From Anaerolineales bacterium (lineage in GTDB: Bacteria; Chloroflexota; Anaerolineae; Anaerolineales; UBA11579), in the NCBI GenBank assembly GCA_019637805.1, contig JAHBVB010000001.1:905875-969874 (forward strand): 64,000 nt of DNA. Direction: 5' to 3'. The notes under the pieces were generated by a model. The model had not been told where the DNA came from. It saw only the letters and a program-made list of their open reading frames with translations, and ran no database searches. The translations under genes and the position numbers were made by a program. Numbering within the stretch: position 1 is the first letter of the stretch; every line of letters starts with the position of its first letter. Below are positions 1-64,000 of the stretch, in pieces.

Positions 1-1
1 C

Positions 2-112
2 CCCATCACCGAAGACCTCGGCAACCGCGGCCTGGCCATTCCCTTCTCCGGCGTCATGACCGAAGAGGAAGTGGATATTGTTTGCCAGGAACTGGCCCGC
101 GCCCTGGCCTGA
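2..112 (+). CDS. C-terminal end of a DegT/DnrJ/EryC1-type aminotransferase (partial)
   Basis: Only the last 36 codons lie in the window, ending at TGA 110-112. The peptide contains EDLGNRGLAIPFSGVMTEEE and then an amphipathic helix. This resembles the conserved C-terminus of PLP-dependent sugar aminotransferases of the DegT/DnrJ/EryC1/StrS family, where an E-x-L-x-x-R-G-L-A-x-P-F segment precedes a T-E-E-E-V-D helix. These enzymes transaminate keto-sugars or similar substrates in the cytoplasm. The catalytic lysine is outside the window, so the assignment rests on this short match alone. A terminator follows 14 bp downstream. Confidence 0.55.
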   Translation, partial: PITEDLGNRGLAIPFSGVMTEEEVDIVCQELARALA

Positions 113-126
113 CCGGCGACCTCATC

Positions 127-160
127 AAAAAAGGCGGCCTATTAGGCCGCCTTTTTATTT
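127..160. terminator. Bidirectional intrinsic terminator
   Basis: A perfect stem (AGGCGGCCTA/TAGGCCGCCT) is flanked by A-rich and T-rich tracts. It can end both the rightward aminotransferase transcript and the leftward gene at 176-838. Confidence 0.85.
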
Positions 161-175
161 TGTGGGGATGCGCCG

Positions 176-838
176 CTAGGGCAGTTTGCTGAAGTTGATC
201 ATGATCAGGTTCTCTTCGCAGCTGGCCGCTGTGCTGAAGCTGTGCGCGGCGGAGATGGGCTGGCCCTCGGCGTTCAGCAGGGTGGCCTGCAGGGTGTTTT
301 CCGAAGCGATCGGCTGGCTGCCTAGCTGCACTTCGTAGTATTGCCCAAAGCCGTATTGGGTGGCAGCGCCGGTCAGGCCGATTTTGTCGATAGGCTCGCC
401 GTTGAGGCTGCCGGTAATGTGCACTTGCAGACCAGCCACCGGGCCGTTGTCGAATACCTGGCCGGTGACAGCCATGAAGTTGCATCCCAGTTCTGGATAG
501 AAGATGGTGGAGTTCATGCGGCTGGGATTGTCGCCCGCCTGCAGAACGTAGCTGATCACTGGCTGGGGAGTCGCCGTAGCCGTGGGTTCCGGGGTACTGG
601 TGGGCTCATCCGGCGGCGTGGTCGGCTGTGCCGGGGGCTGGGTGGGCAGCGCAGTAGGCGCCACGACCACGGGAGGGAGCGGGTTCAGATCACTGAACGG
701 GTTTAGGAAAATTGCCGCATAAAAGCCAATCAGGGCCAGTGCGCCCAGGGTTAGGAATAACGTGGCGCAGTTAAGCAGCGCGACGCCCAAGCGGAAGGGC
801 GTCTTTTCGGGGGTCTCTTTGAAATCAAACTCGTCCAT
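176..838 (-). CDS. Single-pass membrane protein with Pro/Thr-rich stalk, unknown function
   Basis: This 220-aa protein is not recognised as a named family. An acidic cytoplasmic N-terminus (about residues 1-17) is followed by one hydrophobic segment (about 20-45). A Pro/Thr/Glu-rich spacer (about 55-92, with repeated PT/TP pairs) leads to a C-terminal domain of about 125 residues with two cysteines (GCNF and SCEEN) that could form a disulfide outside the cell. The C-terminal domain looks beta-rich, like an Ig-like or carbohydrate-binding fold, but no motif proves this. Stalked proteins of this design are common in Anaerolineae. The gene ends at the shared terminator at 127-160. Confidence 0.6.
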   Translation of the reverse strand: MDEFDFKETPEKTPFRLGVALLNCATLFLTLGALALIGFYAAIFLNPFSDLNPLPPVVVAPTALPTQPPAQPTTPPDEPTSTPEPTATATPQPVISYVLQAGDNPSRMNSTIFYPELGCNFMAVTGQVFDNGPVAGLQVHITGSLNGEPIDKIGLTGAATQYGFGQYYEVQLGSQPIASENTLQATLLNAEGQPISAAHSFSTAASCEENLIMINFSKLP

Positions 839-876
839 GTTTGCTCCGTTCCCCCAATTCTAGACTGAAGGCCGAA

Positions 877-1806
877 TCAGGGTAGCAAAATCTCCACACG
901 GGTCTGGCCGCGCTGGCTGGCCAGCCAGTCCTGCAGGGCCAGGCTTTGCAGCGCCTGGCGGGCCCGTGGCGTCAGCGGGCGGTTGGCCTGGCGGTCCAGC
1001 ACCTCGATCAGGTGGAACCCCAGCGGGCTCTCCACCACCAGGCTGACTTGGCCGGGCTGCAGGCCAAAGGCGGCCTCCTCCACAGCAGGCTGCAGCAGGT
1101 AACCCCGCGGGAACCAGCCCAGGTAGCCCAGCCCCAGGCCATCGTTATTGTTAACGATCTGCTGGAAGCTGGTGCCGCCGCTGAGCTGCGACAGCAGGCG
1201 GTCGGCCGAGAACTGGTCGGCCAGCAGCACCTGGCGAGCCAACACCTGTTCCGCGCTGTGTGGCACGGCGTTGGTGATCTGCTCGCGCATCCAACCCGCT
1301 TCGATCTCCAGCGCCAGTTCCTGGCGGAAGAGGTCAGCGGTGTAGCCTTGCTCGGCCAGCCAGGCCTCAAAGGCATCAGGGCCGCCTGCGGCTTCCACTG
1401 CCGCATCCAAGCGTTGCTGCAGCGTGGCTTCCTCCAGCACATAGCCCTGGGCGCGGGCGCCTTGGGCCAATAGCATGCGGCTGATCAGGTCATCCAGTAC
1501 AGCCTGTGGTACATCCCCTTTTGCCAGAAGTGTGCCAAAGTCGGCTTGGGCGGCCTGATACTGAGCCAGGTGCAGGTTGTAGCTGTCGCTGGAAATAGCC
1601 TCGTCATTAACCCGCGCTACCGGCGCGGATACGGTGGGCGTGAGGGTGGCTTGTTCTGGGGCGGGCAGGCTGGCTTCAGCTGCCGGACCGGCTGCCGGAG
1701 AGCCACAGGCCGCCAGGAACACGGCGGAGCAGAGCAGAAGAGTGAGGGAAGGAGAAAACATATATTGATGAATTTCTGGCGGGTGTTTAATCAAATTTGA
1801 CAGCAT
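877..1806 (-). CDS. SurA/PrsA-like peptidyl-prolyl isomerase lipoprotein
   Basis: A lipobox (F-L-A-A-C) follows a hydrophobic stretch, so the protein is probably a lipid-anchored extracytoplasmic chaperone. After a Pro/Thr spacer comes a SurA/PrsA-type helical region (VARVNDEAISSDSYNLHLAQ, then ISRMLLAQGARAQGY) and a parvulin-like C-terminal domain containing LGYLGWFPRG and GQVSLVVESPLGFHLIEVLD. These are the usual rotamase landmarks, although the family's catalytic His/Cys pattern is incomplete. The start at 1806 is preferred because it supplies a lysine-containing n-region just below a TATAAT box; ATG 1761 would leave a signal peptide without positive charge. It diverges from the pheST leader. 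Confidence 0.75.
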   Translation of the reverse strand: MLSNLIKHPPEIHQYMFSPSLTLLLCSAVFLAACGSPAAGPAAEASLPAPEQATLTPTVSAPVARVNDEAISSDSYNLHLAQYQAAQADFGTLLAKGDVPQAVLDDLISRMLLAQGARAQGYVLEEATLQQRLDAAVEAAGGPDAFEAWLAEQGYTADLFRQELALEIEAGWMREQITNAVPHSAEQVLARQVLLADQFSADRLLSQLSGGTSFQQIVNNNDGLGLGYLGWFPRGYLLQPAVEEAAFGLQPGQVSLVVESPLGFHLIEVLDRQANRPLTPRARQALQSLALQDWLASQRGQTRVEILLP

Positions 1807-1825
1807 TTTTCTGCTGCCAGCGGGG

Positions 1826-1857
1826 ATTATACAGGAAGCCTTTGCGCTTTGGGTAAT
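1826..1857 (-). promoter_or_regulatory. Probable promoter of the PrsA-like lipoprotein gene
   Basis: A perfect TATAAT lies on the minus strand at 1831-1826, about 20 nt before the chosen start codon. The -35 region is poor (TTACCC or ACCCAA). It is back to back with the T-box promoter. Confidence 0.45.
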
Positions 1858-1864
1858 GGGCTGC

Positions 1865-1892
1865 TTGACACCACTTATCTTTTGCGGATAAT
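1865..1892 (+). promoter_or_regulatory. Promoter of the pheST T-box leader
   Basis: TTGACA (1865-1870), a 16-bp spacer and GATAAT (1887-1892). Transcription should start near 1899, just before the T-box stem I. Confidence 0.75.
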
Positions 1893-1899
1893 TGCAGAT

Positions 1900-2190
1900 A
1901 CAGGCTAAGACAGAGGAAAGTACGCCGCTGAAAGCTGCCAGGGAGGCGGGGGCCGGAAGTCCGGACTGCAACCCCCGCTCTGTGGAAAGCCGCTGAAGTT
2001 CCCTCTCGAGCCGCCCGGGTCAATTACTGCACACGCAGTTTAGTAGCCCCGGCCGTATGTCCGCCGTTACCCGGACTGCCAAATCGCCGCAAGGCTGTTG
2101 GCCAGAGAGGTCGCCAATATGGCGCTCAAGTTGGGTGGTACCGCGGGAGCTGCGCTCTCGTCCCGAGTTTGGGACGGGAGTTTTTGTTTT
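1900..2190 (+). promoter_or_regulatory. Phe-specific T-box riboswitch with terminator
   Basis: The signature T-box segment GGGTGGTACCGCGG is at 2133-2146, followed by an intrinsic terminator (2154-2190) made of CTCGTCCC/GGGACGGG and T5GT4. Stem I has the AGTA element (within GAGGAAAGTA near 1913) on its 5' side and GAAG followed by TTC on its 3' side. The specifier triplet TTC at 1999-2001 encodes Phe, matching the downstream pheS-pheT genes. By the known mechanism, uncharged tRNA-Phe pairs with the specifier and with the UGG bulge and favours antitermination, so pheST rises when charged tRNA-Phe is scarce. Confidence 0.9.
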
Positions 2191-2223
2191 AATCAGCCGT
2201 TCACGTATCGACAGGAGAGAAGG

Positions 2224-3279
2224 ATGCTTGCAGAACTAGACAAAATTCACAATGAGGCCCTAACCGCGGCCACCCAAGTGAACGACCAGGCTGGCCTGGA
2301 GGAATGGCGTAGTCAGTATTTGGGGAAGAACGCTGTGCTGACCCAAAGCCTGAAGCAGCTGGGCGGCTTGAGCGCTGAAGAGCGCCCTCAGGCGGGCCAA
2401 AAGATCAACCAGGTCAAGCAGGCCCTGGAGGCCGCTTTTGAAGAGCGTAAAGCCGCCTTACAGGCCGAGAAGTTGCAGCAGGCCCTGGATACGGAGCGCC
2501 TGGACGTGACCCTGCCCGGTCGCGCCCTGCCCCTGGGGCGCCTGCACCCCATCACACAAACCCTGCGGCGCATCAATGCCATCTTCGCCGAGATGGGCTT
2601 CCAGGTCTACCGCTCGCGCGATGTGGAAACCGATGAATACAACTTCCTGCTGCTCAACTTTCCGCCCAATCACCCGGCGCGGGAGATGCAGGATTCCTTC
2701 TATGTGGAGGGCGGCAGCGCAGACAATCCACTGCTGATGCGTACGCATACCTCTGCTGGGCAGATCCACGCCATGCGAGAGTTCTCGGCGGAGAGCCCGG
2801 ACAATCCACCGCCGGTGCGCATCGTGTTGCCGGGCATGTGTTACCGCTATGAGCAGGTCAGCGCCCGCTCGGAAGTGCAGTTTACCCAGGTCGAGGGCCT
2901 GGCAGTGGGCGAAGACATCACCTTCGGCGACCTGAAGGGCACGCTGACCGACTTCGCTCGGCGCTTTTTCAACGTTGATGTGCGCACGCGCTTCCGCGCC
3001 TCGCATTTCCCCTTCACCGAGCCCAGCGCCGAGATGGATGTGGAGTGCTTCGTCTGTGGCGGCAAAGGCTGCTCGGTGTGCAAGCACAGCGGCTGGCTGG
3101 AGATCCTGGGCAGCGGCATGGTGCACCCCAATGTGCTGCGCAATGGCGGCTACGACCCGGAACGCTACAGCGGCTTTGCCTTCGGGATGGGGCCAGAGCG
3201 TCTGACTATGCTGCGATACCGCATCGAAGACATCCGCTATTTCTGGCGCAACGACCTGCGCTTTTTGGAGCAGTTCTAA
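2224..3279 (+). CDS. pheS: Phenylalanine-tRNA ligase alpha subunit
   Basis: This is the catalytic alpha subunit of the cytoplasmic alpha2-beta2 PheRS, which attaches Phe to tRNA-Phe. The 351-aa protein has the N-terminal coiled-coil region (about 1-90) and then the class II core. Visible motifs are motif 2 (FRASHFPFTEPSAEMDVEC) and motif 3 (GFAFGMGPERLTMLRY), plus the family's CFVCGGKGCSVCKHSGW zinc-like insertion. The start ATG 2224 follows AGGAGAGAAGG and gives the usual N-terminus; an upstream in-frame start would lie inside the T-box. It overlaps pheT by 1 bp (TAATG), so the two are translationally coupled. Control is by the T-box leader. Confidence 0.96.
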   Translation: MLAELDKIHNEALTAATQVNDQAGLEEWRSQYLGKNAVLTQSLKQLGGLSAEERPQAGQKINQVKQALEAAFEERKAALQAEKLQQALDTERLDVTLPGRALPLGRLHPITQTLRRINAIFAEMGFQVYRSRDVETDEYNFLLLNFPPNHPAREMQDSFYVEGGSADNPLLMRTHTSAGQIHAMREFSAESPDNPPPVRIVLPGMCYRYEQVSARSEVQFTQVEGLAVGEDITFGDLKGTLTDFARRFFNVDVRTRFRASHFPFTEPSAEMDVECFVCGGKGCSVCKHSGWLEILGSGMVHPNVLRNGGYDPERYSGFAFGMGPERLTMLRYRIEDIRYFWRNDLRFLEQF

Positions 3280-5810
3280 TGAAAGTACCAATTTCCTGGC
3301 TCAAAGACTTCGTTGACCTCGAGGGTGTTTCCATCGAGGACCTGGCCCATACGCTGACCATGGCCGGGTTGGAGGTGGAAGAGATTCGCTTTGTCGGCCT
3401 GCCAATCCCCAGCGGCCAGCAGCTGGCCAAGCTCAGCGGCCTGGCCTGGGACCGCGAGAAGATCGTGGTGGGCGAGATCCGCGAGGTCGGCCCGCACCCG
3501 GATGCTGACCGTTTGGTGCTCTGCCGTCTGTTCGACGGTGAGAAAGAGCACAGCGTGCTGACCGGCGCGCCCAACTTGTTCGAATACAAAGGCCAAGGCG
3601 AGCTTAAGCCGCCGTTGAAGGTGGCTTATGCCAAAGAAGGCGCCGAGTTGTATGACGGTCACCAGGCCGGCTTGAACAAGATGACCCTCAAGCGCACCAA
3701 GATCCGCGGTGTGGAGTCATATTCGATGGTCTGTTCCGAGAAAGAACTGGGTATCTCCGAAGAGCACGAAGGCATTTTGTTCCTGGATGCGGATGCCGTA
3801 GCTGGCACGCCGTTGGCCGATGTGCTGGGCGATGCGGTTTTTGATATTGCCATCACGCCCAACATTGCCCGCGACGCCAATATCTATGGCGTGGCCCGTG
3901 AGGTGAGCGCCTTGCTGCAACGCCCACTGAAGCCCATGCCAACCGAAGTGCAGGCTGATGGCCCTAAGATCGAGGGTGCGGCCCGCATTGAGATCAGCGA
4001 GCCACAGCTCAATCCGCGCTTTGTGCTGGGTCTGATCCGCGACATCGAGATCAAACCCAGCCCGGAATGGGTGCGCCGCCGGCTGACCCTGGCGGGCATG
4101 CGCCCGATCAACAACGTGGTGGACGCAACAAACTACGCCATGCTCGAATTGGGCGAGCCGCTGCACGCCTTTGATTACGACGTGCTGGTGCAGCGCTCTG
4201 GCGGCCAGCCGCCGGTGATCAGCACCCGCCGTGCCAAGAGCGGCGAGACGCTGACCACCCTGGATGGCGTGGACCGCAAGCTAGACGACTTCACTGTGCT
4301 GGTATGTGACACGGCTGGCTCGCTCTCGCTGGGCGGCGTGATGGGCGGACTGGAGAGCGAAGTCACCGAGAGCACTCGCAACGTGCTGCTGGAAGGCGCT
4401 GCCTGGAACTTTATCAACATCCGCAAGACCCTGAATGCCCAACGTCTGAGTTCTGAGGCGGGCTACCGTTTTTCACGCGGCGTGCACCCGGCCATGGCGC
4501 CGCGCGGCGTCAGCCGCGGGTTGGAACTGATGCGCCAATGGGCCGGCGGCCAGGTAGCCGCGGGTCTGGTGGATGAATATCCCTTGCCGCCGCAGCCCAG
4601 CGTGGTGCAGATCAGCCCGCAGGATGCGCGGCGCTGGCTGGGCGTGGACCTTTCTACCGACCAACTCAGTGATATTTTGCAACGGTTGGGTTTTGAAGTC
4701 AAAACCCAGAGCGAAACCTTGACCGTAACTTCCCCTGACCACCGTCTCGACATTGGCGAAGGCGTGATCGGCAAGGCTGACCTGATGGAAGAAGTGGCCC
4801 GCATCTACGGCTACGACAACATCCCGGCCACGCGCCTGGGCGACGACCTGCCCCCGCAGCGCGCCAATCACACCCTGGAGATCGAAGAGCGCATCCGTGA
4901 TCTGCTGGCGCGCCAGGGCTTGCAGGAAGTGGCCACTTATCGCCTGACCAGCCCGGAGCAGGAGGCCCGGCGCCTGCCCGCCGGCACCCCACCGGATGAT
5001 AAACCCTACACCCGACTGAGCAACCCGATTTCGCAAGAACGCACCGTGCTGCGCAAGAGCTTGCTGGCCTCCGTGTTGGAGATCGTCGAGCGCAACGCCA
5101 ATATTCGAGAGCGGCTGGCCTTCTTTGAGATCGGCCCGGTCTTCCGTGCCTCCGAAAACGGTCCGTTGCCGGATGAGCTGCCCCGCCTGGTGCTGGCCCT
5201 GCGCGGCCCGCGCCAGCCGGCGCACTGGCAGGGCGGCGACGGTGACGCCCAGGATTTCTATGACATCAAGGGCGCAGTGAGTACTTTGCTCAACGGCCTG
5301 GGTTTGCGCGAGCTGCAGTTCGAGCCTGCCGCACACCCCGCCTTCCACCCGGGCAAATGCGCCCGAGTACTGGCGGACGGCCAGCCTCTGGGCGTATTCG
5401 GCGAATTGCATCCGCAAGTGCAAACTGAATACGACCTGGGCGGCGACCCGGTACAGGCGGCCGCGCTCGATCTGGACACCATCTACAGCCTCGTGCCGGA
5501 ACGTTTTGACAGCCAGAGTGTGCCTGCCTATCCACCGGTGTTGGAAGATCTGGCGCTGGTGGTCGACGAAAGCCTGCCGGCGGGCCAGGTGGAAGCCTTG
5601 ATCCGCCAGACGGGCGGCAAGCTGCTGACCGGTTTGGCGCTTTTCGATGTCTTCCGCGGTGAGCAGATCGGTGCAGGCAAGAAGAGCCTGGCTTACCAAC
5701 TCACCTACCAAAACGCCGAGCGCACCCTGACGGATGAAGACGTGGCTAAGCTGCGCCAACGCATCATCCGCCGCCTGGAACAGGAGCTGGGTGCGCAGTT
5801 GCGGGCCTAG
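3279..5810 (+). CDS. pheT: Phenylalanine-tRNA ligase beta subunit
   Basis: The 843-aa beta subunit partners PheS and carries tRNA binding and editing. Domains in order: N-terminal B1, an EMAPII-like OB fold (about 50-165, IVVGEIREVGPHPDADRL), the B3/B4 editing region (about 215-400, including TPNIARDANIYGVARE and INNVVDATNYAMLELGEP), B5 (about 410-480), the catalytic-like core (RANHTLEIEERIRDLL, LSNPISQERTVLRKSL) and a C-terminal FDX-ACB anticodon-binding domain (about 745-843, YPPVLEDLALVVDE). Length is normal for bacterial PheT. The start ATG overlaps the pheS stop codon. A terminator follows 12 bp after the stop. Confidence 0.96.
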   Translation: MKVPISWLKDFVDLEGVSIEDLAHTLTMAGLEVEEIRFVGLPIPSGQQLAKLSGLAWDREKIVVGEIREVGPHPDADRLVLCRLFDGEKEHSVLTGAPNLFEYKGQGELKPPLKVAYAKEGAELYDGHQAGLNKMTLKRTKIRGVESYSMVCSEKELGISEEHEGILFLDADAVAGTPLADVLGDAVFDIAITPNIARDANIYGVAREVSALLQRPLKPMPTEVQADGPKIEGAARIEISEPQLNPRFVLGLIRDIEIKPSPEWVRRRLTLAGMRPINNVVDATNYAMLELGEPLHAFDYDVLVQRSGGQPPVISTRRAKSGETLTTLDGVDRKLDDFTVLVCDTAGSLSLGGVMGGLESEVTESTRNVLLEGAAWNFINIRKTLNAQRLSSEAGYRFSRGVHPAMAPRGVSRGLELMRQWAGGQVAAGLVDEYPLPPQPSVVQISPQDARRWLGVDLSTDQLSDILQRLGFEVKTQSETLTVTSPDHRLDIGEGVIGKADLMEEVARIYGYDNIPATRLGDDLPPQRANHTLEIEERIRDLLARQGLQEVATYRLTSPEQEARRLPAGTPPDDKPYTRLSNPISQERTVLRKSLLASVLEIVERNANIRERLAFFEIGPVFRASENGPLPDELPRLVLALRGPRQPAHWQGGDGDAQDFYDIKGAVSTLLNGLGLRELQFEPAAHPAFHPGKCARVLADGQPLGVFGELHPQVQTEYDLGGDPVQAAALDLDTIYSLVPERFDSQSVPAYPPVLEDLALVVDESLPAGQVEALIRQTGGKLLTGLALFDVFRGEQIGAGKKSLAYQLTYQNAERTLTDEDVAKLRQRIIRRLEQELGAQLRA

Positions 5811-5821
5811 GTGTTTGGACT

Positions 5822-5853
5822 AAAAGCGGAGCCAGTACTGGCTCCGCTTTTAG
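5822..5853. terminator. Terminator between pheT and the leftward methionine operon
   Basis: A near-perfect hairpin (AAAGCGGAGCCAGTA/CTGGCTCCGCTTTT) with A and T tracts on its two sides works in both directions. It closes pheST and, on the other strand, the metH operon. Confidence 0.85.
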
Positions 5854-6797
5854 CTTAGGATTGTCTCAATGCGTTCCAGCACGCTGTCGTCCAGCTTGCT
5901 GACCGCTTCAGACGCCTTAAGGTTGTCTTGCAGCTGCTCCAACTTGGTGGCGCCGGTGATCACGCTGCTGACCTCTTTGCGCCGCAGGATCCAGGCGATG
6001 GCCAGCTGGGCCATGCTGATGCCCAGGTCGCCGGCCACTTCATCCAGCTGCTTGAGCTTCTCGACGCCGCCCTCCTGAACACGGTCAGTCACCCAGCCCA
6101 TGCCTTCTAGGGTCGCCCGGCTGCCGGCGGGGATGCCCTGGTTGTACTTGCCTGAGAGCACGCCCGAGGCCAGCGGGCTGAAAGTGGTCAGGCCGATGCC
6201 GAGGCTCTCGCAGACCGGGGCTAGGTCCTTCTCCACCTGGTGGCGGTGCAGCATGTGGTACTGCGGCTGCTCCATGCTGGGCGGGATCAGCCCATACTGC
6301 CGGGCAATACCGTGCGCTTCGCTGATCTGCGCGCCGCTCCACTCTGAGGTGCCCCAATAGAGCAGCTTGCCCTGCTGGATCAGCGTGTTCATGGTAAAGA
6401 CCACTTCTTCCACCGGCGTTTCGGGGTCAAAGCGGTGGCAGAAATACAGGTCGACGTAGTCCATTTCCAGTCGCTTGAGCGAGGCATGGATCGATTCGGT
6501 GATGTGCTTGCGCGAGAGGCCGCGGCCGTTGGGGCCGGGCATGGTCGGCCAGAAGACCTTGCTGGAGATGACCAGCGCCTCACGCGGCAGGCCGCGGATG
6601 GCCTTAGCCATGGTCTTCTCGGCCTCACCTTTGGCGTACACATCGGCATTGTCAAAAAAGTTGACGCCTTGTTCGTAGGCGTAATGGATCAGGGTGTCGG
6701 CAGTTTTGTCTTCGATCTGCGAGCCGAAGGTCACCCAGGCACCGAAAGAAAGTTCACTGACTTTAAGGCCCGAACGGCCCAAGCGGCGAGTTTCCAT
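5850..6797 (-). CDS. Aldo-keto reductase (Kv-beta/YghZ-like)
   Basis: A 315-aa NAD(P)H-dependent oxidoreductase with a TIM-barrel fold. The N-terminus METRRLGRSGLKVSELSFGA is typical of the family. The catalytic tetrad is visible: Asp and Tyr in FFDNADVYAKGEAE, Lys in ISSKVFW and His in YFCHRFDPE. The cofactor region includes TFSPLASGVLSGKY and the C-terminal ITGATKLEQLQDNLKA. It resembles the potassium-channel beta/YghZ group that reduces aldehydes or methylglyoxal-like carbonyls; the physiological substrate cannot be read from sequence. It starts 8 bp after the MTHFR fusion ends and is the last gene of the SAM-riboswitch operon, an unusual partner for methionine genes. Confidence 0.9.
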   Translation of the reverse strand: METRRLGRSGLKVSELSFGAWVTFGSQIEDKTADTLIHYAYEQGVNFFDNADVYAKGEAEKTMAKAIRGLPREALVISSKVFWPTMPGPNGRGLSRKHITESIHASLKRLEMDYVDLYFCHRFDPETPVEEVVFTMNTLIQQGKLLYWGTSEWSGAQISEAHGIARQYGLIPPSMEQPQYHMLHRHQVEKDLAPVCESLGIGLTTFSPLASGVLSGKYNQGIPAGSRATLEGMGWVTDRVQEGGVEKLKQLDEVAGDLGISMAQLAIAWILRRKEVSSVITGATKLEQLQDNLKASEAVSKLDDSVLERIETILS

Positions 6798-6805
6798 GCT
6801 TCTCC

Positions 6806-8644
6806 TTAACTGATCGACTCTAAGATCTGAGCTGCCAGGTCAAAACGGTTGAAGGCGGGCATTAGGTAGACGCCGGCGCCCCAGGCCCGGATCTGCTCGA
6901 TGAGTTCGATGGCAATCCGCACGCCCTCTTGCGGGCCTTGGCTGCCCGCGGCTTCCATACGCCGGCGGATCTCAGCCGGGATGATGATGCCGGGGACTTC
7001 GTTGTGCAGAAAGTTGGCATGGCGCACGCCGAACAGCGGCAGGATGCCAACCAGCAGCGGCTTTTCCAGGCTTTCGGCGTGCTGCTCCAAAAACTGGCGC
7101 GCCTGGGCCGGGTCGTAGACCGGCTGTGTGAGGAAGAAATCAGCCCCATTGCGCAGCTTGCGTGCCAACAGCTTGGCTTCCCGCTCTGCGTCCGGCGGGG
7201 CCAGGTTAAGCGCCGCGCCGACATGAAAGGCGGTGGGCTGGCCGATCTCTGCCCCAGCATGGTCGCGCCCCGTGTTGAACTGCTGCTTGATTAGCTTGAT
7301 CAGACCCGTGGGCGCCAGGTCATAGTTGTCCATCGCATCGGGGTAATCGCCAATCGAGGTCGGGTCGCCCATAACCACGAAGACATTGCGCACACCCAGC
7401 GCATGGGCGGCCAGCAGGTCGCCCTGCACGCGCAGCAGGTTGCGGCCGCGGGTGGGGAAGTGCAGTGTGGTCTCCACGCCCACATGACGCTGGATCAGGT
7501 CGCAGACCGCCCAGGGGCTCATGCGCATACGCGCCATGGGGCTGTCGGCGACGTTGATCACGTCCACGCCCGATTCGGCCAACAGGTCCGCCCCGGCTTG
7601 CAGTTTGTAGGTGGACAGCCCGCGCGGTGGGTCCATTTCCACCGCGGAGACAAACTTGCCCGCGGCGATCTTCTCCGCCAGCTGCGAGCCTTTGTCCGGC
7701 CCGGCCAGCGGTTCACGCTGCTCGACCACGCTGATCTGCCCGTTGGCCAGAGCGCTGATGGCCCCCGGGTTGTCCAGCGCATGGCGCATGGCTTGGATGT
7801 GTTCCGGGGTAGTGCCGCAGCAGCCACCGATGAGGGCCGCGCCCGCCTGGCGGAAGGCGACGGCGTACTGGCCGAAATACTCCGGCCCGGCGGGGTAGCG
7901 GATGCGCCCACCGGCCTGCTCCGGCCAGCCGGCATTGGGCATCACGGAGAACTGCGCATCCGGCACGGCGGCGCGCATCTGTTTGAGGATGCGCAGCAGT
8001 TGGGCCGGTCCGCCGGAGCAGTTGATACCGATCACATCGGCCCCAGCTTCATGCAGCTTTCGGGCGACTTTGGCGGGCGTGTCGCCCAGCAACGTGCGGT
8101 CGTCGCGGGTGAAGGTCATCGAGACCACCACCGGCAGCTCGCTGAGCGCTTTGGCCGCCTTGAGCGCTTCACGCGCCTCGTGCAGGTCGGTCATCGTCTC
8201 GATGATGACCAGGTCTGGCTTGCCAGCCAACAAGCCGCCCAGCTGTTCCTCGAAGGCGGCGCGGGCCTCGTCAGGGTCTACGCGGCCAAAGGGCGCCAGG
8301 CGCACACCCAGCGGACCGACATCCGCTGCCACCAGGGCGTCTTTGCCGTAAGCGGCCACAGCCTGGCGGGCCAGCTGCACGCCGGCCCGGCTGATCTCGG
8401 CCGCCTTGTCTTGCAGGCCGTGCTCCGCCAAGCGGAAGCGGTTGCTGCCGAAGGTGTTGCTCATGATGATCTGGGCGCCGGCCGCCAAGTAGGTGGCGTG
8501 GATCTGCTGCACCAGCTCAGGCTGGGAGAGATTGAGTTCGTCGAAGCAACGCGTGAAATCCACGCCTTGCTCGTGCAGCACGGTGCCCATAGCGCCGTCG
8601 GCGAGCAGGGTGGATTCGTTTAGGGTATCCAGAAGATTAGTCAT
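6806..8644 (-). CDS. Homocysteine S-methyltransferase / methylenetetrahydrofolate reductase fusion
   Basis: A bifunctional cytoplasmic protein of 612 aa (YitJ/BhmT-MetF type). The N-terminal Hcy S-methyltransferase domain (about 1-290) has LLADGAMGTVL and the zinc-binding cysteines in GINCSGG and GGCCGTTPEH. The C-terminal half (about 330-612) is an MTHFR-like TIM barrel (SAVEMDPPRGLSTYK, VFVVMGDPTSIGDYP, LTQPVYDPAQARQFLE), which reduces methylene-THF to methyl-THF. It therefore supplies the methyl donor used by MetH just upstream. The start at ATG 8644 matches family N-termini; an in-frame GTG at 8668 has a better ribosome site (AGGGTG) and would add 8 residues. It is separated from metH by less than 45 bp. 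Confidence 0.93.
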   Translation of the reverse strand: MTNLLDTLNESTLLADGAMGTVLHEQGVDFTRCFDELNLSQPELVQQIHATYLAAGAQIIMSNTFGSNRFRLAEHGLQDKAAEISRAGVQLARQAVAAYGKDALVAADVGPLGVRLAPFGRVDPDEARAAFEEQLGGLLAGKPDLVIIETMTDLHEAREALKAAKALSELPVVVSMTFTRDDRTLLGDTPAKVARKLHEAGADVIGINCSGGPAQLLRILKQMRAAVPDAQFSVMPNAGWPEQAGGRIRYPAGPEYFGQYAVAFRQAGAALIGGCCGTTPEHIQAMRHALDNPGAISALANGQISVVEQREPLAGPDKGSQLAEKIAAGKFVSAVEMDPPRGLSTYKLQAGADLLAESGVDVINVADSPMARMRMSPWAVCDLIQRHVGVETTLHFPTRGRNLLRVQGDLLAAHALGVRNVFVVMGDPTSIGDYPDAMDNYDLAPTGLIKLIKQQFNTGRDHAGAEIGQPTAFHVGAALNLAPPDAEREAKLLARKLRNGADFFLTQPVYDPAQARQFLEQHAESLEKPLLVGILPLFGVRHANFLHNEVPGIIIPAEIRRRMEAAGSQGPQEGVRIAIELIEQIRAWGAGVYLMPAFNRFDLAAQILESIS

Positions 8645-8685
8645 CAAAGTTCTTGTTTCTCGGGGCACACATCACCCTACAAAGG

Positions 8686-11600
8686 TCAGGCCCGCATCAA
8701 TTGTTCCACGCGGCTTTCGCCCACGCTGTAGTACTTGGCCTCGGGGTGGTGGACGATGATCGCCGCGGTGGACTGCTCCGGGACCAGCTGGTAGGACTCG
8801 GTGAGCGACACGCCCAGTTCCTTTTCGGCGGGCAGCAGGTTCCACACTTTGGCGTGGTCTTCCAGTTCCGGGATGGCCGGGTAGCCCCAGGAGTAGCGCT
8901 TGCCGCGCTTGGCGTCCAGCCCCAACTCGCGGCGGATGTGGCGGTGCAGGTACTCTGCAGTGGCCTCGGCGGTTTGCACTGCCAGGCCGTGCAGGAAATA
9001 GCCTTCGGTGTAATCGTTGGCGGCCTGCAGCGCCTCAAAGCGCTCGCTGGCTTCCTGGCCTACGGTGACGACCTGGAAGGCGACGGTGTCCATGCGCCCG
9101 CTCTCTACGGGGGCGAAGTAGTCCGCCAGGCAGAGCAGGTCGCCGCTCTCTTGACGCGGAAATTCGAAGCGGGTCAACTCGCGCGGTTTGCTGCCGTCCA
9201 GGCTGGCCGGATCGTAGACGATCAGGCTGTCGCCTTCCGCCTGGGCGGGCCAGTAACCATACACGGCTTGCGGTTTCAGCCACCCGGTTTGGCGGGCTTC
9301 CTTCTGCATGCGGGCCAGGCGGGCCTCAAACTCGGCTTCGATCTGCTTCCATTCCTCGCCCTGTTTGTTCTTGGCGCCCCAGGAGAGGCGGAAAAGCTCG
9401 TTCTTGTACAGACACTCGAAGACAGTCTCCAGCGGCATCTGCGGCACCAGGTGCACGCCCCATTTGGGCGGCGTGGGGATTTGCTCGGCGGGACCCACTG
9501 CCGAGCGGCCGCCGACCGCTGCCGTACGGCGCGGCTTGGATTCGCGGGTCAGCTCGCGGGCAGCCTTGGTGAAGATATCTTCCATTAACAACTCGCGGCG
9601 CGGGCCATCGATCAGTTGGTCCATGGTTTCCAGGCCTTCGAAGGCGTCCTGACAGTAAAAGACGCCGGAGTGGTAGGGCTTCTGGTCTTCGGTGTAGAGG
9701 ATGCGCCAACCGAAGCGGCGGTTGATCGCCGCGCCGCCGATCAGCACCGGGTAGTCCAGGCCGCGGCGGTGCAGCTCGTTGATGATCAGCGGCATCTGCT
9801 TGCTGGTGCTGACCAGCAGGGCGCTGAGGCCGATGGCGGTGGCCTTGACCTCCTCCGCCTTGCTGATGATTGTCTCGGCCGGCACTTGTTTGCCCAGATC
9901 GAAAACTTCGTAGCCGTTGTTGACCAGAATGGTCTTGACCAGGTTCTTGCCGATGTCGTGCACGTCGCCGTAGACGGTGGCCAGGACCACTTTGCCCTTG
10001 CTGATGCCCTCGACCTTCTCCAGATAATTCTCCAGGTGGGCGACGGTCTTCTTCATCACTTCGGCGGACTGCAGCACGAACGGCAGGATCAGCTCGCCGG
10101 CGCCGAACTTGTCACCGACTTCTTTCATGCCCGGCAGCAAGGTGTTGTTCAGCAGGTGTACCGCGGCCTCATGGTCGTTGGGAAATTCCTTGCGGGCGAT
10201 GACTTCGTCGATGGCCGCTTCCACACCGTCTTTGTGGCGGTGCAAGATGCTCCAATGCAGGCGTTCCTCGGGGGTCATGCCTTCCATTGGGTTGGCTTTG
10301 GTCTCCTCTTCCACCGGGGCGCGTTGTTCGTAATACTCAATGACCTTTTGCAGCGCATCTGGACGCTTGTTGAAGATCAGGTCTTCCATCAGCTGGCGCT
10401 CTTCTGCCGGAATTTCGGCGTAGGGCTTGACCTTCTCCGCATGGACGATAGCCATGTCCAACCCGGCCTGCACGCAGAAGTGCAGCATCATGCTGTTCAG
10501 CGTTGCGCGGGCCTGGGGTGTCAGGCCGAAGCTGACATTGCTGACGCCCAGCGAGGTCATCACGCCTGGCAGCTCGGCCTTGATCTGGCGGATGGCGTTG
10601 ATCGTCTCCACGGCGCTGTTGTTGAATTCGGTGTCGCCGGTGCTGAGCGGGAAGGTGAGCACGTCGAAGACCAGGTCTTGCGGGCGGAAGCCGAATTCGT
10701 CCACGGCGATGTCGTGGATGCGCTTGGCGATCTCGAACTTGCGCTCGGCCGTCTTGGCCATGCCGGTTTCGTCGATGGTCAGGCACAGCACGGTGGCGTT
10801 GTGTTCTTTGGCGATGCTCAGCACGCGGTCCATCTTGGGCCGCCCGGCTTCCAGGTGGGTCGAGTTGAGCATGCAGCGGCCGGGGGCCAGCTTGAGGGCG
10901 GCTTCCATCACTTCCGGCTCGGTGGTGTCGATCACCAGCGGGGCCTCGACGCCCATGGCCAGCTTCTTGACCACCCTGGACATCAAATATTCCTCGTCTG
11001 GGCGCTCGGTGAGCGCCACGCTGACGTCCAACGTATGGGCGCCGCCAGCGATCTGCTCGCGGGCCATCTCAAGGATGCCGTCGAAGTCCTCGGCCATCAA
11101 TAGTCGTTTGAACTTGCGGCTGCCGGTGCCGTTGAGGCGCTCGCCGATCAGCAGCGGCGGCGGCTCCTGCTGCATGTCGACCGCCTGAATGGAGGAGGAC
11201 ATGCGCACCGGACCCTGTGTGGGCCGCGGCGGTGTGGGGTGGTTGTGGATCTTCTCAACCAGCAGGCGCAAATGCTCCGGCGTGGTGCCGCAGCAGCCGC
11301 CCACGATGGCGACATTGTGCTTGTGCACGAATTCGGCCATCGCCTCGGCGTAGGGTTCCGGTTCCAGCGGATAGACCGCCTCGCCGTCGACATTCAGCGG
11401 CAGACCGGCGTTGGGGATGGCTGAGACTGGCAGGCGGCTGTGCTCGCCCAGGTAGCTGACCGGTTGGCGCATGTGCTCCGGCCCGGTGGAGCAGTTGAGA
11501 CCGATGGCGTCGATCGGCAGCCCGTCCAGAATGGTCAGGGCGGTGGCGATGTCAGTGCCCAGCAGCATACGGCCGGTGGTGTCCAGCGTTACCTGGCACT

Positions 11601-12216
11601 GCACCGGGATGACTTCACCGGTCTCGTCGAAGGCGAGCTGGATGCCCTGGATGGCGGCTTTGACTTCCAAAATGTCCTGCGAGGTTTCGATCAGCAGGAC
11701 GTCCACGCCGCCGGTGATCAGACCCACGGCCTGCTCGCGGAAGAGGTCGACCAATTGGTCGTAGGTGATGTCGGAGAGGGTCGGGTCGTCGGCGCTGGGC
11801 AGTTTGCCGCTGGGGCCGATGGAGCCGGCCACGAAGCGCGGGTGCTCCGCCGTGCTGAACTCGTCAGCGGCCGCCCGCGCCAGGCGGGCGGCCGCCTGGT
11901 TGATCTCGATGGTGCGCTCGCCCAAGCCGTATTCGCCCAGCGTCAGGCGGTTGCTGCGGAAGGTGTTGGTCTCCACCACGTCCACACCGACTTCCAGGAA
12001 GGAACGGTGCACCACAGCCGGCGCCTCGGGATAGGTGATGTTGAGGTAGTCCGGGCAGCCGTTGTACTTTTCGCCGCCGTAGTGTTCAGCGGTCAGGTTC
12101 ATAGTTTGCAGGCTGGTGCCCATGGCCCCGTCGTAGATCAGGACGCGTTTTTCCAGCGCATCCAGGAAGGCGCGGCGGGTGTGGGGGCGGTAGGGGCTAA
12201 TTGGTTTTTCGGTCAC
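8686..12216 (-). CDS. metH: Cobalamin-dependent methionine synthase
   Basis: This full-length 1176-aa MetH transfers methyl from methyl-THF to homocysteine via B12. Modules in order: Hcy/zinc domain (about 15-330; YDGAMGTSLQTM, GLNCSTGPEH, GGCCGTTPEH), pterin-binding domain (about 360-620; IGERLNGTGSRKFKRL, GAHTLDVSVA), B12 cap and binding domain (about 660-880) with the DVHDIGKN motif carrying the cobalt-ligating His near residue 753, and a C-terminal AdoMet-dependent reactivation domain (about 935-1176). The start is GTG 12216. It is the first gene of the operon and lies directly behind the SAM-I riboswitch, whose promoter has been displaced by prophage insertion. Confidence 0.95.
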   Translation of the reverse strand: MTEKPISPYRPHTRRAFLDALEKRVLIYDGAMGTSLQTMNLTAEHYGGEKYNGCPDYLNITYPEAPAVVHRSFLEVGVDVVETNTFRSNRLTLGEYGLGERTIEINQAAARLARAAADEFSTAEHPRFVAGSIGPSGKLPSADDPTLSDITYDQLVDLFREQAVGLITGGVDVLLIETSQDILEVKAAIQGIQLAFDETGEVIPVQCQVTLDTTGRMLLGTDIATALTILDGLPIDAIGLNCSTGPEHMRQPVSYLGEHSRLPVSAIPNAGLPLNVDGEAVYPLEPEPYAEAMAEFVHKHNVAIVGGCCGTTPEHLRLLVEKIHNHPTPPRPTQGPVRMSSSIQAVDMQQEPPPLLIGERLNGTGSRKFKRLLMAEDFDGILEMAREQIAGGAHTLDVSVALTERPDEEYLMSRVVKKLAMGVEAPLVIDTTEPEVMEAALKLAPGRCMLNSTHLEAGRPKMDRVLSIAKEHNATVLCLTIDETGMAKTAERKFEIAKRIHDIAVDEFGFRPQDLVFDVLTFPLSTGDTEFNNSAVETINAIRQIKAELPGVMTSLGVSNVSFGLTPQARATLNSMMLHFCVQAGLDMAIVHAEKVKPYAEIPAEERQLMEDLIFNKRPDALQKVIEYYEQRAPVEEETKANPMEGMTPEERLHWSILHRHKDGVEAAIDEVIARKEFPNDHEAAVHLLNNTLLPGMKEVGDKFGAGELILPFVLQSAEVMKKTVAHLENYLEKVEGISKGKVVLATVYGDVHDIGKNLVKTILVNNGYEVFDLGKQVPAETIISKAEEVKATAIGLSALLVSTSKQMPLIINELHRRGLDYPVLIGGAAINRRFGWRILYTEDQKPYHSGVFYCQDAFEGLETMDQLIDGPRRELLMEDIFTKAARELTRESKPRRTAAVGGRSAVGPAEQIPTPPKWGVHLVPQMPLETVFECLYKNELFRLSWGAKNKQGEEWKQIEAEFEARLARMQKEARQTGWLKPQAVYGYWPAQAEGDSLIVYDPASLDGSKPRELTRFEFPRQESGDLLCLADYFAPVESGRMDTVAFQVVTVGQEASERFEALQAANDYTEGYFLHGLAVQTAEATAEYLHRHIRRELGLDAKRGKRYSWGYPAIPELEDHAKVWNLLPAEKELGVSLTESYQLVPEQSTAAIIVHHPEAKYYSVGESRVEQLMRA

Positions 12217-12235
12217 GGTCTCTCACTTAAGCGAA

Positions 12236-12260
12236 GTCGCCTCTCATGTTGAGAGGCGAC
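12236..12260 (-). promoter_or_regulatory. Expression-platform hairpin of the SAM-I riboswitch
   Basis: A perfect 10-bp hairpin (GTCGCCTCTC/GAGAGGCGAC, 5-nt loop) lies between the aptamer and the metH GTG. The P1 3' strand continues into GAGGCGA, which can pair with TCGCCTC of this hairpin's 5' arm, giving the mutually exclusive pairing expected of a riboswitch. There is no U-tract after the hairpin, so it may act on translation or by Rho rather than as an intrinsic terminator. Confidence 0.6.
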
Positions 12261-12281
12261 CAGTAGTACGGAACTTATCGC

Positions 12282-12378
12282 CTCATCTCTCAGAACAATC
12301 TGCCGGAATTGGCACCTGCCGCAATTGCGGCGGTTGCCGAGGCTTCAAAGGGCCGGTCCCTCCACCTCTCTGGATGAG
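12282..12378 (-). promoter_or_regulatory. SAM-I (S-box) riboswitch aptamer of the metH operon
   Basis: Reading the minus strand, P1 is CTCATC (12378-12373) with GATGAG (12287-12282). Between them are the conserved S-box segments CCAGAGAGGTGGAGGGA, CCGGCCC, TTTGAAGCC and CGGCAACC, then the AGGTGCCAATTCC half and TGAGAGATGAG. These match the SAM-I kink-turn, pseudoknot and SAM-binding core. The aptamer is complete on this side only because the phage att core (12359-12379) rebuilds its first 20 nt. The integrase stop codon (TGA 12347-12345) is the UGA of the conserved UUUGAAGCC segment. Expected logic: high SAM lowers expression of metH, the MTHFR fusion and the aldo-keto reductase. Confidence 0.92.
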
Positions 12379-13889
12379 TTGCCTATAGACACATCAATAG
12401 GCCAAACGTATTTAATTCTTGCGATTATACCGTCTCTTGAGCGGGATACAGCAACCTGGTGCACCAGGTTGCGGATGATGTGTTTGTTTTGCTGGGGATT
12501 GGCCAGGAGCTTGGATTTGAGCTCTTGGCTCAGGGCCGGGATGTTGATCTGAGCCAGACCATCGGCGGATTGGAGCCTGCCTTTCTCCTGGCGGATCTGT
12601 TCCTGCAGCTGGGGTAAATGGGTTTCCAGCTGGCGGACCTCGTCGAGCATGGCGGTGCTGTGGCCCAGCTCTGCGATCGCTTTTACCAGGTTGGCGAGGC
12701 GGTTTTTGGTTGTTTGCAGATCTTTCCGCAGGCGGTTGAGGTGATGTTCGTCCTTGCCGGCGGCCAGCTTTTGGCCGACACGTGCGGTGATCTCACTGAG
12801 GTTGGCTGGCGCCAGGATCTCGTCGACGAGGGTGGAGAGAACGGCCTGCTCGAGCAGATCTGCCCGGATCATGCGGCAGCCAGGGCCGGCGACGCGGTTT
12901 TTGTTGGCCTGGCAGCGATAGTAGGAGTAGCCCTGGCTGTGATCATGGCGGTTACGACTGCGCGAGCCGACCATGCTGGTCTGGCAGTCCAGGCAGAACA
13001 CCAGGCCGGAGAGGATCAGGGAGCTGCCGAGGATGCGCGGGTGGGTGCGGTTTTTGACCCGGTCGCTGGCTAGATGGCTGATTGCTTGCACGGCGTCCCA
13101 GGTTGCCTGGTCAACGATGGGGTCGCAGTAGTTTTCCACGATGGTTTGGTTGGCGCCTTTGCCGATCACGAGGTGGCCAATGTAGAGCTGGCGGCGAAAC
13201 ATCTTTGAATAGCCATTGCGTGAGGTGTGCAGCTGCAATTTTTTGTGGATCGATTTGATGGTGGCGCCAGCGGCGCGCATGCGAAAGGCCTCGGCAACCA
13301 GGGGTGCGGTGTTTGGATCGATCACCGGCCGGTAGCCTGTGTGTTGGCTGCCGTCGCGGCGCTGGCCGACATTGACCAGCTCGCGGCGAAAGCCGATGGG
13401 GGCGCGATGCCCGGGGAGGATGCCGTATTCCCGGGCAACAAAGTGCAGACCGCGGCGAATGTCGGCGGAAAGATCCTCGCGGAAGCGCTGGCTCATCCAG
13501 TCAATGGCGGCCTCGAAGAGGCGGCCGTCGGCCCCCTCTGGGATGCTGTCGTTGAGGGAATGGATGGAGTAGCCGCGCCGGCGCAGGTCCGCTTTATAAA
13601 ATTGGGCGTCGTCGAAATCGCGGGCGAAGCGGTTGAACCTCCAGAGCACCAGACCGTGGTCTGTGCAGTCGGGCGATCGCAAATGTTGGAGCATGGCCTC
13701 AAAGGCCGCCCGGCCGACAGTGGAGCCACCAGACACGGCCTCGTCGCGAAAGATGGCGGTGAGCTGGTGGCCGCGCTGGTCGCACCATTCGCGAATGGCG
13801 GCCTCTTGCTGCTCGAGGGAGAGATCTTGTTCTGTGCCGCCGCTGTCACGCAGGTAGGCGACCAGGCGTGCGCGAGGCGGCAGGCTCAT
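12345..13889 (-). CDS. int: Large serine recombinase (phage integrase)
   Basis: A 514-aa large serine integrase. The resolvase-type catalytic domain (about 1-150) has the Y-x-R-x-S motif with nucleophile Ser16 and the downstream conserved arginines (LVLWRFNRFARD). A recombinase domain follows (about 165-290), then a zinc-ribbon domain with CLDC and a second Cys pair (YYRC, GPGC) and a coiled coil (about 385-455) needed in this family for att synapsis and directionality. The final codons run through the att core into the host riboswitch, so the lysogen protein ends GPAL. In the circular phage the same frame would continue past the core as AHTHTFRIVK and stop at 51040-51038. There is no terminator between its stop and metH. 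Confidence 0.95.
   Translation of the reverse strand: MSLPPRARLVAYLRDSGGTEQDLSLEQQEAAIREWCDQRGHQLTAIFRDEAVSGGSTVGRAAFEAMLQHLRSPDCTDHGLVLWRFNRFARDFDDAQFYKADLRRRGYSIHSLNDSIPEGADGRLFEAAIDWMSQRFREDLSADIRRGLHFVAREYGILPGHRAPIGFRRELVNVGQRRDGSQHTGYRPVIDPNTAPLVAEAFRMRAAGATIKSIHKKLQLHTSRNGYSKMFRRQLYIGHLVIGKGANQTIVENYCDPIVDQATWDAVQAISHLASDRVKNRTHPRILGSSLILSGLVFCLDCQTSMVGSRSRNRHDHSQGYSYYRCQANKNRVAGPGCRMIRADLLEQAVLSTLVDEILAPANLSEITARVGQKLAAGKDEHHLNRLRKDLQTTKNRLANLVKAIAELGHSTAMLDEVRQLETHLPQLQEQIRQEKGRLQSADGLAQINIPALSQELKSKLLANPQQNKHIIRNLVHQVAVSRSRDGIIARIKYVWPIDVSIGNSSREVEGPAL
12359..12379. repeat. attL core (direct repeat shared with attR)
   Basis: The 21-bp segment beginning CCTCCACCTCTCTGGATGAG is repeated exactly at 51070-51090, and identity ends abruptly on both sides. 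Left of it is the 3' part of the riboswitch; right of it is phage DNA encoding the integrase tail. Confidence 0.92.
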
Positions 13890-13893
13890 GGCG

Positions 13894-14310
13894 CTAGTGG
13901 CAGTTGGCCAGGATGGCCAGAGCGGCGTAGTTCTGGGATAGCTGGATGACCTGGGCGCCGAAGATGGCCTCGTTGGCCATTAAGTTTTGCTGGTTGATGT
14001 TCTCGGCTCGTGTGTAGACCCCGGTTTGATAGAGGTTCTCCAGGCTGGTGATCCGACTGTTGCCCTGAAGGATCATGCTTTGGGCGGCTTCGATGGTGTC
14101 CTGGCAGGCTTCACTGGGTTTTTCGAAGACCGGCAGATACAAGCCGACTGCAATGGCGGCGAGCAGCAGGATGACGAGCACTCGATAGATTTTGTCTGAC
14201 AAGGGTTTCCTCCGCTTAGGTTTCATGTTGTGCAACAGTTCGCTGCGGTCTGCAGGATGGGTTTCCGCCCAAATGGTTGCCCAGCGCTCCCGCATCTCCG
14301 CCCGCTTCAT
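13894..14310 (-). CDS. Small membrane protein in the lysogeny module, SOS-box controlled
   Basis: A 138-aa protein of unknown function. A basic N-terminus (about 30-42) precedes one transmembrane segment (about 45-62, VLVILLLAAIAVGLYLPV), followed by an extracytoplasmic helical region of about 75 residues with two cysteines (EACQD, ANCH). It lies 4 bp upstream of int and is co-oriented, so the two are probably cotranscribed. A perfect 10-bp inverted repeat with a GAAC-N4-GTTC core lies 7 bp before the start codon. A role in superinfection exclusion or in a damage-induced step is possible, but nothing in the protein decides it. Confidence 0.65.
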   Translation of the reverse strand: MKRAEMRERWATIWAETHPADRSELLHNMKPKRRKPLSDKIYRVLVILLLAAIAVGLYLPVFEKPSEACQDTIEAAQSMILQGNSRITSLENLYQTGVYTRAENINQQNLMANEAIFGAQVIQLSQNYAALAILANCH

Positions 14311-14316
14311 GCTCGC

Positions 14317-14340
14317 AGTTTAGAACGAGTGTTCTAAACT
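14317..14340. promoter_or_regulatory. LexA-type SOS box
   Basis: Perfect inverted repeat AGTTTAGAAC-GAGT-GTTCTAAACT. Its core GAAC-N4-GTTC is the LexA operator of Gram-positive-type SOS systems. Position just before the 13894-14310 start codon suggests repression of that gene and possibly int until DNA damage. Confidence 0.6.
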
Positions 14341-14353
14341 GTCAAGAGGGCTG

Positions 14354-14758
14354 TCATGGGGTTGATTTGCCTTTGCGTTTCTCGCGCAGGCGGGCCAGCT
14401 CTAGTTCTGCGCGCTCCAGGAGCTCAGCGCGCTCTTCGTCGCTGGCAGCCTGGTCAAAGATGTGCAGCCATTGGCGCTCGTCGTCGCTGATCTCGCCGCG
14501 GGCCGGCAGGACGCCGGCTTTGTCAAATACGAGCTCGGGCGGCACATCGAAGGCGCGGGCGATCTCTTTTAGGGCCTCGGGGCCAGGTCTGCGCAGTCCG
14601 GAGAGCAGCCTTGAAATATGTGTCTGGGAGATTTGTGTGCGCCTGGCCAGGTAGACAGCAGTCCAACCACGCTCGGAGAGCTGGGCCTGAAGCCAAGTGG
14701 AGAAAGACCGGTCGGTTGCCATAAGGTGAGAGAAAGATACCTGCAGGTTAGTTGCCAT
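14354..14758 (-). CDS. XRE-family phage repressor (CI-like)
   Basis: A 134-aa HTH_3 protein. The helix-turn-helix (about 25-75) reads AVYLARRTQISQTHISRLLSGLRRPGPEALKEIARAFDVPPE, quoted here as overlapping helix 2, turn and recognition helix features. A short acidic/helical C-terminus (about 95-134) probably dimerises; there is no LexA-like peptidase domain. ATG 14758 is chosen; ATG 14722 (MATDRSF) is an alternative. Neither has a good ribosome site, and a TATATT box ends about 10 nt before 14758, so a leaderless mRNA is possible. It faces away from the early operon across an operator region, as expected for the lysogeny repressor. Confidence 0.82.
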   Translation of the reverse strand: MATNLQVSFSHLMATDRSFSTWLQAQLSERGWTAVYLARRTQISQTHISRLLSGLRRPGPEALKEIARAFDVPPELVFDKAGVLPARGEISDDERQWLHIFDQAASDEERAELLERAELELARLREKRKGKSTP

Positions 14759-14779
14759 GGGGTTTCTAATATATGCCTA

Positions 14780-14808
14780 TTGACATATTTTGCCGGGTAA
14801 TGTATATT
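14780..14808 (+). promoter_or_regulatory. Early rightward promoter (PR-like)
   Basis: TTGACA (14780-14785), a 17-bp spacer and TATATT (14803-14808). It points into the Cro-like gene and early operon. Confidence 0.8.
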
Positions 14809-14822
14809 GCCAATTGGCAATA
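14805..14822. promoter_or_regulatory. Palindromic operator overlapping the early promoter
   Basis: The 18-bp perfect palindrome TATTGCCAATTGGCAATA covers the -10 box and start region of the early promoter and abuts the AGGAGA ribosome site. A related half-site, TATTGACA, lies at 14778-14785 over the -35. It is the likely binding site of the 14354-14758 repressor and/or the Cro-like protein. Confidence 0.75.
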
Positions 14823-14834
14823 GGAGAAGACCAC

Positions 14835-15080
14835 ATGGCATATGGACAACAAGCAAAAGCTGCCTTGGTTGAGTGGGCAGAAGCGAACGGCGTAACGCCG
14901 GCCGAATTCCGTGAGAAGACGGGCTGTAGCTACATGCATGCGTGGAAGCTCCTTCGCGGTAACAAGTTCCCTACTAAAGACACAGTCGCCCGCCTGTTGG
15001 CGGCGTATGGCCCGGCGCCGGCGCAGCTGGTGTCTGATGCGCTACAGGGCGTTGGGCCGGCCGTGCAGCAAAAACCCTAG
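14835..15080 (+). CDS. Cro/CII-like small HTH protein
   Basis: An 81-aa protein with a helix-turn-helix-like core (about 20-62: TPAEFREKTGCSYMHAWKLL, then KFPTKDTVARLLAAYG). It is the first gene of the rightward early operon and starts at ATG 14835 behind AGGAGAAG, directly after the operator palindrome. Divergent from the CI-like repressor, it is in the cro position and probably acts as antirepressor or lytic regulator. Confidence 0.7.
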   Translation: MAYGQQAKAALVEWAEANGVTPAEFREKTGCSYMHAWKLLRGNKFPTKDTVARLLAAYGPAPAQLVSDALQGVGPAVQQKP

Positions 15081-15130
15081 CACGGAACTCTCAATCGTTG
15101 GAGTTTTTAGCCGTAAGGCGAGGAGGAATG

Positions 15131-15529
15131 ATGTCTAGCAGTACGCAGACCCCTATCTACACGACCCCATTGGAGCAGTTGATCAGGACCCGAATTGAGG
15201 AAAAACGGGAGAACCGAACAGTGGGGGCGCAAGTCGGCCGCAGTGAGCTGACCATGGCAGTGATTGCCTGGTTCGAGGTGGAGCTGGGCGTGAGCCTAAC
15301 CCCTGGGCTGACGCTGAGGTTGATCGGCGCCGATTTGGACATGTTCCATGTGGAGATCCATCTAGGTCCGGGCGCACTGGTGCGCAGTGAGCATTGTTAT
15401 CGCTACTCGGGCGGCGGCATGGGTGCCGCGTCCCAAATTCGATGGATCGGCATCTCGACCCAATACGGCCGCGGCTTGTTCGGCGATTTCGTCGATGCGG
15501 CCGCGTTTGCGATGGCGGGAGTGCGATGA
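15131..15529 (+). CDS. Small early phage protein, unknown
   Basis: A 132-aa protein not recognised. The start at ATG 15131 has AGGAGG five bases upstream; ATG 15128 would be too close. It contains a VGRSELTMAVIAWFEVELGV segment and a Gly-rich centre, with no catalytic motif visible. The stop overlaps the next start (ATGA), so it is translationally coupled to the tyrosine recombinase. Confidence 0.6.
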   Translation: MSSSTQTPIYTTPLEQLIRTRIEEKRENRTVGAQVGRSELTMAVIAWFEVELGVSLTPGLTLRLIGADLDMFHVEIHLGPGALVRSEHCYRYSGGGMGAASQIRWIGISTQYGRGLFGDFVDAAAFAMAGVR

Positions 15530-16440
15530 GCCCGGCCTGGAGTATTGACTTTGCCGCGTTCCTGCGGGAGCGTGAGGACCGGAGCGAGCGCACATTGGCG
15601 GCGTACTGCGGTGCGCTGCGGATCTTCGCCGCCTGGTTTGAGGCAGCGTACGGCCGGCCGTTTGCGCCGGCCGAGCTGACGGCCCGCGATGTGCGGGCCT
15701 ATCGCCACGAGTTGCAAGAGGTGCGCGGCCTGGCCGCCTCGACGATCAACGTGGCCCTGGCAGCGCTGAGAGCGCTGGCGCGCTGGGCGATGGCCAGCGG
15801 CGCCTTGACGAGCAACCCGGCGGCCAGTGTGGCCTTTGTGGAGCCGCCGCCGGCGGAGCCGCGCTGGATGACGCGCGGGGAGCTGAGCCGGCTGTTGGCC
15901 GAGTATGAGCGGGCGATCCATGATGCGGCGGCCCGCGGCGCCCAGGAGCGGCAGAGCCAGGCGACGCGTGACCTGGCGGCGGTGGCCTTGATGGCCGGGG
16001 CCGGCCTGCGGGTATCTGAGGCCTGCGCCCTGGACCTGAGCGATGTGCAGCTGGGCGAGCGCAGCGGCCAGGCGATGGTGCGTTTTGGCAAGGGGCGCCG
16101 GCAACGCCGCGTGCCGCTGAGTGCCGAGGTGCGCCAGGCGCTGGACAGTTGGATCCAGCTGCGCGGGGATGCGGATGGGCCGTTGTTGCTGGCCCAGCGT
16201 GGCGGCCGCCTGGGCCCGCGTCAGGTGGAGCGGGTGTTCGAGGAGCGCGCCCGGCGGGCGCGGCTGGAGGGCTATACACCTCACTCGCTGAGGCATACGT
16301 TTGTCAAGCGGGTGGTGGAGGCCAGCGACCTGGCCACGGCCAAAGAACTGGCCGGCCACCGGCAGATCCGCACGACGGCGCGCTATGCGGCGCCGAGCAA
16401 GCAGGAGCTGGCGGCGGCGGCTGAGGGGGTGCTGCTGTGA
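15526..16440 (+). CDS. Tyrosine recombinase (XerC/D-like)
   Basis: A 304-aa site-specific recombinase. A SAM-like N-terminal core-binding domain (about 5-95) is followed by the catalytic domain with all expected residues: Arg162 (AGLRVSEACAL), Lys189 (FGKGRR), His253 and Arg256 (TPHSLRHTF), His278 (AGHRQI) and nucleophile Tyr287 (TTARYAAPS). It appears intact. It sits in the early operon, not beside an att site, while a separate serine integrase flanks attL. It may resolve genome multimers or act on another site rather than integrate the phage. Confidence 0.92.
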   Translation: MSPAWSIDFAAFLREREDRSERTLAAYCGALRIFAAWFEAAYGRPFAPAELTARDVRAYRHELQEVRGLAASTINVALAALRALARWAMASGALTSNPAASVAFVEPPPAEPRWMTRGELSRLLAEYERAIHDAAARGAQERQSQATRDLAAVALMAGAGLRVSEACALDLSDVQLGERSGQAMVRFGKGRRQRRVPLSAEVRQALDSWIQLRGDADGPLLLAQRGGRLGPRQVERVFEERARRARLEGYTPHSLRHTFVKRVVEASDLATAKELAGHRQIRTTARYAAPSKQELAAAAEGVLL

Positions 16441-16802
16441 GTCGCTGGAGCGGGCTGCACCCGCATGCCCGGCACGCCCGCCGGCGAGCCAAGCAGCGCT
16501 ATGGCGCCAGCGCGGCGGATGTGAGAACGCTGGAGGGCTGCATCCACATGGAGGCGGGGATCGTGCGCCGCCTGCAGCAGAGCCACAACCGGATGCTGTA
16601 CGAGATCCGGGCGCTGGGGCGCAGCTGGTATGCAATCTATTCGCGGCGCAGCCAGCTGATCGTGACGCTGCTGGCGCCGCAGGATGGCGAGCGGCTGTTT
16701 GCGCGGGCGGAGGAGACCCCGCGCTGTGAGATCTGCGGGTGCATGCTGGCCAATGTGCGCAATAAGCGCTGGTGCACGGTGTGCTGGCAGGAGCGCCGGT
16801 GA
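16437..16802 (+). CDS. Small basic protein with C-terminal zinc ribbon
   Basis: A 121-aa protein starting at GTG that overlaps the recombinase stop (GTGA). Its N-terminus is very basic (HARHARRRAKQRYG), a helical middle contains HMEAGIVRRLQQSHNRMLYE, and the C-terminus has two Cys pairs (CEICGCML, then WCTVCWQ) likely to bind zinc. It was probably made for nucleic-acid or protein binding during early infection. No family is recognised. Confidence 0.6.
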   Translation: MSRWSGLHPHARHARRRAKQRYGASAADVRTLEGCIHMEAGIVRRLQQSHNRMLYEIRALGRSWYAIYSRRSQLIVTLLAPQDGERLFARAEETPRCEICGCMLANVRNKRWCTVCWQERR

Positions 16803-16975
16803 GCCGAGTGCTGGAGTTCGACCTGGTGGTGGAAGTGCTGCCGCTGCCGGCGGAGCGGACGGCCGCCTGGGAGGCGGCGATGCAGGCGCTGGCGGAGTTG
16901 ATCGTAACGGCGGCGATGGCGGCCGGGGAGCAACCGGATGGCGAGACCGTCGAACCAGCGCACGCGGCGGCGTGA
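16799..16975 (+). CDS. Small early phage protein, unknown
   Basis: A 58-aa acidic helical protein. GTG start overlaps the preceding stop by 4 bp, and the reading frame is retained only by this operon context. It has no recognised domain. Confidence 0.45.
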   Translation: MSRVLEFDLVVEVLPLPAERTAAWEAAMQALAELIVTAAMAAGEQPDGETVEPAHAAA

Positions 16976-17168
16976 CCGCATCGAGGAGGTGCGCTTCGCG
17001 CTGGGCACCCTGGCCGGCCATTTGCGGATGGTGCGCCTGCGGCTGGAGCAGGCCCGCCGGGTGCCGGGGTTGAGCGCGGTGCTGGGGCCGGGCTTGGATG
17101 CGGCCGACAAGATGGATGCGGCGCTGGCCCGGGCCGGAGCGGCGCTTAAGAAGTTGGAGCAGGAATAG
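16938..17168 (+). CDS. Small basic helical phage protein, unknown
   Basis: A 76-aa protein with a basic N-terminus (RPSNQRTRRRDR) and long amphipathic helices (about 14-74). The start overlaps the end of the previous gene by 38 bp. It may bind DNA or another early protein; there is no recognised family. Confidence 0.5.
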   Translation: MARPSNQRTRRRDRIEEVRFALGTLAGHLRMVRLRLEQARRVPGLSAVLGPGLDAADKMDAALARAGAALKKLEQE

Positions 17169-17270
17169 GTGCTGGGTAGTCGGCCGGCCATCAGCCCGGA
17201 GTTGCGCCGAGGCTGGGTTGGTGGTTGGCCGACTGTGCGGCACAGGCTGCACAGAGGACAGGAGGCTGAG

Positions 17271-17624
17271 ATGCAGGTGATCGAGGCGACAGCGCGGCTG
17301 ACCAGTGAGCGGCATGCGCAGGTGCTGAGCCCGGAAGGCCGGTTGTTGGGCTACCGGGCGCGCATTGATTGGGCGGCCGGCCCGCGGCTGAGCCGGCGCA
17401 AGTTCAGCCGGGCGCGGGCGGCGGCGCTGTACCAGCGCCAGTTGCTGGTGCGCTATGAGGATCTGCGGGCCGCGGCGGGGCTGGGCGCGTTCAAGGTCTA
17501 CCTGGTGTGGGGCAGCGGCTACCGCTTGCTGCGCCGGCGGATGCGCTCGCGGGCGGAGGCCGAGCAGTACAGCTGGGCAGTGCCGTTGCGGTTGGGGCGG
17601 CTGAAGGCGGTGGCTGAGCCATGA
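17271..17624 (+). CDS. Small early phage protein, unknown
   Basis: A 117-aa basic protein. ATG 17271 follows a strong AGGAGG site, so the upstream in-frame GTG at 17169 is not used. The middle is Arg-rich (AGPRLSRRKFSRARAAALYQ). The stop overlaps the next gene (ATGA). No family is recognised. Confidence 0.55.
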   Translation: MQVIEATARLTSERHAQVLSPEGRLLGYRARIDWAAGPRLSRRKFSRARAAALYQRQLLVRYEDLRAAAGLGAFKVYLVWGSGYRLLRRRMRSRAEAEQYSWAVPLRLGRLKAVAEP

Positions 17625-18052
17625 TCTGCGAGTATTGCGGCCGGCGGCCAACCCGCCAGGAGCAGGAGTTCTGCCGAGGCTGCGGTGCGCCGGTGGTGGC
17701 GGCTGAGCTGCGCGTAGAGGTCCGCCAGAGTAGGGAGTACCTGGTCTGGTCCGTTGAGCGTCTGGCGGCGTTGATGGTCGAGCCGGTGGGTCCCGACTCC
17801 ATTGGCCAAGAAGCTCTTATGTACAAAGGCCGACTAATGAGCGAGCTGAGCAAGGAAGAGTTGCGCAGTGCGTTCGAGTCGCCAGATCGGCCAGCATTCA
17901 TTCTCCCTCCCGATGCTTATCGGTTTGTGAAGGAGATCGAGCGCCAGCTGGAGAGAGGCGAGGCGGAGCAAGGGCCGCCCATTGGAGTGATCACGTACTC
18001 GCTGCCCAGGTCCCTTTGGCAGCGGTTTTGGGATTGGCTGAGGGGTTGGTAA
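17621..18052 (+). CDS. Zinc-ribbon early phage protein
   Basis: A 143-aa protein with an N-terminal double-zinc-ribbon-like motif (MICEYCGRRP then FCRGCGAP, Cys at about 3, 6, 20 and 23). A helical, mixed-charge C-terminal part follows and ends in a Trp-rich tail (LWQRFWDWLRGW). The function is unknown; zinc ribbons of this kind usually bind nucleic acid or mediate protein contacts. It overlaps the previous gene by 4 bp. Confidence 0.6.
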   Translation: MICEYCGRRPTRQEQEFCRGCGAPVVAAELRVEVRQSREYLVWSVERLAALMVEPVGPDSIGQEALMYKGRLMSELSKEELRSAFESPDRPAFILPPDAYRFVKEIERQLERGEAEQGPPIGVITYSLPRSLWQRFWDWLRGW

Positions 18053-18124
18053 GCGCCAGGCCAAAAAACTGGAACCCCCAGTCGACCTGGGACTGGAAAC
18101 ACCCCTAGAAACGAGGTCAGAAAC

Positions 18125-18646
18125 ATGTCAGAAATTGTTGTGCAGGGCAAACCCTCATCGCCCTACCGGGCCTATAAAGAACTGGCCCCCCAGGCCCCAT
18201 TTGCCCTTAGGGAGCTGATCGCCGCGCTGGGCTATCCGGTGGAGGAGAAGGCGGGTGGGGCGGTGTACGTTGCTGTGGAAACGCTGGGCCAGATCGCCGA
18301 GGAGTTGAGCGAGATGGTGGGCCAGAGCCCAGCTTGGGGTTGGCGCTATTTGCATGGAGTGCTGAATCAGAAGCAGGCGGCCTCGGCCAAGCTGACCCAG
18401 GCGATCTTCGCCTGGGGGGCGGTGGTGGACGGGATGCCGGCGGTGATGGCCAATACGCAGGATGTGGTGGTGCGGGCCCAGCCCGGGCAGCTGCACCCGG
18501 GGGCGGTGGTGCTGGCGGCCAGCCGGCGCTGCCGGACCTGCCGGGTGGCGTTTGTGCCGCGGGTGCCGTGGCAGCGGTGGTGCACGTCGAAGTGCAGAGG
18601 CAGGTCAGAGGGCGGAGGTGTGAAGTTGGAGGTGGGCGGTGGCTGA
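18125..18646 (+). CDS. Early phage protein with C-terminal Cys4 motif
   Basis: A 173-aa protein. The region at about 25-115 is helical and could hold a DNA-binding fold (ALRELIAALGYPVEEK, LNQKQAASAKLTQAIFAW). The C-terminus has four Cys (CRTC and CTSKC) spaced as a zinc finger. It is the first gene after a 72-bp gap, so may have its own translation start region. No named family. Confidence 0.55.
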   Translation: MSEIVVQGKPSSPYRAYKELAPQAPFALRELIAALGYPVEEKAGGAVYVAVETLGQIAEELSEMVGQSPAWGWRYLHGVLNQKQAASAKLTQAIFAWGAVVDGMPAVMANTQDVVVRAQPGQLHPGAVVLAASRRCRTCRVAFVPRVPWQRWCTSKCRGRSEGGGVKLEVGGG

Positions 18647-18914
18647 GGCATTTACGGACGCTGAATTGGTTGATGCTGAGCTGAAGTCGCGGCTTTCCCC
18701 GAGCACCTACGATCTGGTGTGCAAATGGCGGAATGAGGCGGAGCGCTGGCCCAGCGTGTGGGCGAGGAGAACAAGGCTTTTTGCTTGCGGCTGCAGCAGC
18801 ACGCGGATTGAGGTTTACCGACTGCGGGAAGATTTGGCGCTGTGCCCCGCTCATCAGTCGCCGCTGGTTAGCGCTTCGGAGCATAAAGAATATGGGCAAG
18901 GCGGGCCAAGGTGA
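18639..18914 (+). CDS. Small early phage protein, unknown
   Basis: A 91-aa protein starting at GTG 18639 behind GGAGGTGGGC and overlapping the previous stop. It has three Cys (CKW, ACGCS) but no regular finger. Function unknown. Confidence 0.5.
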   Translation: MAEAFTDAELVDAELKSRLSPSTYDLVCKWRNEAERWPSVWARRTRLFACGCSSTRIEVYRLREDLALCPAHQSPLVSASEHKEYGQGGPR

Positions 18915-18965
18915 CCCGGCGCCGGCTGTTCGCTATCGGCTTCACCATCGGGCTGGGGCAGTTGT

Positions 18966-19385
18966 ATGGCTCCTGAGTTGGTGCCGGCGCCGCTGGCCGG
19001 GTTGGAGATCCGCTTCTCCCGCGAGCAGCAGCGCTATTACCTGGCCAATCGTTGGGTGATCGGCCGCCATGTGTATGGCGGTGCCTATTCACAGAGCTGG
19101 ACGGAGGCGGACAGGCGCGCCTGGCTGGAGGGATTGCTGGCCATGTGCCTGTTTGACGTGCGCGCAGATCTCTATCGGCTGCAGCCAGTGGTCAGCGATC
19201 TGGCGTTCCGGGCCGTGGTGGCTTCCCTGGGCTCCCTGCTGCATAAGACGACAATCACGGTGATGCTGGCGGAGCTGGAGGCGCAGGTGGCCTTGTGGTG
19301 CCAGTTGGAGTATGCCGACTTGAAGCTGGCGGACCTGTCGGTGTTCAGTCCCTGGCACGGCGTGGATAAAGGACGGGGCGCATGA
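18966..19385 (+). CDS. Early phage protein, unknown
   Basis: A 139-aa, largely helical protein with aromatic N-terminal segments (FSREQQRYYLANRWVIGRHV). No motif recognised. It is the last small gene before the primase leader region. Confidence 0.55.
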   Translation: MAPELVPAPLAGLEIRFSREQQRYYLANRWVIGRHVYGGAYSQSWTEADRRAWLEGLLAMCLFDVRADLYRLQPVVSDLAFRAVVASLGSLLHKTTITVMLAELEAQVALWCQLEYADLKLADLSVFSPWHGVDKGRGA

Positions 19386-19677
19386 CTCCGGCCGAGCCGC
19401 CGCCGGAGCGATAGGCCGGCGCGCCGCCATCCACCGCCCTGCGGCCCGGAAGTGATTCGCCGCCGCTGGTGGGTAGGAAGTCAGTAGCAGGGAAATTCCC
19501 AACCTACCCCATATCCCCCCTGGCGGGGTCGACGTGGGGGAAAACGCGTTTCGGCGGGGGTTCCCCCTGGGGATGGGATAGGTCGCACAAATGCTTTTGT
19601 GCGACGTTTATTGGCGGGCGGCACGGCTGGGCAACGGCCGGGCGGCCCGAATAAGAGGCAGGAATTAGGTCGCATAA
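19386..19677 (+). promoter_or_regulatory. Leader region of the primase gene with hairpin and direct repeat
   Basis: No gene is supported in this 292-bp gap. It contains a perfect 10-bp hairpin, GTCGCACAAA-TGCT-TTTGTGCGAC (19582-19605), inside the sequence TAGGTCGCACAAATG (19579-19593). That 15-mer recurs with one change as TAGGTCGCATAAATG at 19666-19680, whose last three bases are the primase start codon. This suggests an operator or an RNA control site for the replication genes. Confidence 0.5.
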
Positions 19678-22425
19678 ATGACGAACGCGGTAGACATCGA
19701 GGCCATCAAACAAGCCAACCGGATCGAGGACCTGGTGGAGGAAGCCGGCTTCCGGCTGGAGGGGCGGGGCCGCTATCGGCGCTGGAGCCAGCACGGCTCG
19801 TTTGTGGTGGATACGGGCAATCAGTCTTTCCACGACAACCACAACCAAGTGGGCGCCGGCCTGCCTGACCGTGGCGATATTGTGGACTGGGTGTGTTGGT
19901 GGAAGAAGGTGCAGTTCAAAGACGCCATCGAGTTCCTGGCGCGGCGGGCGGGCATGGAGTTGCCCGACCGCTGGGCCGGGGACAACGAGGTGCGGCTGGC
20001 GGCCCGGGCTAAGGAGGACGCGCTGACGGTGATCTGCCGGCGCTATGTGCAGCGCCTGTGGCGGACGCACGCGGCGCTGACGTATGCCCGGGGGCGGGCC
20101 TGGGACGATGAGGCGATCAAGGCGGCCGGGCTGGGATACACGGGCTCGGGCGACCGTGAGGAGGCCGACGAGCTGCGCAAGGACCTGGAGGCCAACCTGG
20201 TGGACCCGGAGAGCCCGGGGGCGGTGTCGCTGCTGGGCTATACGGGCGACGTGGCGGCCTGGGGGCGCAAGCACCAGGTGGAGGTGGACCCGGCCTGGGT
20301 GCAGGCGGGGCGGATCCCCGGGGCGCCGAAGGGGATGCTGGTCTACCCGCACGTGGCTGGCGGGCGGGTGGTGTACGTGAGCTTCCGGGGCATCAGGGAG
20401 AAGCGGCACCACAACCTGCCGGCGGCGCTGGCTGGACCCAAGCAAGCCTATCGCAATGCGGTCTGGGCGCCACAGGCGGAGAGCGTGGTGGTGGTGGAGG
20501 GGCAGGCGGACGCAGTGAGCCTGGGCGCCATGGGCCAGGCAGCGGTGGCGCTGGCCGGCAGCCACGTGAGCGAGGATCTGCTGCGCCAGCTGCGGGGCCA
20601 CGAGACGGTGTACCTGGGCCTGGACGTGGACACAGAGGGCGGGGCGGTGGCGGCCAAGGCCGGCGCCCAGCTGGCAGCGGCCCTGGGGCCGCTGGTGCGC
20701 CTGGTGCGCTGGCCGCAGGGCAACGACGCCAACGCCTGGCATCAGGCGTTGGCGGGGGAGCAGGTTGCGGTTGAAGCGCAAGCGGCCGCGCTGCGGTCGA
20801 CGCTGCTCAAATCGCCAACACTCGTGGAGGATTTGGCCGCTCAGGTGGGGGCGATGGATGGAGCGGAGCGAGCCAAAGCTATGAAGGATGTGATGGCGAT
20901 GGTAGCCCAGCTGGACGGTAGCGACCGAGCGCAGCTGCGGTCCAAGCTCGCAAAATTTCTGGGCGTAAATGTGCGGGATTTTGGCCACATGCTGGCTGAG
21001 ACCGAGAAGCTGCTGCTGGCCAGCGTCGATGAGGGCGAGGAAGGCGAGGTGGAGACGGCCGGCGGCTATATCAAGGGCTGGCTGGTGGACCTGCTTTACG
21101 ATCCAGAAAAGCAGCGCACATTTTTTGCCTACCGGGATCCGGACGGGAAGATCGACACGGCGACTCAGCTGGAGATTGAGGGAACCACTTACAAGCCGCT
21201 TTTGCCCGACGATCTACTGCTGAAAGGTGTGGTGGTGCTGCCCTCGGCGCTGGGTGGTGGGCTGAGTGAGAGCGAGCTGGTGGCCAGGATTGTGGCGCTG
21301 GTGCTGCGCTACTACCTGATCGATGAGTTCTACGCTCGGCTGCTGGCTTATTACGTGATGTTCACCTATCACTTCGACAGTTTCCGCTCACTGGTCTACC
21401 TGCGAGTGCTGGGTGACTTCGGCAGCGGCAAAAGCCGCCTTCTGTGGATGGTGGGCTATTTGAGCCGGCGGCTAATCAAGTTAACCGGTGCCACCACGGA
21501 AGCATCCCTATTCCGGATTATGGACCGCTACAAGGGGACCCTGGTGATCGACGAAGCCGACCAGGCAGAGTCTGACCTAGAAGATACGCGCACGAAGTTG
21601 ATGAACCAGGGGAACCAGCGGGATCTGATGGTTGTACGCCAGCAAGACGATGGGCGGGGTGGCTATAAAAGCGTGGCCTTTGATGTGTATGGGCCGAAGA
21701 TTTTGGCCACGCGGCGGCGCTTTCAGGACGAGGCCCTGGAAAGCCGCTGCCTGACGTTGGAGACGATCAAGCACAGTAGCGCTGAGCTCAAATCTCGGGG
21801 GATCCCTTTCGAGCTGAATCGGGCGTTTGACTCAGCGTGCGCCGAGCTGCGTAACGAGCTGCTGCTGTTCCGCTTGAAAACCTGGCTGCCTGACCGTGAG
21901 GTGGCGCCCGACCTGGCGGATGAGCACGTACAGGCGCGGCTGAACCAGGTGATGATGCCTGTCAAAGAGATTATCTCGGACCCCGTTGTGCGCGAGGAGA
22001 TCACCCAGCTGACGCGGCGCTACCAGCAACGCATGGTGACCGAGCGCAGCATGGAGGTGGAGGCCAAGGTGCTGCAGGCGATCGTGGAGATCTGGCAGGC
22101 CGGCCCGGTGACCGAGAAAGAGGGCAAGGCAATCGAACCCTACTACGATCTGAGCATGGGCAACATCGCCAAGATGGCCAACCGGGTGATTGACCAGGAG
22201 AATGCCGACCCGGATGAGGAGGGAGAGGACGGCGAGGAAGGCGGGGGCAACCCAAACCGAAAAAAGCTGACTTCGCGGGGTGTGGGGTCGTATCTGAAAA
22301 ACAATTTGAACCTGCAGTCGGAGAAGGCCAAGAACGGCCCGTTGAAAAGTAAGTACGTGCTGGTGTGGGAAGAGGAGCGCATCCGAGGGCTGTGCGCCGA
22401 ATACGGCGTGGAGATTGACGGGTGA
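19678..22425 (+). CDS. TOPRIM primase fused to an AAA-type helicase
   Basis: A 915-aa replication protein. The N-terminus (about 10-90) has the layout of a CHC2 primase zinc domain (RGRYRRW, NQSFHDNHN, DRGDIVDWV) but lacks its Cys ligands. A TOPRIM domain follows: VVVVEGQADAVS near 270-281 and LGLDVDTEG near 313-321 supply the Glu and Asp metal ligands. The C-terminal half is a P-loop ATPase with Walker A GDFGSGKS (about 580) and Walker B LVIDEAD (about 622). It probably unwinds the origin and primes synthesis for the phage polymerase at 28057. A highly acidic patch (about 840-858) precedes the C-terminus. Confidence 0.85.
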   Translation: MTNAVDIEAIKQANRIEDLVEEAGFRLEGRGRYRRWSQHGSFVVDTGNQSFHDNHNQVGAGLPDRGDIVDWVCWWKKVQFKDAIEFLARRAGMELPDRWAGDNEVRLAARAKEDALTVICRRYVQRLWRTHAALTYARGRAWDDEAIKAAGLGYTGSGDREEADELRKDLEANLVDPESPGAVSLLGYTGDVAAWGRKHQVEVDPAWVQAGRIPGAPKGMLVYPHVAGGRVVYVSFRGIREKRHHNLPAALAGPKQAYRNAVWAPQAESVVVVEGQADAVSLGAMGQAAVALAGSHVSEDLLRQLRGHETVYLGLDVDTEGGAVAAKAGAQLAAALGPLVRLVRWPQGNDANAWHQALAGEQVAVEAQAAALRSTLLKSPTLVEDLAAQVGAMDGAERAKAMKDVMAMVAQLDGSDRAQLRSKLAKFLGVNVRDFGHMLAETEKLLLASVDEGEEGEVETAGGYIKGWLVDLLYDPEKQRTFFAYRDPDGKIDTATQLEIEGTTYKPLLPDDLLLKGVVVLPSALGGGLSESELVARIVALVLRYYLIDEFYARLLAYYVMFTYHFDSFRSLVYLRVLGDFGSGKSRLLWMVGYLSRRLIKLTGATTEASLFRIMDRYKGTLVIDEADQAESDLEDTRTKLMNQGNQRDLMVVRQQDDGRGGYKSVAFDVYGPKILATRRRFQDEALESRCLTLETIKHSSAELKSRGIPFELNRAFDSACAELRNELLLFRLKTWLPDREVAPDLADEHVQARLNQVMMPVKEIISDPVVREEITQLTRRYQQRMVTERSMEVEAKVLQAIVEIWQAGPVTEKEGKAIEPYYDLSMGNIAKMANRVIDQENADPDEEGEDGEEGGGNPNRKKLTSRGVGSYLKNNLNLQSEKAKNGPLKSKYVLVWEEERIRGLCAEYGVEIDG

Positions 22426-22429
22426 ACAG

Positions 22430-22940
22430 GCCGGTGGACGTGGTGGATGTAGTGGACGTTGGCCGATTTTACGGCGCCGGACTACTGCTGGCTGATGCAG
22501 GGGCACGGCGGAGGCGGAATTTACCCGTAATTGGTGGAGGTAGTGGACGTAGTGGACGTCCATGCGGGGATGATGGATATGTTTTGTCGTCGCGGAGAGA
22601 GGCCCATTTACGGGTAATTGCAAGCATCTGCGCCGGTGGATGTGTAGCACTTAGTGTCTGTTTAACCGCGAAAGACGAAAAAAAGGGCCTTGGCGACGTG
22701 GCTCCTGCTGCTTCTGGTGGACGTCGCGCGCGCGACGTCCACCGAATCGACCGCGACGTCCACCGCGCGGGGGATTCGAGGCGCGATTCGGGACCAGGCG
22801 GGGCGAGCGGCGCGACGCTGGGAATGGCAAACGCGCGCGATTTAGATAAAGGGCTGCGCCCAAGAAGGACGCGGCTATGCGCAAATCAAACAGGGGCTGG
22901 GGGTATGTACGTCCCCTACGTCCCCTATGTCCACCGCGGG
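22430..22940. other. Iteron/palindrome region, candidate phage replication origin
   Basis: No credible gene lies in 22426-22985. Three arrays of three tandem 9-mers with consensus GTGGACGTA occur at 22434-22460, 22534-22560 and, inverted, 22908-22934. A 28-bp perfect palindrome built on GGTGGACGTCGCGCG lies at 22716-22743, and its right arm CGCGACGTCCACC recurs at 22753-22765. A further inverted pair, TTACCCGTAA (22521-22530) and TTACGGGTAA (22608-22617), lies between the arrays. Repeated binding sites directly after a primase-helicase gene are typical of replication origins; origin function is inferred. Confidence 0.55.
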
Positions 22941-22985
22941 CGGTTGTTCGCGGGATATGGCACAAGCGAAAGGCAGGGTTGAGTT

Positions 22986-23426
22986 ATGGCGGATGAGCGT
23001 GTGAAAACCGGAGAGGTTGGCTTTTGCCCGCACTGCGGTGAGGTAGCGGATGTGGTGGTGCCGGCGGGGGACCGGCTGCAGGCGCGATTGCTGGCGGCGA
23101 ATGCCCGGCTTTGGTCCCGAATGCCGCCCGTGCCAGGTTTCAGCGGCACGGGAACTGCACGTGTGGGCCGCACCAGGCTGGCTGGAGCAATCGCGATCCT
23201 GGGGGGAGCGAGCGAGAACGCTGTGAAGATTATCAGGAAGGCGGGCTACCGGCCCCTGTGTAGCTCGGAACTGGAGGCCCTGTGTATGTGTCTGAGCGAA
23301 ATGCAGGCCGAGCTGGTCGAGGCAGAGGAAGCCCTGCGGGAGTTGCTGGGCGAGCCGGTGGACCTACTCCGACTGGCGACAGAGTGCCGAGAGTCGACGT
23401 TTGCAGGTGAGGGTGGCGATGACTGA
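22986..23426 (+). CDS. Phage protein with single CxxC motif, unknown
   Basis: A 146-aa protein starting at ATG 22986. A CPHCGE knuckle near residue 14 may be half a zinc site. A helical, acidic C-terminus (about 95-146) includes LEALCMCLSEMQAELVEAEE. No family is recognised. It is the first gene after the iteron region. Confidence 0.55.
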   Translation: MADERVKTGEVGFCPHCGEVADVVVPAGDRLQARLLAANARLWSRMPPVPGFSGTGTARVGRTRLAGAIAILGGASENAVKIIRKAGYRPLCSSELEALCMCLSEMQAELVEAEEALRELLGEPVDLLRLATECRESTFAGEGGDD

Positions 23427-23823
23427 GCGCGTGCTGCCGCTGCTAGATGGTGTGGGGATCTCCGCCGAGGCGGCCCGACTGCTGCCGCTGGAGGTGACCT
23501 GGGCGGTGGAGGAGGAGATCTATGGCGAGGCGGATTACCGCGGCTGGGAAGACATGTCGCCGGCGGGCCTGGCCGGTGGCCGGCTGCAGCTGGCGTACCT
23601 GGGCGGCAAAGCGATCGAGACGGTTGAAGCGGCCCGGGGTGAGCATGTGACCGTGAACCAGGTTAGCCGCAGCGGCCTGTGCCAGCTGCGGGTCGTGCGG
23701 CTGGGGCGGCCGGTGGATGCGGAGCACTACCTGGGGCTGGCGCCAGCGAATGCGCAGGCCTGGGCCTGGGTGGACCGGCGCAGCGGGCAGGACGTGCACA
23801 CCCTGTGGCTGTTATGGAACTGA
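23419..23823 (+). CDS. Phage protein, unknown
   Basis: A 134-aa mixed alpha/beta protein; ATG 23419 overlaps the preceding gene by 8 bp. It ends with a Trp-rich segment (AQAWAWVDRRSGQDVHTLWL). No known motif. Confidence 0.5.
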   Translation: MTERVLPLLDGVGISAEAARLLPLEVTWAVEEEIYGEADYRGWEDMSPAGLAGGRLQLAYLGGKAIETVEAARGEHVTVNQVSRSGLCQLRVVRLGRPVDAEHYLGLAPANAQAWAWVDRRSGQDVHTLWLLWN

Positions 23824-23835
23824 GTGGAGGTTGGA

Positions 23836-24237
23836 ATGTTTGATTTGGACGGGCACCCGGCGCTGACCGATAACTTGCGCTACCGCTATGCCTCGACTTG
23901 GAGTGGCAAGGCGGACGCGGTGTGCCAGGTGCGCATCTTTGCGCCCGCGGGCAAGCCCTCGGTAGTGGTGGTCAGTGAGTTGGCCGAGAACACCGGCACC
24001 AGCGTGACGAATGCCTGCGAACGTCTTGTGGCTGAGCTGCAGAAAGCGTTTGAGCTGCCGGCGGACACGGTTTGGGTGGAGCACTGGCGCGAGGATGGAC
24101 GTATGCCGAGATCCGCATGGGGGACAGGAGAGAGCTTTGACGTGATCGAGCTACTGGGATTGCCAGGCGTACGTCGTTGGAGGCGGTTGTCGCCGGAGAA
24201 GATGGCAGCGTTGCTGGAGGCCGGCGATGGAGACTGA
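23836..24237 (+). CDS. Phage protein, unknown
   Basis: A 133-aa protein with GGAGG five bases before ATG 23836. It starts MFDLDGHPALTDNLRYRY and has a beta-strand-rich centre (VCQVRIFAPAGKPSVVVVSE) followed by a helix with NACERLVAELQKAF. Such short alpha/beta proteins in replication modules are often accessory factors; no function is assigned. Confidence 0.5.
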   Translation: MFDLDGHPALTDNLRYRYASTWSGKADAVCQVRIFAPAGKPSVVVVSELAENTGTSVTNACERLVAELQKAFELPADTVWVEHWREDGRMPRSAWGTGESFDVIELLGLPGVRRWRRLSPEKMAALLEAGDGD

Positions 24238-24517
24238 TGGGCGGCCGGCGCGGTGGACCTGCAAGTGTGGGTACACGCTGGGGCTGGTGCCGGAGCGGCC
24301 GCGAAAGGTACGCAGCCTGGTGCTGCTGCCGCGGGCGTGGCCGCCGACCGACTGGCCGCCGAAGACGTTGGTGGAGGCCAGCCTGGTGACGCTGACGGGC
24401 AAGGCGGTGGTGCGCTGCAGCCGCTGCGGACGCACGCGCACCTGGCATGCGGCGGCGTATGCGACGCAGGATTTTTTGGAGCGCCGAGCGGCGCGGAAGG
24501 AGCAAAGCGATGGGTGA
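24227..24517 (+). CDS. Zinc-ribbon phage protein
   Basis: A 96-aa protein with two Cys pairs, CKCG (about 12-15) and CSRCG (about 64-68), separated by basic strands: a four-Cys ribbon. ATG 24227 overlaps the previous gene, and its end overlaps the ParB-like gene by 8 bp. The role is unknown. Confidence 0.6.
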   Translation: METDGRPARWTCKCGYTLGLVPERPRKVRSLVLLPRAWPPTDWPPKTLVEASLVTLTGKAVVRCSRCGRTRTWHAAAYATQDFLERRAARKEQSDG

Positions 24518-26048
24518 GCAAGTGATGGTGGATTTGAAGTTGATCGACCCAAACCCGTACCAGATGCGGCAGGCAGAGGACCCGGCCGCGGTGGCGGAGC
24601 TGGCGGCGAGCATCCAGCGCAGCGGGCTGCTGGAGCGGCCCTCGGCGCGGCGGGCCGGCGACCGCTGGCAGCTGGTGTTCGGGCATACGCGGCTGGCCGC
24701 CTTCCGACTGTTGGCCAAGCAAGACAGCCAGTATGCGCAGATGCCGCTGGAGGTGGTGGGCGAGCTGGACGACCGGCAGATGTTTGAGCTGGGGCTGGCT
24801 GAGAACCTGAAGCGCCGGCAGCTGAACGCGATCGAGGTGGCGCATGCGCTGAAGACCTACATGGAGCAGTTCGAGGCGACCAGCGAGGAGGCCGGCGAAC
24901 TGTTCGGCCTGCAGGCGAGCACGGTGCGCGGGAAGGTGCGGCTGCTGGAGTTGCCGAAACCGGTGCAGGAGAAGCTGGCGGGCGGGGAACTGAGCGAGGG
25001 GAATGCGAGGGTTTTAGTGTCGCTTTTGAAAGTCGGATTTGATGACCAGGAGCTGCAGGCCGTGCTTCAGAAGGCGGATAGTTGGCACGATGGCAACATC
25101 GAGACTTCTGCTGAATCAGCTCTCAGACAAAAGACTATCCTGCTTGCGAGAGAGTCCGAGAAAAAAGTTAGAAAGGGCCGTTGGAAGCTCGACCTCAAGG
25201 CAGGGGGATTTGGCCAATTCCCCCTGGTGGAGGAAGGGCAGTTTGATCCTGAGGTAGCGGAGCACCTGAAGTCTCCACCTGCCTGCTCAGGCTGCAAATT
25301 CCGGGTGACATTGCGGCGCAATCAATATTGCGGCCTGGCGGCTTGCTACGATCAAAAAAGCAATGCCTGGTTTGGAATGCTTTTAGCACAGGCCAGCAAG
25401 AAAACTGGAGTTCCACCTTATCAAAAAGGAGATGGCAAATATGCAATGGTTGGCTATGGCGATAGCTGGGAAAAAATATTGGAGAAAAAAGATTTTGCCG
25501 AAGTGCGCTTGTTGGTAAACGATGATACATGGCGAGAGTTTAAAGGCCTCCCCAACAACATCGTGCCGGTTTTGGTGGGTGGGGCGCTGAAGGCGGCGGG
25601 GCAGCAATACGGGTCGCCGTATGGAGAAGCTGATCGCAAAGCCCGGCTGCGCTCACGGCGGAAGCCGGCGGTAAAGGCTTTTTTGCGAACGGTGGCCGGC
25701 GAGCACTTCGCCGACCGATTGGAGGGCGTACCTCAGCAGGTCCTGAAGGATTATATGGACGAGGCAAGGCCCTATGATTTGCCGTCCACATGGGGGAAGA
25801 GCTTTAAGTCGGAGCAGCGCCGGGAAATGGTTGCGTGGTATACGCTTTGGCGACACATGCCTGAGCCGACGTTGGATGGGGATAGTTACTGGCAAAAGAT
25901 AGCCACCTATCTGGAGGGGCAGGCCAAGTTTTGGGGTTTCGAGTTGCCAAATGATGTTCGGCAAGCTGCTGAGCGCGAGCATAAGGCCGTTGCTGCGGAA
26001 ACGGCCGCCAAGAAAGCCAAAGGCAAGGCGAGGAAGAAGGTAAAATAA
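24510..26048 (+). CDS. ParB/Srx-domain protein
   Basis: A 512-aa protein. The N-terminal ParB-like nuclease/CTPase fold (about 5-105) has LIDPNPYQMR, the ERPSARRAG strand and the conserved box VFGHTRLAAFRLL. A central HTH follows (about 115-175: EEAGELFGLQASTVRGKVRLLELP). The long C-terminal part carries a Cys cluster (PPACSGCKFRV, YCGLAACYD) and a Lys-rich tail. In phages ParB-like proteins act in replication control, DNA binding or partition; no ParA is visible nearby, so plasmid-style partition is unlikely. The start follows GGAAGGAGC. Confidence 0.8.
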   Translation: MGEQVMVDLKLIDPNPYQMRQAEDPAAVAELAASIQRSGLLERPSARRAGDRWQLVFGHTRLAAFRLLAKQDSQYAQMPLEVVGELDDRQMFELGLAENLKRRQLNAIEVAHALKTYMEQFEATSEEAGELFGLQASTVRGKVRLLELPKPVQEKLAGGELSEGNARVLVSLLKVGFDDQELQAVLQKADSWHDGNIETSAESALRQKTILLARESEKKVRKGRWKLDLKAGGFGQFPLVEEGQFDPEVAEHLKSPPACSGCKFRVTLRRNQYCGLAACYDQKSNAWFGMLLAQASKKTGVPPYQKGDGKYAMVGYGDSWEKILEKKDFAEVRLLVNDDTWREFKGLPNNIVPVLVGGALKAAGQQYGSPYGEADRKARLRSRRKPAVKAFLRTVAGEHFADRLEGVPQQVLKDYMDEARPYDLPSTWGKSFKSEQRREMVAWYTLWRHMPEPTLDGDSYWQKIATYLEGQAKFWGFELPNDVRQAAEREHKAVAAETAAKKAKGKARKKVK

Positions 26049-26064
26049 CAAACGGAGGGGAGTT

Positions 26065-26538
26065 ATGAGATTCTTGCGTGAAGAGTTGAGCACAGGTGAC
26101 TACAGGAATTTTGTTTTTCAAAATGCTGTGGGGGCTGAGGTAAGGGTGCATGTATCTGGAACCCTGCAGGCATTAAGGTCTTTGCATGTGGACAGGCCTT
26201 TATACGGCGAGCTTGGGCTGCGTGCAATTGCTGCAAATGCAGCCGAACGCCATCCTGATAGGGAGCAAGGTGTTGTCCCTTTGCAGACCGATAATGTCGA
26301 CGAATTTCTGCCGATTGTGTTGCAGATTGGGGGGTGGATGAATGGTTGGGTACTGAAGCAGGGCAGTCATTTTGCCTACGACACCCAACCTATTCCTGAT
26401 CACCTGCCTGCCTTCAGGGTTGGCCGGGATGAACGGGTTCGGTTTGAGACAGCCTCCGAGTGCCTGGAGCATCTGATCGCCCAAGCAGCCGAGGAGTATC
26501 AGCAAGAAATTGCTTTGCGACTAGGTGCCTTAGAATAA
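26065..26538 (+). CDS. AT-richer accessory phage protein, unknown
   Basis: A 157-aa protein behind GGAGGGG. The base composition of this gene and the next is visibly more AT-rich than the flanking phage genes, suggesting separate acquisition. No motif is recognised; the C-terminal region is helical (ASECLEHLIAQAAEEYQQEI). Confidence 0.55.
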   Translation: MRFLREELSTGDYRNFVFQNAVGAEVRVHVSGTLQALRSLHVDRPLYGELGLRAIAANAAERHPDREQGVVPLQTDNVDEFLPIVLQIGGWMNGWVLKQGSHFAYDTQPIPDHLPAFRVGRDERVRFETASECLEHLIAQAAEEYQQEIALRLGALE

Positions 26539-26557
26539 GTTCTTCGGAGAGGATATT

Positions 26558-26986
26558 GTGGCGAGGTTTCTCAAAGTTCTGCATCCTAGTAAGTTCAGCA
26601 TTCAAGCCAGACCAACCGACTGGAGGCGTCTTACCCCGTTTCAATATTGGACTTTCCCATACAACACAGGCTCGCCACTGCCCTTTGAGCTGGAGGTGAC
26701 CGATGTTCCCTATGAGCTCAACATTGTTTTTCTTTCGCAGCTTGATCTCTACATAAGGACAAGGCAAGACGAAGTGAGAGAATTTCCGCATTTTGAAAAC
26801 ATTCAAGCTTTCAAAGCAGAATATCGGTTTTCAGTGCAGGGCGAAGAAAATTTTGAGCTTTGGTCAGGCAAACCTGATGCCCCAGGCTCACGAATGCTTA
26901 TTTTTGCGGACCAAGTAAACCCTACCACAATTATTTGGAGCCTGATTTCAGTTATTTTCGGCGCGATCCTGGGATGGTTGCTGTGA
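26558..26986 (+). CDS. AT-richer tail-anchored membrane protein, unknown
   Basis: A 142-aa protein starting at GTG 26558 with GGAGAGG upstream. A soluble, beta-rich body is followed by one C-terminal membrane segment (about 124-142, TTIIWSLISVIFGAILGWLL). The C-tail-anchored topology, low GC and position between replication genes suggest a cargo gene, for example for superinfection exclusion; this is inference. Confidence 0.6.
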   Translation: MARFLKVLHPSKFSIQARPTDWRRLTPFQYWTFPYNTGSPLPFELEVTDVPYELNIVFLSQLDLYIRTRQDEVREFPHFENIQAFKAEYRFSVQGEENFELWSGKPDAPGSRMLIFADQVNPTTIIWSLISVIFGAILGWLL

Positions 26987-26994
26987 AAATGACC

Positions 26995-27246
26995 TTATCT
27001 TTTCACTAACTGATTGATCATCTTTTGCTGCTCGATGAGGATGGCCAGGAGGACTTTCTCCAGGGGGATGACCAGGGGCAATTGGTCCATGAGCTTGAGG
27101 TTCTCGGCCGCAGCCAGGTAGAGCTGGTCGAAAGCTTGCTGGTCGGCCTGGCGGAGGGTGTTGCGGAAAGCCAGCAGCTCCGCCGGCATGGAATGGGGGC
27201 TAATTTCGCTCATTTTGGGCGCCAACTGCTTGACAAGACTTATCAT
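26995..27246 (-). CDS. Small phage protein, paralogue of the 27809 gene
   Basis: An 83-aa protein on the opposite strand to its neighbours (ATG 27213 is an alternative start). The C-terminal segment LPLVIPLEKVLLAILIEQQK aligns with HLLPFEMVLLAMQLEQQK of the protein at 27809-28060, with 11 identities over 23 residues. The conserved P-x-E-x-V-L-L-A-x-x-x-E-Q-Q-K helix may be a docking element. The function is unknown. Confidence 0.6.
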   Translation of the reverse strand: MISLVKQLAPKMSEISPHSMPAELLAFRNTLRQADQQAFDQLYLAAAENLKLMDQLPLVIPLEKVLLAILIEQQKMINQLVKR

Positions 27247-27275
27247 AGCACAGGTGTTCTGTTAGAGTCCAGCGC

Positions 27276-27809
27276 ATGGATCTGATGCGCTTGATGGCCC
27301 CAGGCCGGCCGCTGTTTGCGGTGCTGGTTGGCCCGCACCCCCAACGGGAAGCATTGCTGGACCTGATCGCAGCCCTGGCATTTGCCGGCCCGGTGCACGT
27401 GCTGGATGGCGGCAACCACTTCGACCCGATCCGGATCGCCTATCGAATACGAGCCCATACCCCTGACCTGATGACCTACGCGGACCGTATCCGGGTGGTG
27501 CGAGCCTTCACCTGTGTGGAGGTGCTGCGAGCCCTGCAGGCCCAGGAGGCTGGCCCTCCGCTGATCATCATGGACATGCTGGCCACCTTCTACGACGAGG
27601 CGGTGAGCCACCGCCGCAGCGGCTTGCTGGTGGCGGAGTGCCTGCAGGAGATCCGCCGGCTGAAAGCCCCAGTGCTGGCCAGCGTGCGCAACGGCCAGCC
27701 GGCCGATGGGCCGCGGGCGCACTTGTTGCAGGCGCTGGTCGATGCCGCCGACCTGGTGGATGAGCCGAGCGAACGGCTGGCCGCGCCGGCAGAACTGAGG
27801 CTGTTCTGA
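27276..27809 (+). CDS. RecA/KaiC-like ATPase-fold protein lacking a P-loop
   Basis: A 177-aa protein with the strand order of a RecA-type core: FAVLVGPHPQREALLDLIAA in place of Walker A, VHVLDGGNHFDPIRIAYRIR, RIRVVRAFTCVEVLRAL, and PPLIIMDMLATFYDE at the Walker B position. The GxxxxGK[ST] signature is absent, so ATP hydrolysis is doubtful. Phage RecA-like proteins assist recombination and replication; here the gene overlaps the next one and lies directly before the DNA polymerase, so an accessory replication role is likely. Confidence 0.55.
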   Translation: MDLMRLMAPGRPLFAVLVGPHPQREALLDLIAALAFAGPVHVLDGGNHFDPIRIAYRIRAHTPDLMTYADRIRVVRAFTCVEVLRALQAQEAGPPLIIMDMLATFYDEAVSHRRSGLLVAECLQEIRRLKAPVLASVRNGQPADGPRAHLLQALVDAADLVDEPSERLAAPAELRLF

Positions 27810-28060
27810 TGGGGCGCACGACGCAGACCGTGACCGACTTCATCCGCCAGATGGAGAGCCAGCTGGGGCCGGTGGGCAAGGCGCTCACGCCAGAGGAGCG
27901 CATGATCCTGCGGCGGCTGTTCAGCGGCGCCCGGCGGCACATTGCAGCGATCACGATGAGCGGGCACCTGCTGCCCTTCGAGATGGTGCTGCTGGCGATG
28001 CAGCTGGAGCAGCAAAAACAGCTGGACGAGCTGCGGGCGCAACTGGAGGGCGGAGAGTGA
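27809..28060 (+). CDS. Small phage protein, paralogue of the 26995 gene
   Basis: An 83-aa helical protein. The C-terminal helix LPFEMVLLAMQLEQQKQLDE is shared with the minus-strand protein at 26995-27246. Start and stop overlap both neighbours (1 bp and 4 bp), linking it to the RecA-like protein and the polymerase. It could be a polymerase or RecA partner. Confidence 0.6.
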   Translation: MGRTTQTVTDFIRQMESQLGPVGKALTPEERMILRRLFSGARRHIAAITMSGHLLPFEMVLLAMQLEQQKQLDELRAQLEGGE

Positions 28061-30327
28061 GCACAGAGATCGGCTGGCTGTTGGACCTGTATGCCGACGA
28101 GCGCCGGCGCGGCCTGGTGCTGTGGCTGGCCTGCAAAGACGGCCGGCGGCTGCAGCTGCAGCAGGCATTCCCGATCACGTTCTATGCCACGGGCGACTTC
28201 GCCGTGCTGCGCCAGCTGTGGGATTACCTGCGCAAGCAGCCGGTGCACACGCTGCGCGAACGAACCAGCAGGCAAGACTCGACCGGGCAGGTTTTTGATG
28301 TGATGGCGATCACGGTGTTGAACCCAGCCCTGCAGCCGCGGCTGTTCCGGGAGGTGGAGGAGCGCTTTCCGCAGCTGACCTATTTCGACTGCGATCTGAG
28401 CGTGTCGCTGCGCTATGCGGCCGCCTTCGATGTTTTCCCGATGAGCCTGTGCGAAGTGGATATCGAGGATGGCTGGGTAAAGGCAATACGGCCGCTGAAC
28501 AGCCGCTGGGAGGTCTTCCCGGAGGAGCCCAGCCTGCGGTTGCTGCGCATTTTCCCGGACACGGACCCGCTGCATGAGCGGCCGCGGGTGCTGCACCTGC
28601 AGAGCGAGCAGCGTCAGCACCAGATCCCGCTGAGCTCTGCGCGGCTGCTGATCAGTGGGATGAACAGCTTGTTGGCGTTGGAGGACCCTGACCTGATCCT
28701 GGCTGAGCGAGGCGACACCTGGTTGTTCCCCTTGCTGCGGCGGGCGGCCAAGAAGGCCGGCATGGAATTCAACCCCAATCGGGACAAGAGCCGGCCGCCC
28801 CGGGAGATCCGGGAGAACAGCTATTTCTCCTATGGGCGGGTGATCTACCGCGGGCAGCAGACCCACCTGTTCGGGCGCTGGCACATCGACGGGAAGAACG
28901 CCACGACCTACAGCCACTATGGGGTGCAGGGCGCCATCGAGCAGGCCCAGGTGAGTGCGATGCCGGTGCAGGAGATGGCACGCAAATCGCCCGGGTCCGG
29001 CATCACGGCGATGTTCACGCTGACCACGCTGCGGCGCGGCCACCTGGTGCCGTATGAGAAGCTGCGGGTGGAAAGCCCAAAGACGCTGCGGCAGCTGTAT
29101 GCGGCCGACAAGGGCGGGCTGATCTACCAACCTACACTGGGCCTGCATTGCCACGTGGTGCAGATCGATTACTCCTCGATGTATCCCTCGATCATGGCGC
29201 TGTGGAACGTCTCGCCCGAGACGGTGGGGGTGGCCAGCGAGGTGGTCAAGAAGGTGCCGGAGATCGACCTGGTGATCGACCAGACCCGGCGGGGCGTGGT
29301 GGCGGAGACGCTGGCGCCGTTGCTGGAGAAACGCCTGGCGATCAAAGCGATGCTGGCCGAGATGGCGAAGGACAGCCTGGAGTACCAGGCGCTGGAGGCA
29401 CGCAATACGGCGCTGAAGTGGTTGCTGGTGGTGTGCTTTGGCTACCAGGGCTATAAGAATTTCCGGGAAGGCAAGGTTGAGGCGCATGAGGCGATCACGG
29501 CGTTCAGCCGGGACGCCTTGCTGCGGACCATGCGCATTGTCGAAGAGCTGGGCTTTGAGGTGCTGCACATGTACGTGGACTCGCTGTGGATCAAGCGGGC
29601 CGATGAGCGGCCGATCAGCCAGGAGGAGGTGCGGCGCGTGCTGGACAAGGTGGAGAAGGATATCGGCCTGCCGATCTCGGTGGAGGCGCGCTACAAGTTC
29701 GTGGCGTTCCTGCCGGCACGCGGCAACGCAGAGGTGCCAGTGCCGAACCGCTACTTTGGCCAACTGGAGGATGGCAGCTGGAAGGTGCGCGGCACACCCA
29801 GCCGGCGGCACGATACACCGCGGCTGGTGAGCGAGCTGGAACAGGAATTGCTGGAGTGCCTGGGCGGGAGCGGCCACCCAGCCGGCCGGGTGCAGGATGT
29901 GGTGACCTTGCTGCGGCAGCGGGTGGATGAGATGCGCAGCGGCGGGGTGCCGCTGGAGAAGCTGGTGGCCAGTGTGAACATCAGCAAACCACCGGGGGAC
30001 TATCGGGTGCGGTCCAGCGCGGCGACGGCCGGGCTGCAGATGGAGGCGGCCGGTCGGCCGGTGCGGGCCGGCCAGCTGGTGCGCTTTGTGTATGTGCGCG
30101 GCGAGCCGCGGGTGCATGCCTGGGAAGGCGGGGGCGGCTTGCGCGGCAAGCAGATAGACACCAGCCGCTATGTGGACCTGATCTTGCGGATGGCGGTGAC
30201 CTTCCTGCAGCCGTTGGGGGTCAGCGAGACGATGCTGCGGGCGTGGGTGGTGGAGCGGGCCTGGTATGGACCGGGGCCGGAGGAGTTTGCGCTGGGCGAG
30301 CGGCTGGAGATGCCATCGCTGAGGTAA
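28057..30327 (+). CDS. Family B DNA polymerase with degenerate proofreading domain
   Basis: A 756-aa replicative polymerase. Motif A is IDYSSMYPSIM (about 370-380), motif B is ALKWLLVVCFGYQGYKN (about 452-468) and motif C is HMYVDSLWIK (about 505-514). Motif C has V-D-S instead of D-T-D-S, keeping the main catalytic Asp but not the first. In the exonuclease region the D-x-E of ExoI is replaced (LRLLRIFPDTD) and ExoII is not convincing, so 3'-5' proofreading is probably lost. It works with the primase-helicase at 19678. The GTG start overlaps the preceding gene by 4 bp. Confidence 0.9.
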   Translation: MSTEIGWLLDLYADERRRGLVLWLACKDGRRLQLQQAFPITFYATGDFAVLRQLWDYLRKQPVHTLRERTSRQDSTGQVFDVMAITVLNPALQPRLFREVEERFPQLTYFDCDLSVSLRYAAAFDVFPMSLCEVDIEDGWVKAIRPLNSRWEVFPEEPSLRLLRIFPDTDPLHERPRVLHLQSEQRQHQIPLSSARLLISGMNSLLALEDPDLILAERGDTWLFPLLRRAAKKAGMEFNPNRDKSRPPREIRENSYFSYGRVIYRGQQTHLFGRWHIDGKNATTYSHYGVQGAIEQAQVSAMPVQEMARKSPGSGITAMFTLTTLRRGHLVPYEKLRVESPKTLRQLYAADKGGLIYQPTLGLHCHVVQIDYSSMYPSIMALWNVSPETVGVASEVVKKVPEIDLVIDQTRRGVVAETLAPLLEKRLAIKAMLAEMAKDSLEYQALEARNTALKWLLVVCFGYQGYKNFREGKVEAHEAITAFSRDALLRTMRIVEELGFEVLHMYVDSLWIKRADERPISQEEVRRVLDKVEKDIGLPISVEARYKFVAFLPARGNAEVPVPNRYFGQLEDGSWKVRGTPSRRHDTPRLVSELEQELLECLGGSGHPAGRVQDVVTLLRQRVDEMRSGGVPLEKLVASVNISKPPGDYRVRSSAATAGLQMEAAGRPVRAGQLVRFVYVRGEPRVHAWEGGGGLRGKQIDTSRYVDLILRMAVTFLQPLGVSETMLRAWVVERAWYGPGPEEFALGERLEMPSLR

Positions 30328-30665
30328 AAAAGACTCAGAAGAAAAAAAATAAAAATTGTTTATTACTTGAGTTTGTTCTAAGGTTTTTGTTTAAGTTAGA
30401 TTTGAATTCCGTAAGGCAAACAAGTTTTTAAGGTCGTCGTGTGAAAAGCTACAGTATTATGTGTCAGGAGCAAGAATTTGTTCCCTGATGAAAGCAAACC
30501 GCCACGAGCTAGCACTCGCGGCGGTTGCGGGAAACGGTGCATTTTCTGCACGGTGTACGACAATAATAAGGCTGTGTGCTTAGGATTGTCAAGTTTTTCA
30601 ATAGGATACACCATTCCCGCCGCTTTCTGATGTTTCTTCTTGAGACAACAGAAAGGAGGGCAATC
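30328..30665 (+). other. AT-rich non-coding gap with a GC-rich hairpin
   Basis: No gene is supported. An A/T-rich stretch follows the polymerase stop. A 12-bp hairpin with one mismatch, AACCGCCACGAG/CTCGCGGCGGTT (30497-30526), and a small GTGCA/TGCAC hairpin (30537-30551) follow. This marks the boundary between replication and structural modules and may encode a small RNA. Confidence 0.4.
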
Positions 30666-30749
30666 ATGGGTTTGGAACCCTTTGCCGTAGCGGTTCTTGC
30701 CGGACTATTCGTTTTGCTGGTAGAACGAGTATTGATGGCTAAACCCTAG
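30666..30749 (+). CDS. 27-aa single-pass membrane peptide
   Basis: ATG 30666 follows a very strong ribosome site (AAAGGAGGG, 5 bp spacing). The peptide is MGLEPFAVAVLAGLFVLLVE followed by RVLMAKP, a single transmembrane helix with a basic tail, and a terminator follows directly. Good ribosome site, hydrophobic helix and own terminator support a real gene; the function is unknown, perhaps holin-like or regulatory. Confidence 0.6.
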   Translation: MGLEPFAVAVLAGLFVLLVERVLMAKP

Positions 30750-30787
30750 AAAAAAAGGCCGCCGGAGCCCTCCGGCGGCCTTTTTGA
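30750..30787 (+). terminator. Intrinsic terminator after the early/replication module
   Basis: Stem AAAGGCCGCCGGAG/TCCGGCGGCCTTT with a 4-nt centre, followed by a T-run. It closes the transcript carrying the small membrane peptide. Confidence 0.9.
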
Positions 30788-30816
30788 TTGACATTGCATT
30801 TGTTAGCGTGATAAGC
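30788..30816 (+). promoter_or_regulatory. Putative late promoter 1
   Basis: TTGACA at 30788-30793 and GATAAG at 30810-30815 (16-bp spacer), immediately after a terminator and just before RNA element copy 1. Confidence 0.55.
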
Positions 30817-30824
30817 TGACGGCT

Positions 30825-30929
30825 GACAAGAGAGCTACTTCCCGGTAATCCATGGGAAGTCCGGCGGAAGATGAGCGCCCGCCACTAGATTCCAAAAAAC
30901 GGAGTCTGGTGGCGGGCGTTTTTTTTGTT
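30825..30929 (+). promoter_or_regulatory. Late-leader RNA element, copy 1
   Basis: This 105-nt block recurs at 36239-36343 with only three substitutions and no gaps; all three fall in predicted unpaired bases. It has a perfect 7-bp hairpin ACTTCCC/GGGAAGT with a 10-nt loop (30837-30860), then GGCGGAAG and a mini-ORF (ATG 30871, MSARH, TAG) whose stop lies in the 5' arm of a strong terminator (30876-30926). The element sits between a promoter-like box and the terminase genes, so it should block late expression unless transcription reads through. That points to an attenuator or antitermination site. Confidence 0.7.
30876..30926 (+). terminator. Terminator of RNA element copy 1
   Basis: An 18-bp stem: CGCCCGCCAC-TAGA-TTCC pairs with GGAG-TCTG-GTGGCGGGCG around a 7-nt A-rich loop, followed by eight T. 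It lies 16 bp before the terminase small-subunit start. Confidence 0.9.
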
Positions 30930-30942
30930 TGGGAGGCCCAGG

Positions 30943-31656
30943 GTGCCGATCGAGAACAAGGACATGACCTACACCCAGCTGGGGCTGGGGGCGGAGTTTG
31001 ATGCGCTGGAGGACGACGGGGCACCCAGCGCACAGGACGCGGCGGATATCAGCGCGGCAGCTCGAGAGGCCCTGATGTTGTTGGTGCGGGGCGATAGGCG
31101 AGCCTGGGCCGCAAAGGACGGCGCGTCGCTGCCGCATGAGCTGCCAAAGTGGCTGGACAGTTTTGTGTGGCTGCTGGGCCGCGGCTGGCCGTGGCGGCAG
31201 GCGACTTTTATCGCCTGGCTGGCCAGCCCGCGCAAAAACCGCTGGCCACCGACGCAGGAAGAGCTGGCCACGCAGGTGCTGGGGCTGAGCAGCGACCGGA
31301 GGCTGAGCGTGTGGCGACAGAAGAACCCCATGATCGAGACGACGGTGGGGATGCTGCAATCGGCCGAGCTGTACCATGCGCGGGCAGATGTGTTGGCGGC
31401 ACTTAAAGAAGTGGCGGCTGAGGCAGATTACAAGGCGCACCCGGACCGCAAGATGTTCCTGGAAATGACGGGGGACTATGTGCCGATCAGCCAGCTGAAG
31501 GCGATGCTGCTGAAGGGTGATTTCAAAACCAAGCGTGGGGTTGAGGACCTGAGCGATGAGGAACTGATCCAGCTGAGCCAGGGCGACTGGGGCGTGCTGG
31601 CCAAAGAAGGGGAGCCGAACGGCAGTGATGCTGAGCCAACCAAACACGCTGGTTAG
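30943..31656 (+). CDS. Terminase small subunit (by position and HTH-like core)
   Basis: A 237-aa protein starting at GTG 30943 with GGGAGG 6 bp upstream. The central region (about 70-115) is HTH-like, with RQATFIAWLASPRKNRWPPT followed by EELATQVLGLSSDRRL, as in small terminases that recognise phage packaging sites. Residues 120-190 are helical and likely oligomerise. It directly precedes and overlaps the large terminase gene by 29 bp, which supports the call; sequence alone would not be decisive. Confidence 0.7.
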   Translation: MPIENKDMTYTQLGLGAEFDALEDDGAPSAQDAADISAAAREALMLLVRGDRRAWAAKDGASLPHELPKWLDSFVWLLGRGWPWRQATFIAWLASPRKNRWPPTQEELATQVLGLSSDRRLSVWRQKNPMIETTVGMLQSAELYHARADVLAALKEVAAEADYKAHPDRKMFLEMTGDYVPISQLKAMLLKGDFKTKRGVEDLSDEELIQLSQGDWGVLAKEGEPNGSDAEPTKHAG

Positions 31657-33175
31657 CCCGACGGACGCCAAGCGCGAGCTGGCGCGGCGCGAGCTGGGCC
31701 GGCGGCGGCTGACCGCGGCCACAGAGTACCTGCTGCCCTGGTACGAGACGCAGCGATTCCACCGGCTGATCGACCATGCCCTGGAGGACGCCGAGCGCTA
31801 TGTGCGCACGCGCGGCCGGGAGGGCTACGGGCGGCACATCGTCCTGACCCCACCGCGCTACGGCAAGAGCGAAAAGGTGTCCAAGGTGTTCCCGGCCTGG
31901 TTCCTGGGGAAGAACCCGGACATGCGGGTGATCCTGGCGTCTTACGGCGCCGACCTGGCGCACGGCAATTCGCGGGCGGTGCGCGACATTATTCTCTCGG
32001 AGCAGTATGCCGGCATCTTTGGCCAAAAGGCGCTGGTGGATGAGCCGGTGGGGTTGGACCCGGACAGCCGGGCGGTGAGCGGCTGGGAGCTGGCGGTTCC
32101 GCACCGCGGCGGCCTGGCGGCGGCAGGCGTGGGCGGGCCGTTGACCGGCAAGGGCGCGCACCTGATGGTGATCGATGATCCGTATAAAGACCGCGAGCAG
32201 GCCGAGAGCGCGGCCTACCGGCAAAAGGTGATCGATTGGTGGAGCTCGGTGGCTTACCAGCGGCTGGAGGACTTTGCGGCGGTGGTGCTGGTGCAGACGC
32301 GCTGGCACCCAAACGACCTGGCCGGATACCTGATGAGAGAGATGCTGCACAACCCGGATGCGGACCAGTGGCGGGTGCTGAGCCTGCCGACGGTGGCCCC
32401 GGAGGAAAGCGAATACGCCAAGGATGAGAGCGAGCAGCGGTCGGCCCTGGCCCAAGGCATTTATTTGAACTTGAAAGACCCGTTAGACCGGCAGCCTGGC
32501 GAGGTGCTGTGGCCGGGCAAGTACGGACCAGAGCAGGTGCGCCAGATCCGGGCGAACACGGCGGCGCACGACTGGCTGGCGCTGCACATGCAAACACCGC
32601 GGCCGCGCACGGGCGGTTTTTTTGCGAAGGAATGGCAGATGGTAGACCGGGCGCCGGAGAACTTGCGCTGGTTCCGGGTGTGGGACCTGGCGACCAGCGA
32701 GAGCGCCAAGGCCGACTACACCTGCGGGGCGGCGATCGCGTTTGACCCGGATGGGGTGCTGTACATCCGCGACCTGCGGCGTTGGCGGGCGGCCTGGCCG
32801 GAGAGCCGGCGGCGGCTGGTGGAGATCTCCGGGGAGGTGCCGGCCGGCGAGATCTGGGGGCTGGAGAATGTGGCCTTCCAGCTGGCAGCGATCCAGGACT
32901 TGCGGGCGGAGCTGCAGAGCCGACCGATCTATGCGGTGAAACCTGAGGCGGGCAAGGAAGAGATGGCTTTGCCGCTGCAGACGCTGAACGACCTGGGGCG
33001 GGTCTGCCTGGTGCGCGGGCCGTGGAACCGGGACTTTGTGGAGGAGGCCAGCGTCTTCCCGCGGCCGGGTGAGAAGGACGACCAGATCGACACAATCACC
33101 AAGGGCATGCAGCTGGCCCGCGAGTACGAGAAGAAGCACGGGATCAGCGGCGCGAAGCTAGTGGGTTTCGCGTAA
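31628..33175 (+). CDS. terL: Terminase large subunit
   Basis: A 515-aa packaging ATPase-nuclease. Walker A is TPPRYGKSE (74-82), Walker B is HLMVIDDP (178-185), and the coupling motif region reads VLVQTRWHPNDLAG. The C-terminal RNase H-like nuclease starts at VWDLATSESAKADYT (about 355-369), and a later acidic site lies in KDDQIDTITKG. It cuts concatemers and drives DNA into proheads through the portal encoded next. ATG 31628 is preferred over GTG 31625. Confidence 0.95.
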   Translation: MLSQPNTLVSPTDAKRELARRELGRRRLTAATEYLLPWYETQRFHRLIDHALEDAERYVRTRGREGYGRHIVLTPPRYGKSEKVSKVFPAWFLGKNPDMRVILASYGADLAHGNSRAVRDIILSEQYAGIFGQKALVDEPVGLDPDSRAVSGWELAVPHRGGLAAAGVGGPLTGKGAHLMVIDDPYKDREQAESAAYRQKVIDWWSSVAYQRLEDFAAVVLVQTRWHPNDLAGYLMREMLHNPDADQWRVLSLPTVAPEESEYAKDESEQRSALAQGIYLNLKDPLDRQPGEVLWPGKYGPEQVRQIRANTAAHDWLALHMQTPRPRTGGFFAKEWQMVDRAPENLRWFRVWDLATSESAKADYTCGAAIAFDPDGVLYIRDLRRWRAAWPESRRRLVEISGEVPAGEIWGLENVAFQLAAIQDLRAELQSRPIYAVKPEAGKEEMALPLQTLNDLGRVCLVRGPWNRDFVEEASVFPRPGEKDDQIDTITKGMQLAREYEKKHGISGAKLVGFA

Positions 33176-33188
33176 ACGAGGAGCAGGC

Positions 33189-34694
33189 ATGGGCATATTT
33201 GACAAGTTAGGGCTGGGGCTGGGCAGCGTACTGGGCAATGTGGCGGGCGGGGCGGTGGGCGCCTACCGGCAGGCGGTGGGGGCACCGGCCAAAGCGACGG
33301 TGCCTGGGCCAGCGTTGGTGAGTGGAGACCGCGAGCGAGCGATGCCCAGCCTGGCGGTGGCCTACAACCAGCAGGACCTGTACCAAAGGCTGGCGTGGGT
33401 AAGCATGGCGATCTCGGCCGTGGCGCAGCAGGCGGCCGGCGGCTTGTTTAACGTGGTGCAGCTGGAGGGCGAGGAGGCGCGCGATATTCCTAACCATCCC
33501 TACGAGCTGCTGCACCGGCGGCCAAACCCGCTGTGGGCCGGTTTCGAGTTCTGGCGGGCGTTCTTTTCGTACCAACTGTTAACCGGCAACGCCTACGCCT
33601 GGCTAAACAAAGCGCATGCCACGGCGCCAATCCAGGAGATGTGGCTGGTGCCGAGCCACAAAATACAGCCGGTGCCGGACGGCAGGCAGGGGATCCGCGG
33701 CTACAAGTACGATCCGGGCGGCGGCGCCCCAGTCGTTTATCTGGATCCCTGGGAGGTGCTGCACACGCGCGAATTCCATTCGATGAATATGTACGTGGGG
33801 CTGTCGCGGATCTCGCAACTGGCGATCGTGGCGCAGGGCGACCTAGCGATGCAGAAGCACAACACGAGTTATTTTCACGACCAGGGCGGACGGGTGCCCG
33901 GGCTGCTGGCTTTCCCTGATCCGATCGGCGATGAGGAGTGGGCGGAGCTGAAGGCCCAGGTGAAGCAGGCGGACAAAGAGCAGCGGATGATGATGCTGCG
34001 TAATGTGGGGGTTGGCGGCGTGAACTGGGTGGCGACCTCGATGACGCGCAAGGACATGGAATTCCTGGCCGGTCGCGAGGCCAACCAGGAGGAGATCTTC
34101 AACTGGCTGGCGCCGGGGCTGAACAGCTGGCTGGCGGTGAACAGCACAGAGGCCAATTCAAAGAGCGGCCGGGACGCTTTTTACGAACTGAGCGTGTGGC
34201 CGCTGCACAAATTGTTGGGCGAGAAAGTCACCAGCCAGCTGCTGCCGAGCTACGGCAAGAACCTGCTGGGCAACTTTGAGGATGTGCGGCCGAGGGACAC
34301 CGAGCTGCGCCTGCGGGAGCAACTGGCCTACGAGCGCACACACACGGTGGACGAGGTGCGCAAGAAGTACTACAGCGAAGCTCCACTGCCCGGAGGACGG
34401 GGCGGGCAGCTGGCGCGGGATATGGGCGGTGACCTGGAACGGCTGGACACGAACACGGCTCTGCCGGCCGAAAAGGCAGTGCGCCGGCCGGGCGCTGAGA
34501 AGGAGCGAGAGCAGTTCCGCCGCTATGCCCAGAAGCGGTTGGAGGAAGGCAAACCGGAGAAGGTGGGCGAATTCCGGTTTGAGACCTTGGACGAGGCTGA
34601 GCAAACGGAGTTGAAGGCCGAGGTGCTGGGCGGAGACTGGGCGCTGAAACAGCGTTTGCAAGACCTGATCGATGAGGTGAGAGAAGATGCTTGA
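33189..34694 (+). CDS. HK97-type portal protein
   Basis: A 501-aa portal protein. Conserved portal features include YQRLAWVSMAISAVAQQAA, NPLWAGFEFWRAFFSYQLLT, GNAYAWL, MWLVPSHKIQPV, VLHTREFHSMNMYVGLSRIS and the active-channel region TRKDMEFLAGREANQEEIFN. Twelve copies would form the ring at one capsid vertex, where terminase docks and tail connectors attach. The C-terminal 100 residues are charged and helical. A ribosome site (GAGGAG) precedes ATG 33189. Confidence 0.93.
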   Translation: MGIFDKLGLGLGSVLGNVAGGAVGAYRQAVGAPAKATVPGPALVSGDRERAMPSLAVAYNQQDLYQRLAWVSMAISAVAQQAAGGLFNVVQLEGEEARDIPNHPYELLHRRPNPLWAGFEFWRAFFSYQLLTGNAYAWLNKAHATAPIQEMWLVPSHKIQPVPDGRQGIRGYKYDPGGGAPVVYLDPWEVLHTREFHSMNMYVGLSRISQLAIVAQGDLAMQKHNTSYFHDQGGRVPGLLAFPDPIGDEEWAELKAQVKQADKEQRMMMLRNVGVGGVNWVATSMTRKDMEFLAGREANQEEIFNWLAPGLNSWLAVNSTEANSKSGRDAFYELSVWPLHKLLGEKVTSQLLPSYGKNLLGNFEDVRPRDTELRLREQLAYERTHTVDEVRKKYYSEAPLPGGRGGQLARDMGGDLERLDTNTALPAEKAVRRPGAEKEREQFRRYAQKRLEEGKPEKVGEFRFETLDEAEQTELKAEVLGGDWALKQRLQDLIDEVREDA

Positions 34695-34890
34695 CCCCAA
34701 AGAGGTGACTGTTGAGATACGGCGAGACGGCAAGGGCTACCAGGCACACAGCCCGCAGGTGGGCGGCTGCAGAGGCTGGGGCATGACCCGGGTGGATGCG
34801 CTGCGCAACCTGGAGGACGCCCTAGCCGTCGAAGCGGCCACACGGCGGAATGGCCGCCGGCCACCCCCCGACGCGTTGTATGTTGGATAG
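34687..34890 (+). CDS. HicB-like small protein
   Basis: A 67-aa protein with the HicB/UPF0150 pattern: strand VTVEIRRDGKGYQAHSPQVG, then GCRGWGMTRVDALRNLEDAL. In HicAB systems this partially degraded RNase H fold neutralises the HicA toxin, but no HicA partner is present here. It overlaps the portal gene by 8 bp, so it may be a structural or regulatory domain reused by the phage. Confidence 0.6.
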   Translation: MLDPKEVTVEIRRDGKGYQAHSPQVGGCRGWGMTRVDALRNLEDALAVEAATRRNGRRPPPDALYVG

Positions 34891-35704
34891 CTACCGGCAG
34901 ATCGACCAGGCCGCGGATGCGCTGGCGGCGCGGGGCGTGGAGTTGGACGCGGCCTACAAGCGGCGCGACCGGCGCGAGCCGGGCCGGGCGCAGAAGGAGC
35001 GGCTGGAGGACCGCCTGGCGAAGGCGGTGCGGCAGCTGTTCGCGGCGCAGCAAGCGGCGGTGCTGTATTTTGCTGAGGGTCTTCGACCCTCAGCAAAATC
35101 TGACCTGTGGCTGCAGCTGGGGGAGCTGGGCTTGAGCGATGAGGAGGCTGAGGCGGCGATCTTGCTGGTGCTGAGCGAGGCCGGCGCCCATGCGACGGAG
35201 CTGTTCGCCCAGCAGGCCTCGATCGGGCTGGACCTGGCGCTGTATCAAACCCTGGCCACGGGCCATGTGCGCAGCCAGTTCGGGGAGCTGATCACGAACA
35301 TCAACCAGGCGACGCTGCGAGCGGTGCAGGAGGCGGTGGCGCTGTATTTGGAGACGCCGGGCATGCGGCTGCGCGACCTGGTGGAGATGCTGCCGTTCGG
35401 CAAAGAGCGGGCGATCCTGGTGGCCCGCACGGAGATCACCCAGGCGTATGGGGAGATCAACCGGCTGGCCGGCGAGCAGCTGGCCAGAGATTTCCCGGAC
35501 GTGGAGGTGGTGGAGACCTGGTTTACCAACCGGGCGCCGAATGTGTGCCCGGTGTGCCAGGGCTTGGATGGGGTCTCGCGGCGGCCCGGCGAGCCATTCG
35601 TGCACCGGAGCAGCGGCCAAAAATACCACAGCCCGCGCGATACGCACCCGGGCTGCGGTTGCTGGACGCATGTGCGCACGGCGATCCTGGAGGAGGCGAG
35701 ATGA
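34880..35704 (+). CDS. SPP1 gp7/Mu gpF-like minor head protein
   Basis: A 274-aa protein (ATG 34850 would add ten residues). The C-terminal MuF domain (about 160-274) has ILVARTEITQAYGEINR, VVETWFTNRAPNVCPVCQGL and DTHPGCGCWTHVRTAI. The Cys/His arrangement (CPVC, HPGCGC) is typical for MuF-type head proteins, a few copies of which bind the portal and may be ejected with DNA. The N-terminal part is helical. It overlaps the HicB-like gene by 11 bp. Confidence 0.88.
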   Translation: MLDSYRQIDQAADALAARGVELDAAYKRRDRREPGRAQKERLEDRLAKAVRQLFAAQQAAVLYFAEGLRPSAKSDLWLQLGELGLSDEEAEAAILLVLSEAGAHATELFAQQASIGLDLALYQTLATGHVRSQFGELITNINQATLRAVQEAVALYLETPGMRLRDLVEMLPFGKERAILVARTEITQAYGEINRLAGEQLARDFPDVEVVETWFTNRAPNVCPVCQGLDGVSRRPGEPFVHRSSGQKYHSPRDTHPGCGCWTHVRTAILEEAR

Positions 35705-36165
35705 CGGAGATCCACATCCGGATCGAAGGCGGCCCGGAGGTGCAGGCGATGTTGAGGGCCTTGCCGCCGCAATTGGAGCGCTCGGCCGAGGCAGCCGGCA
35801 AGGAATTTGCCGGCGTGGTGCTGGAGCAGGATGGTGTGCTGGCCTACCCACCGACCGGGCCGGGCAGCCAACCCCCGGCGCCCTATTACCAGCGCGGGGT
35901 GGGCATGCAATACAGCAACGGGTACAACGATCTGCGCTCGGAGCGTTACGGCGCCAGCTTCAGCGTGTCGGCGCGGGGCTACCGCACGGAGGTGGGCAAT
36001 GCGGCGAGCTACGCGGAGCACCTGGGCGGCGTGAAGCAGGCGCGGCATATGGCCGCGCTGGGCTGGAGGCGCTTGATCGATGCGGCGCGCAGCAAGCTGG
36101 GCGAGGGCCGGCGGATCTATGTGCGCTGGATCGAGCACGGGCTGCAGCGGCTGGGGTTGAAATAG
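35701..36165 (+). CDS. HK97 gp10-like head-tail joining protein (probable)
   Basis: A 154-aa protein starting at ATGA overlap. It resembles gp10/virion-morphogenesis proteins that fit after the portal and MuF genes: an N-terminal IHIRIEGGPEVQAMLRALP, central GVLAYPPTGPG..YYQRGVG region and YGASFSVSARGYRTEVGNAA, then a helix with HLGGVKQARHMAALGW. It likely joins head and tail. The family call is moderate. Confidence 0.6.
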   Translation: MTEIHIRIEGGPEVQAMLRALPPQLERSAEAAGKEFAGVVLEQDGVLAYPPTGPGSQPPAPYYQRGVGMQYSNGYNDLRSERYGASFSVSARGYRTEVGNAASYAEHLGGVKQARHMAALGWRRLIDAARSKLGEGRRIYVRWIEHGLQRLGLK

Positions 36166-36175
36166 AGCGCCGCGC

Positions 36176-36205
36176 TTGACAGGCGCCGAGGTTTTGCAGT
36201 AAGGT
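36176..36205 (+). promoter_or_regulatory. Putative late promoter 2
   Basis: TTGACA at 36176-36181; the best -10 candidates (GTAAGG or TAAGGT, 17-18 bp spacing) are weak. It lies 58 bp before RNA element copy 2, as the equivalent box does for copy 1. Confidence 0.4.
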
Positions 36206-36238
36206 TGCGCATGTCGCCGGGCTGAGGCCTTGGCGGCG

Positions 36239-36343
36239 GACAATAGAGCTACTTCCCGGTAACCCATGGGAAGTCAGGCGGAAGATGAGCGCCCGCCACT
36301 AGATTCCAAAAAACGGAGTCTGGTGGCGGGCGTTTTTTTTGTT
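36239..36343 (+). promoter_or_regulatory. Late-leader RNA element, copy 2
   Basis: The second copy of the 105-nt element (102 of 105 bases identical to 30825-30929). It contains the same ACTTCCC/GGGAAGT hairpin, the same MSARH mini-ORF (ATG 36285) and the same terminator. It precedes the protease-capsid gene by 26 bp. The second copy stands before a separate late block, so the two blocks could be switched on together by one factor. Confidence 0.7.
36290..36340 (+). terminator. Terminator of RNA element copy 2
   Basis: Identical in sequence to the copy-1 terminator (18-bp stem, 7-nt A-rich loop, eight T). It separates the first head block from the capsid-tail block. Confidence 0.9.
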
Positions 36344-36369
36344 GTTTTGGCTCGTGGGAGGAGCCGGGC

Positions 36370-38526
36370 ATGGAGAGATACCGGATCGATGCAGCGATGA
36401 AGGTCAAGGCCCTGGACGACATGGTGCTGGAGGTGCTGGGAATGCCCTACGGCGGGCCATTCGATGGGCGCGATGCAGACGGCCAGTATTTCTCACCGCG
36501 CACCAACCGACGCGAAGAGTTTTTCCCAGAGCCAGTGGCGGTGTACTACCACGGTTATCGAGAGGATGGGCGTGGGCCAGACGGCGAGCCCAAATACGTG
36601 GGCCGCACGGTGAGCTCAGAGGAGCGCAGCGACGGAGTGTGGTACCGCATCCTGCTGGACCAAACCAGCGCTTTGGCGCGGCGCCTATGGGAGGCAGCGC
36701 GCGAAGGAATGCTTAGGGCCTCATCTGGCTCGGTGAACCACCTGGTGCGGGTCGATGAGGATGGGCATATCCGCGAATGGCCGGTGGCCGAGATCAGCCT
36801 GCTGGATCTGTCACTGGGGCAGGCGCCGGCCAACCCATATGCGGTGGCGCTGCCGGTTTTGAAGAGCATTTACAAGCAGGCGGGCATCGACCTGCCTGAG
36901 GGGCTGGAGACCAAACCAGAGGCCGCGGAGGTCCGGGGCAAGGAAGCTCCTGGGCGCGGCGGAGCAGGGGCCAGCCAGACCAACCAACCCAACCAATCCA
37001 AAGGAGTGAAAGCGATGGAACCTGAAATTAGCCAAGCGCAGCTGGAGGCTGCGCGCCTGGAGGGCCGCAAGGCGCTGCAGGCCGAGCTGGACGCCGAGGC
37101 AAAGCGCCAAAAGGAAATCGAGGACGCCAAGGACGCGGCGGTTAAGGCGGCCCAGGCGGCCTGGGAGGAAGAGAAGAAAACGCTGGAAGAGTCGGCCACC
37201 AAAGGCCGCCGGCTGCCAGACAACCCCGACGAGCTTCCCGACCTGCTGAAGTATGCGGAAACGGCCAAGTACGACAACCTGGACGATGGCGCCCTGGCGC
37301 TGACCATCGGTGTGTTGAGTGCGGCCAAGGCCGGCGGACGCTCCCGTGGCGGAGCGAGCGATGGGGCGTTGAAGGCCCTGGCGATCCGCACAGTGGAAGC
37401 CAAGGCCGAGGTGCAGCGCCGGCAGAACAGCCGGGTGCTGCGGGCGATGAAGGCGGCTGGGATGCCGCTGAAAGCCAATGAACTGAACCAGACCACGCTC
37501 GCTGATTATGGCGATGAGTGGGTGGGCGAAGCCTACTCGAATGACCTGTGGCGTCGGATCGTTGAGGAGGGCAGCATTGCCGGCAAGATCCCTGCCGTCG
37601 AAGTGCCGCATGGGGTGGAGGCGATCAACATCCCCCTCGAGGGCGCCCCGCCGAGTTTCTACAAAGTGGCCCAGGCAGCTGACCTGGAGGACGGGGCGCT
37701 GAGCCGCCCGGAAGTGACGGTGCCGGCATCGCGGCGCGGCACCGGCAAGCGCCAGCTGACGATGGGCAAGATCGGCGCCCGCACGGTTTACGCGGGCGAG
37801 CTGGAGGAGCAGAGCTTCGTGCCGTGGGCAGAAGAGCTGCGCGCTTCGATCGTGCAGGAGGGCAAGGAGGTGATCGATCACATCGCGATCGATGGCGACA
37901 AGACCACCACCGCAAGCACCAACATCAACGATATCGCCGGTACGCCGGCTGGGAACGAGGCCTTCCTGATCGCGGACGGCTTCCGGAAATTGGCCTTGCT
38001 GGGTGGGTCAGGCAGCAATGCGCGGGATGCCGGCGAGACCTTTGACGCCAGCGATTTCCTGGAGACGGTGAAGTTGATGGGCCTGGGCGGCCGCAATGCA
38101 GGCAACAAGGACAAGGTCGAATTCATCCTTGACATGTGGACGCACTGGGCAAGCCTGGGCCTGGCCGAGGTGAAAACGCGTGATGTGTTTGCGGCGCCGA
38201 CAATCGAGGCAGGCACCCTGACGAGCATCTGGGGCTACCAGGTCCAGGCGACCGGCAACATGCATCGGGTCAACCAGGACGCGAGCTATGGCCTGAAGGC
38301 CAATGCGGCAGGCAAGATCGACCTGGACACAGTGACCAACAACACGCGCGGCGCGATCCTGGCAGTGCGCTACGACCAATGGCGCCTGGGCTACTGGCGC
38401 CGGATGACGATCGAGGTGACGCGCTACCCCTCCAGCGACGCGAACGAGATCGTGGCGCTGGCGATGCTGGGCCTGATCAACCGCGACGCAGAAGCCGCAG
38501 CAATCTCCTACAACGTCAAGGTCTAA
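36370..38526 (+). CDS. Prohead protease - scaffold - major capsid fusion protein
   Basis: A 718-aa fusion. Residues 1-165 are an S78-type prohead protease: candidate catalytic His61 (VAVYYHGY), Ser118/119 (LRASSGSVNH) and Glu141 (VAEISLLDLS). Residues 216-300 form a charged coiled-coil delta/scaffold-like domain, and about 345-718 is an HK97-fold capsid (IPAVEVPHGVEAINIP, TYAGELEEQ-like segment, MTIEVTRYPSSDANEIVALA). In-frame ATG 37015 (Met216) follows AAAGGAG with good spacing, so a separate scaffold-capsid product of 503 aa is likely. This would give few protease fusions and many free capsid subunits. Confidence 0.9.
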   Translation: MERYRIDAAMKVKALDDMVLEVLGMPYGGPFDGRDADGQYFSPRTNRREEFFPEPVAVYYHGYREDGRGPDGEPKYVGRTVSSEERSDGVWYRILLDQTSALARRLWEAAREGMLRASSGSVNHLVRVDEDGHIREWPVAEISLLDLSLGQAPANPYAVALPVLKSIYKQAGIDLPEGLETKPEAAEVRGKEAPGRGGAGASQTNQPNQSKGVKAMEPEISQAQLEAARLEGRKALQAELDAEAKRQKEIEDAKDAAVKAAQAAWEEEKKTLEESATKGRRLPDNPDELPDLLKYAETAKYDNLDDGALALTIGVLSAAKAGGRSRGGASDGALKALAIRTVEAKAEVQRRQNSRVLRAMKAAGMPLKANELNQTTLADYGDEWVGEAYSNDLWRRIVEEGSIAGKIPAVEVPHGVEAINIPLEGAPPSFYKVAQAADLEDGALSRPEVTVPASRRGTGKRQLTMGKIGARTVYAGELEEQSFVPWAEELRASIVQEGKEVIDHIAIDGDKTTTASTNINDIAGTPAGNEAFLIADGFRKLALLGGSGSNARDAGETFDASDFLETVKLMGLGGRNAGNKDKVEFILDMWTHWASLGLAEVKTRDVFAAPTIEAGTLTSIWGYQVQATGNMHRVNQDASYGLKANAAGKIDLDTVTNNTRGAILAVRYDQWRLGYWRRMTIEVTRYPSSDANEIVALAMLGLINRDAEAAAISYNVKV
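37015..38526 (+). CDS. Nested scaffold-major capsid product (internal start)
   Basis: Translation from ATG 37015, with AAAGGAG at 37000-37006, would give a 503-aa protein of delta domain plus capsid, the normal layout of HK97 gp5. The upstream linker (residues 200-214, TNQPNQSKG) is flexible, marking the protease/capsid boundary. The start is inferred from the ribosome site and domain border. Confidence 0.6.
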   Translation: MEPEISQAQLEAARLEGRKALQAELDAEAKRQKEIEDAKDAAVKAAQAAWEEEKKTLEESATKGRRLPDNPDELPDLLKYAETAKYDNLDDGALALTIGVLSAAKAGGRSRGGASDGALKALAIRTVEAKAEVQRRQNSRVLRAMKAAGMPLKANELNQTTLADYGDEWVGEAYSNDLWRRIVEEGSIAGKIPAVEVPHGVEAINIPLEGAPPSFYKVAQAADLEDGALSRPEVTVPASRRGTGKRQLTMGKIGARTVYAGELEEQSFVPWAEELRASIVQEGKEVIDHIAIDGDKTTTASTNINDIAGTPAGNEAFLIADGFRKLALLGGSGSNARDAGETFDASDFLETVKLMGLGGRNAGNKDKVEFILDMWTHWASLGLAEVKTRDVFAAPTIEAGTLTSIWGYQVQATGNMHRVNQDASYGLKANAAGKIDLDTVTNNTRGAILAVRYDQWRLGYWRRMTIEVTRYPSSDANEIVALAMLGLINRDAEAAAISYNVKV

Positions 38527-38580
38527 AACCGCAAATCAAAGTGGGCTGGCCTGACCGGCCAGCCCACTGAGGAGGAAATT

Positions 38581-39558
38581 ATGTTGCAACAACTACACAG
38601 GGGCAGCGCCCGATTGAGTGACCTGGTGGATGGCCAGTTGGCGAAGGGCCTGCTGGCGCAGGGCGGCGGCCTGGCGTTTTACCTGGACCCGGAGCGCGGC
38701 AATGATGCCGATGATGGGCTGAGCCCGGAGACGGCGTTCCGCACGCTACCGGCAGCTTACGCGGCGCTGCGCGACGGCCGGCAGGATGTGCTGTTCTACA
38801 TCGCCGGGGCGGGCAGCGTGAAGCTGGAGGCGAGCTTCACCTGGAGCAAATCCTACGCCCACCTGGTGGGGGTTTGTGCCCCGACCCAGGCCGGGCAGCG
38901 GGCGCGCATCTTCCAGGCGGAGGCCGCGGAGGATGTGAGCCCACTGATCACAATCAGCGGGCAGGGCTGTGTGTTTGCCAACCTGTACATCTTCCAGGGA
39001 GTGGATGATGACGGCAGCCTGGTGAATGTGCGGGTGAGCGGCCAGCGCAACTTTTTCGAAAACGTACATTTCGCCGGCGGCGGGCACGCCAGCCAGGCGA
39101 TCGATGGCGGGGCCAGCCTGCAGATCTCGGGCGGCAGCGAGAACACCTTTGTGCGCTGCACGATCGGTGTGGACACGATCGCGGCCGGGGCTGGCATGGC
39201 GGCCCTGGTGTTCGCGGCCACGGGCGGCGCGGCGCGCAATCGTTTTGTTGATTGCGATTTCACGCTACAGGCCGGCCATGCCGGGGCGATCTTCGTCGAA
39301 CTGCTGGGCAATGCTGGCCTGGACCGTTACCAGCTATTCCGCGATTGCGCGTTCATCAACCTGGCCAGCACGGCGCTGACCCAGGCGTTTGCGGTGGCCG
39401 GCGGCCTGGACCCAGCAAACAAGCGCATCCTGCTGAAGGACTGCGTGATGGTGGGTGCGGCCAAGTGGGACAACGGCGACAGCGGCCTGGTGTACGGAAA
39501 CATGGGCGCGGTGGTGGCGGATGACCTGGGCGGGGCCCTGGTGGCGCTGCAGGAATAG
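38581..39558 (+). CDS. Right-handed beta-helix virion protein
   Basis: A 325-aa protein behind GAGGAGG. The GNDADDGLSPETAFRTLPAA segment (about 40-60) is the opening typical of pectate-lyase-like beta-helix proteins, and repeats such as GQGCVFANLYIFQG, GQRNFFENVHFAGG, SENTFVRCTIG and ARNRFVDCDF show successive coils. No lyase catalytic residues can be assigned. Next to the capsid gene it is likely a capsid decoration or head fibre; tail-spike function is less likely from location. Confidence 0.75.
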   Translation: MLQQLHRGSARLSDLVDGQLAKGLLAQGGGLAFYLDPERGNDADDGLSPETAFRTLPAAYAALRDGRQDVLFYIAGAGSVKLEASFTWSKSYAHLVGVCAPTQAGQRARIFQAEAAEDVSPLITISGQGCVFANLYIFQGVDDDGSLVNVRVSGQRNFFENVHFAGGGHASQAIDGGASLQISGGSENTFVRCTIGVDTIAAGAGMAALVFAATGGAARNRFVDCDFTLQAGHAGAIFVELLGNAGLDRYQLFRDCAFINLASTALTQAFAVAGGLDPANKRILLKDCVMVGAAKWDNGDSGLVYGNMGAVVADDLGGALVALQE

Positions 39559-39616
39559 CCTAAGCTGCGGGGCGGGCCAATAAGGCCCGCCCCGTGAGCA
39601 CTGAAAGGAAAGCTAG

Positions 39617-40033
39617 ATGCGAATCGAGATCTTGAACGGCTACCGCGGCCGGCGCAGCAATGAGTTTTACCTGGCGCCTGGGATGGTGGTGGAGGCCGGC
39701 GAGGAGGACGCCAAGCACTTGATCGAGACGGGGCATGCGGCGCCGAGCTCGCGGAAAGCGACCTACAGCCTGAAGCGCGGCCCGCTGCGCAAGGGCGAGG
39801 GCCGGCCTGAGCCGGATGAAATCGCCCAAGACCGAGCCGAGAAGATCTTGAGCGTCCGGGAGTCTGAGCTGGCCAGGATGAGCAAGGACCAGCTGAGGCA
39901 GCTGTTGGCCGAGCTGGGTGTGCAACCGGGGCCAATTGCCCGCTTTAACCACAAGAGCCTGGTGGCGGAAGTTTTGAAGGCGGAGGCGGCTGACACCGCC
40001 GTTGCTGTGGAAACGGAAGTAGTCGAGGAGTAA
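39617..40033 (+). CDS. Small head-neck region protein, unknown
   Basis: A 138-aa protein. The N-terminal half is strand-rich (MRIEILNGYRGRRSNEFYLA, HLIETGHAAP), and the C-terminal half contains a SAP/HeH-like helix pair (RMSKDQLRQLLAELGVQPG, RFNHKSLVAEVLKAE). HeH/SAP pieces occur in phage head accessory proteins. It lies between decoration and connector genes. Function inferred only from position. Confidence 0.55.
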   Translation: MRIEILNGYRGRRSNEFYLAPGMVVEAGEEDAKHLIETGHAAPSSRKATYSLKRGPLRKGEGRPEPDEIAQDRAEKILSVRESELARMSKDQLRQLLAELGVQPGPIARFNHKSLVAEVLKAEAADTAVAVETEVVEE

Positions 40034-40037
40034 GCCG

Positions 40038-40640
40038 GTGCCCGAAGAACCCGAAACCCCCCCTTACGTGCCGCCGACGATCAGCGACGGGTACTGCACG
40101 CTGGCCGAGTACAAGGCCTATCGCGGCATTGCGGAGGAGGTGATCAAGGACGATGCGGTGCTGGCGGCGCTGATCGAGAGCGCCAGCCGCTACATCGACC
40201 GGCAGACCGGGCAGACCTTTTGCGGCAAGGCGGCCACACGTTTGTATGAGCCGCCGGCCGGCCGAGAGCTGGCGCTGGAGGCCGCCCTGCAGACGCTGAG
40301 CGGCCTGGTGAATGCGGATGGAACGGCGATCCCCGTGAATGATGTGCGCTTGCTGCCGCTGAACGGCGAATACAAGGATCGCATCCGGCTGAAGGCCGAT
40401 GTGCCCGGGTGGGGCGTTGAAGAGCTGGTGCAGGTGACCGGCAGCTGGGGGCGCTTTGCGGCCCCGCCGGAGGACATCTGCCTGGCGTGCATGGAGATCG
40501 TGCGGGCCGCCGAGATGCGGCGCAGCGGCCAAGGGAGCGAGGCGGTGGCGCGGGTGACGCCGGCCGGCGTGGTGATTACGCCGCAGGACACGCCCAAGCA
40601 GGCGATGGCGATCCTCAAGATGTACCGGAGGATGACCTGA
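40038..40640 (+). CDS. Head-tail connector (HK97 gp6-like)
   Basis: A 200-aa protein starting at GTG 40038. It contains the connector pattern CTLAEYKAYRGIAEEVIKDD, LIESASRYIDRQTGQTF, then strand-rich middle and C-terminal helix with MEIVRAAEMRR. This is the usual architecture of gp6/gp15-like adaptor proteins that bind the portal. Confidence 0.8.
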   Translation: MPEEPETPPYVPPTISDGYCTLAEYKAYRGIAEEVIKDDAVLAALIESASRYIDRQTGQTFCGKAATRLYEPPAGRELALEAALQTLSGLVNADGTAIPVNDVRLLPLNGEYKDRIRLKADVPGWGVEELVQVTGSWGRFAAPPEDICLACMEIVRAAEMRRSGQGSEAVARVTPAGVVITPQDTPKQAMAILKMYRRMT

Positions 40641-41113
40641 TGGTTGATGAGACCTTCCACCCCAGCCAGGTGGCGGCTGCGATCGCGGCCAAGGCGCCGC
40701 CCAGCGGGTTGACGATCTGCGGGCCGGCGAAGCTGGTGGCGGCGCCGGCGATGGCGCAGCTGCCGCTGATGCAGCCGGCGCCGGGATTCATCGGGGCGAT
40801 CAATGCACAGCGTGATAGCTACAGCGCCGGCCTGGGCGGGCAGGAGACGATCGACTACACGCTGGTGTGGCGGGTGCTGGTGGCCGAGGTGGGCCAGGGT
40901 CTGGGCCTGGCCGAACACTATGAGGGCATGGTGCAGCTGGTGTCGGCGCTGTACAAATTCTTCCGCGAGCATCATGCAATCTCGTTCGAGGGCGGCGTGG
41001 CGGTGGATGTGGTGATGGGGACGGTGAGCGCCTTTGGGGTGGTGCCGGCCCCGAATGATGTGCAATTTTTTGGTTTCGACGTTGGGGTGCAGATCAAGGA
41101 GCTGATCAACTGA
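40640..41113 (+). CDS. Head-tail joining / tail completion-type protein
   Basis: A 157-aa protein with TGATG overlap to the connector gene and a 1-bp link to the next. The layout suggests a tail terminator or stopper (N-terminal helix, QETIDYTLVWRVLVAEVGQG strand, helix MVQLVSALYKFFREHH). The exact family is not recognised. Confidence 0.6.
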   Translation: MVDETFHPSQVAAAIAAKAPPSGLTICGPAKLVAAPAMAQLPLMQPAPGFIGAINAQRDSYSAGLGGQETIDYTLVWRVLVAEVGQGLGLAEHYEGMVQLVSALYKFFREHHAISFEGGVAVDVVMGTVSAFGVVPAPNDVQFFGFDVGVQIKELIN

Positions 41114-41313
41114 TGGCTGGACGTGTGCGGGCGATCCGCCCGATCGAGCTGGTGGATGGGCGCCGAGTGCTGCCAGGCACCTGGCTGGATGAGCTGCCGG
41201 CGGCGGTCCAGGAAGCGCTGGTGGAAGCGGGCGAGGCGGCGGTGGTGGATACGGTAAAGACCACACCAGCCACCAAGAAGAGCCGTAGGCCGGCAGCAGA
41301 GGAGGCGGAATGA
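41113..41313 (+). CDS. Small neck-region protein, unknown
   Basis: A 66-aa protein, IRPIELVDGRRVLPGTWLDE followed by an acidic helix and Lys/Arg-rich tail. ATG overlaps the previous stop; its own end overlaps the tail-tube gene by 4 bp. No family. Confidence 0.5.
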   Translation: MAGRVRAIRPIELVDGRRVLPGTWLDELPAAVQEALVEAGEAAVVDTVKTTPATKKSRRPAAEEAE

Positions 41314-42089
41314 GCCGAAGCATAGCCAAGGCGCTGCGGGTGCTGGTGGATGGCTACGAGATGAGCGGCTATGCCCGCAGCCTGGGGCCGCTGACCTGGA
41401 ACCACGAGTGGGCGCGGGATGAGGCGGTGGGTGTGGAGATGTACGCCTATCTGGCCAACCAGGTGACGCTGTCGATCGGCCAACTGAACGTGGCCTTCGA
41501 CACGACGCCCGTCAGCGGCCCGCATGAGGTGTTCGCCGGTGGGGAGGGCGAGCACCGGTTGGTAATGGCGGCGATTGGGCGGGGCGGGCTGGCGCCGGCT
41601 GCCGGCGACCCCGCTTTTGTCGGGGAGTTTATGCAGGGCAACTACCTGGCGGACCCGGGCCAGACCGGGCAGACCCTGACGGTGCAGATGGATTTTGCGA
41701 GCAGCAACCTGGGCGGCCTGCAGAGCCTGTATGCGATTCCCTGGGGGGTGCTGCTGCAGCCGCTGGCCACAGTAGAGGCGGGCAATGAAGACCCCGGCGT
41801 GGACAACCCTTTCACGGGGGCGGCCACGAACCACGGCGGCTACATGCTGTGGATGTTGGCCGATGCCGATGACGAAGTGGAGCTGAAACTGCAGGACGCG
41901 GACACGAACGAGGACGCCGAGTTCGCCGACCTGGCCAGCAGCGGGCCGATCGCGGCCGGGCCGGCGGCGGGAATCGTGCCGCTGGCACGGGGCACGACGG
42001 TGGAGCGCTATACGCGGCCGCAGGTGGTGTTGGGCCAGGCCACGTATGCGAGATACGCGCTGGCCTTTGTGCGCAGTTTTGGGCAATAG
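41310..42089 (+). CDS. Major tail tube-like protein 1
   Basis: A 259-aa strand-rich protein: SRSIAKALRVLVDGYEMSGY, a run resembling tail-tube beta-sandwiches, and NVAFDTTPVSGPHEVFAGGE. Its position between neck genes and the tail chaperone is where major tail proteins lie. A second tube-like protein follows, so one may be the tube and the other a decoration or spacer protein. Confidence 0.6.
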   Translation: MSRSIAKALRVLVDGYEMSGYARSLGPLTWNHEWARDEAVGVEMYAYLANQVTLSIGQLNVAFDTTPVSGPHEVFAGGEGEHRLVMAAIGRGGLAPAAGDPAFVGEFMQGNYLADPGQTGQTLTVQMDFASSNLGGLQSLYAIPWGVLLQPLATVEAGNEDPGVDNPFTGAATNHGGYMLWMLADADDEVELKLQDADTNEDAEFADLASSGPIAAGPAAGIVPLARGTTVERYTRPQVVLGQATYARYALAFVRSFGQ

Positions 42090-42122
42090 ATTGCCCGGTC
42101 AGTAGACCTTTTGGAGGATGAG

Positions 42123-42635
42123 ATGAGCAGTCGTACGGTCAATAAGTTTTTCAAATTTGCCCTCGAGGACGCCGGCCACGTGATGCGCGACCTGCCGGTC
42201 AACACGATCCAGGGCGTGGCGATCACCCAGGAGTGGGTGGACGTGGGCGCACTGCAGGAGGCCTTCAAGACCTGGCTGGCGGGGCGGGGCGATATGCCGC
42301 TGAACATTGGCGGGCCAATGGATACGGGGTCTGCCGTGGCGGCCTCGGCCTCTGGCGAGGAGGCCAAGCTGAGCGGCAGCCACACGGTTTTGGTGCCGGT
42401 GAACGGCCTGTATACGCCGCTGGTGTTTGGGGTGTACATCGGCATGCGGCGCTACTGGACGACAGGCGACCCGGTGTTCGGCATCGCCAGCGCCGGTGTT
42501 GACGATGGGGTGACGGTAGCCAATTACGCGGTGGACCCGCAGGCGATGACCTACAGCGCCGAGCTGCGCCTGTTCCCCGGCACGAAGAAGCCGGAGTGGG
42601 GCACGGCGGCGGTCGCGGCGCACAACCCGAGCTAA
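42123..42635 (+). CDS. Major tail tube-like protein 2
   Basis: A 170-aa protein starting at ATG 42123 behind GGAGG (a TTG lies 12 bp earlier). It is strand-rich with MRDLPVNTIQGVAITQEWVD and SGSHTVLVPVNGLYTPLVFG. Size and position fit a siphovirus tube subunit. Directly followed by the frameshifted chaperone pair. Confidence 0.6.
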   Translation: MSSRTVNKFFKFALEDAGHVMRDLPVNTIQGVAITQEWVDVGALQEAFKTWLAGRGDMPLNIGGPMDTGSAVAASASGEEAKLSGSHTVLVPVNGLYTPLVFGVYIGMRRYWTTGDPVFGIASAGVDDGVTVANYAVDPQAMTYSAELRLFPGTKKPEWGTAAVAAHNPS

Positions 42636-42637
42636 CA

Positions 42638-43039
42638 ATGGGAAAAGTAATCACAAGTCCCAGTGAACTCTGGAGCGGTACGGTGACGCTGCGCGATCCA
42701 CTGTACCTGCCGCAGGTGGCCGCCTATGAAGAGGGCCTGGCGCGGGCGCAACTGCTGCCCGAGAACGCGGGCCTGATGGCGGTGTATGGCGCCCTGATGC
42801 CGGGCGTGTATGCCTGCATCGAGCGTTTCGATCTGCAGGGTTGGGAGGCCTTCTCCCCTGACCGTTTCCCGGCCCAGCCGCGGGGCGAGGCAGTGAAGCT
42901 GGCTGCCTGGTTGGTGAATGAGGTGCGGGCGGTGTACCTGGAGGCCGCGGCGCCGGTCCCAAAAGCGTCAGCGGCTACGCCTACGCCGAAGCCCTTGGAC
43001 TCGCCAGCAGCCGAGAGCTCCGCTTCGTCCGACGAATAG
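42638..43039 (+). CDS. Tail assembly chaperone G-like protein
   Basis: A 133-aa protein, the zero-frame product of the locus: an N-terminal domain (TLRDPLYLPQVAAYEEGLA) with a Pro/Ala/Ser-rich tail after residue 107. In lambda-type phages such a protein and its frameshifted extension guide tail assembly around the tape measure. A slippery heptamer CCCAAAA lies at 42958-42964. Confidence 0.8.
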   Translation: MGKVITSPSELWSGTVTLRDPLYLPQVAAYEEGLARAQLLPENAGLMAVYGALMPGVYACIERFDLQGWEAFSPDRFPAQPRGEAVKLAAWLVNEVRAVYLEAAAPVPKASAATPTPKPLDSPAAESSASSDE

Positions 43040-43248
43040 ACCGCTTCGGGGCCGAGGCGGTCTACGGCCGGCCGCCGGGATTTTACGAGCTGGCCTGCCT
43101 GGAGCAGGCCGACCTGGTGTACCGGCTGGCGCTGGCGCAGCAGAAGACCCCGGGCGGTTGGGCACAGTGGAACCAGGAGCACCCGGCGGCGGCGCGGGTG
43201 CTGGAAGAGGCGGCGCTGGCCGCCCGAGAATTGGGTTTGTTGGAGTAG
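42638..43248 (+). CDS. Frameshifted tail assembly chaperone GT fusion (-1 frameshift)
   Basis: At CCCAAAA (42958-42964; zero-frame codons CCA-AAA) a -1 slip moves into an open frame that runs to TAG 43246-43248. The product has 109 N-terminal residues shared with the G protein, then 94 new residues (SVSGYAYAEALGLASSRELR and LACLEQADLVYRLALAQQKT). This extension covers the otherwise gene-free stretch between 43039 and the tape measure at 43258. Phage GT fusions made by -1 frameshifting at this exact gene position are well known. Total length is 203 aa. Confidence 0.82.
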
Positions 43249-43257
43249 TGTGCGCGC

Positions 43258-45312
43258 ATGAGTGATCCCCAGATCCGGCTTATTTTCCAGGCGGTGAACA
43301 ACACCGCCGGGGAGATCCAGAAGATCGATAAAGATCTGGCTGGCATGATCACGCGCGCCACGCAGGGCAGCCTGGCGATCGGGGCGGTGGCGCTGGCCAC
43401 CAAGAAGGCCTACGACCTCTCGAAAGAGGGCGCCCAGGCCGAACATGACAAACAGCGCTTTGACCGGCTGGCGCTGAGCATCGGCTCGACCGGGGAGGCG
43501 CTGGAGGCCAAGCTGCGGCCACAGCTGCGGGGCATGATCAGCGATGCGCAGATGTGGGCCTCGGTGAGCGATCTGATCGGCTTGGGCCTGGCCAAAGACG
43601 AGGAGCAGGCGGTGCGGCTGGCGAAGGTCAGCAGCGCGCTGAACATGAACCAGAACCAGCTGGTGCTGACCCTGGCCAACCAGAGCCGGATGCGTTTCGA
43701 TCAGCTGGGCGTAGGCCTGGACGGCTTCGACGACAAGTTGAAGAAGCTGAAGGCGAGCGGGTTGGATGTGGAAGCGGCCTTCACCGAGGCCTTCCTGCAG
43801 CAGGCCGAAGAGCAGGTGCTGAAGGTGGGGCATGCGGCAGACAGCACCCTGGGCAGCTTTTTGCGGCTGGAAGCCCAGGCCGGCACGGCCTGGACAAATT
43901 TCCTGATGCAGCTGGGCGAGTGGGCTGAGCCAGTGATCGATGTGGCCGCCAGCGGTCTGGAGAACATTAACGACCTGACGCGTGCGATGCAGGCGATGGG
44001 CGCCACGCCGATCTATGGCAGCGGCTATGTGCAGACCCTGTACGATGTCAACGGTCTGATGCTGACCGGGGCGGAGCTGTTGCAGGCGCACCAGCTGTAC
44101 GCCGAGCTAGGCGCCGAGGCCTACCACAAGCTGGGGGCCGGCATCACGGCGGCGGGGGGCAGCCAGCAGGCCTGGATGACGGACATGCAGCGCTGGAAGG
44201 GGCTGGCGGGCGATGTGGGCGGCGCGGCGGAGGCGGGCCAGGAGATCGGGGCGGCGCTGGCCGGCGGGATCCAGCAGTCCTTGGACGCGATCGACCCGAA
44301 ATTTGGCGATAAGGTGGCCGGCTGGATGGGCGACCTGGAATGGAAGATGGCCGGCGGCCTGGAATTGCAGGGAATCGGCGAGCAAGTGGCGGCGGCCTGG
44401 GAGGCCGGCAAAATCAGCGACCAACAGGCCCGGGAGATGTTTGGCTCGGTGTACGCCGAGGCGCAGAACCTGCAGGTGGAGATGGGCAAGATCGACGCCG
44501 GCGAGGCGGCGGCCAACATTGCCAACACGCTGGGCGTGGAGCTGGGTGATGCGAGCCAACTGGTGACCGACCTGCAGGCCGGGTTGGACCTGATCCATAT
44601 GAAAGAGGTCTCGGCGACGGTCAATATTGTGGCGACGGGGGCCACCTGGATCGCCAGCCTGGTGGGTGTGGGGGTTACCGGAGCGGCCAGCGGGTCCTGG
44701 ACTCCTAAGGGTAATGCCGGGATCAAGGCAGATGGAAAGTCGTACGACCAGCGGGCCAGCGGCGGCCCGGTGGACCCGCGGGTGGGACTGTATGAGGTGG
44801 GTGAGCAAGGCACCGAGGGCTTGTGGTGGAACCCCCAGCTGGGCCTGTGGGAGGTGATCGACAACCGGGCCTGGGAAGCCTTGAAGCGCATGGGCGTCTC
44901 GCCCCAGGCGGGATTTGCCGGCGGCGGGTACTTGCTGGACGGCAACCAGTACGTGACCAAGCCTGGCAACACGTCTGCTTTTGGCACGGTGGGCAACATT
45001 GCGCCCAGCGCGGTGACGCGCCCGACCCGGGCGGCTTCTCGCCCGGCGGCGGTGAGCGCGGGTGGGCAAGCGGTGCCGGCAGCGATGGTGTTGGAGCAGG
45101 CCGCGGCCGCGGCGGCGGATGTTTCGGGGGCGATGGCGGGGTCGTACCAGGCCGGCTTCCAGGAATTCTCGGCCCAGATTACGGCCAGCAATGCGGCCGT
45201 GGAAAAAAGCAACTTGAAAATTGTAGCCATCTTGCAGCAGATGATGGACACCCAAATGACCAAATACGACCTCCCGGCTGCGATCCGGGATGGCGTGGCG
45301 CAGGTGATGTAG
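43258..45312 (+). CDS. Tail tape-measure protein
   Basis: A 684-aa protein, the longest in its block next to the chaperone pair. It starts with an all-helical region (NNTAGEIQKIDKDLAGMITR) and has membrane-like helices (GAVALATKKAYDLSKEGAQA, IVATGATWIASLVGVGVTGA). The length suggests a short to medium tail, since tape measures scale with tail length. The C-terminus is helical (SQITASNAAVEKSNLKIVAI-like) and strongly Ala-rich. Confidence 0.88.
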   Translation: MSDPQIRLIFQAVNNTAGEIQKIDKDLAGMITRATQGSLAIGAVALATKKAYDLSKEGAQAEHDKQRFDRLALSIGSTGEALEAKLRPQLRGMISDAQMWASVSDLIGLGLAKDEEQAVRLAKVSSALNMNQNQLVLTLANQSRMRFDQLGVGLDGFDDKLKKLKASGLDVEAAFTEAFLQQAEEQVLKVGHAADSTLGSFLRLEAQAGTAWTNFLMQLGEWAEPVIDVAASGLENINDLTRAMQAMGATPIYGSGYVQTLYDVNGLMLTGAELLQAHQLYAELGAEAYHKLGAGITAAGGSQQAWMTDMQRWKGLAGDVGGAAEAGQEIGAALAGGIQQSLDAIDPKFGDKVAGWMGDLEWKMAGGLELQGIGEQVAAAWEAGKISDQQAREMFGSVYAEAQNLQVEMGKIDAGEAAANIANTLGVELGDASQLVTDLQAGLDLIHMKEVSATVNIVATGATWIASLVGVGVTGAASGSWTPKGNAGIKADGKSYDQRASGGPVDPRVGLYEVGEQGTEGLWWNPQLGLWEVIDNRAWEALKRMGVSPQAGFAGGGYLLDGNQYVTKPGNTSAFGTVGNIAPSAVTRPTRAASRPAAVSAGGQAVPAAMVLEQAAAAAADVSGAMAGSYQAGFQEFSAQITASNAAVEKSNLKIVAILQQMMDTQMTKYDLPAAIRDGVAQVM

Positions 45313-47454
45313 ATGGGATATGTAGCGCCGGACGAGATCGGCTACGAGGTGACTGGGATGGGGGCTTGGTTGACTGATGAGCTGGGGCGGCCGCTCACCA
45401 CCGAGAGCGGCCCTCCGCTGCTGGAGAATTTGTTTGACTCTCTGACGGGCACGGGACTGTCGGTTGACGCGTCTGGGAAGTTGGGGGGGAAGAATTCGAT
45501 GAAGGTGGGGCCGATTTCCACTACCGCGGTCCGCGCCGGTATTTTGGATATACCCGATACTCCCGCACTGCTGGTTGCCGCAATAAAGATAAACACTAGC
45601 GAGCTGGATGTGGGGTACGGGAATCTGCAGCCCCTTCAGATTGGAACACCGGATAGCGCTGGAAACTTTTTCTTGATTCTCAACACGGTCTCAGTTCCGT
45701 ACCGGATCGCAGCCGGATATCGCAATGATGCAGGCGATTTCCCTCAGGGGGCATGGATAACGCTGGTGGATGGGGCGGAATATAAACTCGTTTGCCAAAT
45801 CTCCGATGGGTCAAATAACGGGGGGTATCAATTTTATGAAAACGACGTGCTGAAATATCAGGTGACCAACGCAGACAATGACACCAGATCAATATCTATT
45901 GCGCGGTTTGGCAAACTGTTTTCTGATACGGCCCTGAATGACCATATTTATTTAGACGACATATGGTGGGGACTTATAGACGACCCCACGCAGGCTGAGC
46001 GGTTCCTGGATTTCGAGGACATCCCGCCAGAGGGCATTACCCTGGACCAGCCCGGGTTTGTGGATGTGACCGCCGATGTACGCAGCGACCCACCGCCCAG
46101 TTTCGAGTGGGGCAAGACCGACCACGACCCGCTGGGCCGATTGGCCGGCAGCGGGTCCGGCAGTTTCAAGCTGGACAACAGCGCCTTCAATGCCCGGAAA
46201 ACCCAGGCCTGGTATACGCCGGAGCACCCAGATGCCTGGCCGGGGTTTGGGCGCAACAGCCAGGCACGGATGCGGGTGACCTACCAGGGCAAACGCTACT
46301 ATTTCGGGCTGGGCGACATCGTCAGCCTGGCGCCGGCGCCTGGTGAGTATGGAGAGCGGTCTGTGGCGGTACGCGTGGAGGGCGTGATGCGCCGTTTCAG
46401 CGAATTTACGCGGGCCAACCTGAATGCGCTGGCGGTGGGCAAGACCGCCGGGGAGCTGTACCAAATTTTGGCGGACGGGCTGCGCCGGCGGCCACCCACT
46501 GAGTTTGCCAATGAGACCGTGCTGGCCTACGGGTTTGACACCGCCACACGGAAGAAGGCGACGGCGACCAGCGAACTGCAGAAAATTGCGGCGACGGTCC
46601 TGGACTACATTCTGGTGAAAAGCGGTCCGCATGGGGCGCTGATCTTCAACCAATCGCTGGAAGATCGTATCGCAGACACCGAGGTCAAATTTAATTTTAC
46701 ACGCGTCACAGGGCTGGACCCGCGCTGGAGCAGTGCGGATGCGGTCGACCGGGTGGTGGCCACCTTTTACCCGCGCAAAGTCAGCACTGAGCTAGAGACG
46801 TTGTGGAGCGTGAGCCGACCGATCGAGGTGCCGCCGGGCGAGACGGTGGTGATCACGGCCAATTATGTGGACCCGGATAGCACTAGTGTGCGCATCGCCG
46901 GCATGGATGTGATCACCCTGCCGGACAGCGGGGACTATACGTTTGGCAGCACGGATGACGGCGAGAGCGACGACATGCACGGCAACCTGACGGTGATCGT
47001 GCGGCCGGGGGCAACCTCGGCCGAGGTGCCGTTTCACAACAGCGATTCGACCAACCCGGGTTTTGTCAACAGTTTTCCCATCAAGGGCTTTGGTGTCCGT
47101 TTCTTTGAGCCGGCGTCCATCGAGAAGGGGGTGGACAGCCCGGTGAACGACAGCGAAATGACGCTGGAGATGCCCTATGAGGACCAGGAGGCGAATGCCC
47201 GGGCGCGGTTGGAGCTGATCTTCCCGGTGCTCAATCGCACGCGTTTGCAGGTGGGCTGGTTTAGCTTCAACGCCAATTTTGATGAAGATCATTTGCTGGC
47301 GGCGCTGGAGCTGGAGCCGGGCGACCGCATTCACCTGAGCGAGAGCTTGTCGGTGGATGCAGACTTTTTCATCAATGGCAAACGCCTGAAACAGGTTGGG
47401 CGGCGCCTGCTGGAATGCACCCTGTTCCCCGAAGTGGCCCCGGAGGTCGAATGA
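45313..47454 (+). CDS. Tail tip/baseplate hub protein with lectin-like insertion
   Basis: A 713-aa protein starting one base after the tape-measure stop. Residues about 30-235 form a concanavalin-like jelly-roll domain (DASGKLGGKNSMKVG, NGGYQFYENDVLKYQ, HIYLDDIWWGL), coded by a stretch richer in A/T than its surroundings. The rest resembles a distal-tail/tail-hub protein (WGKTDHDPLGRLAGSGSGSF, RYYFGLGDIVSLAPAP, RFSEFTRANLNALAVGKT). It probably contacts the cell surface carbohydrate. Confidence 0.75.
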   Translation: MGYVAPDEIGYEVTGMGAWLTDELGRPLTTESGPPLLENLFDSLTGTGLSVDASGKLGGKNSMKVGPISTTAVRAGILDIPDTPALLVAAIKINTSELDVGYGNLQPLQIGTPDSAGNFFLILNTVSVPYRIAAGYRNDAGDFPQGAWITLVDGAEYKLVCQISDGSNNGGYQFYENDVLKYQVTNADNDTRSISIARFGKLFSDTALNDHIYLDDIWWGLIDDPTQAERFLDFEDIPPEGITLDQPGFVDVTADVRSDPPPSFEWGKTDHDPLGRLAGSGSGSFKLDNSAFNARKTQAWYTPEHPDAWPGFGRNSQARMRVTYQGKRYYFGLGDIVSLAPAPGEYGERSVAVRVEGVMRRFSEFTRANLNALAVGKTAGELYQILADGLRRRPPTEFANETVLAYGFDTATRKKATATSELQKIAATVLDYILVKSGPHGALIFNQSLEDRIADTEVKFNFTRVTGLDPRWSSADAVDRVVATFYPRKVSTELETLWSVSRPIEVPPGETVVITANYVDPDSTSVRIAGMDVITLPDSGDYTFGSTDDGESDDMHGNLTVIVRPGATSAEVPFHNSDSTNPGFVNSFPIKGFGVRFFEPASIEKGVDSPVNDSEMTLEMPYEDQEANARARLELIFPVLNRTRLQVGWFSFNANFDEDHLLAALELEPGDRIHLSESLSVDADFFINGKRLKQVGRRLLECTLFPEVAPEVE

Positions 47455-47933
47455 CAGACGAGATCGCCAGCAACCCGATCAGCGGGCTGGATGAGCTGGA
47501 AGTCGCTGCGGTGGGGGACCAGGCGGTGATCCTGGACGTGAGCGACACCAGCGAGGCCCCGACAGGCAAAGTCAAACGAATTGCCTACGAGAACCTGGTG
47601 AAGAACACGCCGCGGGTGACCTATGAGGTCAGCTCGGCCACGCCAACCATCAACACCGACCTTTGCGACCAGCACCAGATCACTGCGCTGGCCACCGGTA
47701 TCACCAATATGACCAGCAACTTGGGTGGCACCCCGACAGACGGGCAAAAGTTGCTGGTGTGGATCAAGGACAATGGTGGGTCGCAGACGATCAACTGGGG
47801 GACGGGGTTTATCAGCACGGTGCAGGCCCCGTTGCTGACGGCTACGATTGCCGGCAAACAGATGCTGTTCGGGTTTATCTATAGCGAGACGCTGTCTGTG
47901 TGGCGCTGCGTGGCCGTGACCTGGGACCCATAG
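47451..47933 (+). CDS. Tail appendage protein, probable fibre
   Basis: A 160-aa protein starting at the ATGA overlap. The N-terminus (ISGLDELEVAAVGDQAVILD, SDTSEAPTGKVKRIAYENLV) matches the connector segment common to phage fibre proteins, followed by a strand-rich, Thr/Gly-rich region (NMTSNLGGTPTDGQKLLVWI). It lies after the tail hub. Confidence 0.65.
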   Translation: MTDEIASNPISGLDELEVAAVGDQAVILDVSDTSEAPTGKVKRIAYENLVKNTPRVTYEVSSATPTINTDLCDQHQITALATGITNMTSNLGGTPTDGQKLLVWIKDNGGSQTINWGTGFISTVQAPLLTATIAGKQMLFGFIYSETLSVWRCVAVTWDP

Positions 47934-48602
47934 ATGATTGAGACGGTCACGCTTTTTGCGACGTCCGGGTCGCGTTCGCGGCTGAATGGTCAGGCCGATG
48001 CCAACTGGGCGACTGGATTGGCAGCGGCGCGCAATGCGGCCACCGGTATTGCCGGTGGCTCTGATAGCAGCTACCTGGGCACGGCCCGGATGGGGTCGTG
48101 TTGTACGCTGGAGGAGTACTGCCAGCGGCACATCCTGGTTTTTGACGCGGCGGATGCCCCGCAGCTGGCCACATCGTCCATTCTGCGGGTCCAGTTCCTG
48201 TTCACGCCGCATCTTTTGAACGGGTTCACCTTGAGCAACCCAGCCACGTCGTTAGTGATGGCCGGTGGGTTTGCCTACAGTGGCGCTGGCGGGGAGTTTG
48301 CTCAGATTTTGTCGCAGACTGCCGCCAACGGCATCGCGATGGGGGCGACAAATGATTCGTCGGTTGGCACCCCGCGCCTGGGCGCTAACGACGTTCCCTT
48401 GACTTGGTTTAACCGGGGGGGAGTTATGGAATTCGGCTTGGCGAACTCTGCGGACCTGGCACAGACTGCTCTCACCCAGCCGGCTGGCGGTCAGTCCTCG
48501 GGCACGCAGTTCGCTATCCGCAGTTACGCCTACGCGGCCGTAGACCACCGCCCGCAGTTGATAGTCAGTTACACCCGCAGCAATATGTTGATGGTGTTTT
48601 AG
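47934..48602 (+). CDS. Tail fibre-like protein
   Basis: A 222-aa protein with Gly/Ser/Thr-rich beta sequence throughout, starting directly after the previous stop (TAGATG). The strand pattern ending HRPQLIVSYTRSN resembles DNRLRE/carbohydrate-binding modules. It likely contributes to the receptor-binding tip. Confidence 0.6.
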   Translation: MIETVTLFATSGSRSRLNGQADANWATGLAAARNAATGIAGGSDSSYLGTARMGSCCTLEEYCQRHILVFDAADAPQLATSSILRVQFLFTPHLLNGFTLSNPATSLVMAGGFAYSGAGGEFAQILSQTAANGIAMGATNDSSVGTPRLGANDVPLTWFNRGGVMEFGLANSADLAQTALTQPAGGQSSGTQFAIRSYAYAAVDHRPQLIVSYTRSNMLMVF

Positions 48603-48613
48603 GAGGAGAGACC

Positions 48614-50086
48614 ATGACGACCTTGAATTTGCATGAGGTGGTGCTGCCACCGGGCGAGATCCATGCCAGCAATGCCTGGGCGCAGAAGCAGGCGCCGGGC
48701 GCCCGGGCCAGCTTTTACCCGGCCGTGGTGCAGTACCTGAGCAAGCCCAACGGCACCAAAGAGCCGATCAAATTCAGCGCCGAAATGCTGCGCTATTTGG
48801 AGTCGCTGCAACCCGACCGGGCAGCGTATGAAGAAATCCTGTGGATCGCTGGCGGGCCTTTTAATCAAGGGCCGAATGCGTTTTACCTGCCGGCCAAACG
48901 GCAGGCGAACGTCAGGTACTACATCCCTCCGGATGGGCCGTGGCCGCAGCCGCCGGTGGGCGAGCCGATCACCACGATCGGCAATGTGGTCAATGTGCTC
49001 GAAATCAAAAACGGCTGGGCGCGCATCGAGACGCTGGCGATGAAAGGCCCCTGGCCTCCGCCCTCGACGCACCCCTGGCTGTACAACAGGCCGGTCAGGA
49101 GCATCCGCGTGCTGGAGGATGGCAAAGCCGGCAAGGTCGAGCTGGGCAATGCGATCCTGGACCGGGGGGTGATCTACCCGATGTTTTCGCGCAACGGCCA
49201 GGCGTGGATCGAGATGAAATGGCTGCGCAAGGTGGCGCAGCCGCAACCAACCAATGAGGTGAGAACAATGGCAGTACGGAATGATTTTGCGCAGGGCATT
49301 GACCTGAGCCGCTGGCAGCCGGGCTACGACCCAACTGTGCGGCCGGTGGATTTTGTGATCTTGAAGGCCAGCGAGGGCAGCACCTGGCTGGACCCGAAAT
49401 TCGACGAGCATCTGGCGGTTTGTGATGCGGCTGGCCTGCTGGTTGGCGCCTACCATTACTACCGCAGTGGCATCCCGTGGCGGGCACAGCTGGACAATTT
49501 CTTGCGCGCTACCCAGGGCAAGCGCCTGAGCAAACTGCTGGCGATCGACTACGAGTACATCAACAACAAGCTGGACGCCAGCACAGACAAGGAGCTCAAG
49601 GCCTTTTACGATGCGCTGGTGCAGCGTGGGTATAAGCCGGTGATCTACACCAGCCACGGCGAGTATATGTCGATGATCGCCCGCGGGGCCAAGTGGATCA
49701 GCGACCCAAGCATCGGCATGTGGATCGCCCGCTGGTTTGAGCGCAGCTACTACTACAACTACGCCCTTGGGCCGGGGGCGGCCATAACCCAGTGGACTAA
49801 GGGCCACTGCATTTGGCAGTACGGCGGCGACTACCGCGACAAAGCGGGTTGGGAAGTCCCTGGCACTGGTGAGGGAGCTGCGTATGGAGTGGCTGGGTCG
49901 TACAGCGTGGACCTGAATGTGTACAACGGCACCGCCGAGCAGATGCGGGCCGATTTCGACGCGCCCGAGCCGCTGCCCGTGGAAGCCGAAACCCCCAGCA
50001 CCGGGGGCGGGCTGACCTGGGCGCAGAAGAAGCTGTTCAACCAATACGGCATCTTCCGCCGGCAGCCGGCGCGCATGCTGGAGTAG
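48614..50086 (+). CDS. GH25 endolysin with N-terminal extension
   Basis: A 490-aa peptidoglycan muramidase. The C-terminal GH25 domain (about 219-430) has GIDLSRWQPG, VILKASEGSTWLD, LLVGAYHYYR, the catalytic-region LLAIDYEYI (Asp/Glu near 311-313), PVIYTSHGEYM, GMWIARW and CIWQYGGDY. Residues 1-218 are a separate region with a beta-barrel-like part (NVLEIKNGWARIETLAMKG), perhaps SH3-like for wall binding. In-frame ATG 49268 with GAGGTGAG before it could make the catalytic domain alone. It precedes the holins. Confidence 0.92.
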   Translation: MTTLNLHEVVLPPGEIHASNAWAQKQAPGARASFYPAVVQYLSKPNGTKEPIKFSAEMLRYLESLQPDRAAYEEILWIAGGPFNQGPNAFYLPAKRQANVRYYIPPDGPWPQPPVGEPITTIGNVVNVLEIKNGWARIETLAMKGPWPPPSTHPWLYNRPVRSIRVLEDGKAGKVELGNAILDRGVIYPMFSRNGQAWIEMKWLRKVAQPQPTNEVRTMAVRNDFAQGIDLSRWQPGYDPTVRPVDFVILKASEGSTWLDPKFDEHLAVCDAAGLLVGAYHYYRSGIPWRAQLDNFLRATQGKRLSKLLAIDYEYINNKLDASTDKELKAFYDALVQRGYKPVIYTSHGEYMSMIARGAKWISDPSIGMWIARWFERSYYYNYALGPGAAITQWTKGHCIWQYGGDYRDKAGWEVPGTGEGAAYGVAGSYSVDLNVYNGTAEQMRADFDAPEPLPVEAETPSTGGGLTWAQKKLFNQYGIFRRQPARMLE

Positions 50087-50115
50087 GCCCTGGGCGATGG
50101 AGAGGAGGTGATGGC

Positions 50116-50424
50116 TTGGAGGGTGTGAATACGGAGGTGCTGGCGGCGCTGGTGGGGGCCGTGTCGATCCTGACCGCGGCGCTCAACCAGATGATCGGCC
50201 ACATGGTCAGGCGGCGGGCCGGCCCGGAGGGGGACGGCGCCCAGGCCGGGCTGCGGGACGATATCGCCGAGATCCGCAGCGACGTGGCCAAGATCGCCAA
50301 GACCTTGAATGGCAACGGGGACCCGCGCGGCGGCCTGGTGGCGATGGTGCAGCGCCAAGAGGCCAACCTGGAATACCTGCAGGCCCAGCTGAAGGCGGTG
50401 CGGCCGGGCGGCCGAAAACGATAA
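50116..50424 (+). CDS. Small membrane protein, probable holin/antiholin (XhlA-like)
   Basis: A 102-aa protein starting at TTG behind AGGAGGT with 6-bp spacing. A hydrophobic N-terminal helix (VLAALVGAVSILTAALNQMI) is followed by a charged coiled coil (LRDDIAEIRSDVAKIAKTLN). The layout fits hemolysin XhlA-like or antiholin proteins that act with a holin in lysis. TTG is the only start with a good ribosome site. Confidence 0.65.
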   Translation: MEGVNTEVLAALVGAVSILTAALNQMIGHMVRRRAGPEGDGAQAGLRDDIAEIRSDVAKIAKTLNGNGDPRGGLVAMVQRQEANLEYLQAQLKAVRPGGRKR

Positions 50425-50453
50425 ACCCTTCCTCGGCGCGAGGAGTGGATGAG

Positions 50454-50819
50454 ATGGATTTTTCACAGGAGCAATTGCGGGCGATGGGCCATGTGCTGGC
50501 GGCCCTGCCCTTCGTGGTGCAGGCGCTGCGTTGGGTGGCGGCCAAGCTCGGCCGGCCGATCCAGGGCGAGGGCGCCATCCGAGCGGTGGCGGCGGTGAGC
50601 GCCCTCGCTTTGGCGGCGGCCTGGTCGGCGCTGAGCCTGCCGGTGCTGCCGGCCTGGTCGGGCCTGGACTTTGACTTTGCCGCGGCGGTGCTGGGCTGGT
50701 TGGGCGCCCTGGTGGGTCTGGTGACGGGCTATGTGGCCACGGCGCACCTGATCTACGAGTACCTGCTGCGCAAATTGTTCGATCGCATTCCGCCGCTGGC
50801 CAGCAGAAACCTTTCCTAG
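50454..50819 (+). CDS. Holin, probable
   Basis: A 121-aa protein with two to three predicted hydrophobic segments (ALPFVVQALRWVAAKLG, AVAAVSALALAAAWSALSL, AAAVLGWLGALVGLVTGYVA) and a charged C-terminal tail. Last gene of the lysis cassette, next to the endolysin, so a pore-forming holin is the likely role. Start ATG 50454 follows AGGAG. Confidence 0.7.
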   Translation: MDFSQEQLRAMGHVLAALPFVVQALRWVAAKLGRPIQGEGAIRAVAAVSALALAAAWSALSLPVLPAWSGLDFDFAAAVLGWLGALVGLVTGYVATAHLIYEYLLRKLFDRIPPLASRNLS

Positions 50820-50862
50820 CTGACCAAGCGAGGCATGGCAAGCAGCGTTGCCATGGAAACAC

Positions 50863-50893
50863 AAAGCCCCCGGCGAGCGCCGGGGGCTTTTGC
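50863..50893 (+). terminator. Terminator after the lysis module
   Basis: Perfect GC-rich stem AAAGCCCCCGGCG/CGCCGGGGGCTTT with a minimal loop and T-run. It ends the late transcript. Confidence 0.9.
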
Positions 50894-50907
50894 TTGTGGG
50901 GTGTGGT

Positions 50908-51030
50908 TCAGCGATCGAAGAGCCTAGAGCGGGCGTAGTCGCTGAGCGACAGGCCGGCGGCAGCCGCCTGGGTTTCGAGCTCGACACGCTCGTCGGCGGT
51001 AATATGGAAAGCAAAAAGGCCCGCATTTGC
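50908..51030 (-). pseudogene. Fragment of a ribbon-helix-helix (mobilisation-type) protein
   Basis: On the minus strand, codons reading HITADERVELETQAAAAG then LSLSDYARSRLFDR end at TGA 50910-50908. This is the RHH pattern seen in MobC/CopG-like proteins. No ATG, GTG or TTG precedes it in frame before a stop, and the terminator at 51012-51042 overlaps its front, so it looks 5'-truncated. Confidence 0.45.
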
Positions 51031-51042
51031 GGGCCTTTTATT
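51012..51042. terminator. Bidirectional terminator beside attR
   Basis: Stem AAAAGGCCCGC/GCGGGCCTTTT with a 4-nt loop, T-runs on both strands. In the circular phage it would lie just after the int stop on the minus strand; in the lysogen it faces the stranded host metH promoter. Confidence 0.85.
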
Positions 51043-51069
51043 TGACTATCCTGAAGGTGTGTGTATGTG

Positions 51070-51090
51070 CCTCCACCTCTCTGGATGAGT
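51070..51090. repeat. attR core (direct repeat shared with attL)
   Basis: Exact 21-bp copy of 12359-12379. To its right the host S-box leader and promoter continue on the minus strand, to its left is phage DNA. Confidence 0.92.
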
Positions 51091-51109
51091 GCATTGCCTT
51101 GGGCAATGC
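51091..51109 (-). promoter_or_regulatory. Leader hairpin of the stranded SAM riboswitch transcript
   Basis: GCATTGCC/GGCAATGC with a 3-nt loop, directly upstream of the P1 5' strand in the original leader. It may insulate or help fold the aptamer. Confidence 0.5.
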
Positions 51110-51126
51110 TTATTCAATTGATGGCG

Positions 51127-51155
51127 AGTATATCTCGCCGGTAAGAGAGTGTCAA
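51127..51155 (-). promoter_or_regulatory. Original metH operon promoter, now isolated by the prophage
   Basis: On the minus strand: TTGACA (51155-51150), a 17-bp spacer and TATACT (51132-51127). Transcription toward the left would give the hairpin and the 5' strand of the SAM-I aptamer, then run into phage DNA and its terminator at 51012-51042. Before integration this promoter drove metH. Confidence 0.85.
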
Positions 51156-51172
51156 AGATTAAAGGTGGCACG

Positions 51173-51217
51173 TTACGCAAGTATTTACTTGCGTAATACC
51201 TGATTCAAGTCTATACT
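51173..51217 (+). promoter_or_regulatory. Promoter with palindromic operator of the DUF1761 gene
   Basis: TTGCGT (51189-51194), 17-bp spacer, TATACT (51212-51217). The palindrome TTACGCAAGTA-TT-TACTTGCGTAA (51173-51196) covers the -35, so a dimeric regulator probably represses this gene. Confidence 0.65.
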
Positions 51218-51258
51218 GCAGGCACAAATCTTTGTGAGAATCGCTAAGGAGCAGCAAA

Positions 51259-51669
51259 ATGATGGAAGTGAACTATCTAGCAGTGGGCTTGGCCGCACTG
51301 GCGGCTTTTTTTGTAGGTTTTCTTTGGTACACGGTCATTTTTGCCAAGCCCTGGCAGGAATTGATCGGCATGGGCAGTAAGGGTTCCGGCAAGGCTAGCA
51401 CCAGCGAGACCCCGAACCTGGGCCGCTTGTTGGCCGGCTCACTGCTCCTCGAGATCATCATGGCTTTCGTTCTCGCCTCGTACATAGGCACCGGCGCCGA
51501 TGCGATGACCGGGCTGAGCTATGGCCTCACCGTCGGCCTTGGCTGGGTGGCGTTAGCCTTTGGCGTCAACTATATGTTCGAGGGCAAGCCGTTCAAGCTA
51601 TGGTTGATCAACGCTGGGTACAACACGGTGGTCTTTGCGGTGATGGGTTTGATCATCGGGGCGATGTAG
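51259..51669 (+). CDS. DUF1761 family membrane protein
   Basis: A 136-aa protein with four predicted transmembrane helices. The N-terminus VNYLAVGLAALAAFFVGFLW followed by YTVIFAKPWQELIG is the DUF1761 signature, and the closing helix reads NTVVFAVMGLIIGAM. The biochemical role of this family is not established. A gene-proximal palindrome overlaps its promoter. It is the first host gene right of attR and has its own terminator. Confidence 0.85.
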   Translation: MMEVNYLAVGLAALAAFFVGFLWYTVIFAKPWQELIGMGSKGSGKASTSETPNLGRLLAGSLLLEIIMAFVLASYIGTGADAMTGLSYGLTVGLGWVALAFGVNYMFEGKPFKLWLINAGYNTVVFAVMGLIIGAM

Positions 51670-51688
51670 GGCACGTCATACGACGGAA

Positions 51689-51724
51689 CAAAGGTGGCCG
51701 AAGTCTCGGCCACCTTTGTTTTAA
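51689..51724. terminator. Terminator between DUF1761 and RNase Z genes
   Basis: Stem ACAAAGGTGGCCGA/TCGGCCACCTTTGT with a 4-nt loop followed by T-rich sequence. It closes both convergent genes. Confidence 0.88.
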
Positions 51725-51758
51725 TTTGTTATCGCATGTGGTTGAGGGATGTGCTGGG

Positions 51759-52700
51759 CTAGTTGTCTATTTTCACGACTTCCCCGCGCTTGATTTGAAA
51801 GGCGTCAAAGTCACGCGCCACATGCGTATTGGGGAAGACCGCCTGCGCCTCGGCCAATACATCGCTCTCGCGGTAGCGCCGCGAAATATGGGTCAGCAGC
51901 AGCTTGCCCACGCCGGCGTCGCGCGCCAGCTCGGCGGACTGGCGGGCGGTCAGGTGGGCGAATTCGCGGGCCATCTCGCGCTCTTCCTCCAGATACGTGG
52001 CTTCGATCACCAGGGCATCCGCATCCCGGCAGTGCTCCAAAATATCGTCGGTGCGGCCGGTGTCCCCAATGTGTACCAGCTTGGCGCCCTTGACCTCATC
52101 GCCCAGTACATCATCGGGCTGCACGACAGTGCCGTTCTCCAGCGTCACCGCCCGGCCGTTGACCAGCTCGCGGCGCAGCGGGCCGGGCGGCACGCCCAGC
52201 GTTTCGGCCTTTTCCGGCAGAAAGGGGCGGCGGGCGTGCTCCTCAAAGACGAAGCCCAGGCAGTCCGGCCCGCGGTGGCTGACGGCAAAGGCGCGCACCT
52301 CGAAGTCGTCGCCCTCGAAGATCACGCCCGGCTGCACGGCGCGCAGGCTGACGTTCACCGGCCCCTTGCCCTTGGGGATTACGCGCACGCCGTAGAGCAG
52401 TGCGTCAATGCGCTCCAGGGTCCACTTGCCTGCCATGATCTCAATATCTTCCAGGGTTTCCCAGCGGGTGAAGGTGGAGAACAGCCCGGCCAGCCCCAGA
52501 ATATGGTCGAGATGGCCGTGGGTCACCAGGATGTGGTTGAGGCGCTTGAAACCCAGGCCGGAACGCAAGATCTGGCGCTGAGTGCCTTCGCCGCAGTCGA
52601 CCAGAAAGCGCATCTCGTTGTGTTTGATGACGTGGGCCGAAAGGCCGCGATGCACGGAAGGCGCTGAAGCGGACGTACCCAGGAAAACGAATTCGAACAA
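51759..52700 (-). CDS. rnz: Ribonuclease Z
   Basis: A 313-aa metallo-beta-lactamase-fold endonuclease that trims tRNA 3' ends. The signature H-x-H-x-D-H is His61-Gly-His63-Leu-Asp65-His66 (LVTHGHLDHI). Other ligands are in AVSHRGPDCLGF, VHIGDTGRTDDIL and LLLTHISRRY. The N-terminus MFEFVFLGTSASAPS is typical. It is divergent from ftsK. Confidence 0.92.
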   Translation of the reverse strand: MFEFVFLGTSASAPSVHRGLSAHVIKHNEMRFLVDCGEGTQRQILRSGLGFKRLNHILVTHGHLDHILGLAGLFSTFTRWETLEDIEIMAGKWTLERIDALLYGVRVIPKGKGPVNVSLRAVQPGVIFEGDDFEVRAFAVSHRGPDCLGFVFEEHARRPFLPEKAETLGVPPGPLRRELVNGRAVTLENGTVVQPDDVLGDEVKGAKLVHIGDTGRTDDILEHCRDADALVIEATYLEEEREMAREFAHLTARQSAELARDAGVGKLLLTHISRRYRESDVLAEAQAVFPNTHVARDFDAFQIKRGEVVKIDN

Positions 52701-52850
52701 AGGAACCTCGTGTTAAGTTGGCTGAATATTGTACTGGGGAATGGCGAGAAGCTTGAAATCCCCGCAAAAAGCGTCGCACCTGGCTCGCTACACCAAGAAC
52801 TGTTCCCTGTTCACGGCTGCCTCTTTCCTCAAATGCTATACTCGCGCGTC

Positions 52851-55112
52851 ATGGCAAAACGCAAAAGCACTCCGCGCAAGAAGCGCAACAGCGCTTCCAG
52901 CCCAGACTTGTTCACGGCTCTTTTGGAATTTTGGTACCGCATTTCGCCAGACCGTAAGCTGGACGCCCTGGGCATCCTGCTGACCTTGTTCGGCGGCCTG
53001 ACCCTGCTGCTGGATCTGACCGTTGAGCCGGGCGGGTTTGGCGCGGCCTGGCTGGATTTTTGGCGGCAGCTGCTGGGCTGGGGCCTGTATGTCTTCCTGG
53101 GCGGCCTGGTGCTGCTGGGTGTTTGGCTGGTGCTGCGCCGTTTTGAGCGCATTCCGCCGTTGCGCGCCCGCCGGCTGCTGGGGGCGGCCCTGCTCTTCTT
53201 CACCACGCTGGTCTGGCTGCAGGCGCTGAGCGCCGCAGGCGGGCGGCTGGGCGCGGCGCTGACCGGCTGGCTGGCCAACGGGCTGGGCGAAGTGGGCCTG
53301 TGGGTGGCGGCCCTGGCGGGCTTGCTGATCGCCTTGTCGCTGACCTTTGAAGTCTCATTATTCAATTTATTGGAAGATGCCCTGCAAGCCTGGCAGGCCC
53401 GCCAGGCGCGCCGCGCCGAACGCCGGGCAGGCGGTGCAGCCTACGCCGACTACGCGCCTGAGTTGGGCTATGCGCCAGATCCCCTGGAACCGTTGGCTGC
53501 CGAGGAAGGCATCCCAGAGCCGTTGATGGGCCCACCCGGTGGGCCGGCGGAACCTGCAGATGAATTTGCCGAGGCGCCGGATGTGCTGGAAGACAAGGGT
53601 GAGCAGCCGGTTTGGGTCCTGCCCACCCTGGCAGACATGCTCGACCCCGGCGATAAGCTGAGCTACAACGCCAACCTGGACACGGAGCGCGCCGCCAATA
53701 TTGAAGAGACATTGCGCTCATTTGGCGCCCCGGCCCGCGTGGTGGAGATCCACCGTGGCCCGACCATTACCCAGTTTGGCGTGGAACCCGAATTCGTGGA
53801 GACGCGCGGCGGGCGCACGCGCGTGCGCGTGGGCAAGATCGCCGCCCTGGCGGACGACCTGGCCCTGGCCCTGGCCGCCTCGCGCATCCGCATCCAGGCC
53901 CCTGTGCCGGGCAAAGGCTATGTGGGCATCGAGGTGCCCAATGAGCAGGTCGCTACGGTGGCGATGCGCGATGTGATGGAGAGCGACGCCTTCCAGCGCA
54001 TGAGCTCTCCGCTGCGCTTCGCCCTGGGGCAGGACGTGGCCGGCCAGGCGGTGGCCGCCGACTTGGCCGGCATGCCGCACCTGCTGGTGGCGGGCGCCAC
54101 CGGCTCAGGCAAGTCGGTGTGCGTCAACGCTCTGATCTGCTGCCTGCTGCTCAACAATACGCCGGAGACACTGCGCCTGATCATGGTCGACCCCAAGCGC
54201 GTCGAACTGACCGGCTACAACGGCATCCCGCACTTGCGTTTCCCCGTGGTGGTGGAACTGGACCGTGTGGTCGGTGTACTGCAGTGGGCCACGGCGGAGA
54301 TGGACAAGCGCTACCAGGCCTTCGCCAAGATCGGCGCCCGCCACATCAAAGACTACAACGCCCGCATGGCGGAACAAGGCGGCGAGAAGCTGCCTTACAT
54401 GGTGCTGGTGATCGACGAGCTGGCCGACCTGATGATGGTGGCTCCCGACCAGACTGAGCGCCTGCTGGCGCGCATGGCCCAGTTGGCGCGGGCCACCGGC
54501 ATGCATCTGATCCTTTCCACCCAGCGTCCCTCAGTGGATGTGGTCACCGGGCTGATCAAGGCCAACTTTCCGGCGCGCATCGCCTTTGCCGTCGCCTCCA
54601 GCACGGACAGCCGCGTGATCTTGGACCAGCCCGGCGCAGACCGCCTGCTGGGCCGCGGCGACATGCTCTTCCAGCCGCCCGATGCCCCCGCCCCGGTGCG
54701 CTTGCAAGGCGTCTATTTGGCCGAGAGCGAGATCCTGCGTATCGTCAACCATTGGCGCGCCTTTGCCGGCAGTGCGCCCGCTTCGCAAACGCCGCAGGGC
54801 GCCCCGCAGGTGAGCGAGGCCCCGGTGCAGGGTGCGCCGCTGAAGCAGATCCCCATCTGGGAAGAGATCGAACAGATCCAGGAAGAGGCCGACCAGGACC
54901 CACTGTTTGTCGAAGCCGTGGACCTGGTGCGCCGCCGCGGGCGGGCTTCGATTTCCATGCTGCAGCGCCGTATGGGCATCGGCTACACGCGCTCGGCGCG
55001 TATCATCGAGCAGATGGAGGCGCGCGGCATCATCGGCCCGGCCAAGACCGGGGCCCAGCACCGGGAGGTGCTGGACTACGGCCAGGCCGCCCCGCCGGCG
55101 GGCGAGGACTAA
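52851..55112 (+). CDS. ftsK: FtsK/SpoIIIE DNA translocase
   Basis: A 753-aa protein. The N-terminus (about 35-185) has four to five transmembrane helices, followed by a short acidic/Pro linker (rather than a very long one). The motor domain contains Walker A VAGATGSGKSVCVN (about 411-424) and Walker B MVLVIDELADLMM (about 515-527), with the conserved HLILSTQRPSVDVVTGLIKA. The C-terminal winged-helix gamma domain (about 685-745, LVRRRGRASISMLQRRMGIG) reads KOPS-like sites. The start at ATG 52851 gives the normal basic N-terminus. It coordinates chromosome segregation with division. Confidence 0.94.
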   Translation: MAKRKSTPRKKRNSASSPDLFTALLEFWYRISPDRKLDALGILLTLFGGLTLLLDLTVEPGGFGAAWLDFWRQLLGWGLYVFLGGLVLLGVWLVLRRFERIPPLRARRLLGAALLFFTTLVWLQALSAAGGRLGAALTGWLANGLGEVGLWVAALAGLLIALSLTFEVSLFNLLEDALQAWQARQARRAERRAGGAAYADYAPELGYAPDPLEPLAAEEGIPEPLMGPPGGPAEPADEFAEAPDVLEDKGEQPVWVLPTLADMLDPGDKLSYNANLDTERAANIEETLRSFGAPARVVEIHRGPTITQFGVEPEFVETRGGRTRVRVGKIAALADDLALALAASRIRIQAPVPGKGYVGIEVPNEQVATVAMRDVMESDAFQRMSSPLRFALGQDVAGQAVAADLAGMPHLLVAGATGSGKSVCVNALICCLLLNNTPETLRLIMVDPKRVELTGYNGIPHLRFPVVVELDRVVGVLQWATAEMDKRYQAFAKIGARHIKDYNARMAEQGGEKLPYMVLVIDELADLMMVAPDQTERLLARMAQLARATGMHLILSTQRPSVDVVTGLIKANFPARIAFAVASSTDSRVILDQPGADRLLGRGDMLFQPPDAPAPVRLQGVYLAESEILRIVNHWRAFAGSAPASQTPQGAPQVSEAPVQGAPLKQIPIWEEIEQIQEEADQDPLFVEAVDLVRRRGRASISMLQRRMGIGYTRSARIIEQMEARGIIGPAKTGAQHREVLDYGQAAPPAGED

Positions 55113-55114
55113 CA

Positions 55115-55147
55115 AAAAAGCCGCTCAATTTGAGCGGCTTTTGTTTT
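55115..55147. terminator. Terminator after ftsK
   Basis: Stem AAAAAGCCGCTCAA/TTGAGCGGCTTTT with a T-run on one side and A-run on the other, serving ftsK and the convergent protease gene. Confidence 0.9.
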
Positions 55148-55158
55148 TGCGCAGAGGC

Positions 55159-56301
55159 TTATTGGCGGGGGCGGCTGCCCAGCACCAGGTCGATCTCCAA
55201 TTCTGCGCCGGAGCGCAGCACCGTGAGCGTCACGGTTTCGCCCGGGCTCTTTTGGCGGAAGAGATAAGAGATCAAGTCATCAAAGCTCTTAATGCTGAGG
55301 CCATCGATGGCGATGATGAAGTCGCCGGCCTGCACGCCCGCTTCGGCGGCCGGGCCGCCGGGAGTGACCCGGGCGATCAGAGAGCCGTCGGTGCGGTTGA
55401 TGCCCAGCTGCTCGGCTTCGGCCAGCGTCAGGCTGGAGTTGCTGCTAATCCCCAGGTAGGGATAGTCAAAGTGTCCCTGGCTGATCAGGCTGGGCACCAC
55501 GCGCTTGACGATGCTGCTGGAGATGGCGAAGCCAATGCCGGAGTTGAGCGCGCTGCCGTCCTGCGTTGAGCTGTAGGTGCGGATGGCGCGGTTAATGCCC
55601 ACCACCTCGCCCTGCAGGTTCAGCAGCGGGCCGCCGGAATTGCCGGGGTTGATGGCCGCGTCGGTTTGGATCAGGTCGCCGGCGCTGTACACGCCGCCCT
55701 CCGCGGCCTGGTTCATCGATTCCATGGAGCGTCCCAGGCTGGAGACGATGCCGGTGCTCATGCTGCCCTGCAGGCCAAAGGGATTGCCGATCGCGATCAC
55801 GGACTGGCCGACCAGCAACGCATCCGAATCGCCCACCGCCAGCGGGTGCAGTTCGGCGGCATCCACATCCACCTTGATCACCGCCAGGTCGGAGTCGCGG
55901 TCTTCGCCAATCACGCGCCCCACAGCTTTCAGGCCGCTGGGGAAGGCCACCTCCAGGTAGGAGGCGCCTTGGATAACGTGATAGTTGGTGACGATATGGC
56001 CCTGGGTGTCGTAGACGAACCCGGAGCCCTGGCCGCTGCCCAGGTCGGACAAGGTGGCGATCGACACCACGCCCGGGCTGACCGCCTGATAGAGCGAGAC
56101 CAGCGCTTCTTGTTGGTCCAGCATTTCAATCGATACGGGGATGGCGGCCGTGGCCAGCAGGCTGGGCGCCTCGGCTTCGGCAGCCGGCGCGCCTGACTGC
56201 GGGAGCAGGGCGCTCAGCTCGCTGATCGGCAGCCGGCAGGCCAGGCTGGTGAGCACCAGCAGGCCGAGCAGCAACAGGATGGGGCGAACAGTCTTCTTCA
56301 T
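55159..56301 (-). CDS. HtrA/DegP-like serine protease lipoprotein
   Basis: A 380-aa protein. An N-terminal hydrophobic signal ends in a lipobox (TSLAC, lipidated Cys22). The trypsin-like domain has the catalytic triad His108 (NYHVIQ), Asp138 (DSDLAVI) and Ser222 (NPGNSGGPLL). One PDZ domain follows (about 275-370: YPYLGISSNSSLTLAEAEQL, AEAGVQAGDFIIAIDGLSIK). It degrades misfolded extracytoplasmic proteins. ATG 56301 gives a Lys-containing n-region; an upstream frame extension has no signal peptide. Confidence 0.93.
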   Translation of the reverse strand: MKKTVRPILLLLGLLVLTSLACRLPISELSALLPQSGAPAAEAEAPSLLATAAIPVSIEMLDQQEALVSLYQAVSPGVVSIATLSDLGSGQGSGFVYDTQGHIVTNYHVIQGASYLEVAFPSGLKAVGRVIGEDRDSDLAVIKVDVDAAELHPLAVGDSDALLVGQSVIAIGNPFGLQGSMSTGIVSSLGRSMESMNQAAEGGVYSAGDLIQTDAAINPGNSGGPLLNLQGEVVGINRAIRTYSSTQDGSALNSGIGFAISSSIVKRVVPSLISQGHFDYPYLGISSNSSLTLAEAEQLGINRTDGSLIARVTPGGPAAEAGVQAGDFIIAIDGLSIKSFDDLISYLFRQKSPGETVTLTVLRSGAELEIDLVLGSRPRQ

Positions 56302-56326
56302 GGACAATCGTGTCCTTTCTGGGTGA

Positions 56327-57232
56327 TTACTTCTTGCTCTCGGCAAGCCGTTCAAACAGCTCACGCTGCTCGGCGCTGAGGTTCTTGGGCAGGTGCACTT
56401 TGAGCCGGGCGAACAAGTCGCCGCGCTCTTTGCCGCGCATCTGCGGCATGCCCTTGCCTTTGAGGCGAATGGCCTGCCCGGGCTGCGAACCGGCGGGCAC
56501 TTTGAGCAGTACTGCGCCGTCCAGGGTGGGCACCCGCACCTCACCGCCCAATACGGCAGTATACAGGTCGGTGTCCACATCTGTGTACAGGTGATTGCCC
56601 TGGCGCGTGAAGCGCGGGTCTGCCGCTACGTCCACCACCAGGTAAATATCGCTTTGGGCTGGGCCAACCCCGGCCATGCGCACTTTGGTGCCGGTCTTGG
56701 CGCCGGCCGGAATTTTCACTTCCAGGCGCTTGCCGTCCAGCTGCAGCAGGCGGCTGGCGCCGCGATAGGCCTCTTCCAAGCTGACGCTGACCGGCTGTTC
56801 ATAAGCGGCCGGCCGGCGGGCAGCGCCGCGGCGGGTACCGCCGCCCGCAAAGCCGCCCATGCCTCCGAAGATCTGCTGGAAAAAGTCGGAAAAGCCGCCG
56901 CCGAACAAGTCTTCGGCGTTGCCGTACTCTACATGCACGCCGCCCGGGCCGCCGCTGCGCCATTGGCTCCAGTCGAAGCCGCCAGCTGGCGCGCCCTGGC
57001 GCTGCCATTGGCTGTATTCGCTGCCCAGCCGGTCGTAATGGGCGCGTTTGTCTGCATCGCTGAGCACCTGATAGGCCTCATTGATGTCTTTGAACTTGTC
57101 CTCAGCGGTCTTGTCGTTGGGATTGTGGTCGGGATGATATTGCAAAGCCAGTTTGCGGTAGGCCTTCTTGATTTCATCCTGGTTGGCGCCCCGTTCCACT
57201 CCCAGAATTTGGTAATAGTCTTTATAGTCCAT
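56327..57232 (-). CDS. DnaJ/CbpA-type J-domain cochaperone
   Basis: A 301-aa protein with an N-terminal J domain ([20 protein letters not shown]; His33-Pro34-Asp35 motif in QYHPDHN), a Gly/Phe-rich linker (about 100-135) and two C-terminal substrate-binding beta domains ([40 protein letters not shown]). The DnaJ zinc-finger is absent, so it belongs to the CbpA/type II group that stimulates DnaK. Stop is 25 bp from the HtrA-like start. Confidence 0.92.
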
Positions 57233-57323
57233 AGGAACGCAACAAAATTATTGTATGTCGCCTCAGGGGGGAGTCAATCGCCCGGGCGCAGGTTTAATAC
57301 AACTCTAACAGCCAAGCCATGCT

Positions 57324-58751
57324 ATGATTCGCGGGACTGTGGCTCAACGACTTCTCCTGGCAATCAAAGATATGGCGCTTGCCCAGCAAGCGGCCAGTGA
57401 GATTTTTGCGCCATTGGGGGTCTCGGTTGTTTTTCTGGGGGATGATGTTTCGATCTCTTCGGCATTTCAAGCCAATACGCGCCCAGATGTCCTGCTGATT
57501 GATGCCGGCCTGGCCGGCGACGGCCTCAGCGCGCTGGCGCACCTGCGCGCCGAACACCCCAACGTGCCGGTCTTGCTGGCTGCCGCCCACCCGACGCCGG
57601 AGCTGCTGCGCCGCGCCCTGCAAGCCGGGGTTAGCGATGTACTCAGCCTGCCTTTGCAGACGGCCCAGGTGCAGGCGGCCCTGCAGCAGGCCGAGCAGCA
57701 GCGCCAGCAGTGGAACCGCTGGCTGCGCCGAGAGACCGGCGCACTCAGCCGCCGCGCCTCGGAGATGGAAACCATCCTCAGCCAGGCCAACGACGGCCTG
57801 ATGCTGCTGGACCAGCAAGGCCGGATACTGATGGTCAACCAGGCCCTGCGCCACACCTTCGATCTGGGGGAGGGCGACCTGACCGGTCACCCGGTGGGCC
57901 AGGTGCTCAACCTGCCCGGCTTTGCCGAGGCGCTGGCCGCCGCTGAGCCGCTGGAACGCTACGAAGTGGAAAACTCCCAGGGGCGCGTCTTCCACCTGCG
58001 CCTGGCAGACCTGCCCGGCGTGGGCCGGGTGCTGAGCTTGCACGATGTCAGCCATTTCAAAGAGTTGGACAAGCTCAAAGGTGACTTCGTCAACACGGTG
58101 TCTCATGATCTGCGTTCCCCGCTGACCGCCATTTTGGGCTATGTCGAGCTGATCGAACGCTCGGGCGAGGTCAATCCCCAGCAGTCGGACTTCATCCAGC
58201 GCGTTAAAGCCAGTGTGCATGCCACCACGGGCCTGATCGATGATCTGCTCAAGCTCAGCCGTGTGGAAGTGGCCGACCTGGACGAGCACGCCGCGGTGGA
58301 CATGAACCAGGTGTTGGCCAACGTGGCGCGCGATACGCAATCCGCCGCCCAAGACAAAGGGATGACGATCGAAGTTCAAGCGGCGCCCGGCCTGCCCGCC
58401 GTAGTGGGCAGCCGCACCCAGCTGCACCAGCTGGCCGACAACCTACTGGGCAACGCCCTGAAGTACACGCCGGCCGGCGGCCGCGTGCGCGCCACCCTGC
58501 GCGAAAAGGACAATCAGGTGATCTTGCAGGTGGCCGACAACGGCCCTGGCATTCCACTGGAGGAGCAAGGCCGCATTTTCGACAAGTTCTACCGGGCCAG
58601 CAACATCCAGGCGGATTTGCCGGGTACCGGGCTGGGCCTGGCGATCGTCAAGACCGTGGTGGACAACCACGGAGGCCGGATTTGGGTGGATTCTCAGCCG
58701 GGCAAAGGCTCGGTGTTTACCGTAGTGCTGCCGGTAGCCAACCGCCAATAA
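57324..58751 (+). CDS. Sensor histidine kinase with receiver-like and PAS domains
   Basis: A 475-aa soluble kinase. Residues 10-130 have a receiver fold (VLLIDAGLAGDGLSALAHLR, GVSDVLSLPLQ). A PAS domain follows (about 148-245: ILSQANDGLMLLDQQGRILM). Kinase core: H box FVNTVSHDLRSPLTAILGY (phospho-His near 259), N box LLGNALKYTPAGG (about 376-388), G1 VADNGPGIP and G2 GTGLGLAIVKTVV. The usual phospho-acceptor Asp of the receiver appears to be in LLIDAGL. No response regulator is adjacent. Signal unknown. Confidence 0.9.
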   Translation: MIRGTVAQRLLLAIKDMALAQQAASEIFAPLGVSVVFLGDDVSISSAFQANTRPDVLLIDAGLAGDGLSALAHLRAEHPNVPVLLAAAHPTPELLRRALQAGVSDVLSLPLQTAQVQAALQQAEQQRQQWNRWLRRETGALSRRASEMETILSQANDGLMLLDQQGRILMVNQALRHTFDLGEGDLTGHPVGQVLNLPGFAEALAAAEPLERYEVENSQGRVFHLRLADLPGVGRVLSLHDVSHFKELDKLKGDFVNTVSHDLRSPLTAILGYVELIERSGEVNPQQSDFIQRVKASVHATTGLIDDLLKLSRVEVADLDEHAAVDMNQVLANVARDTQSAAQDKGMTIEVQAAPGLPAVVGSRTQLHQLADNLLGNALKYTPAGGRVRATLREKDNQVILQVADNGPGIPLEEQGRIFDKFYRASNIQADLPGTGLGLAIVKTVVDNHGGRIWVDSQPGKGSVFTVVLPVANRQ

Positions 58752-59168
58752 CTATTGGGCGGCCAGGAACTGGCGCATCAGCTCTATGGCTTCTTGCACA
58801 TCCCCATAAGCACGCACTTGAATGCCCGGCAGGGTGTTGCCGCTGAGCATTTTGGAGACCTTGCGCTCACGCTGGTAGAGGCACAGCACGGGCTTGCCGC
58901 GCTCGAGTGCATAGCTGATCTCATAGCCCACGCCGTGCGAGGGTGTGCTTACCTCGGCCACCATCACCTGGCTCTGGTCGATCCAGACGGTGTCACGGCG
59001 GTATACCTCCGTAGGGTCGGGCGAATTTTCCATGACCTGCCAACCCGGTCCGGCATTCATCGCCGTGGGCACCTCATGCCCGTCGGCCAGCAGGGCGTCC
59101 ACCAGCTGCTGGTAGGCGGCTTCGTCGCCGCGCCCGCCCATGATGGCGCAGGCGAAGTAGATCTTCAT
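58752..59168 (-). CDS. DNPH1/RCL-like 2'-deoxynucleoside 5'-phosphate N-hydrolase
   Basis: A 138-aa protein of the nucleoside 2-deoxyribosyltransferase superfamily. It opens MKIYFACAIMGGRGDEAAYQ, and the conserved motif AEVSTPSHGVGYEISYALER contains the likely catalytic Glu83. Start ATG 59168 overlaps the galE end by 4 bp. DNPH1-type enzymes split the N-glycosidic bond of dNMPs to clean up modified nucleotides. Substrate cannot be read from sequence; a deoxyribosyltransferase role is the alternative. Confidence 0.8.
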   Translation of the reverse strand: MKIYFACAIMGGRGDEAAYQQLVDALLADGHEVPTAMNAGPGWQVMENSPDPTEVYRRDTVWIDQSQVMVAEVSTPSHGVGYEISYALERGKPVLCLYQRERKVSKMLSGNTLPGIQVRAYGDVQEAIELMRQFLAAQ

Positions 59169-60142
59169 GCGGCGCCCGGATAGCCCGGCTCCTGCTGCCA
59201 TTCCCAGGCGCTGGCGATGATCTCGTCCAGGTTGGAGTGCTCGGGCTGCCAGCCCAGTTCGCGCTGAATTTTGGCCGGCGAGGCCACCAGCCGCGCCGGA
59301 TCGCCGGGCCGGCGCGGCGCATCCAGCGCTGGGATGGGGTGGCCTGTAATGCGCCGGGCACTTTCCAGCACCTGCAGGATCGAATACCCTTGCCCGCTGC
59401 CCAGGTTGTAGACCAGCTGGCCCTGGGTTTCCAGAGCGCCCAGGGCCAGCACATGGGCCGACACCAGGTCGCTGAGATGAATGTAATCGCGGATGCAGGT
59501 GCCGTCCGGCGTGGGGTAGTCGTTGCCATAGATGGCGATGTGCTCACGCCGGCCCTGGGCCACCTGCAGCATCAGTGGGATCAGGTGGCTTTCGGGCTGG
59601 TGCGCTTCGCCGCGACCGGGCAGCGCGCCGCAGGCGTTGAAGTAGCGCAAGGCCGCGTAGCGCAGCCCGTGGATCTGATGGTAGCGCTGTAGCACTTCTT
59701 CGCTCATCAGCTTGGTTTGTCCGTAGGTGTTCTCCGGCCCCAGAGGGGCGTCCTCACTCAGTGGCGCATCACTGGTGCGGTACACCGCCGCGCTGGAAGA
59801 GAAGACCAAGCGCGGAATGCCTGCCTGCTGAGCCGCCTCGACCAGCTCCAGCGTGCCTTGCAGATTGTTGCGGAAATATTTGCCGGGGTTTTGCATGCTT
59901 TCGCCGGCTTCAATAAATGCGGCGAAATGCAAAATGCCGTCATAACCGGCGCTGTGCAGAGCAGCCTTCAGCGCGGGGGCATCCAGCAGGTCGCCTTGGA
60001 TAAAGCTGGCCCCAGCTGGCACTGCGGCGCGGTGGCCAGTAGCCAGCGAGTCGAACACGGTCACCTGATGGCCCTGCGCCAGCAGCTCGGCGGCGACGGC
60101 TGAGCCAATATAGCCCGCTCCCCCAGTGACGAACATTTTCAT
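59165..60142 (-). CDS. galE: UDP-glucose 4-epimerase
   Basis: A 325-aa extended SDR. NAD-binding glycine motif FVTGGAGYIGS (4-14), then the catalytic residues Ser116/117 (FSSSAAVY), Tyr140 and Lys144 (ENTYGQTKLMSE), and substrate region YFNACGALPG. C-terminal NLGSGQGYSILQVLE and RRPGDPARLVASPAKIQREL are typical of GalE. It interconverts UDP-glucose and UDP-galactose for glycan synthesis. It is cotranscribed with the DNPH1-like gene. Epimerisation of related UDP-sugars is possible. Confidence 0.92.
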   Translation of the reverse strand: MKMFVTGGAGYIGSAVAAELLAQGHQVTVFDSLATGHRAAVPAGASFIQGDLLDAPALKAALHSAGYDGILHFAAFIEAGESMQNPGKYFRNNLQGTLELVEAAQQAGIPRLVFSSSAAVYRTSDAPLSEDAPLGPENTYGQTKLMSEEVLQRYHQIHGLRYAALRYFNACGALPGRGEAHQPESHLIPLMLQVAQGRREHIAIYGNDYPTPDGTCIRDYIHLSDLVSAHVLALGALETQGQLVYNLGSGQGYSILQVLESARRITGHPIPALDAPRRPGDPARLVASPAKIQRELGWQPEHSNLDEIIASAWEWQQEPGYPGAA

Positions 60143-60145
60143 GTG

Positions 60146-62323
60146 CTAGTCCTCGGTCTTTTCGACAGTTTCCAGGTTGGCGAAGGCCGCCAGGACTTTT
60201 TTGAGGCCCACGCCTTCGAAAAAGATATCCACGACTTCATCATCGTCCTGGATGCGGCTGTTGAGCACCAGGCCGTCGCCCCAGGTGGCGTGGCGCACGT
60301 TCATGCCCGGGCGGTACTGCGGCTGCAGGATATTGGCCTTGGGGCTGCTGGGTCGTTCCCAGCGGTCTGGCCGGAAGGCATGCTCCAGGCGGGCGCGGTT
60401 GCCGCCTTCCACCAGTTCGGCGGGCAGGTCATCCAAAAAGCGGGACGGCTCCACGGCCTCGGAGTAGCCAAAGCTGTTGCGGTAGGCGTTGTGCATCAAG
60501 ATCAGGTGGTCTTCGGCGCGGGTGATGCCTACATAGAATAGCCGGCGCTCCTCGGCCATCTCTTCGGGGTCATCAAAGGAACGCGAGTGCGGCAGCATGC
60601 CGTCATCCAGCCCGGCGATGAAGACTACCGGGAATTCCAGCCCCTTGGCTGCGTGCAAAGTCAGTAGGGTCGGCACTTCGGCGTTTTCGTCAATGGTGTC
60701 CTGGTCCGAGACCAGGGCGATATTCTCGAGGAAATCCGAAATGGTGCGCCCGCTGTACTCGGCCGCCAGGCGGCGCATTTCCTGGACGTTGTCCCAGCGG
60801 TCCTGGCCTTCCTCTTCGCCTGCGTCAGCCAGCAGGTAACCGTGATAGTCAATATCGGCCAGGATGCGGTCCATAAGCTTCATCGGCTCGGCCTCGCCCG
60901 CCATGGCGTGCCAGGCCGCCAGGCGGCGCCCCAGCGGGGCCATGGCCTGGCGCGCCAGGTTGGGGATGACGCCGAAGAGCGGGTCGTCTGACGTTTCGCC
61001 CAGGCGCATGAGCATGCGGCCGGGGGTGGTCTTTTCCTGAATGGCCAGGTTGCGCAAAGCCGCCTGAGACTTGAGGCCAATCCGCCGGGCGGGCACATTG
61101 ATCACGCGGTTGAGGCTGGCCTCATCGTCTGGATTGATCGCCAGGCGCAGATAACACAGCACGTCTTTGACCTCACGACGGCCGTAAAAGCGCTGGGCGC
61201 CGACCAGCTTGTAGGGCAGGTTGGCATGCAGGAAAGCTTCTTCGATCAGGCGCGACTGAGCATTGACCCGGTACATCACGGCGAAGTCGCCCAAGCTGGC
61301 GCCTGCGCGCACGGCCATGGCGATCTGTTCGACAATGTAGCGGCCGCTTTCCTGTTCGTTGAGCGTCATGTGAATGCGGATCTTTTCGCCAGCCCCGCGG
61401 TCGCTGAACAGCTGTTTGCGCGTGCGGTGCGGATTGCGGTCGATCACTGCCATGGCGGCGTCTAGAATGCGCTGGGTGGAGCGGTAGTTCTGTTCCAGCA
61501 GGATCACTTGCGCGTCCGGGTAGTCTTTTTCGAAGCGCAGCACATTGCGGTAATCGGCGCCGCGCCAGCGATAAATTGACTGGTCGGTGTCGCCTACCAC
61601 GTAGATGTTATTGTGAAATGAAGCCAGGTGTTTGAGCAGCGAATACTGGGCCTGGTTGGTGTCCTGGAATTCGTCCACCAGCACATGTTGGAAACGCTGG
61701 GCGTATTTGTTGCGCACCTCAAGATTGTCTTGCAATAGGCGCGCCGTCCACAGCAGCAGGTCGTCAAAGTCCAACGCGTTGCTGGCCAGCAGCATTTGCT
61801 GGTAGCGCTGGTAGACCCGCACCACGACCTCGTCGCGGTAATTGTTAACCGGCATGTCCTCAGGCAGCTGCAGTTCATTCTTGGCCTGCGAAATGCGGTT
61901 GTGCACACTGTGGGGCGTGTGCATCTTGGGGTCGATGTTCAATTCTTTCAGGGCGTTTCGCACCAGGCCTTGTTGGTCGTCGCTGTCGTAGATCACAAAG
62001 TTTTGGTTAAAAGGCAGCGCCTCCGCTTCGGTGCGCAGCAGCCGGGCGCAGATGGAGTGGAAGGTTCCCAGGCTCAGGCCGCGCGGCCGCTCCCCCAGCA
62101 CACGTTCCACGCGCTCGGCCATTTCGCGGGCGGCTTTGTTGGTGAAGGTCACCGCCAGAATATGGTGCGGCGGCACGCGCAGCTCACGGATCAGGTAGGC
62201 GATGCGGTGGGTCAGCACGCGCGTCTTGCCGGAGCCGGGGCCGGCCAGCACCAAAACCGGCCCCAGACCGGCGGTGAGCGCTTGCTGTTGCTGGGCGTTC
62301 AGCCCGGCAGAAAGTTCGAACAT
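60146..62323 (-). CDS. pcrA: ATP-dependent DNA helicase PcrA/UvrD
   Basis: A 725-aa superfamily 1A helicase. Motif Q/I: LNAQQQQALTAG and LAGPGSGKTRVLTHRIAYL (Walker A). Later motifs are LAVTFTNKAAREMAERV, the DEFQDTNQAQYSLLKHLA Walker B region, VVGDTDQSIYRWRGAD (III), LEQNYRSTQRIL (IV), VPTLLTLHAAKGLEFPVVF (V) and EERRLFYVGITRAEDHL (VI). The C-terminus ends in a Tudor-like stretch (GMNVRHATWGDGLVLNSRIQ). It acts in nucleotide excision and replication repair. ATG 62323 gives the normal N-terminus. Confidence 0.95.
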   Translation of the reverse strand: MFELSAGLNAQQQQALTAGLGPVLVLAGPGSGKTRVLTHRIAYLIRELRVPPHHILAVTFTNKAAREMAERVERVLGERPRGLSLGTFHSICARLLRTEAEALPFNQNFVIYDSDDQQGLVRNALKELNIDPKMHTPHSVHNRISQAKNELQLPEDMPVNNYRDEVVVRVYQRYQQMLLASNALDFDDLLLWTARLLQDNLEVRNKYAQRFQHVLVDEFQDTNQAQYSLLKHLASFHNNIYVVGDTDQSIYRWRGADYRNVLRFEKDYPDAQVILLEQNYRSTQRILDAAMAVIDRNPHRTRKQLFSDRGAGEKIRIHMTLNEQESGRYIVEQIAMAVRAGASLGDFAVMYRVNAQSRLIEEAFLHANLPYKLVGAQRFYGRREVKDVLCYLRLAINPDDEASLNRVINVPARRIGLKSQAALRNLAIQEKTTPGRMLMRLGETSDDPLFGVIPNLARQAMAPLGRRLAAWHAMAGEAEPMKLMDRILADIDYHGYLLADAGEEEGQDRWDNVQEMRRLAAEYSGRTISDFLENIALVSDQDTIDENAEVPTLLTLHAAKGLEFPVVFIAGLDDGMLPHSRSFDDPEEMAEERRLFYVGITRAEDHLILMHNAYRNSFGYSEAVEPSRFLDDLPAELVEGGNRARLEHAFRPDRWERPSSPKANILQPQYRPGMNVRHATWGDGLVLNSRIQDDDEVVDIFFEGVGLKKVLAAFANLETVEKTED

Positions 62324-62421
62324 ACGGGCGATTTTACTGTATCGCAACGCGGGCCGGCGAGCGCACAGCCAGAACAGGTAAAATCGCTTTGCGTTTGTAC
62401 CTTGAAAGGTCTTTCTTCTAC

Positions 62422-62979
62422 ATGAAATTGCCAGCCATTGTTCTTTGTGCCTTGTTACTCAGCGCTTGTGCCCCCTCGGGGCCGAGCGAAGCGGAACTGC
62501 ACGCCAGCGCCCAGGCCCTGGCGGCCAGCTGGCTGGAGACGGAAGCCGCCATCCCCACCGCGACCACGGCCCCCAGTAACACACCGGAGCCTTCCCCCAC
62601 CAGCGCTCCCAGCGAAACGGCCGAGCCGACACTGACCGAAAGCGCCACCGTGCCCCCGGTGGCCTTTAATACCGTGACGCCCTTCGGCTTTATGGAGCCA
62701 TCTCAGCTGGCCTCCGCCCAGGCGAACAAGGATGACCAAAATGCGCCGTTGGTGCTGGTCAATCACACCGATGACGAAATTCGACTGCAATTGCTTACAC
62801 CGGTGTACCAGGAGTACACTTTCACCCGCACGATGACCATTATTGTCCCGGAAGGGACCTACACTTACCGCGCTTGGATTGGCGGCAAAGGTCCGCGCAA
62901 CGGCAGCTTTAGCATCACCAACGGGGATAAACACGAATTGATCTTCCGCGAGAACCAGATCAATTTTGCGGTTCCTTAA
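62422..62979 (+). CDS. Lipoprotein with Pro/Thr-rich linker, unknown
   Basis: A 185-aa protein with a signal peptide ending in lipobox LLLSAC, a Thr/Pro/Glu-rich spacer (about 50-85) and a C-terminal beta-rich domain (APLVLVNHTDDEIRLQLLTP, TIIVPEGTYTYRAWIGGKGP). The fold could be a small beta-sandwich. ATG 62422 is chosen for the signal peptide. Function unknown. Confidence 0.7.
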   Translation: MKLPAIVLCALLLSACAPSGPSEAELHASAQALAASWLETEAAIPTATTAPSNTPEPSPTSAPSETAEPTLTESATVPPVAFNTVTPFGFMEPSQLASAQANKDDQNAPLVLVNHTDDEIRLQLLTPVYQEYTFTRTMTIIVPEGTYTYRAWIGGKGPRNGSFSITNGDKHELIFRENQINFAVP

Positions 62980-62982
62980 ACT

Positions 62983-63969
62983 ATGGACGCCAACTGGAAC
63001 CTGATTGGCCACGAATGGGCGGTTCGCCTGCTGAAGACCCAGATCGGGTCCGGGCAGCTGCGCCAGGCCTATCTGCTGACCGGCCCGCCGGGGATTGGCC
63101 GGCGCACGCTAGCCCTGCGCGCCGCTCAGGCGCTGAACTGCCAGGCGCCCCCGGCGCCGGGCGAGTTCTGCGGTGAATGCCGCGCCTGCCGCGGTTTTGC
63201 CCGCAGCCAGCACCCCGACCTGCTGCTGGTCTCGCGCAATGAAGGCGACCGTGACCTGCGCATCGAAGCCATCCGCGAACTGCGCCGCGAACTGTCCCGG
63301 ACTCCGTTGGAAGCCAACAGCCAGGTGGCGATCCTGATCAACTTTGAAGACGCCAGCGTACAGGCGGCCAACGCGCTGCTCAAGACGTTGGAGGAACCCA
63401 ACCCGCGCACGCTGATCTGCCTGACGGCGACGGATGAAGACCGCCTGCCGCCCACCATCGTTTCGCGCTGCGAACTGCTGCGCCTGCGCCCTGTGCCGGC
63501 CGAGATGCTCTCCGCCAGCTTGGTCGCCCGCGGCCTGGACGCCGAGCAAGCCCAACTGCTGGCCCGGCTGAGCGCCGGCCGCCCCGGCCTGGCGCTGCGC
63601 TGGCAGGCCCAGCCAGAACTTTTGCAGCGCCGGGCCGATTGGTTGGACGCCTGTGACAGCCTGCTGACTGCCAACCCGGTGCAGCGCTTTGCCTTTGCTG
63701 AAAAAGCCAGCAAAGACCGCCACAACCTGCGTGAGCTGCTGCTGGTCTGGCTGTCTTTTTGGCGGGATGCGCTTTTGCGGGCCGGCGGCTCTTCTGCCGC
63801 AGTGGCCAACCCGGACCGTGAAGCTCAGCTGGAGCAGGTGGCGCAGACCCTGAACCTGGACAGCATTCATGTCTGGGTGGAAAAGCTGCAGGAAACGCTG
63901 GACCAACTGGAAACTAACGTTAACGCTCGTTTGGCTCTGGAGGCTTTGCTGCTGCACCTGCCTGGGTGA
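62983..63969 (+). CDS. holB: DNA polymerase III subunit delta-prime
   Basis: A 328-aa clamp-loader subunit. The P-loop region is GPPGIGRRTLA, with Arg replacing the usual Lys, as expected for the ATPase-inactive delta-prime subunit. A zinc module follows (CGECRACRGFARSQHPD). The conserved QAANALLKTLEEPNPRTLIC and SRCELLRLRPVP are classic delta-prime motifs. It opens the sliding clamp with gamma and delta. The gene starts 3 bp after the lipoprotein stop. Confidence 0.93.
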   Translation: MDANWNLIGHEWAVRLLKTQIGSGQLRQAYLLTGPPGIGRRTLALRAAQALNCQAPPAPGEFCGECRACRGFARSQHPDLLLVSRNEGDRDLRIEAIRELRRELSRTPLEANSQVAILINFEDASVQAANALLKTLEEPNPRTLICLTATDEDRLPPTIVSRCELLRLRPVPAEMLSASLVARGLDAEQAQLLARLSAGRPGLALRWQAQPELLQRRADWLDACDSLLTANPVQRFAFAEKASKDRHNLRELLLVWLSFWRDALLRAGGSSAAVANPDREAQLEQVAQTLNLDSIHVWVEKLQETLDQLETNVNARLALEALLLHLPG

Positions 63970-64000
63970 TTGTCAAGCCGTCCGACAAGCTGCGAAAAAG

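What the first reader, a model, noticed from the sequence alone, without database searches (positions are those of the whole stretch)
12282..12380. Prophage integrated inside a SAM-I riboswitch (attB is the aptamer)
The 21-bp att core at 12359-12379 and 51070-51090 is the 5' strand of the S-box aptamer controlling metH. Joining host DNA across the two cores restores one S-box leader: promoter (51155-51127), P1 strand, then the aptamer 3' half (to 12282). Phages commonly use tRNA or tmRNA genes as attB; a conserved riboswitch is an unusual target. Because the core carries the whole 5' P1 strand, the phage rebuilds the aptamer on the metH side, much as tRNA-targeting phages rebuild the tRNA. I know of no earlier description, but cannot search.
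Basis: partly seen in the sequence, partly recalled or inferred. Interest (0 to 1): 0.94.

Follow-up and report, generated by a model that had tools for sequence, protein, structure and literature searches.

The report
Prophage inserted in a SAM riboswitch
A bacterial virus has inserted its DNA exactly at the start of a SAM-sensing RNA switch in front of a methionine-synthesis gene, leaving the sensor sequence whole but moving its promoter 38.7 kb away, so that the gene is likely transcribed from viral DNA; two other viral insertions, in distantly related bacteria, abut the same spot of the same kind of switch.

Summary
A 38.7-kb prophage in an Anaerolineales-type genome lies between two exact copies of a 21-bp core (12359-12379, 51070-51090). 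One copy is the 5' strand (P1 and J1/2) of a full-length SAM-I aptamer upstream of metH (RF00162, 88.4 bits). A sister species carries the empty site, and the S-box promoter conserved among relatives is stranded at 51155-51127. Related prophages with a similar tyrosine recombinase sit elsewhere, while the DNA-binding half of their serine integrase differs, so the serine integrase probably sets the site. Its relatives insert in tRNA genes, one with a 22-bp core, so this is RNA-gene targeting with rebuilding, moved to a riboswitch. Searching viral contigs gave two further cases. A Paenibacillus-type prophage with a tyrosine integrase has a 15-bp core equal to the SAM-I P1 5' strand at both ends. 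A Listeria provirus abuts the metK S-box at the same point, with only one junction seen. Nine paper searches found no riboswitch described as attB. What transcribes the gene in the lysogen is unproven. This is a new variant of a known kind: a riboswitch aptamer used, apparently repeatedly, as a phage attachment site.

The parts
12280..12380 (-). SAM-I (S-box) riboswitch aptamer of metH, complete, at the attL side
   Evidence: RF00162 88.4 bits, model 1-108/108
12359..12379 (.). 21-bp att core at the metH side; carries the whole P1 5' strand of the aptamer
   Evidence: exact repeat
51070..51090 (.). 21-bp att core at the promoter side
   Evidence: exact repeat
12359..51069 (.). prophage element, 38,711 bp from core to core
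   Evidence: core spacing; phage genes; empty site in G010
12345..13889 (-). large serine integrase, 514 aa; its last codons are read from the aptamer
   Evidence: PF00239, PF07508, PF13408; phrog_95; translation
15394..16440 (+). tyrosine recombinase, second recombinase of the phage, probably not the one that sets the site
   Evidence: PF00589; conserved in sister prophages at other sites
8686..12216 (-). metH, cobalamin-dependent methionine synthase
   Evidence: S-methyl_trans, Pterin_bind, B12-binding, Met_synt_B12 domains above cut-off
12236..12260 (-). hairpin between aptamer and metH, probable expression platform; several relatives have a T run after it, the window does not
   Evidence: sequence and alignment
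51127..51155 (-). stranded S-box promoter TTGACA-17-TATACT
   Evidence: conserved in relatives
51014..51039 (.). phage inverted repeat with T run (terminator-like), between the stranded promoter and the phage genes
   Evidence: 12-nt perfect arms; not listed by the terminator scan
12424..12429 (-). TATAAT in phage DNA upstream of the aptamer; poor -35, unproven as a promoter
   Evidence: no promoter-like site in the scan
31625..33175 (+). terminase large subunit
   Evidence: phrog_38 1.3e-88
33189..34694 (+). portal protein
   Evidence: phrog_12
48614..50086 (+). endolysin
   Evidence: phrog_291

Best explanation
A 38.7-kb prophage lies inside the SAM-I riboswitch leader of metH, between two copies of a 21-bp core that is the 5' strand of the aptamer, so the aptamer is whole on the metH side while its promoter is 38.7 kb away, and the phage's serine integrase likely put it there. 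The integrase is inferred to recombine attP, at its own 3' end, with the P1/J1-2 DNA of the S-box leader. Because the core carries the whole P1 5' strand, recombination leaves a complete aptamer on the coding side, as tRNA-targeting phages leave a complete tRNA. The host promoter then reads into the phage end, where it would be stopped by a terminator-like repeat. metH is predicted to be transcribed from phage DNA (integrase read-through or a promoter in the integrase 3' end), with SAM control in cis kept. Shown: core, aptamer, phage genes, empty site, promoter displacement. Inferred: which recombinase, and where transcription starts. Untested: that the aptamer works in the lysogen and that the phage excises. 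Other prophages use the same spot, so the S-box P1 strand appears to be a recurrent attB, probably because it is conserved and can be rebuilt.
For: Aptamer and core; phage genes. Empty site in G010. Of 301 sampled genomes of the order, 102 hold CTCATCCAGAGAGGYNGAGG and only G000 has two copies on one contig, 38,711 bp apart; G015 has two on different contigs. In 13 aligned relative leaders TTGACA is kept in 12 and TATACT in 11, 17 bp apart, upstream of the aptamer (13 of the 17 loci with an RF00162 hit). Serine integrase versus G003 and G002: residues 1-150 122/150 and 99/148 identical, residues 281-514 71/227 and 51/218; the tyrosine recombinase is 82% and 66% identical in the same prophages, of which one splits an SU10-type capsid gene and one lies between tRNA-Leu and a PF04227 gene. 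Relatives L075 (40%), L076 (37%), L012 and L013 (26-27%) have integrase frames that end inside tRNA genes; the L075 prophage has a 22-bp tRNA-Arg core at both ends. Second case: L101/L135, 15-bp repeat TCTTATCAAGAGTAG at both ends of a 71-kb record, one copy in a SAM-I aptamer, tyrosine integrase at one end, promoter-like TTGACG-17-TAAAGT on the far side; 0 of 5000 resamples reach 15 bp. Third case: L142, SAM-I 79.1 bits at the edge of a Listeria provirus, 96.1% identical over 180 nt to the L. monocytogenes metK leader; 168 of 174 positions agree downstream of the P1 start and 37 of 118 upstream.
Against: The window's prophage is a single case: no other among the 301 genomes sampled from the order and no exact core in IMG/VR. 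The phage also encodes a tyrosine recombinase. No promoter-like site passed the scan on the phage side; those of cases 2 and 3 are at shuffle level. Integrase relatives with no SAM-I in the fetched locus: 11 of 11 viral loci and 18 of 18 genome loci scanned (14 of the 29 other class-level loci and 4 of the 13; the rest were only searched for the S-box motif). Case 3 shows one junction only and no integrase next to the missing end is in the record; the case 2 aptamer is cut by the contig end (model 1-96 of 108).
Confidence: 0.86

Rival explanations
1. The tyrosine recombinase at 15394-16440, not the serine integrase, integrates the phage; the serine enzyme has another role.
For: The 21-bp core is of the length usual for tyrosine integrases (recalled); case 2 has a tyrosine integrase at the same spot; the G552 relative with a 22-bp tRNA core carries a tyrosine recombinase too, 36% identical.
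Against: The tyrosine recombinase is 82% and 66% identical in sister prophages that sit at other sites, while the DNA-binding half of the serine integrase is the part that differs. The att core overlaps the serine integrase 3' end here, and the frames of four relatives end inside their tRNA targets.
Confidence: 0.1
2. The riboswitch is incidental: the phage recognises a DNA site upstream of metH that happens to overlap the aptamer, and regulation is simply lost.
For: Sister prophages of this phage use an intergenic site and a protein gene, so this phage group does not need RNA targets.
Against: Two other prophages abut the same P1 5' strand of SAM-I; the aptamer remains complete at 88.4 bits, against 87.3 in the empty site of G010.
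Confidence: 0.2
3. The junctions are assembly or binning errors.
For: The genome is a five-contig assembly of unnamed origin.
Against: Both junctions lie within one 1.16-Mb contig with exact cores; the sister genome gives the expected empty site; two independent records show the same architecture.
Confidence: 0.02

Closest known systems
Phages and islands integrated in tRNA or tmRNA genes
   Same: Conserved structured-RNA gene as attB; the core carries one strand of a stem, so the RNA is whole on one side. Relatives of this integrase sit in tRNA genes.
   Different: Target is a cis-acting riboswitch aptamer in a leader; the 5' rather than the 3' part is in the core, so promoter and aptamer are separated.
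Large serine recombinase prophages (phiC31, Bxb1, A118 type; recalled)
   Same: Resolvase, Recombinase and zinc-ribbon domains; attP at the 3' end of the integrase gene.
   Different: Long 21-bp core within an RNA element; the examples I recall mostly target protein genes with short cores.
S-box (SAM-I) riboswitch, RF00162
   Same: Complete aptamer, upstream of a methionine gene, hairpin after it.
   Different: 5' neighbour is phage DNA instead of its own promoter.

Membership tests
SAM-I riboswitch RF00162 | Covariance model score above the gathering cut-off over the full model | tested here: met
   88.4 bits against 44.4, positions 1-108
SAM-I riboswitch RF00162 | Located upstream of a methionine or SAM gene, conserved in relatives | tested here: met
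   metH; 17 of 20 relative metH loci scanned have RF00162; 9 further metH loci were not scanned
SAM-I riboswitch RF00162 | SAM binding and SAM-dependent control in the lysogen | not testable with these tools
   needs RNA work
Prophage | Structural, packaging and lysis genes bounded by att repeats, with an empty site in relatives | tested here: met
Large serine recombinase | Resolvase catalytic domain plus Recombinase and zinc-ribbon domains | tested here: met
   PF00239, PF07508, PF13408 above cut-off
Large serine recombinase | It is the enzyme that made this insertion | tested here: inconclusive
   comparative evidence for; attP symmetry not significant
RNA-gene-targeting integration with restoration | Core carries the stem strand needed to leave the RNA complete on the coding side | tested here: met
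   CTCATC of P1 lies in the core; aptamer complete at attL
RNA-gene-targeting integration with restoration | RNA keeps its own promoter on the coding side (usual in tRNA cases, recalled) | tested here: not met
   promoter lies at 51155-51127 beyond the phage

The most novel reading that the evidence does not exclude
SAM-I aptamers are a recurrent, convergent class of phage attachment site: phages with serine and with tyrosine recombinases, in Chloroflexota, Paenibacillus and Listeria, insert at the P1 5' strand, regenerate the aptamer, cut it from its promoter and so take over transcription of methionine and SAM genes (metH, and metK in Listeria) while leaving the SAM feedback sensor in place.
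Probability: 0.55. Interest if true: 0.88.

Novelty: new variant of a known kind. Interest (0 to 1): 0.8.

Why it matters
It would extend RNA-gene-targeted integration from tRNA, tmRNA and other stand-alone RNAs to a metabolite-sensing leader, where insertion changes gene control rather than only preserving an RNA. It predicts that lysogeny swaps the promoter of methionine or SAM synthesis genes under an unchanged sensor, which can be tested by transcript mapping, and it gives a new place to look for prophages: the 5' P1 strand of conserved aptamers.

Tried and rejected
Rejected: misassembly (sister empty site, one contig). Rejected as support: L100 (SAM-I beside a transposase-like gene with HTH_38 and rve domains, with a promoter-like stretch of its own by eye) and L155 (SAM-I 72.2 bits at the end of a 6.5-kb fragment whose genes look phage-like by eye, no integrase seen). 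The 'Listeria phage', 'Staphylococcus phage' and 'Bacteriophage sp.' records have no annotation; the three that I opened are marked unverified; none was counted as a phage. Of the 28 loci, 24 lack the S-box flanks by eye; 4 of these 24 (L097-L099, L102) were scored with Rfam without a hit and 20 were not scored. Six of the seven new loci had no RF00162 hit. No exact core in IMG/VR. The attP dyad test for the serine integrase was not significant. The exact att cores of G003 and G002 were not found; one search gave only 12-13-bp repeats at implausible places. Promoter scans on the phage side were near or below shuffle level. One search used a pattern with too strict spacing and found nothing. 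No empty site for case 2 was found: I had no Paenibacillus genome at hand, and one search gave none in the plasmid collection.

Full report
What is there. The minus strand at 12280-12380 is a full-length SAM-I aptamer (88.4 bits, model 1-108) upstream of metH (8686-12216). Its 5' part, ACTCATCCAGAGAGGTGGAGG, is a 21-bp sequence present exactly twice in the window, at 12359-12379 and 51070-51090. Between the copies lie phage genes: serine integrase, DNA polymerase, terminase, portal, head morphogenesis and endolysin, primase and a ParB-like protein, and a tyrosine recombinase. The element is 38,711 bp. The host is an Anaerolineales-type bacterium: same-genus genome G003 holds a contig identical, over the part fetched, to JAHCIH010000011.1, named so in its record.

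Empty site. Sister genome G010 (metH 98% identical) has the right-hand host genes, the core and the metH leader in one piece; its aptamer scores 87.3 bits. In all, 17 of 20 relative metH loci scanned carry RF00162 upstream (9 further loci not scanned). Eleven of the 29 relative metH loci hold the 21-mer exactly (some loci are cut by contig ends). Of 301 genomes sampled from the order, 102 hold the 20-nt variant pattern and only G000 holds it twice on one contig. In 13 aligned relative leaders (of the 17 with an RF00162 hit) the promoter TTGACA-17-TATACT lies upstream of the aptamer, with TTGACA kept in 12 and TATACT in 11. In the window this promoter is at 51155-51127, on the far side of the prophage.

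Geometry. The P1 5' strand CTCATC lies wholly in the core, so the aptamer at attL is complete, with phage DNA only from its first base outwards. The last codons of the integrase are read from the aptamer: the protein ends ...SSREVEGPAL in the lysogen and would end differently, at 520 aa, in the excised phage. On the other side the host promoter reads through the core into the phage end, which has a 12-nt inverted repeat with a T run at 51014-51039 (the terminator scan did not list it).

Which recombinase. Two related prophages of the same genus were found through the terminase (G003 87%, G002 64%). Their tyrosine recombinases are 82% and 66% identical to the window's, yet they sit elsewhere. 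The G003 prophage splits an SU10-type major capsid gene of what seems to be another phage: the left part matches profile positions 94-292 (137.4 bits), the right part positions 2-57 (23.1 bits, just under the cut-off of 24.1). The G002 prophage lies between tRNA-Leu and a PF04227 gene (psuG by recall), a gap that is short in relatives. Their serine integrases share residues 1-150 with the window's (122/150 and 99/148) but much less of residues 281-514 (71/227 and 51/218). G002 keeps the exact core at its own metH, where its prophage is not. More distant relatives of the serine integrase have frames ending inside tRNA genes (L012, L013, L075, L076). The L075 prophage (G552) has a 22-bp tRNA-Arg core at both ends, 51.4 kb apart. 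So a long RNA-gene core at the integrase 3' end is not peculiar to the window, and the serine integrase most likely sets the site. Against this, the attP arms are not significantly symmetric (66 of 1000 shuffles), and G552 also has a tyrosine recombinase (36%).

Other cases. Four SAM-I patterns were scanned through the viral contigs, giving 0, 6, 8 and 28 loci with overlaps. Four loci proved to be RF00162: L100 and L101, L142 and L155; 20 loci were excluded by eye only. L101 belongs to a 71,333-bp record with a tyrosine integrase at the other end and the 15-bp repeat TCTTATCAAGAGTAG at record positions 103 and 71236, the latter being the P1 5' strand of the aptamer; 0 of 5000 resamples reach 15 bp. 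The far side has TTGACG-17-TAAAGT, though such sites occur at shuffle frequency there. The attP reads TCTTATC-AAGAGTA-GATAAGA, a perfect 7-7-7 dyad, the form I recall for tyrosine integrase cores. The integrase is 92% identical to one of Paenibacillus taichungensis. L142 is the edge of a provirus. Its first 180 nt are 96.1% identical to the metK leader of L. monocytogenes; from the start of P1 downstream 168 of 174 positions agree, upstream 37 of 118. Only this junction is in the record: the other end stops after a repressor-like gene. L100 and L155 do not show a prophage junction.

Function. The gene downstream must be transcribed from phage DNA if it is expressed through the aptamer. In the window the integrase points towards metH, with no minus-strand terminator-like site in 12200-12700, and a TATAAT with a poor -35 lies in its 3' end. 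For cases 2 and 3, promoter-like sites face the aptamer but at shuffle frequency. metK is essential in many bacteria (recalled), so the Listeria case implies some phage-side transcription. None of this is shown.

Literature. Nine searches (listings and abstract starts) and passages on 'riboswitch' in five papers (PMC6002521, PMC2222628, PMC4046660, PMC7643969, PMC4907049) gave no integration into a riboswitch. The library lacks most subscription journals and bioRxiv as such.

Noticed in passing
L115-L117 (G003:C3), about 4300-30650: A related prophage splits an SU10-type capsid gene of what seems to be another phage, a nested insertion.
   Followed up: partly
L075 and L176-L179 (G552:C33:121110 and 172464): Serine-integrase prophage in tRNA-Arg(CCT) with a 22-bp core and an additional 18-bp partial copy at 121049.
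   Followed up: partly
window 12345-13889 with G003 and G002 relatives: Serine integrases share the catalytic half but differ strongly after about residue 150, as if the DNA-binding half had been exchanged.
   Followed up: partly
L155:6425-6530: A full SAM-I aptamer (72.2 bits) at the end of a short, phage-like fragment; origin unclear.
   Followed up: no
L100:194-285: SAM-I aptamer beside a transposase-like gene (HTH_38, rve) in a record classed as viral.
   Followed up: no
window 24447-26048: ParB-like partition protein in the prophage, which may point to a plasmid-like stage.
   Followed up: no
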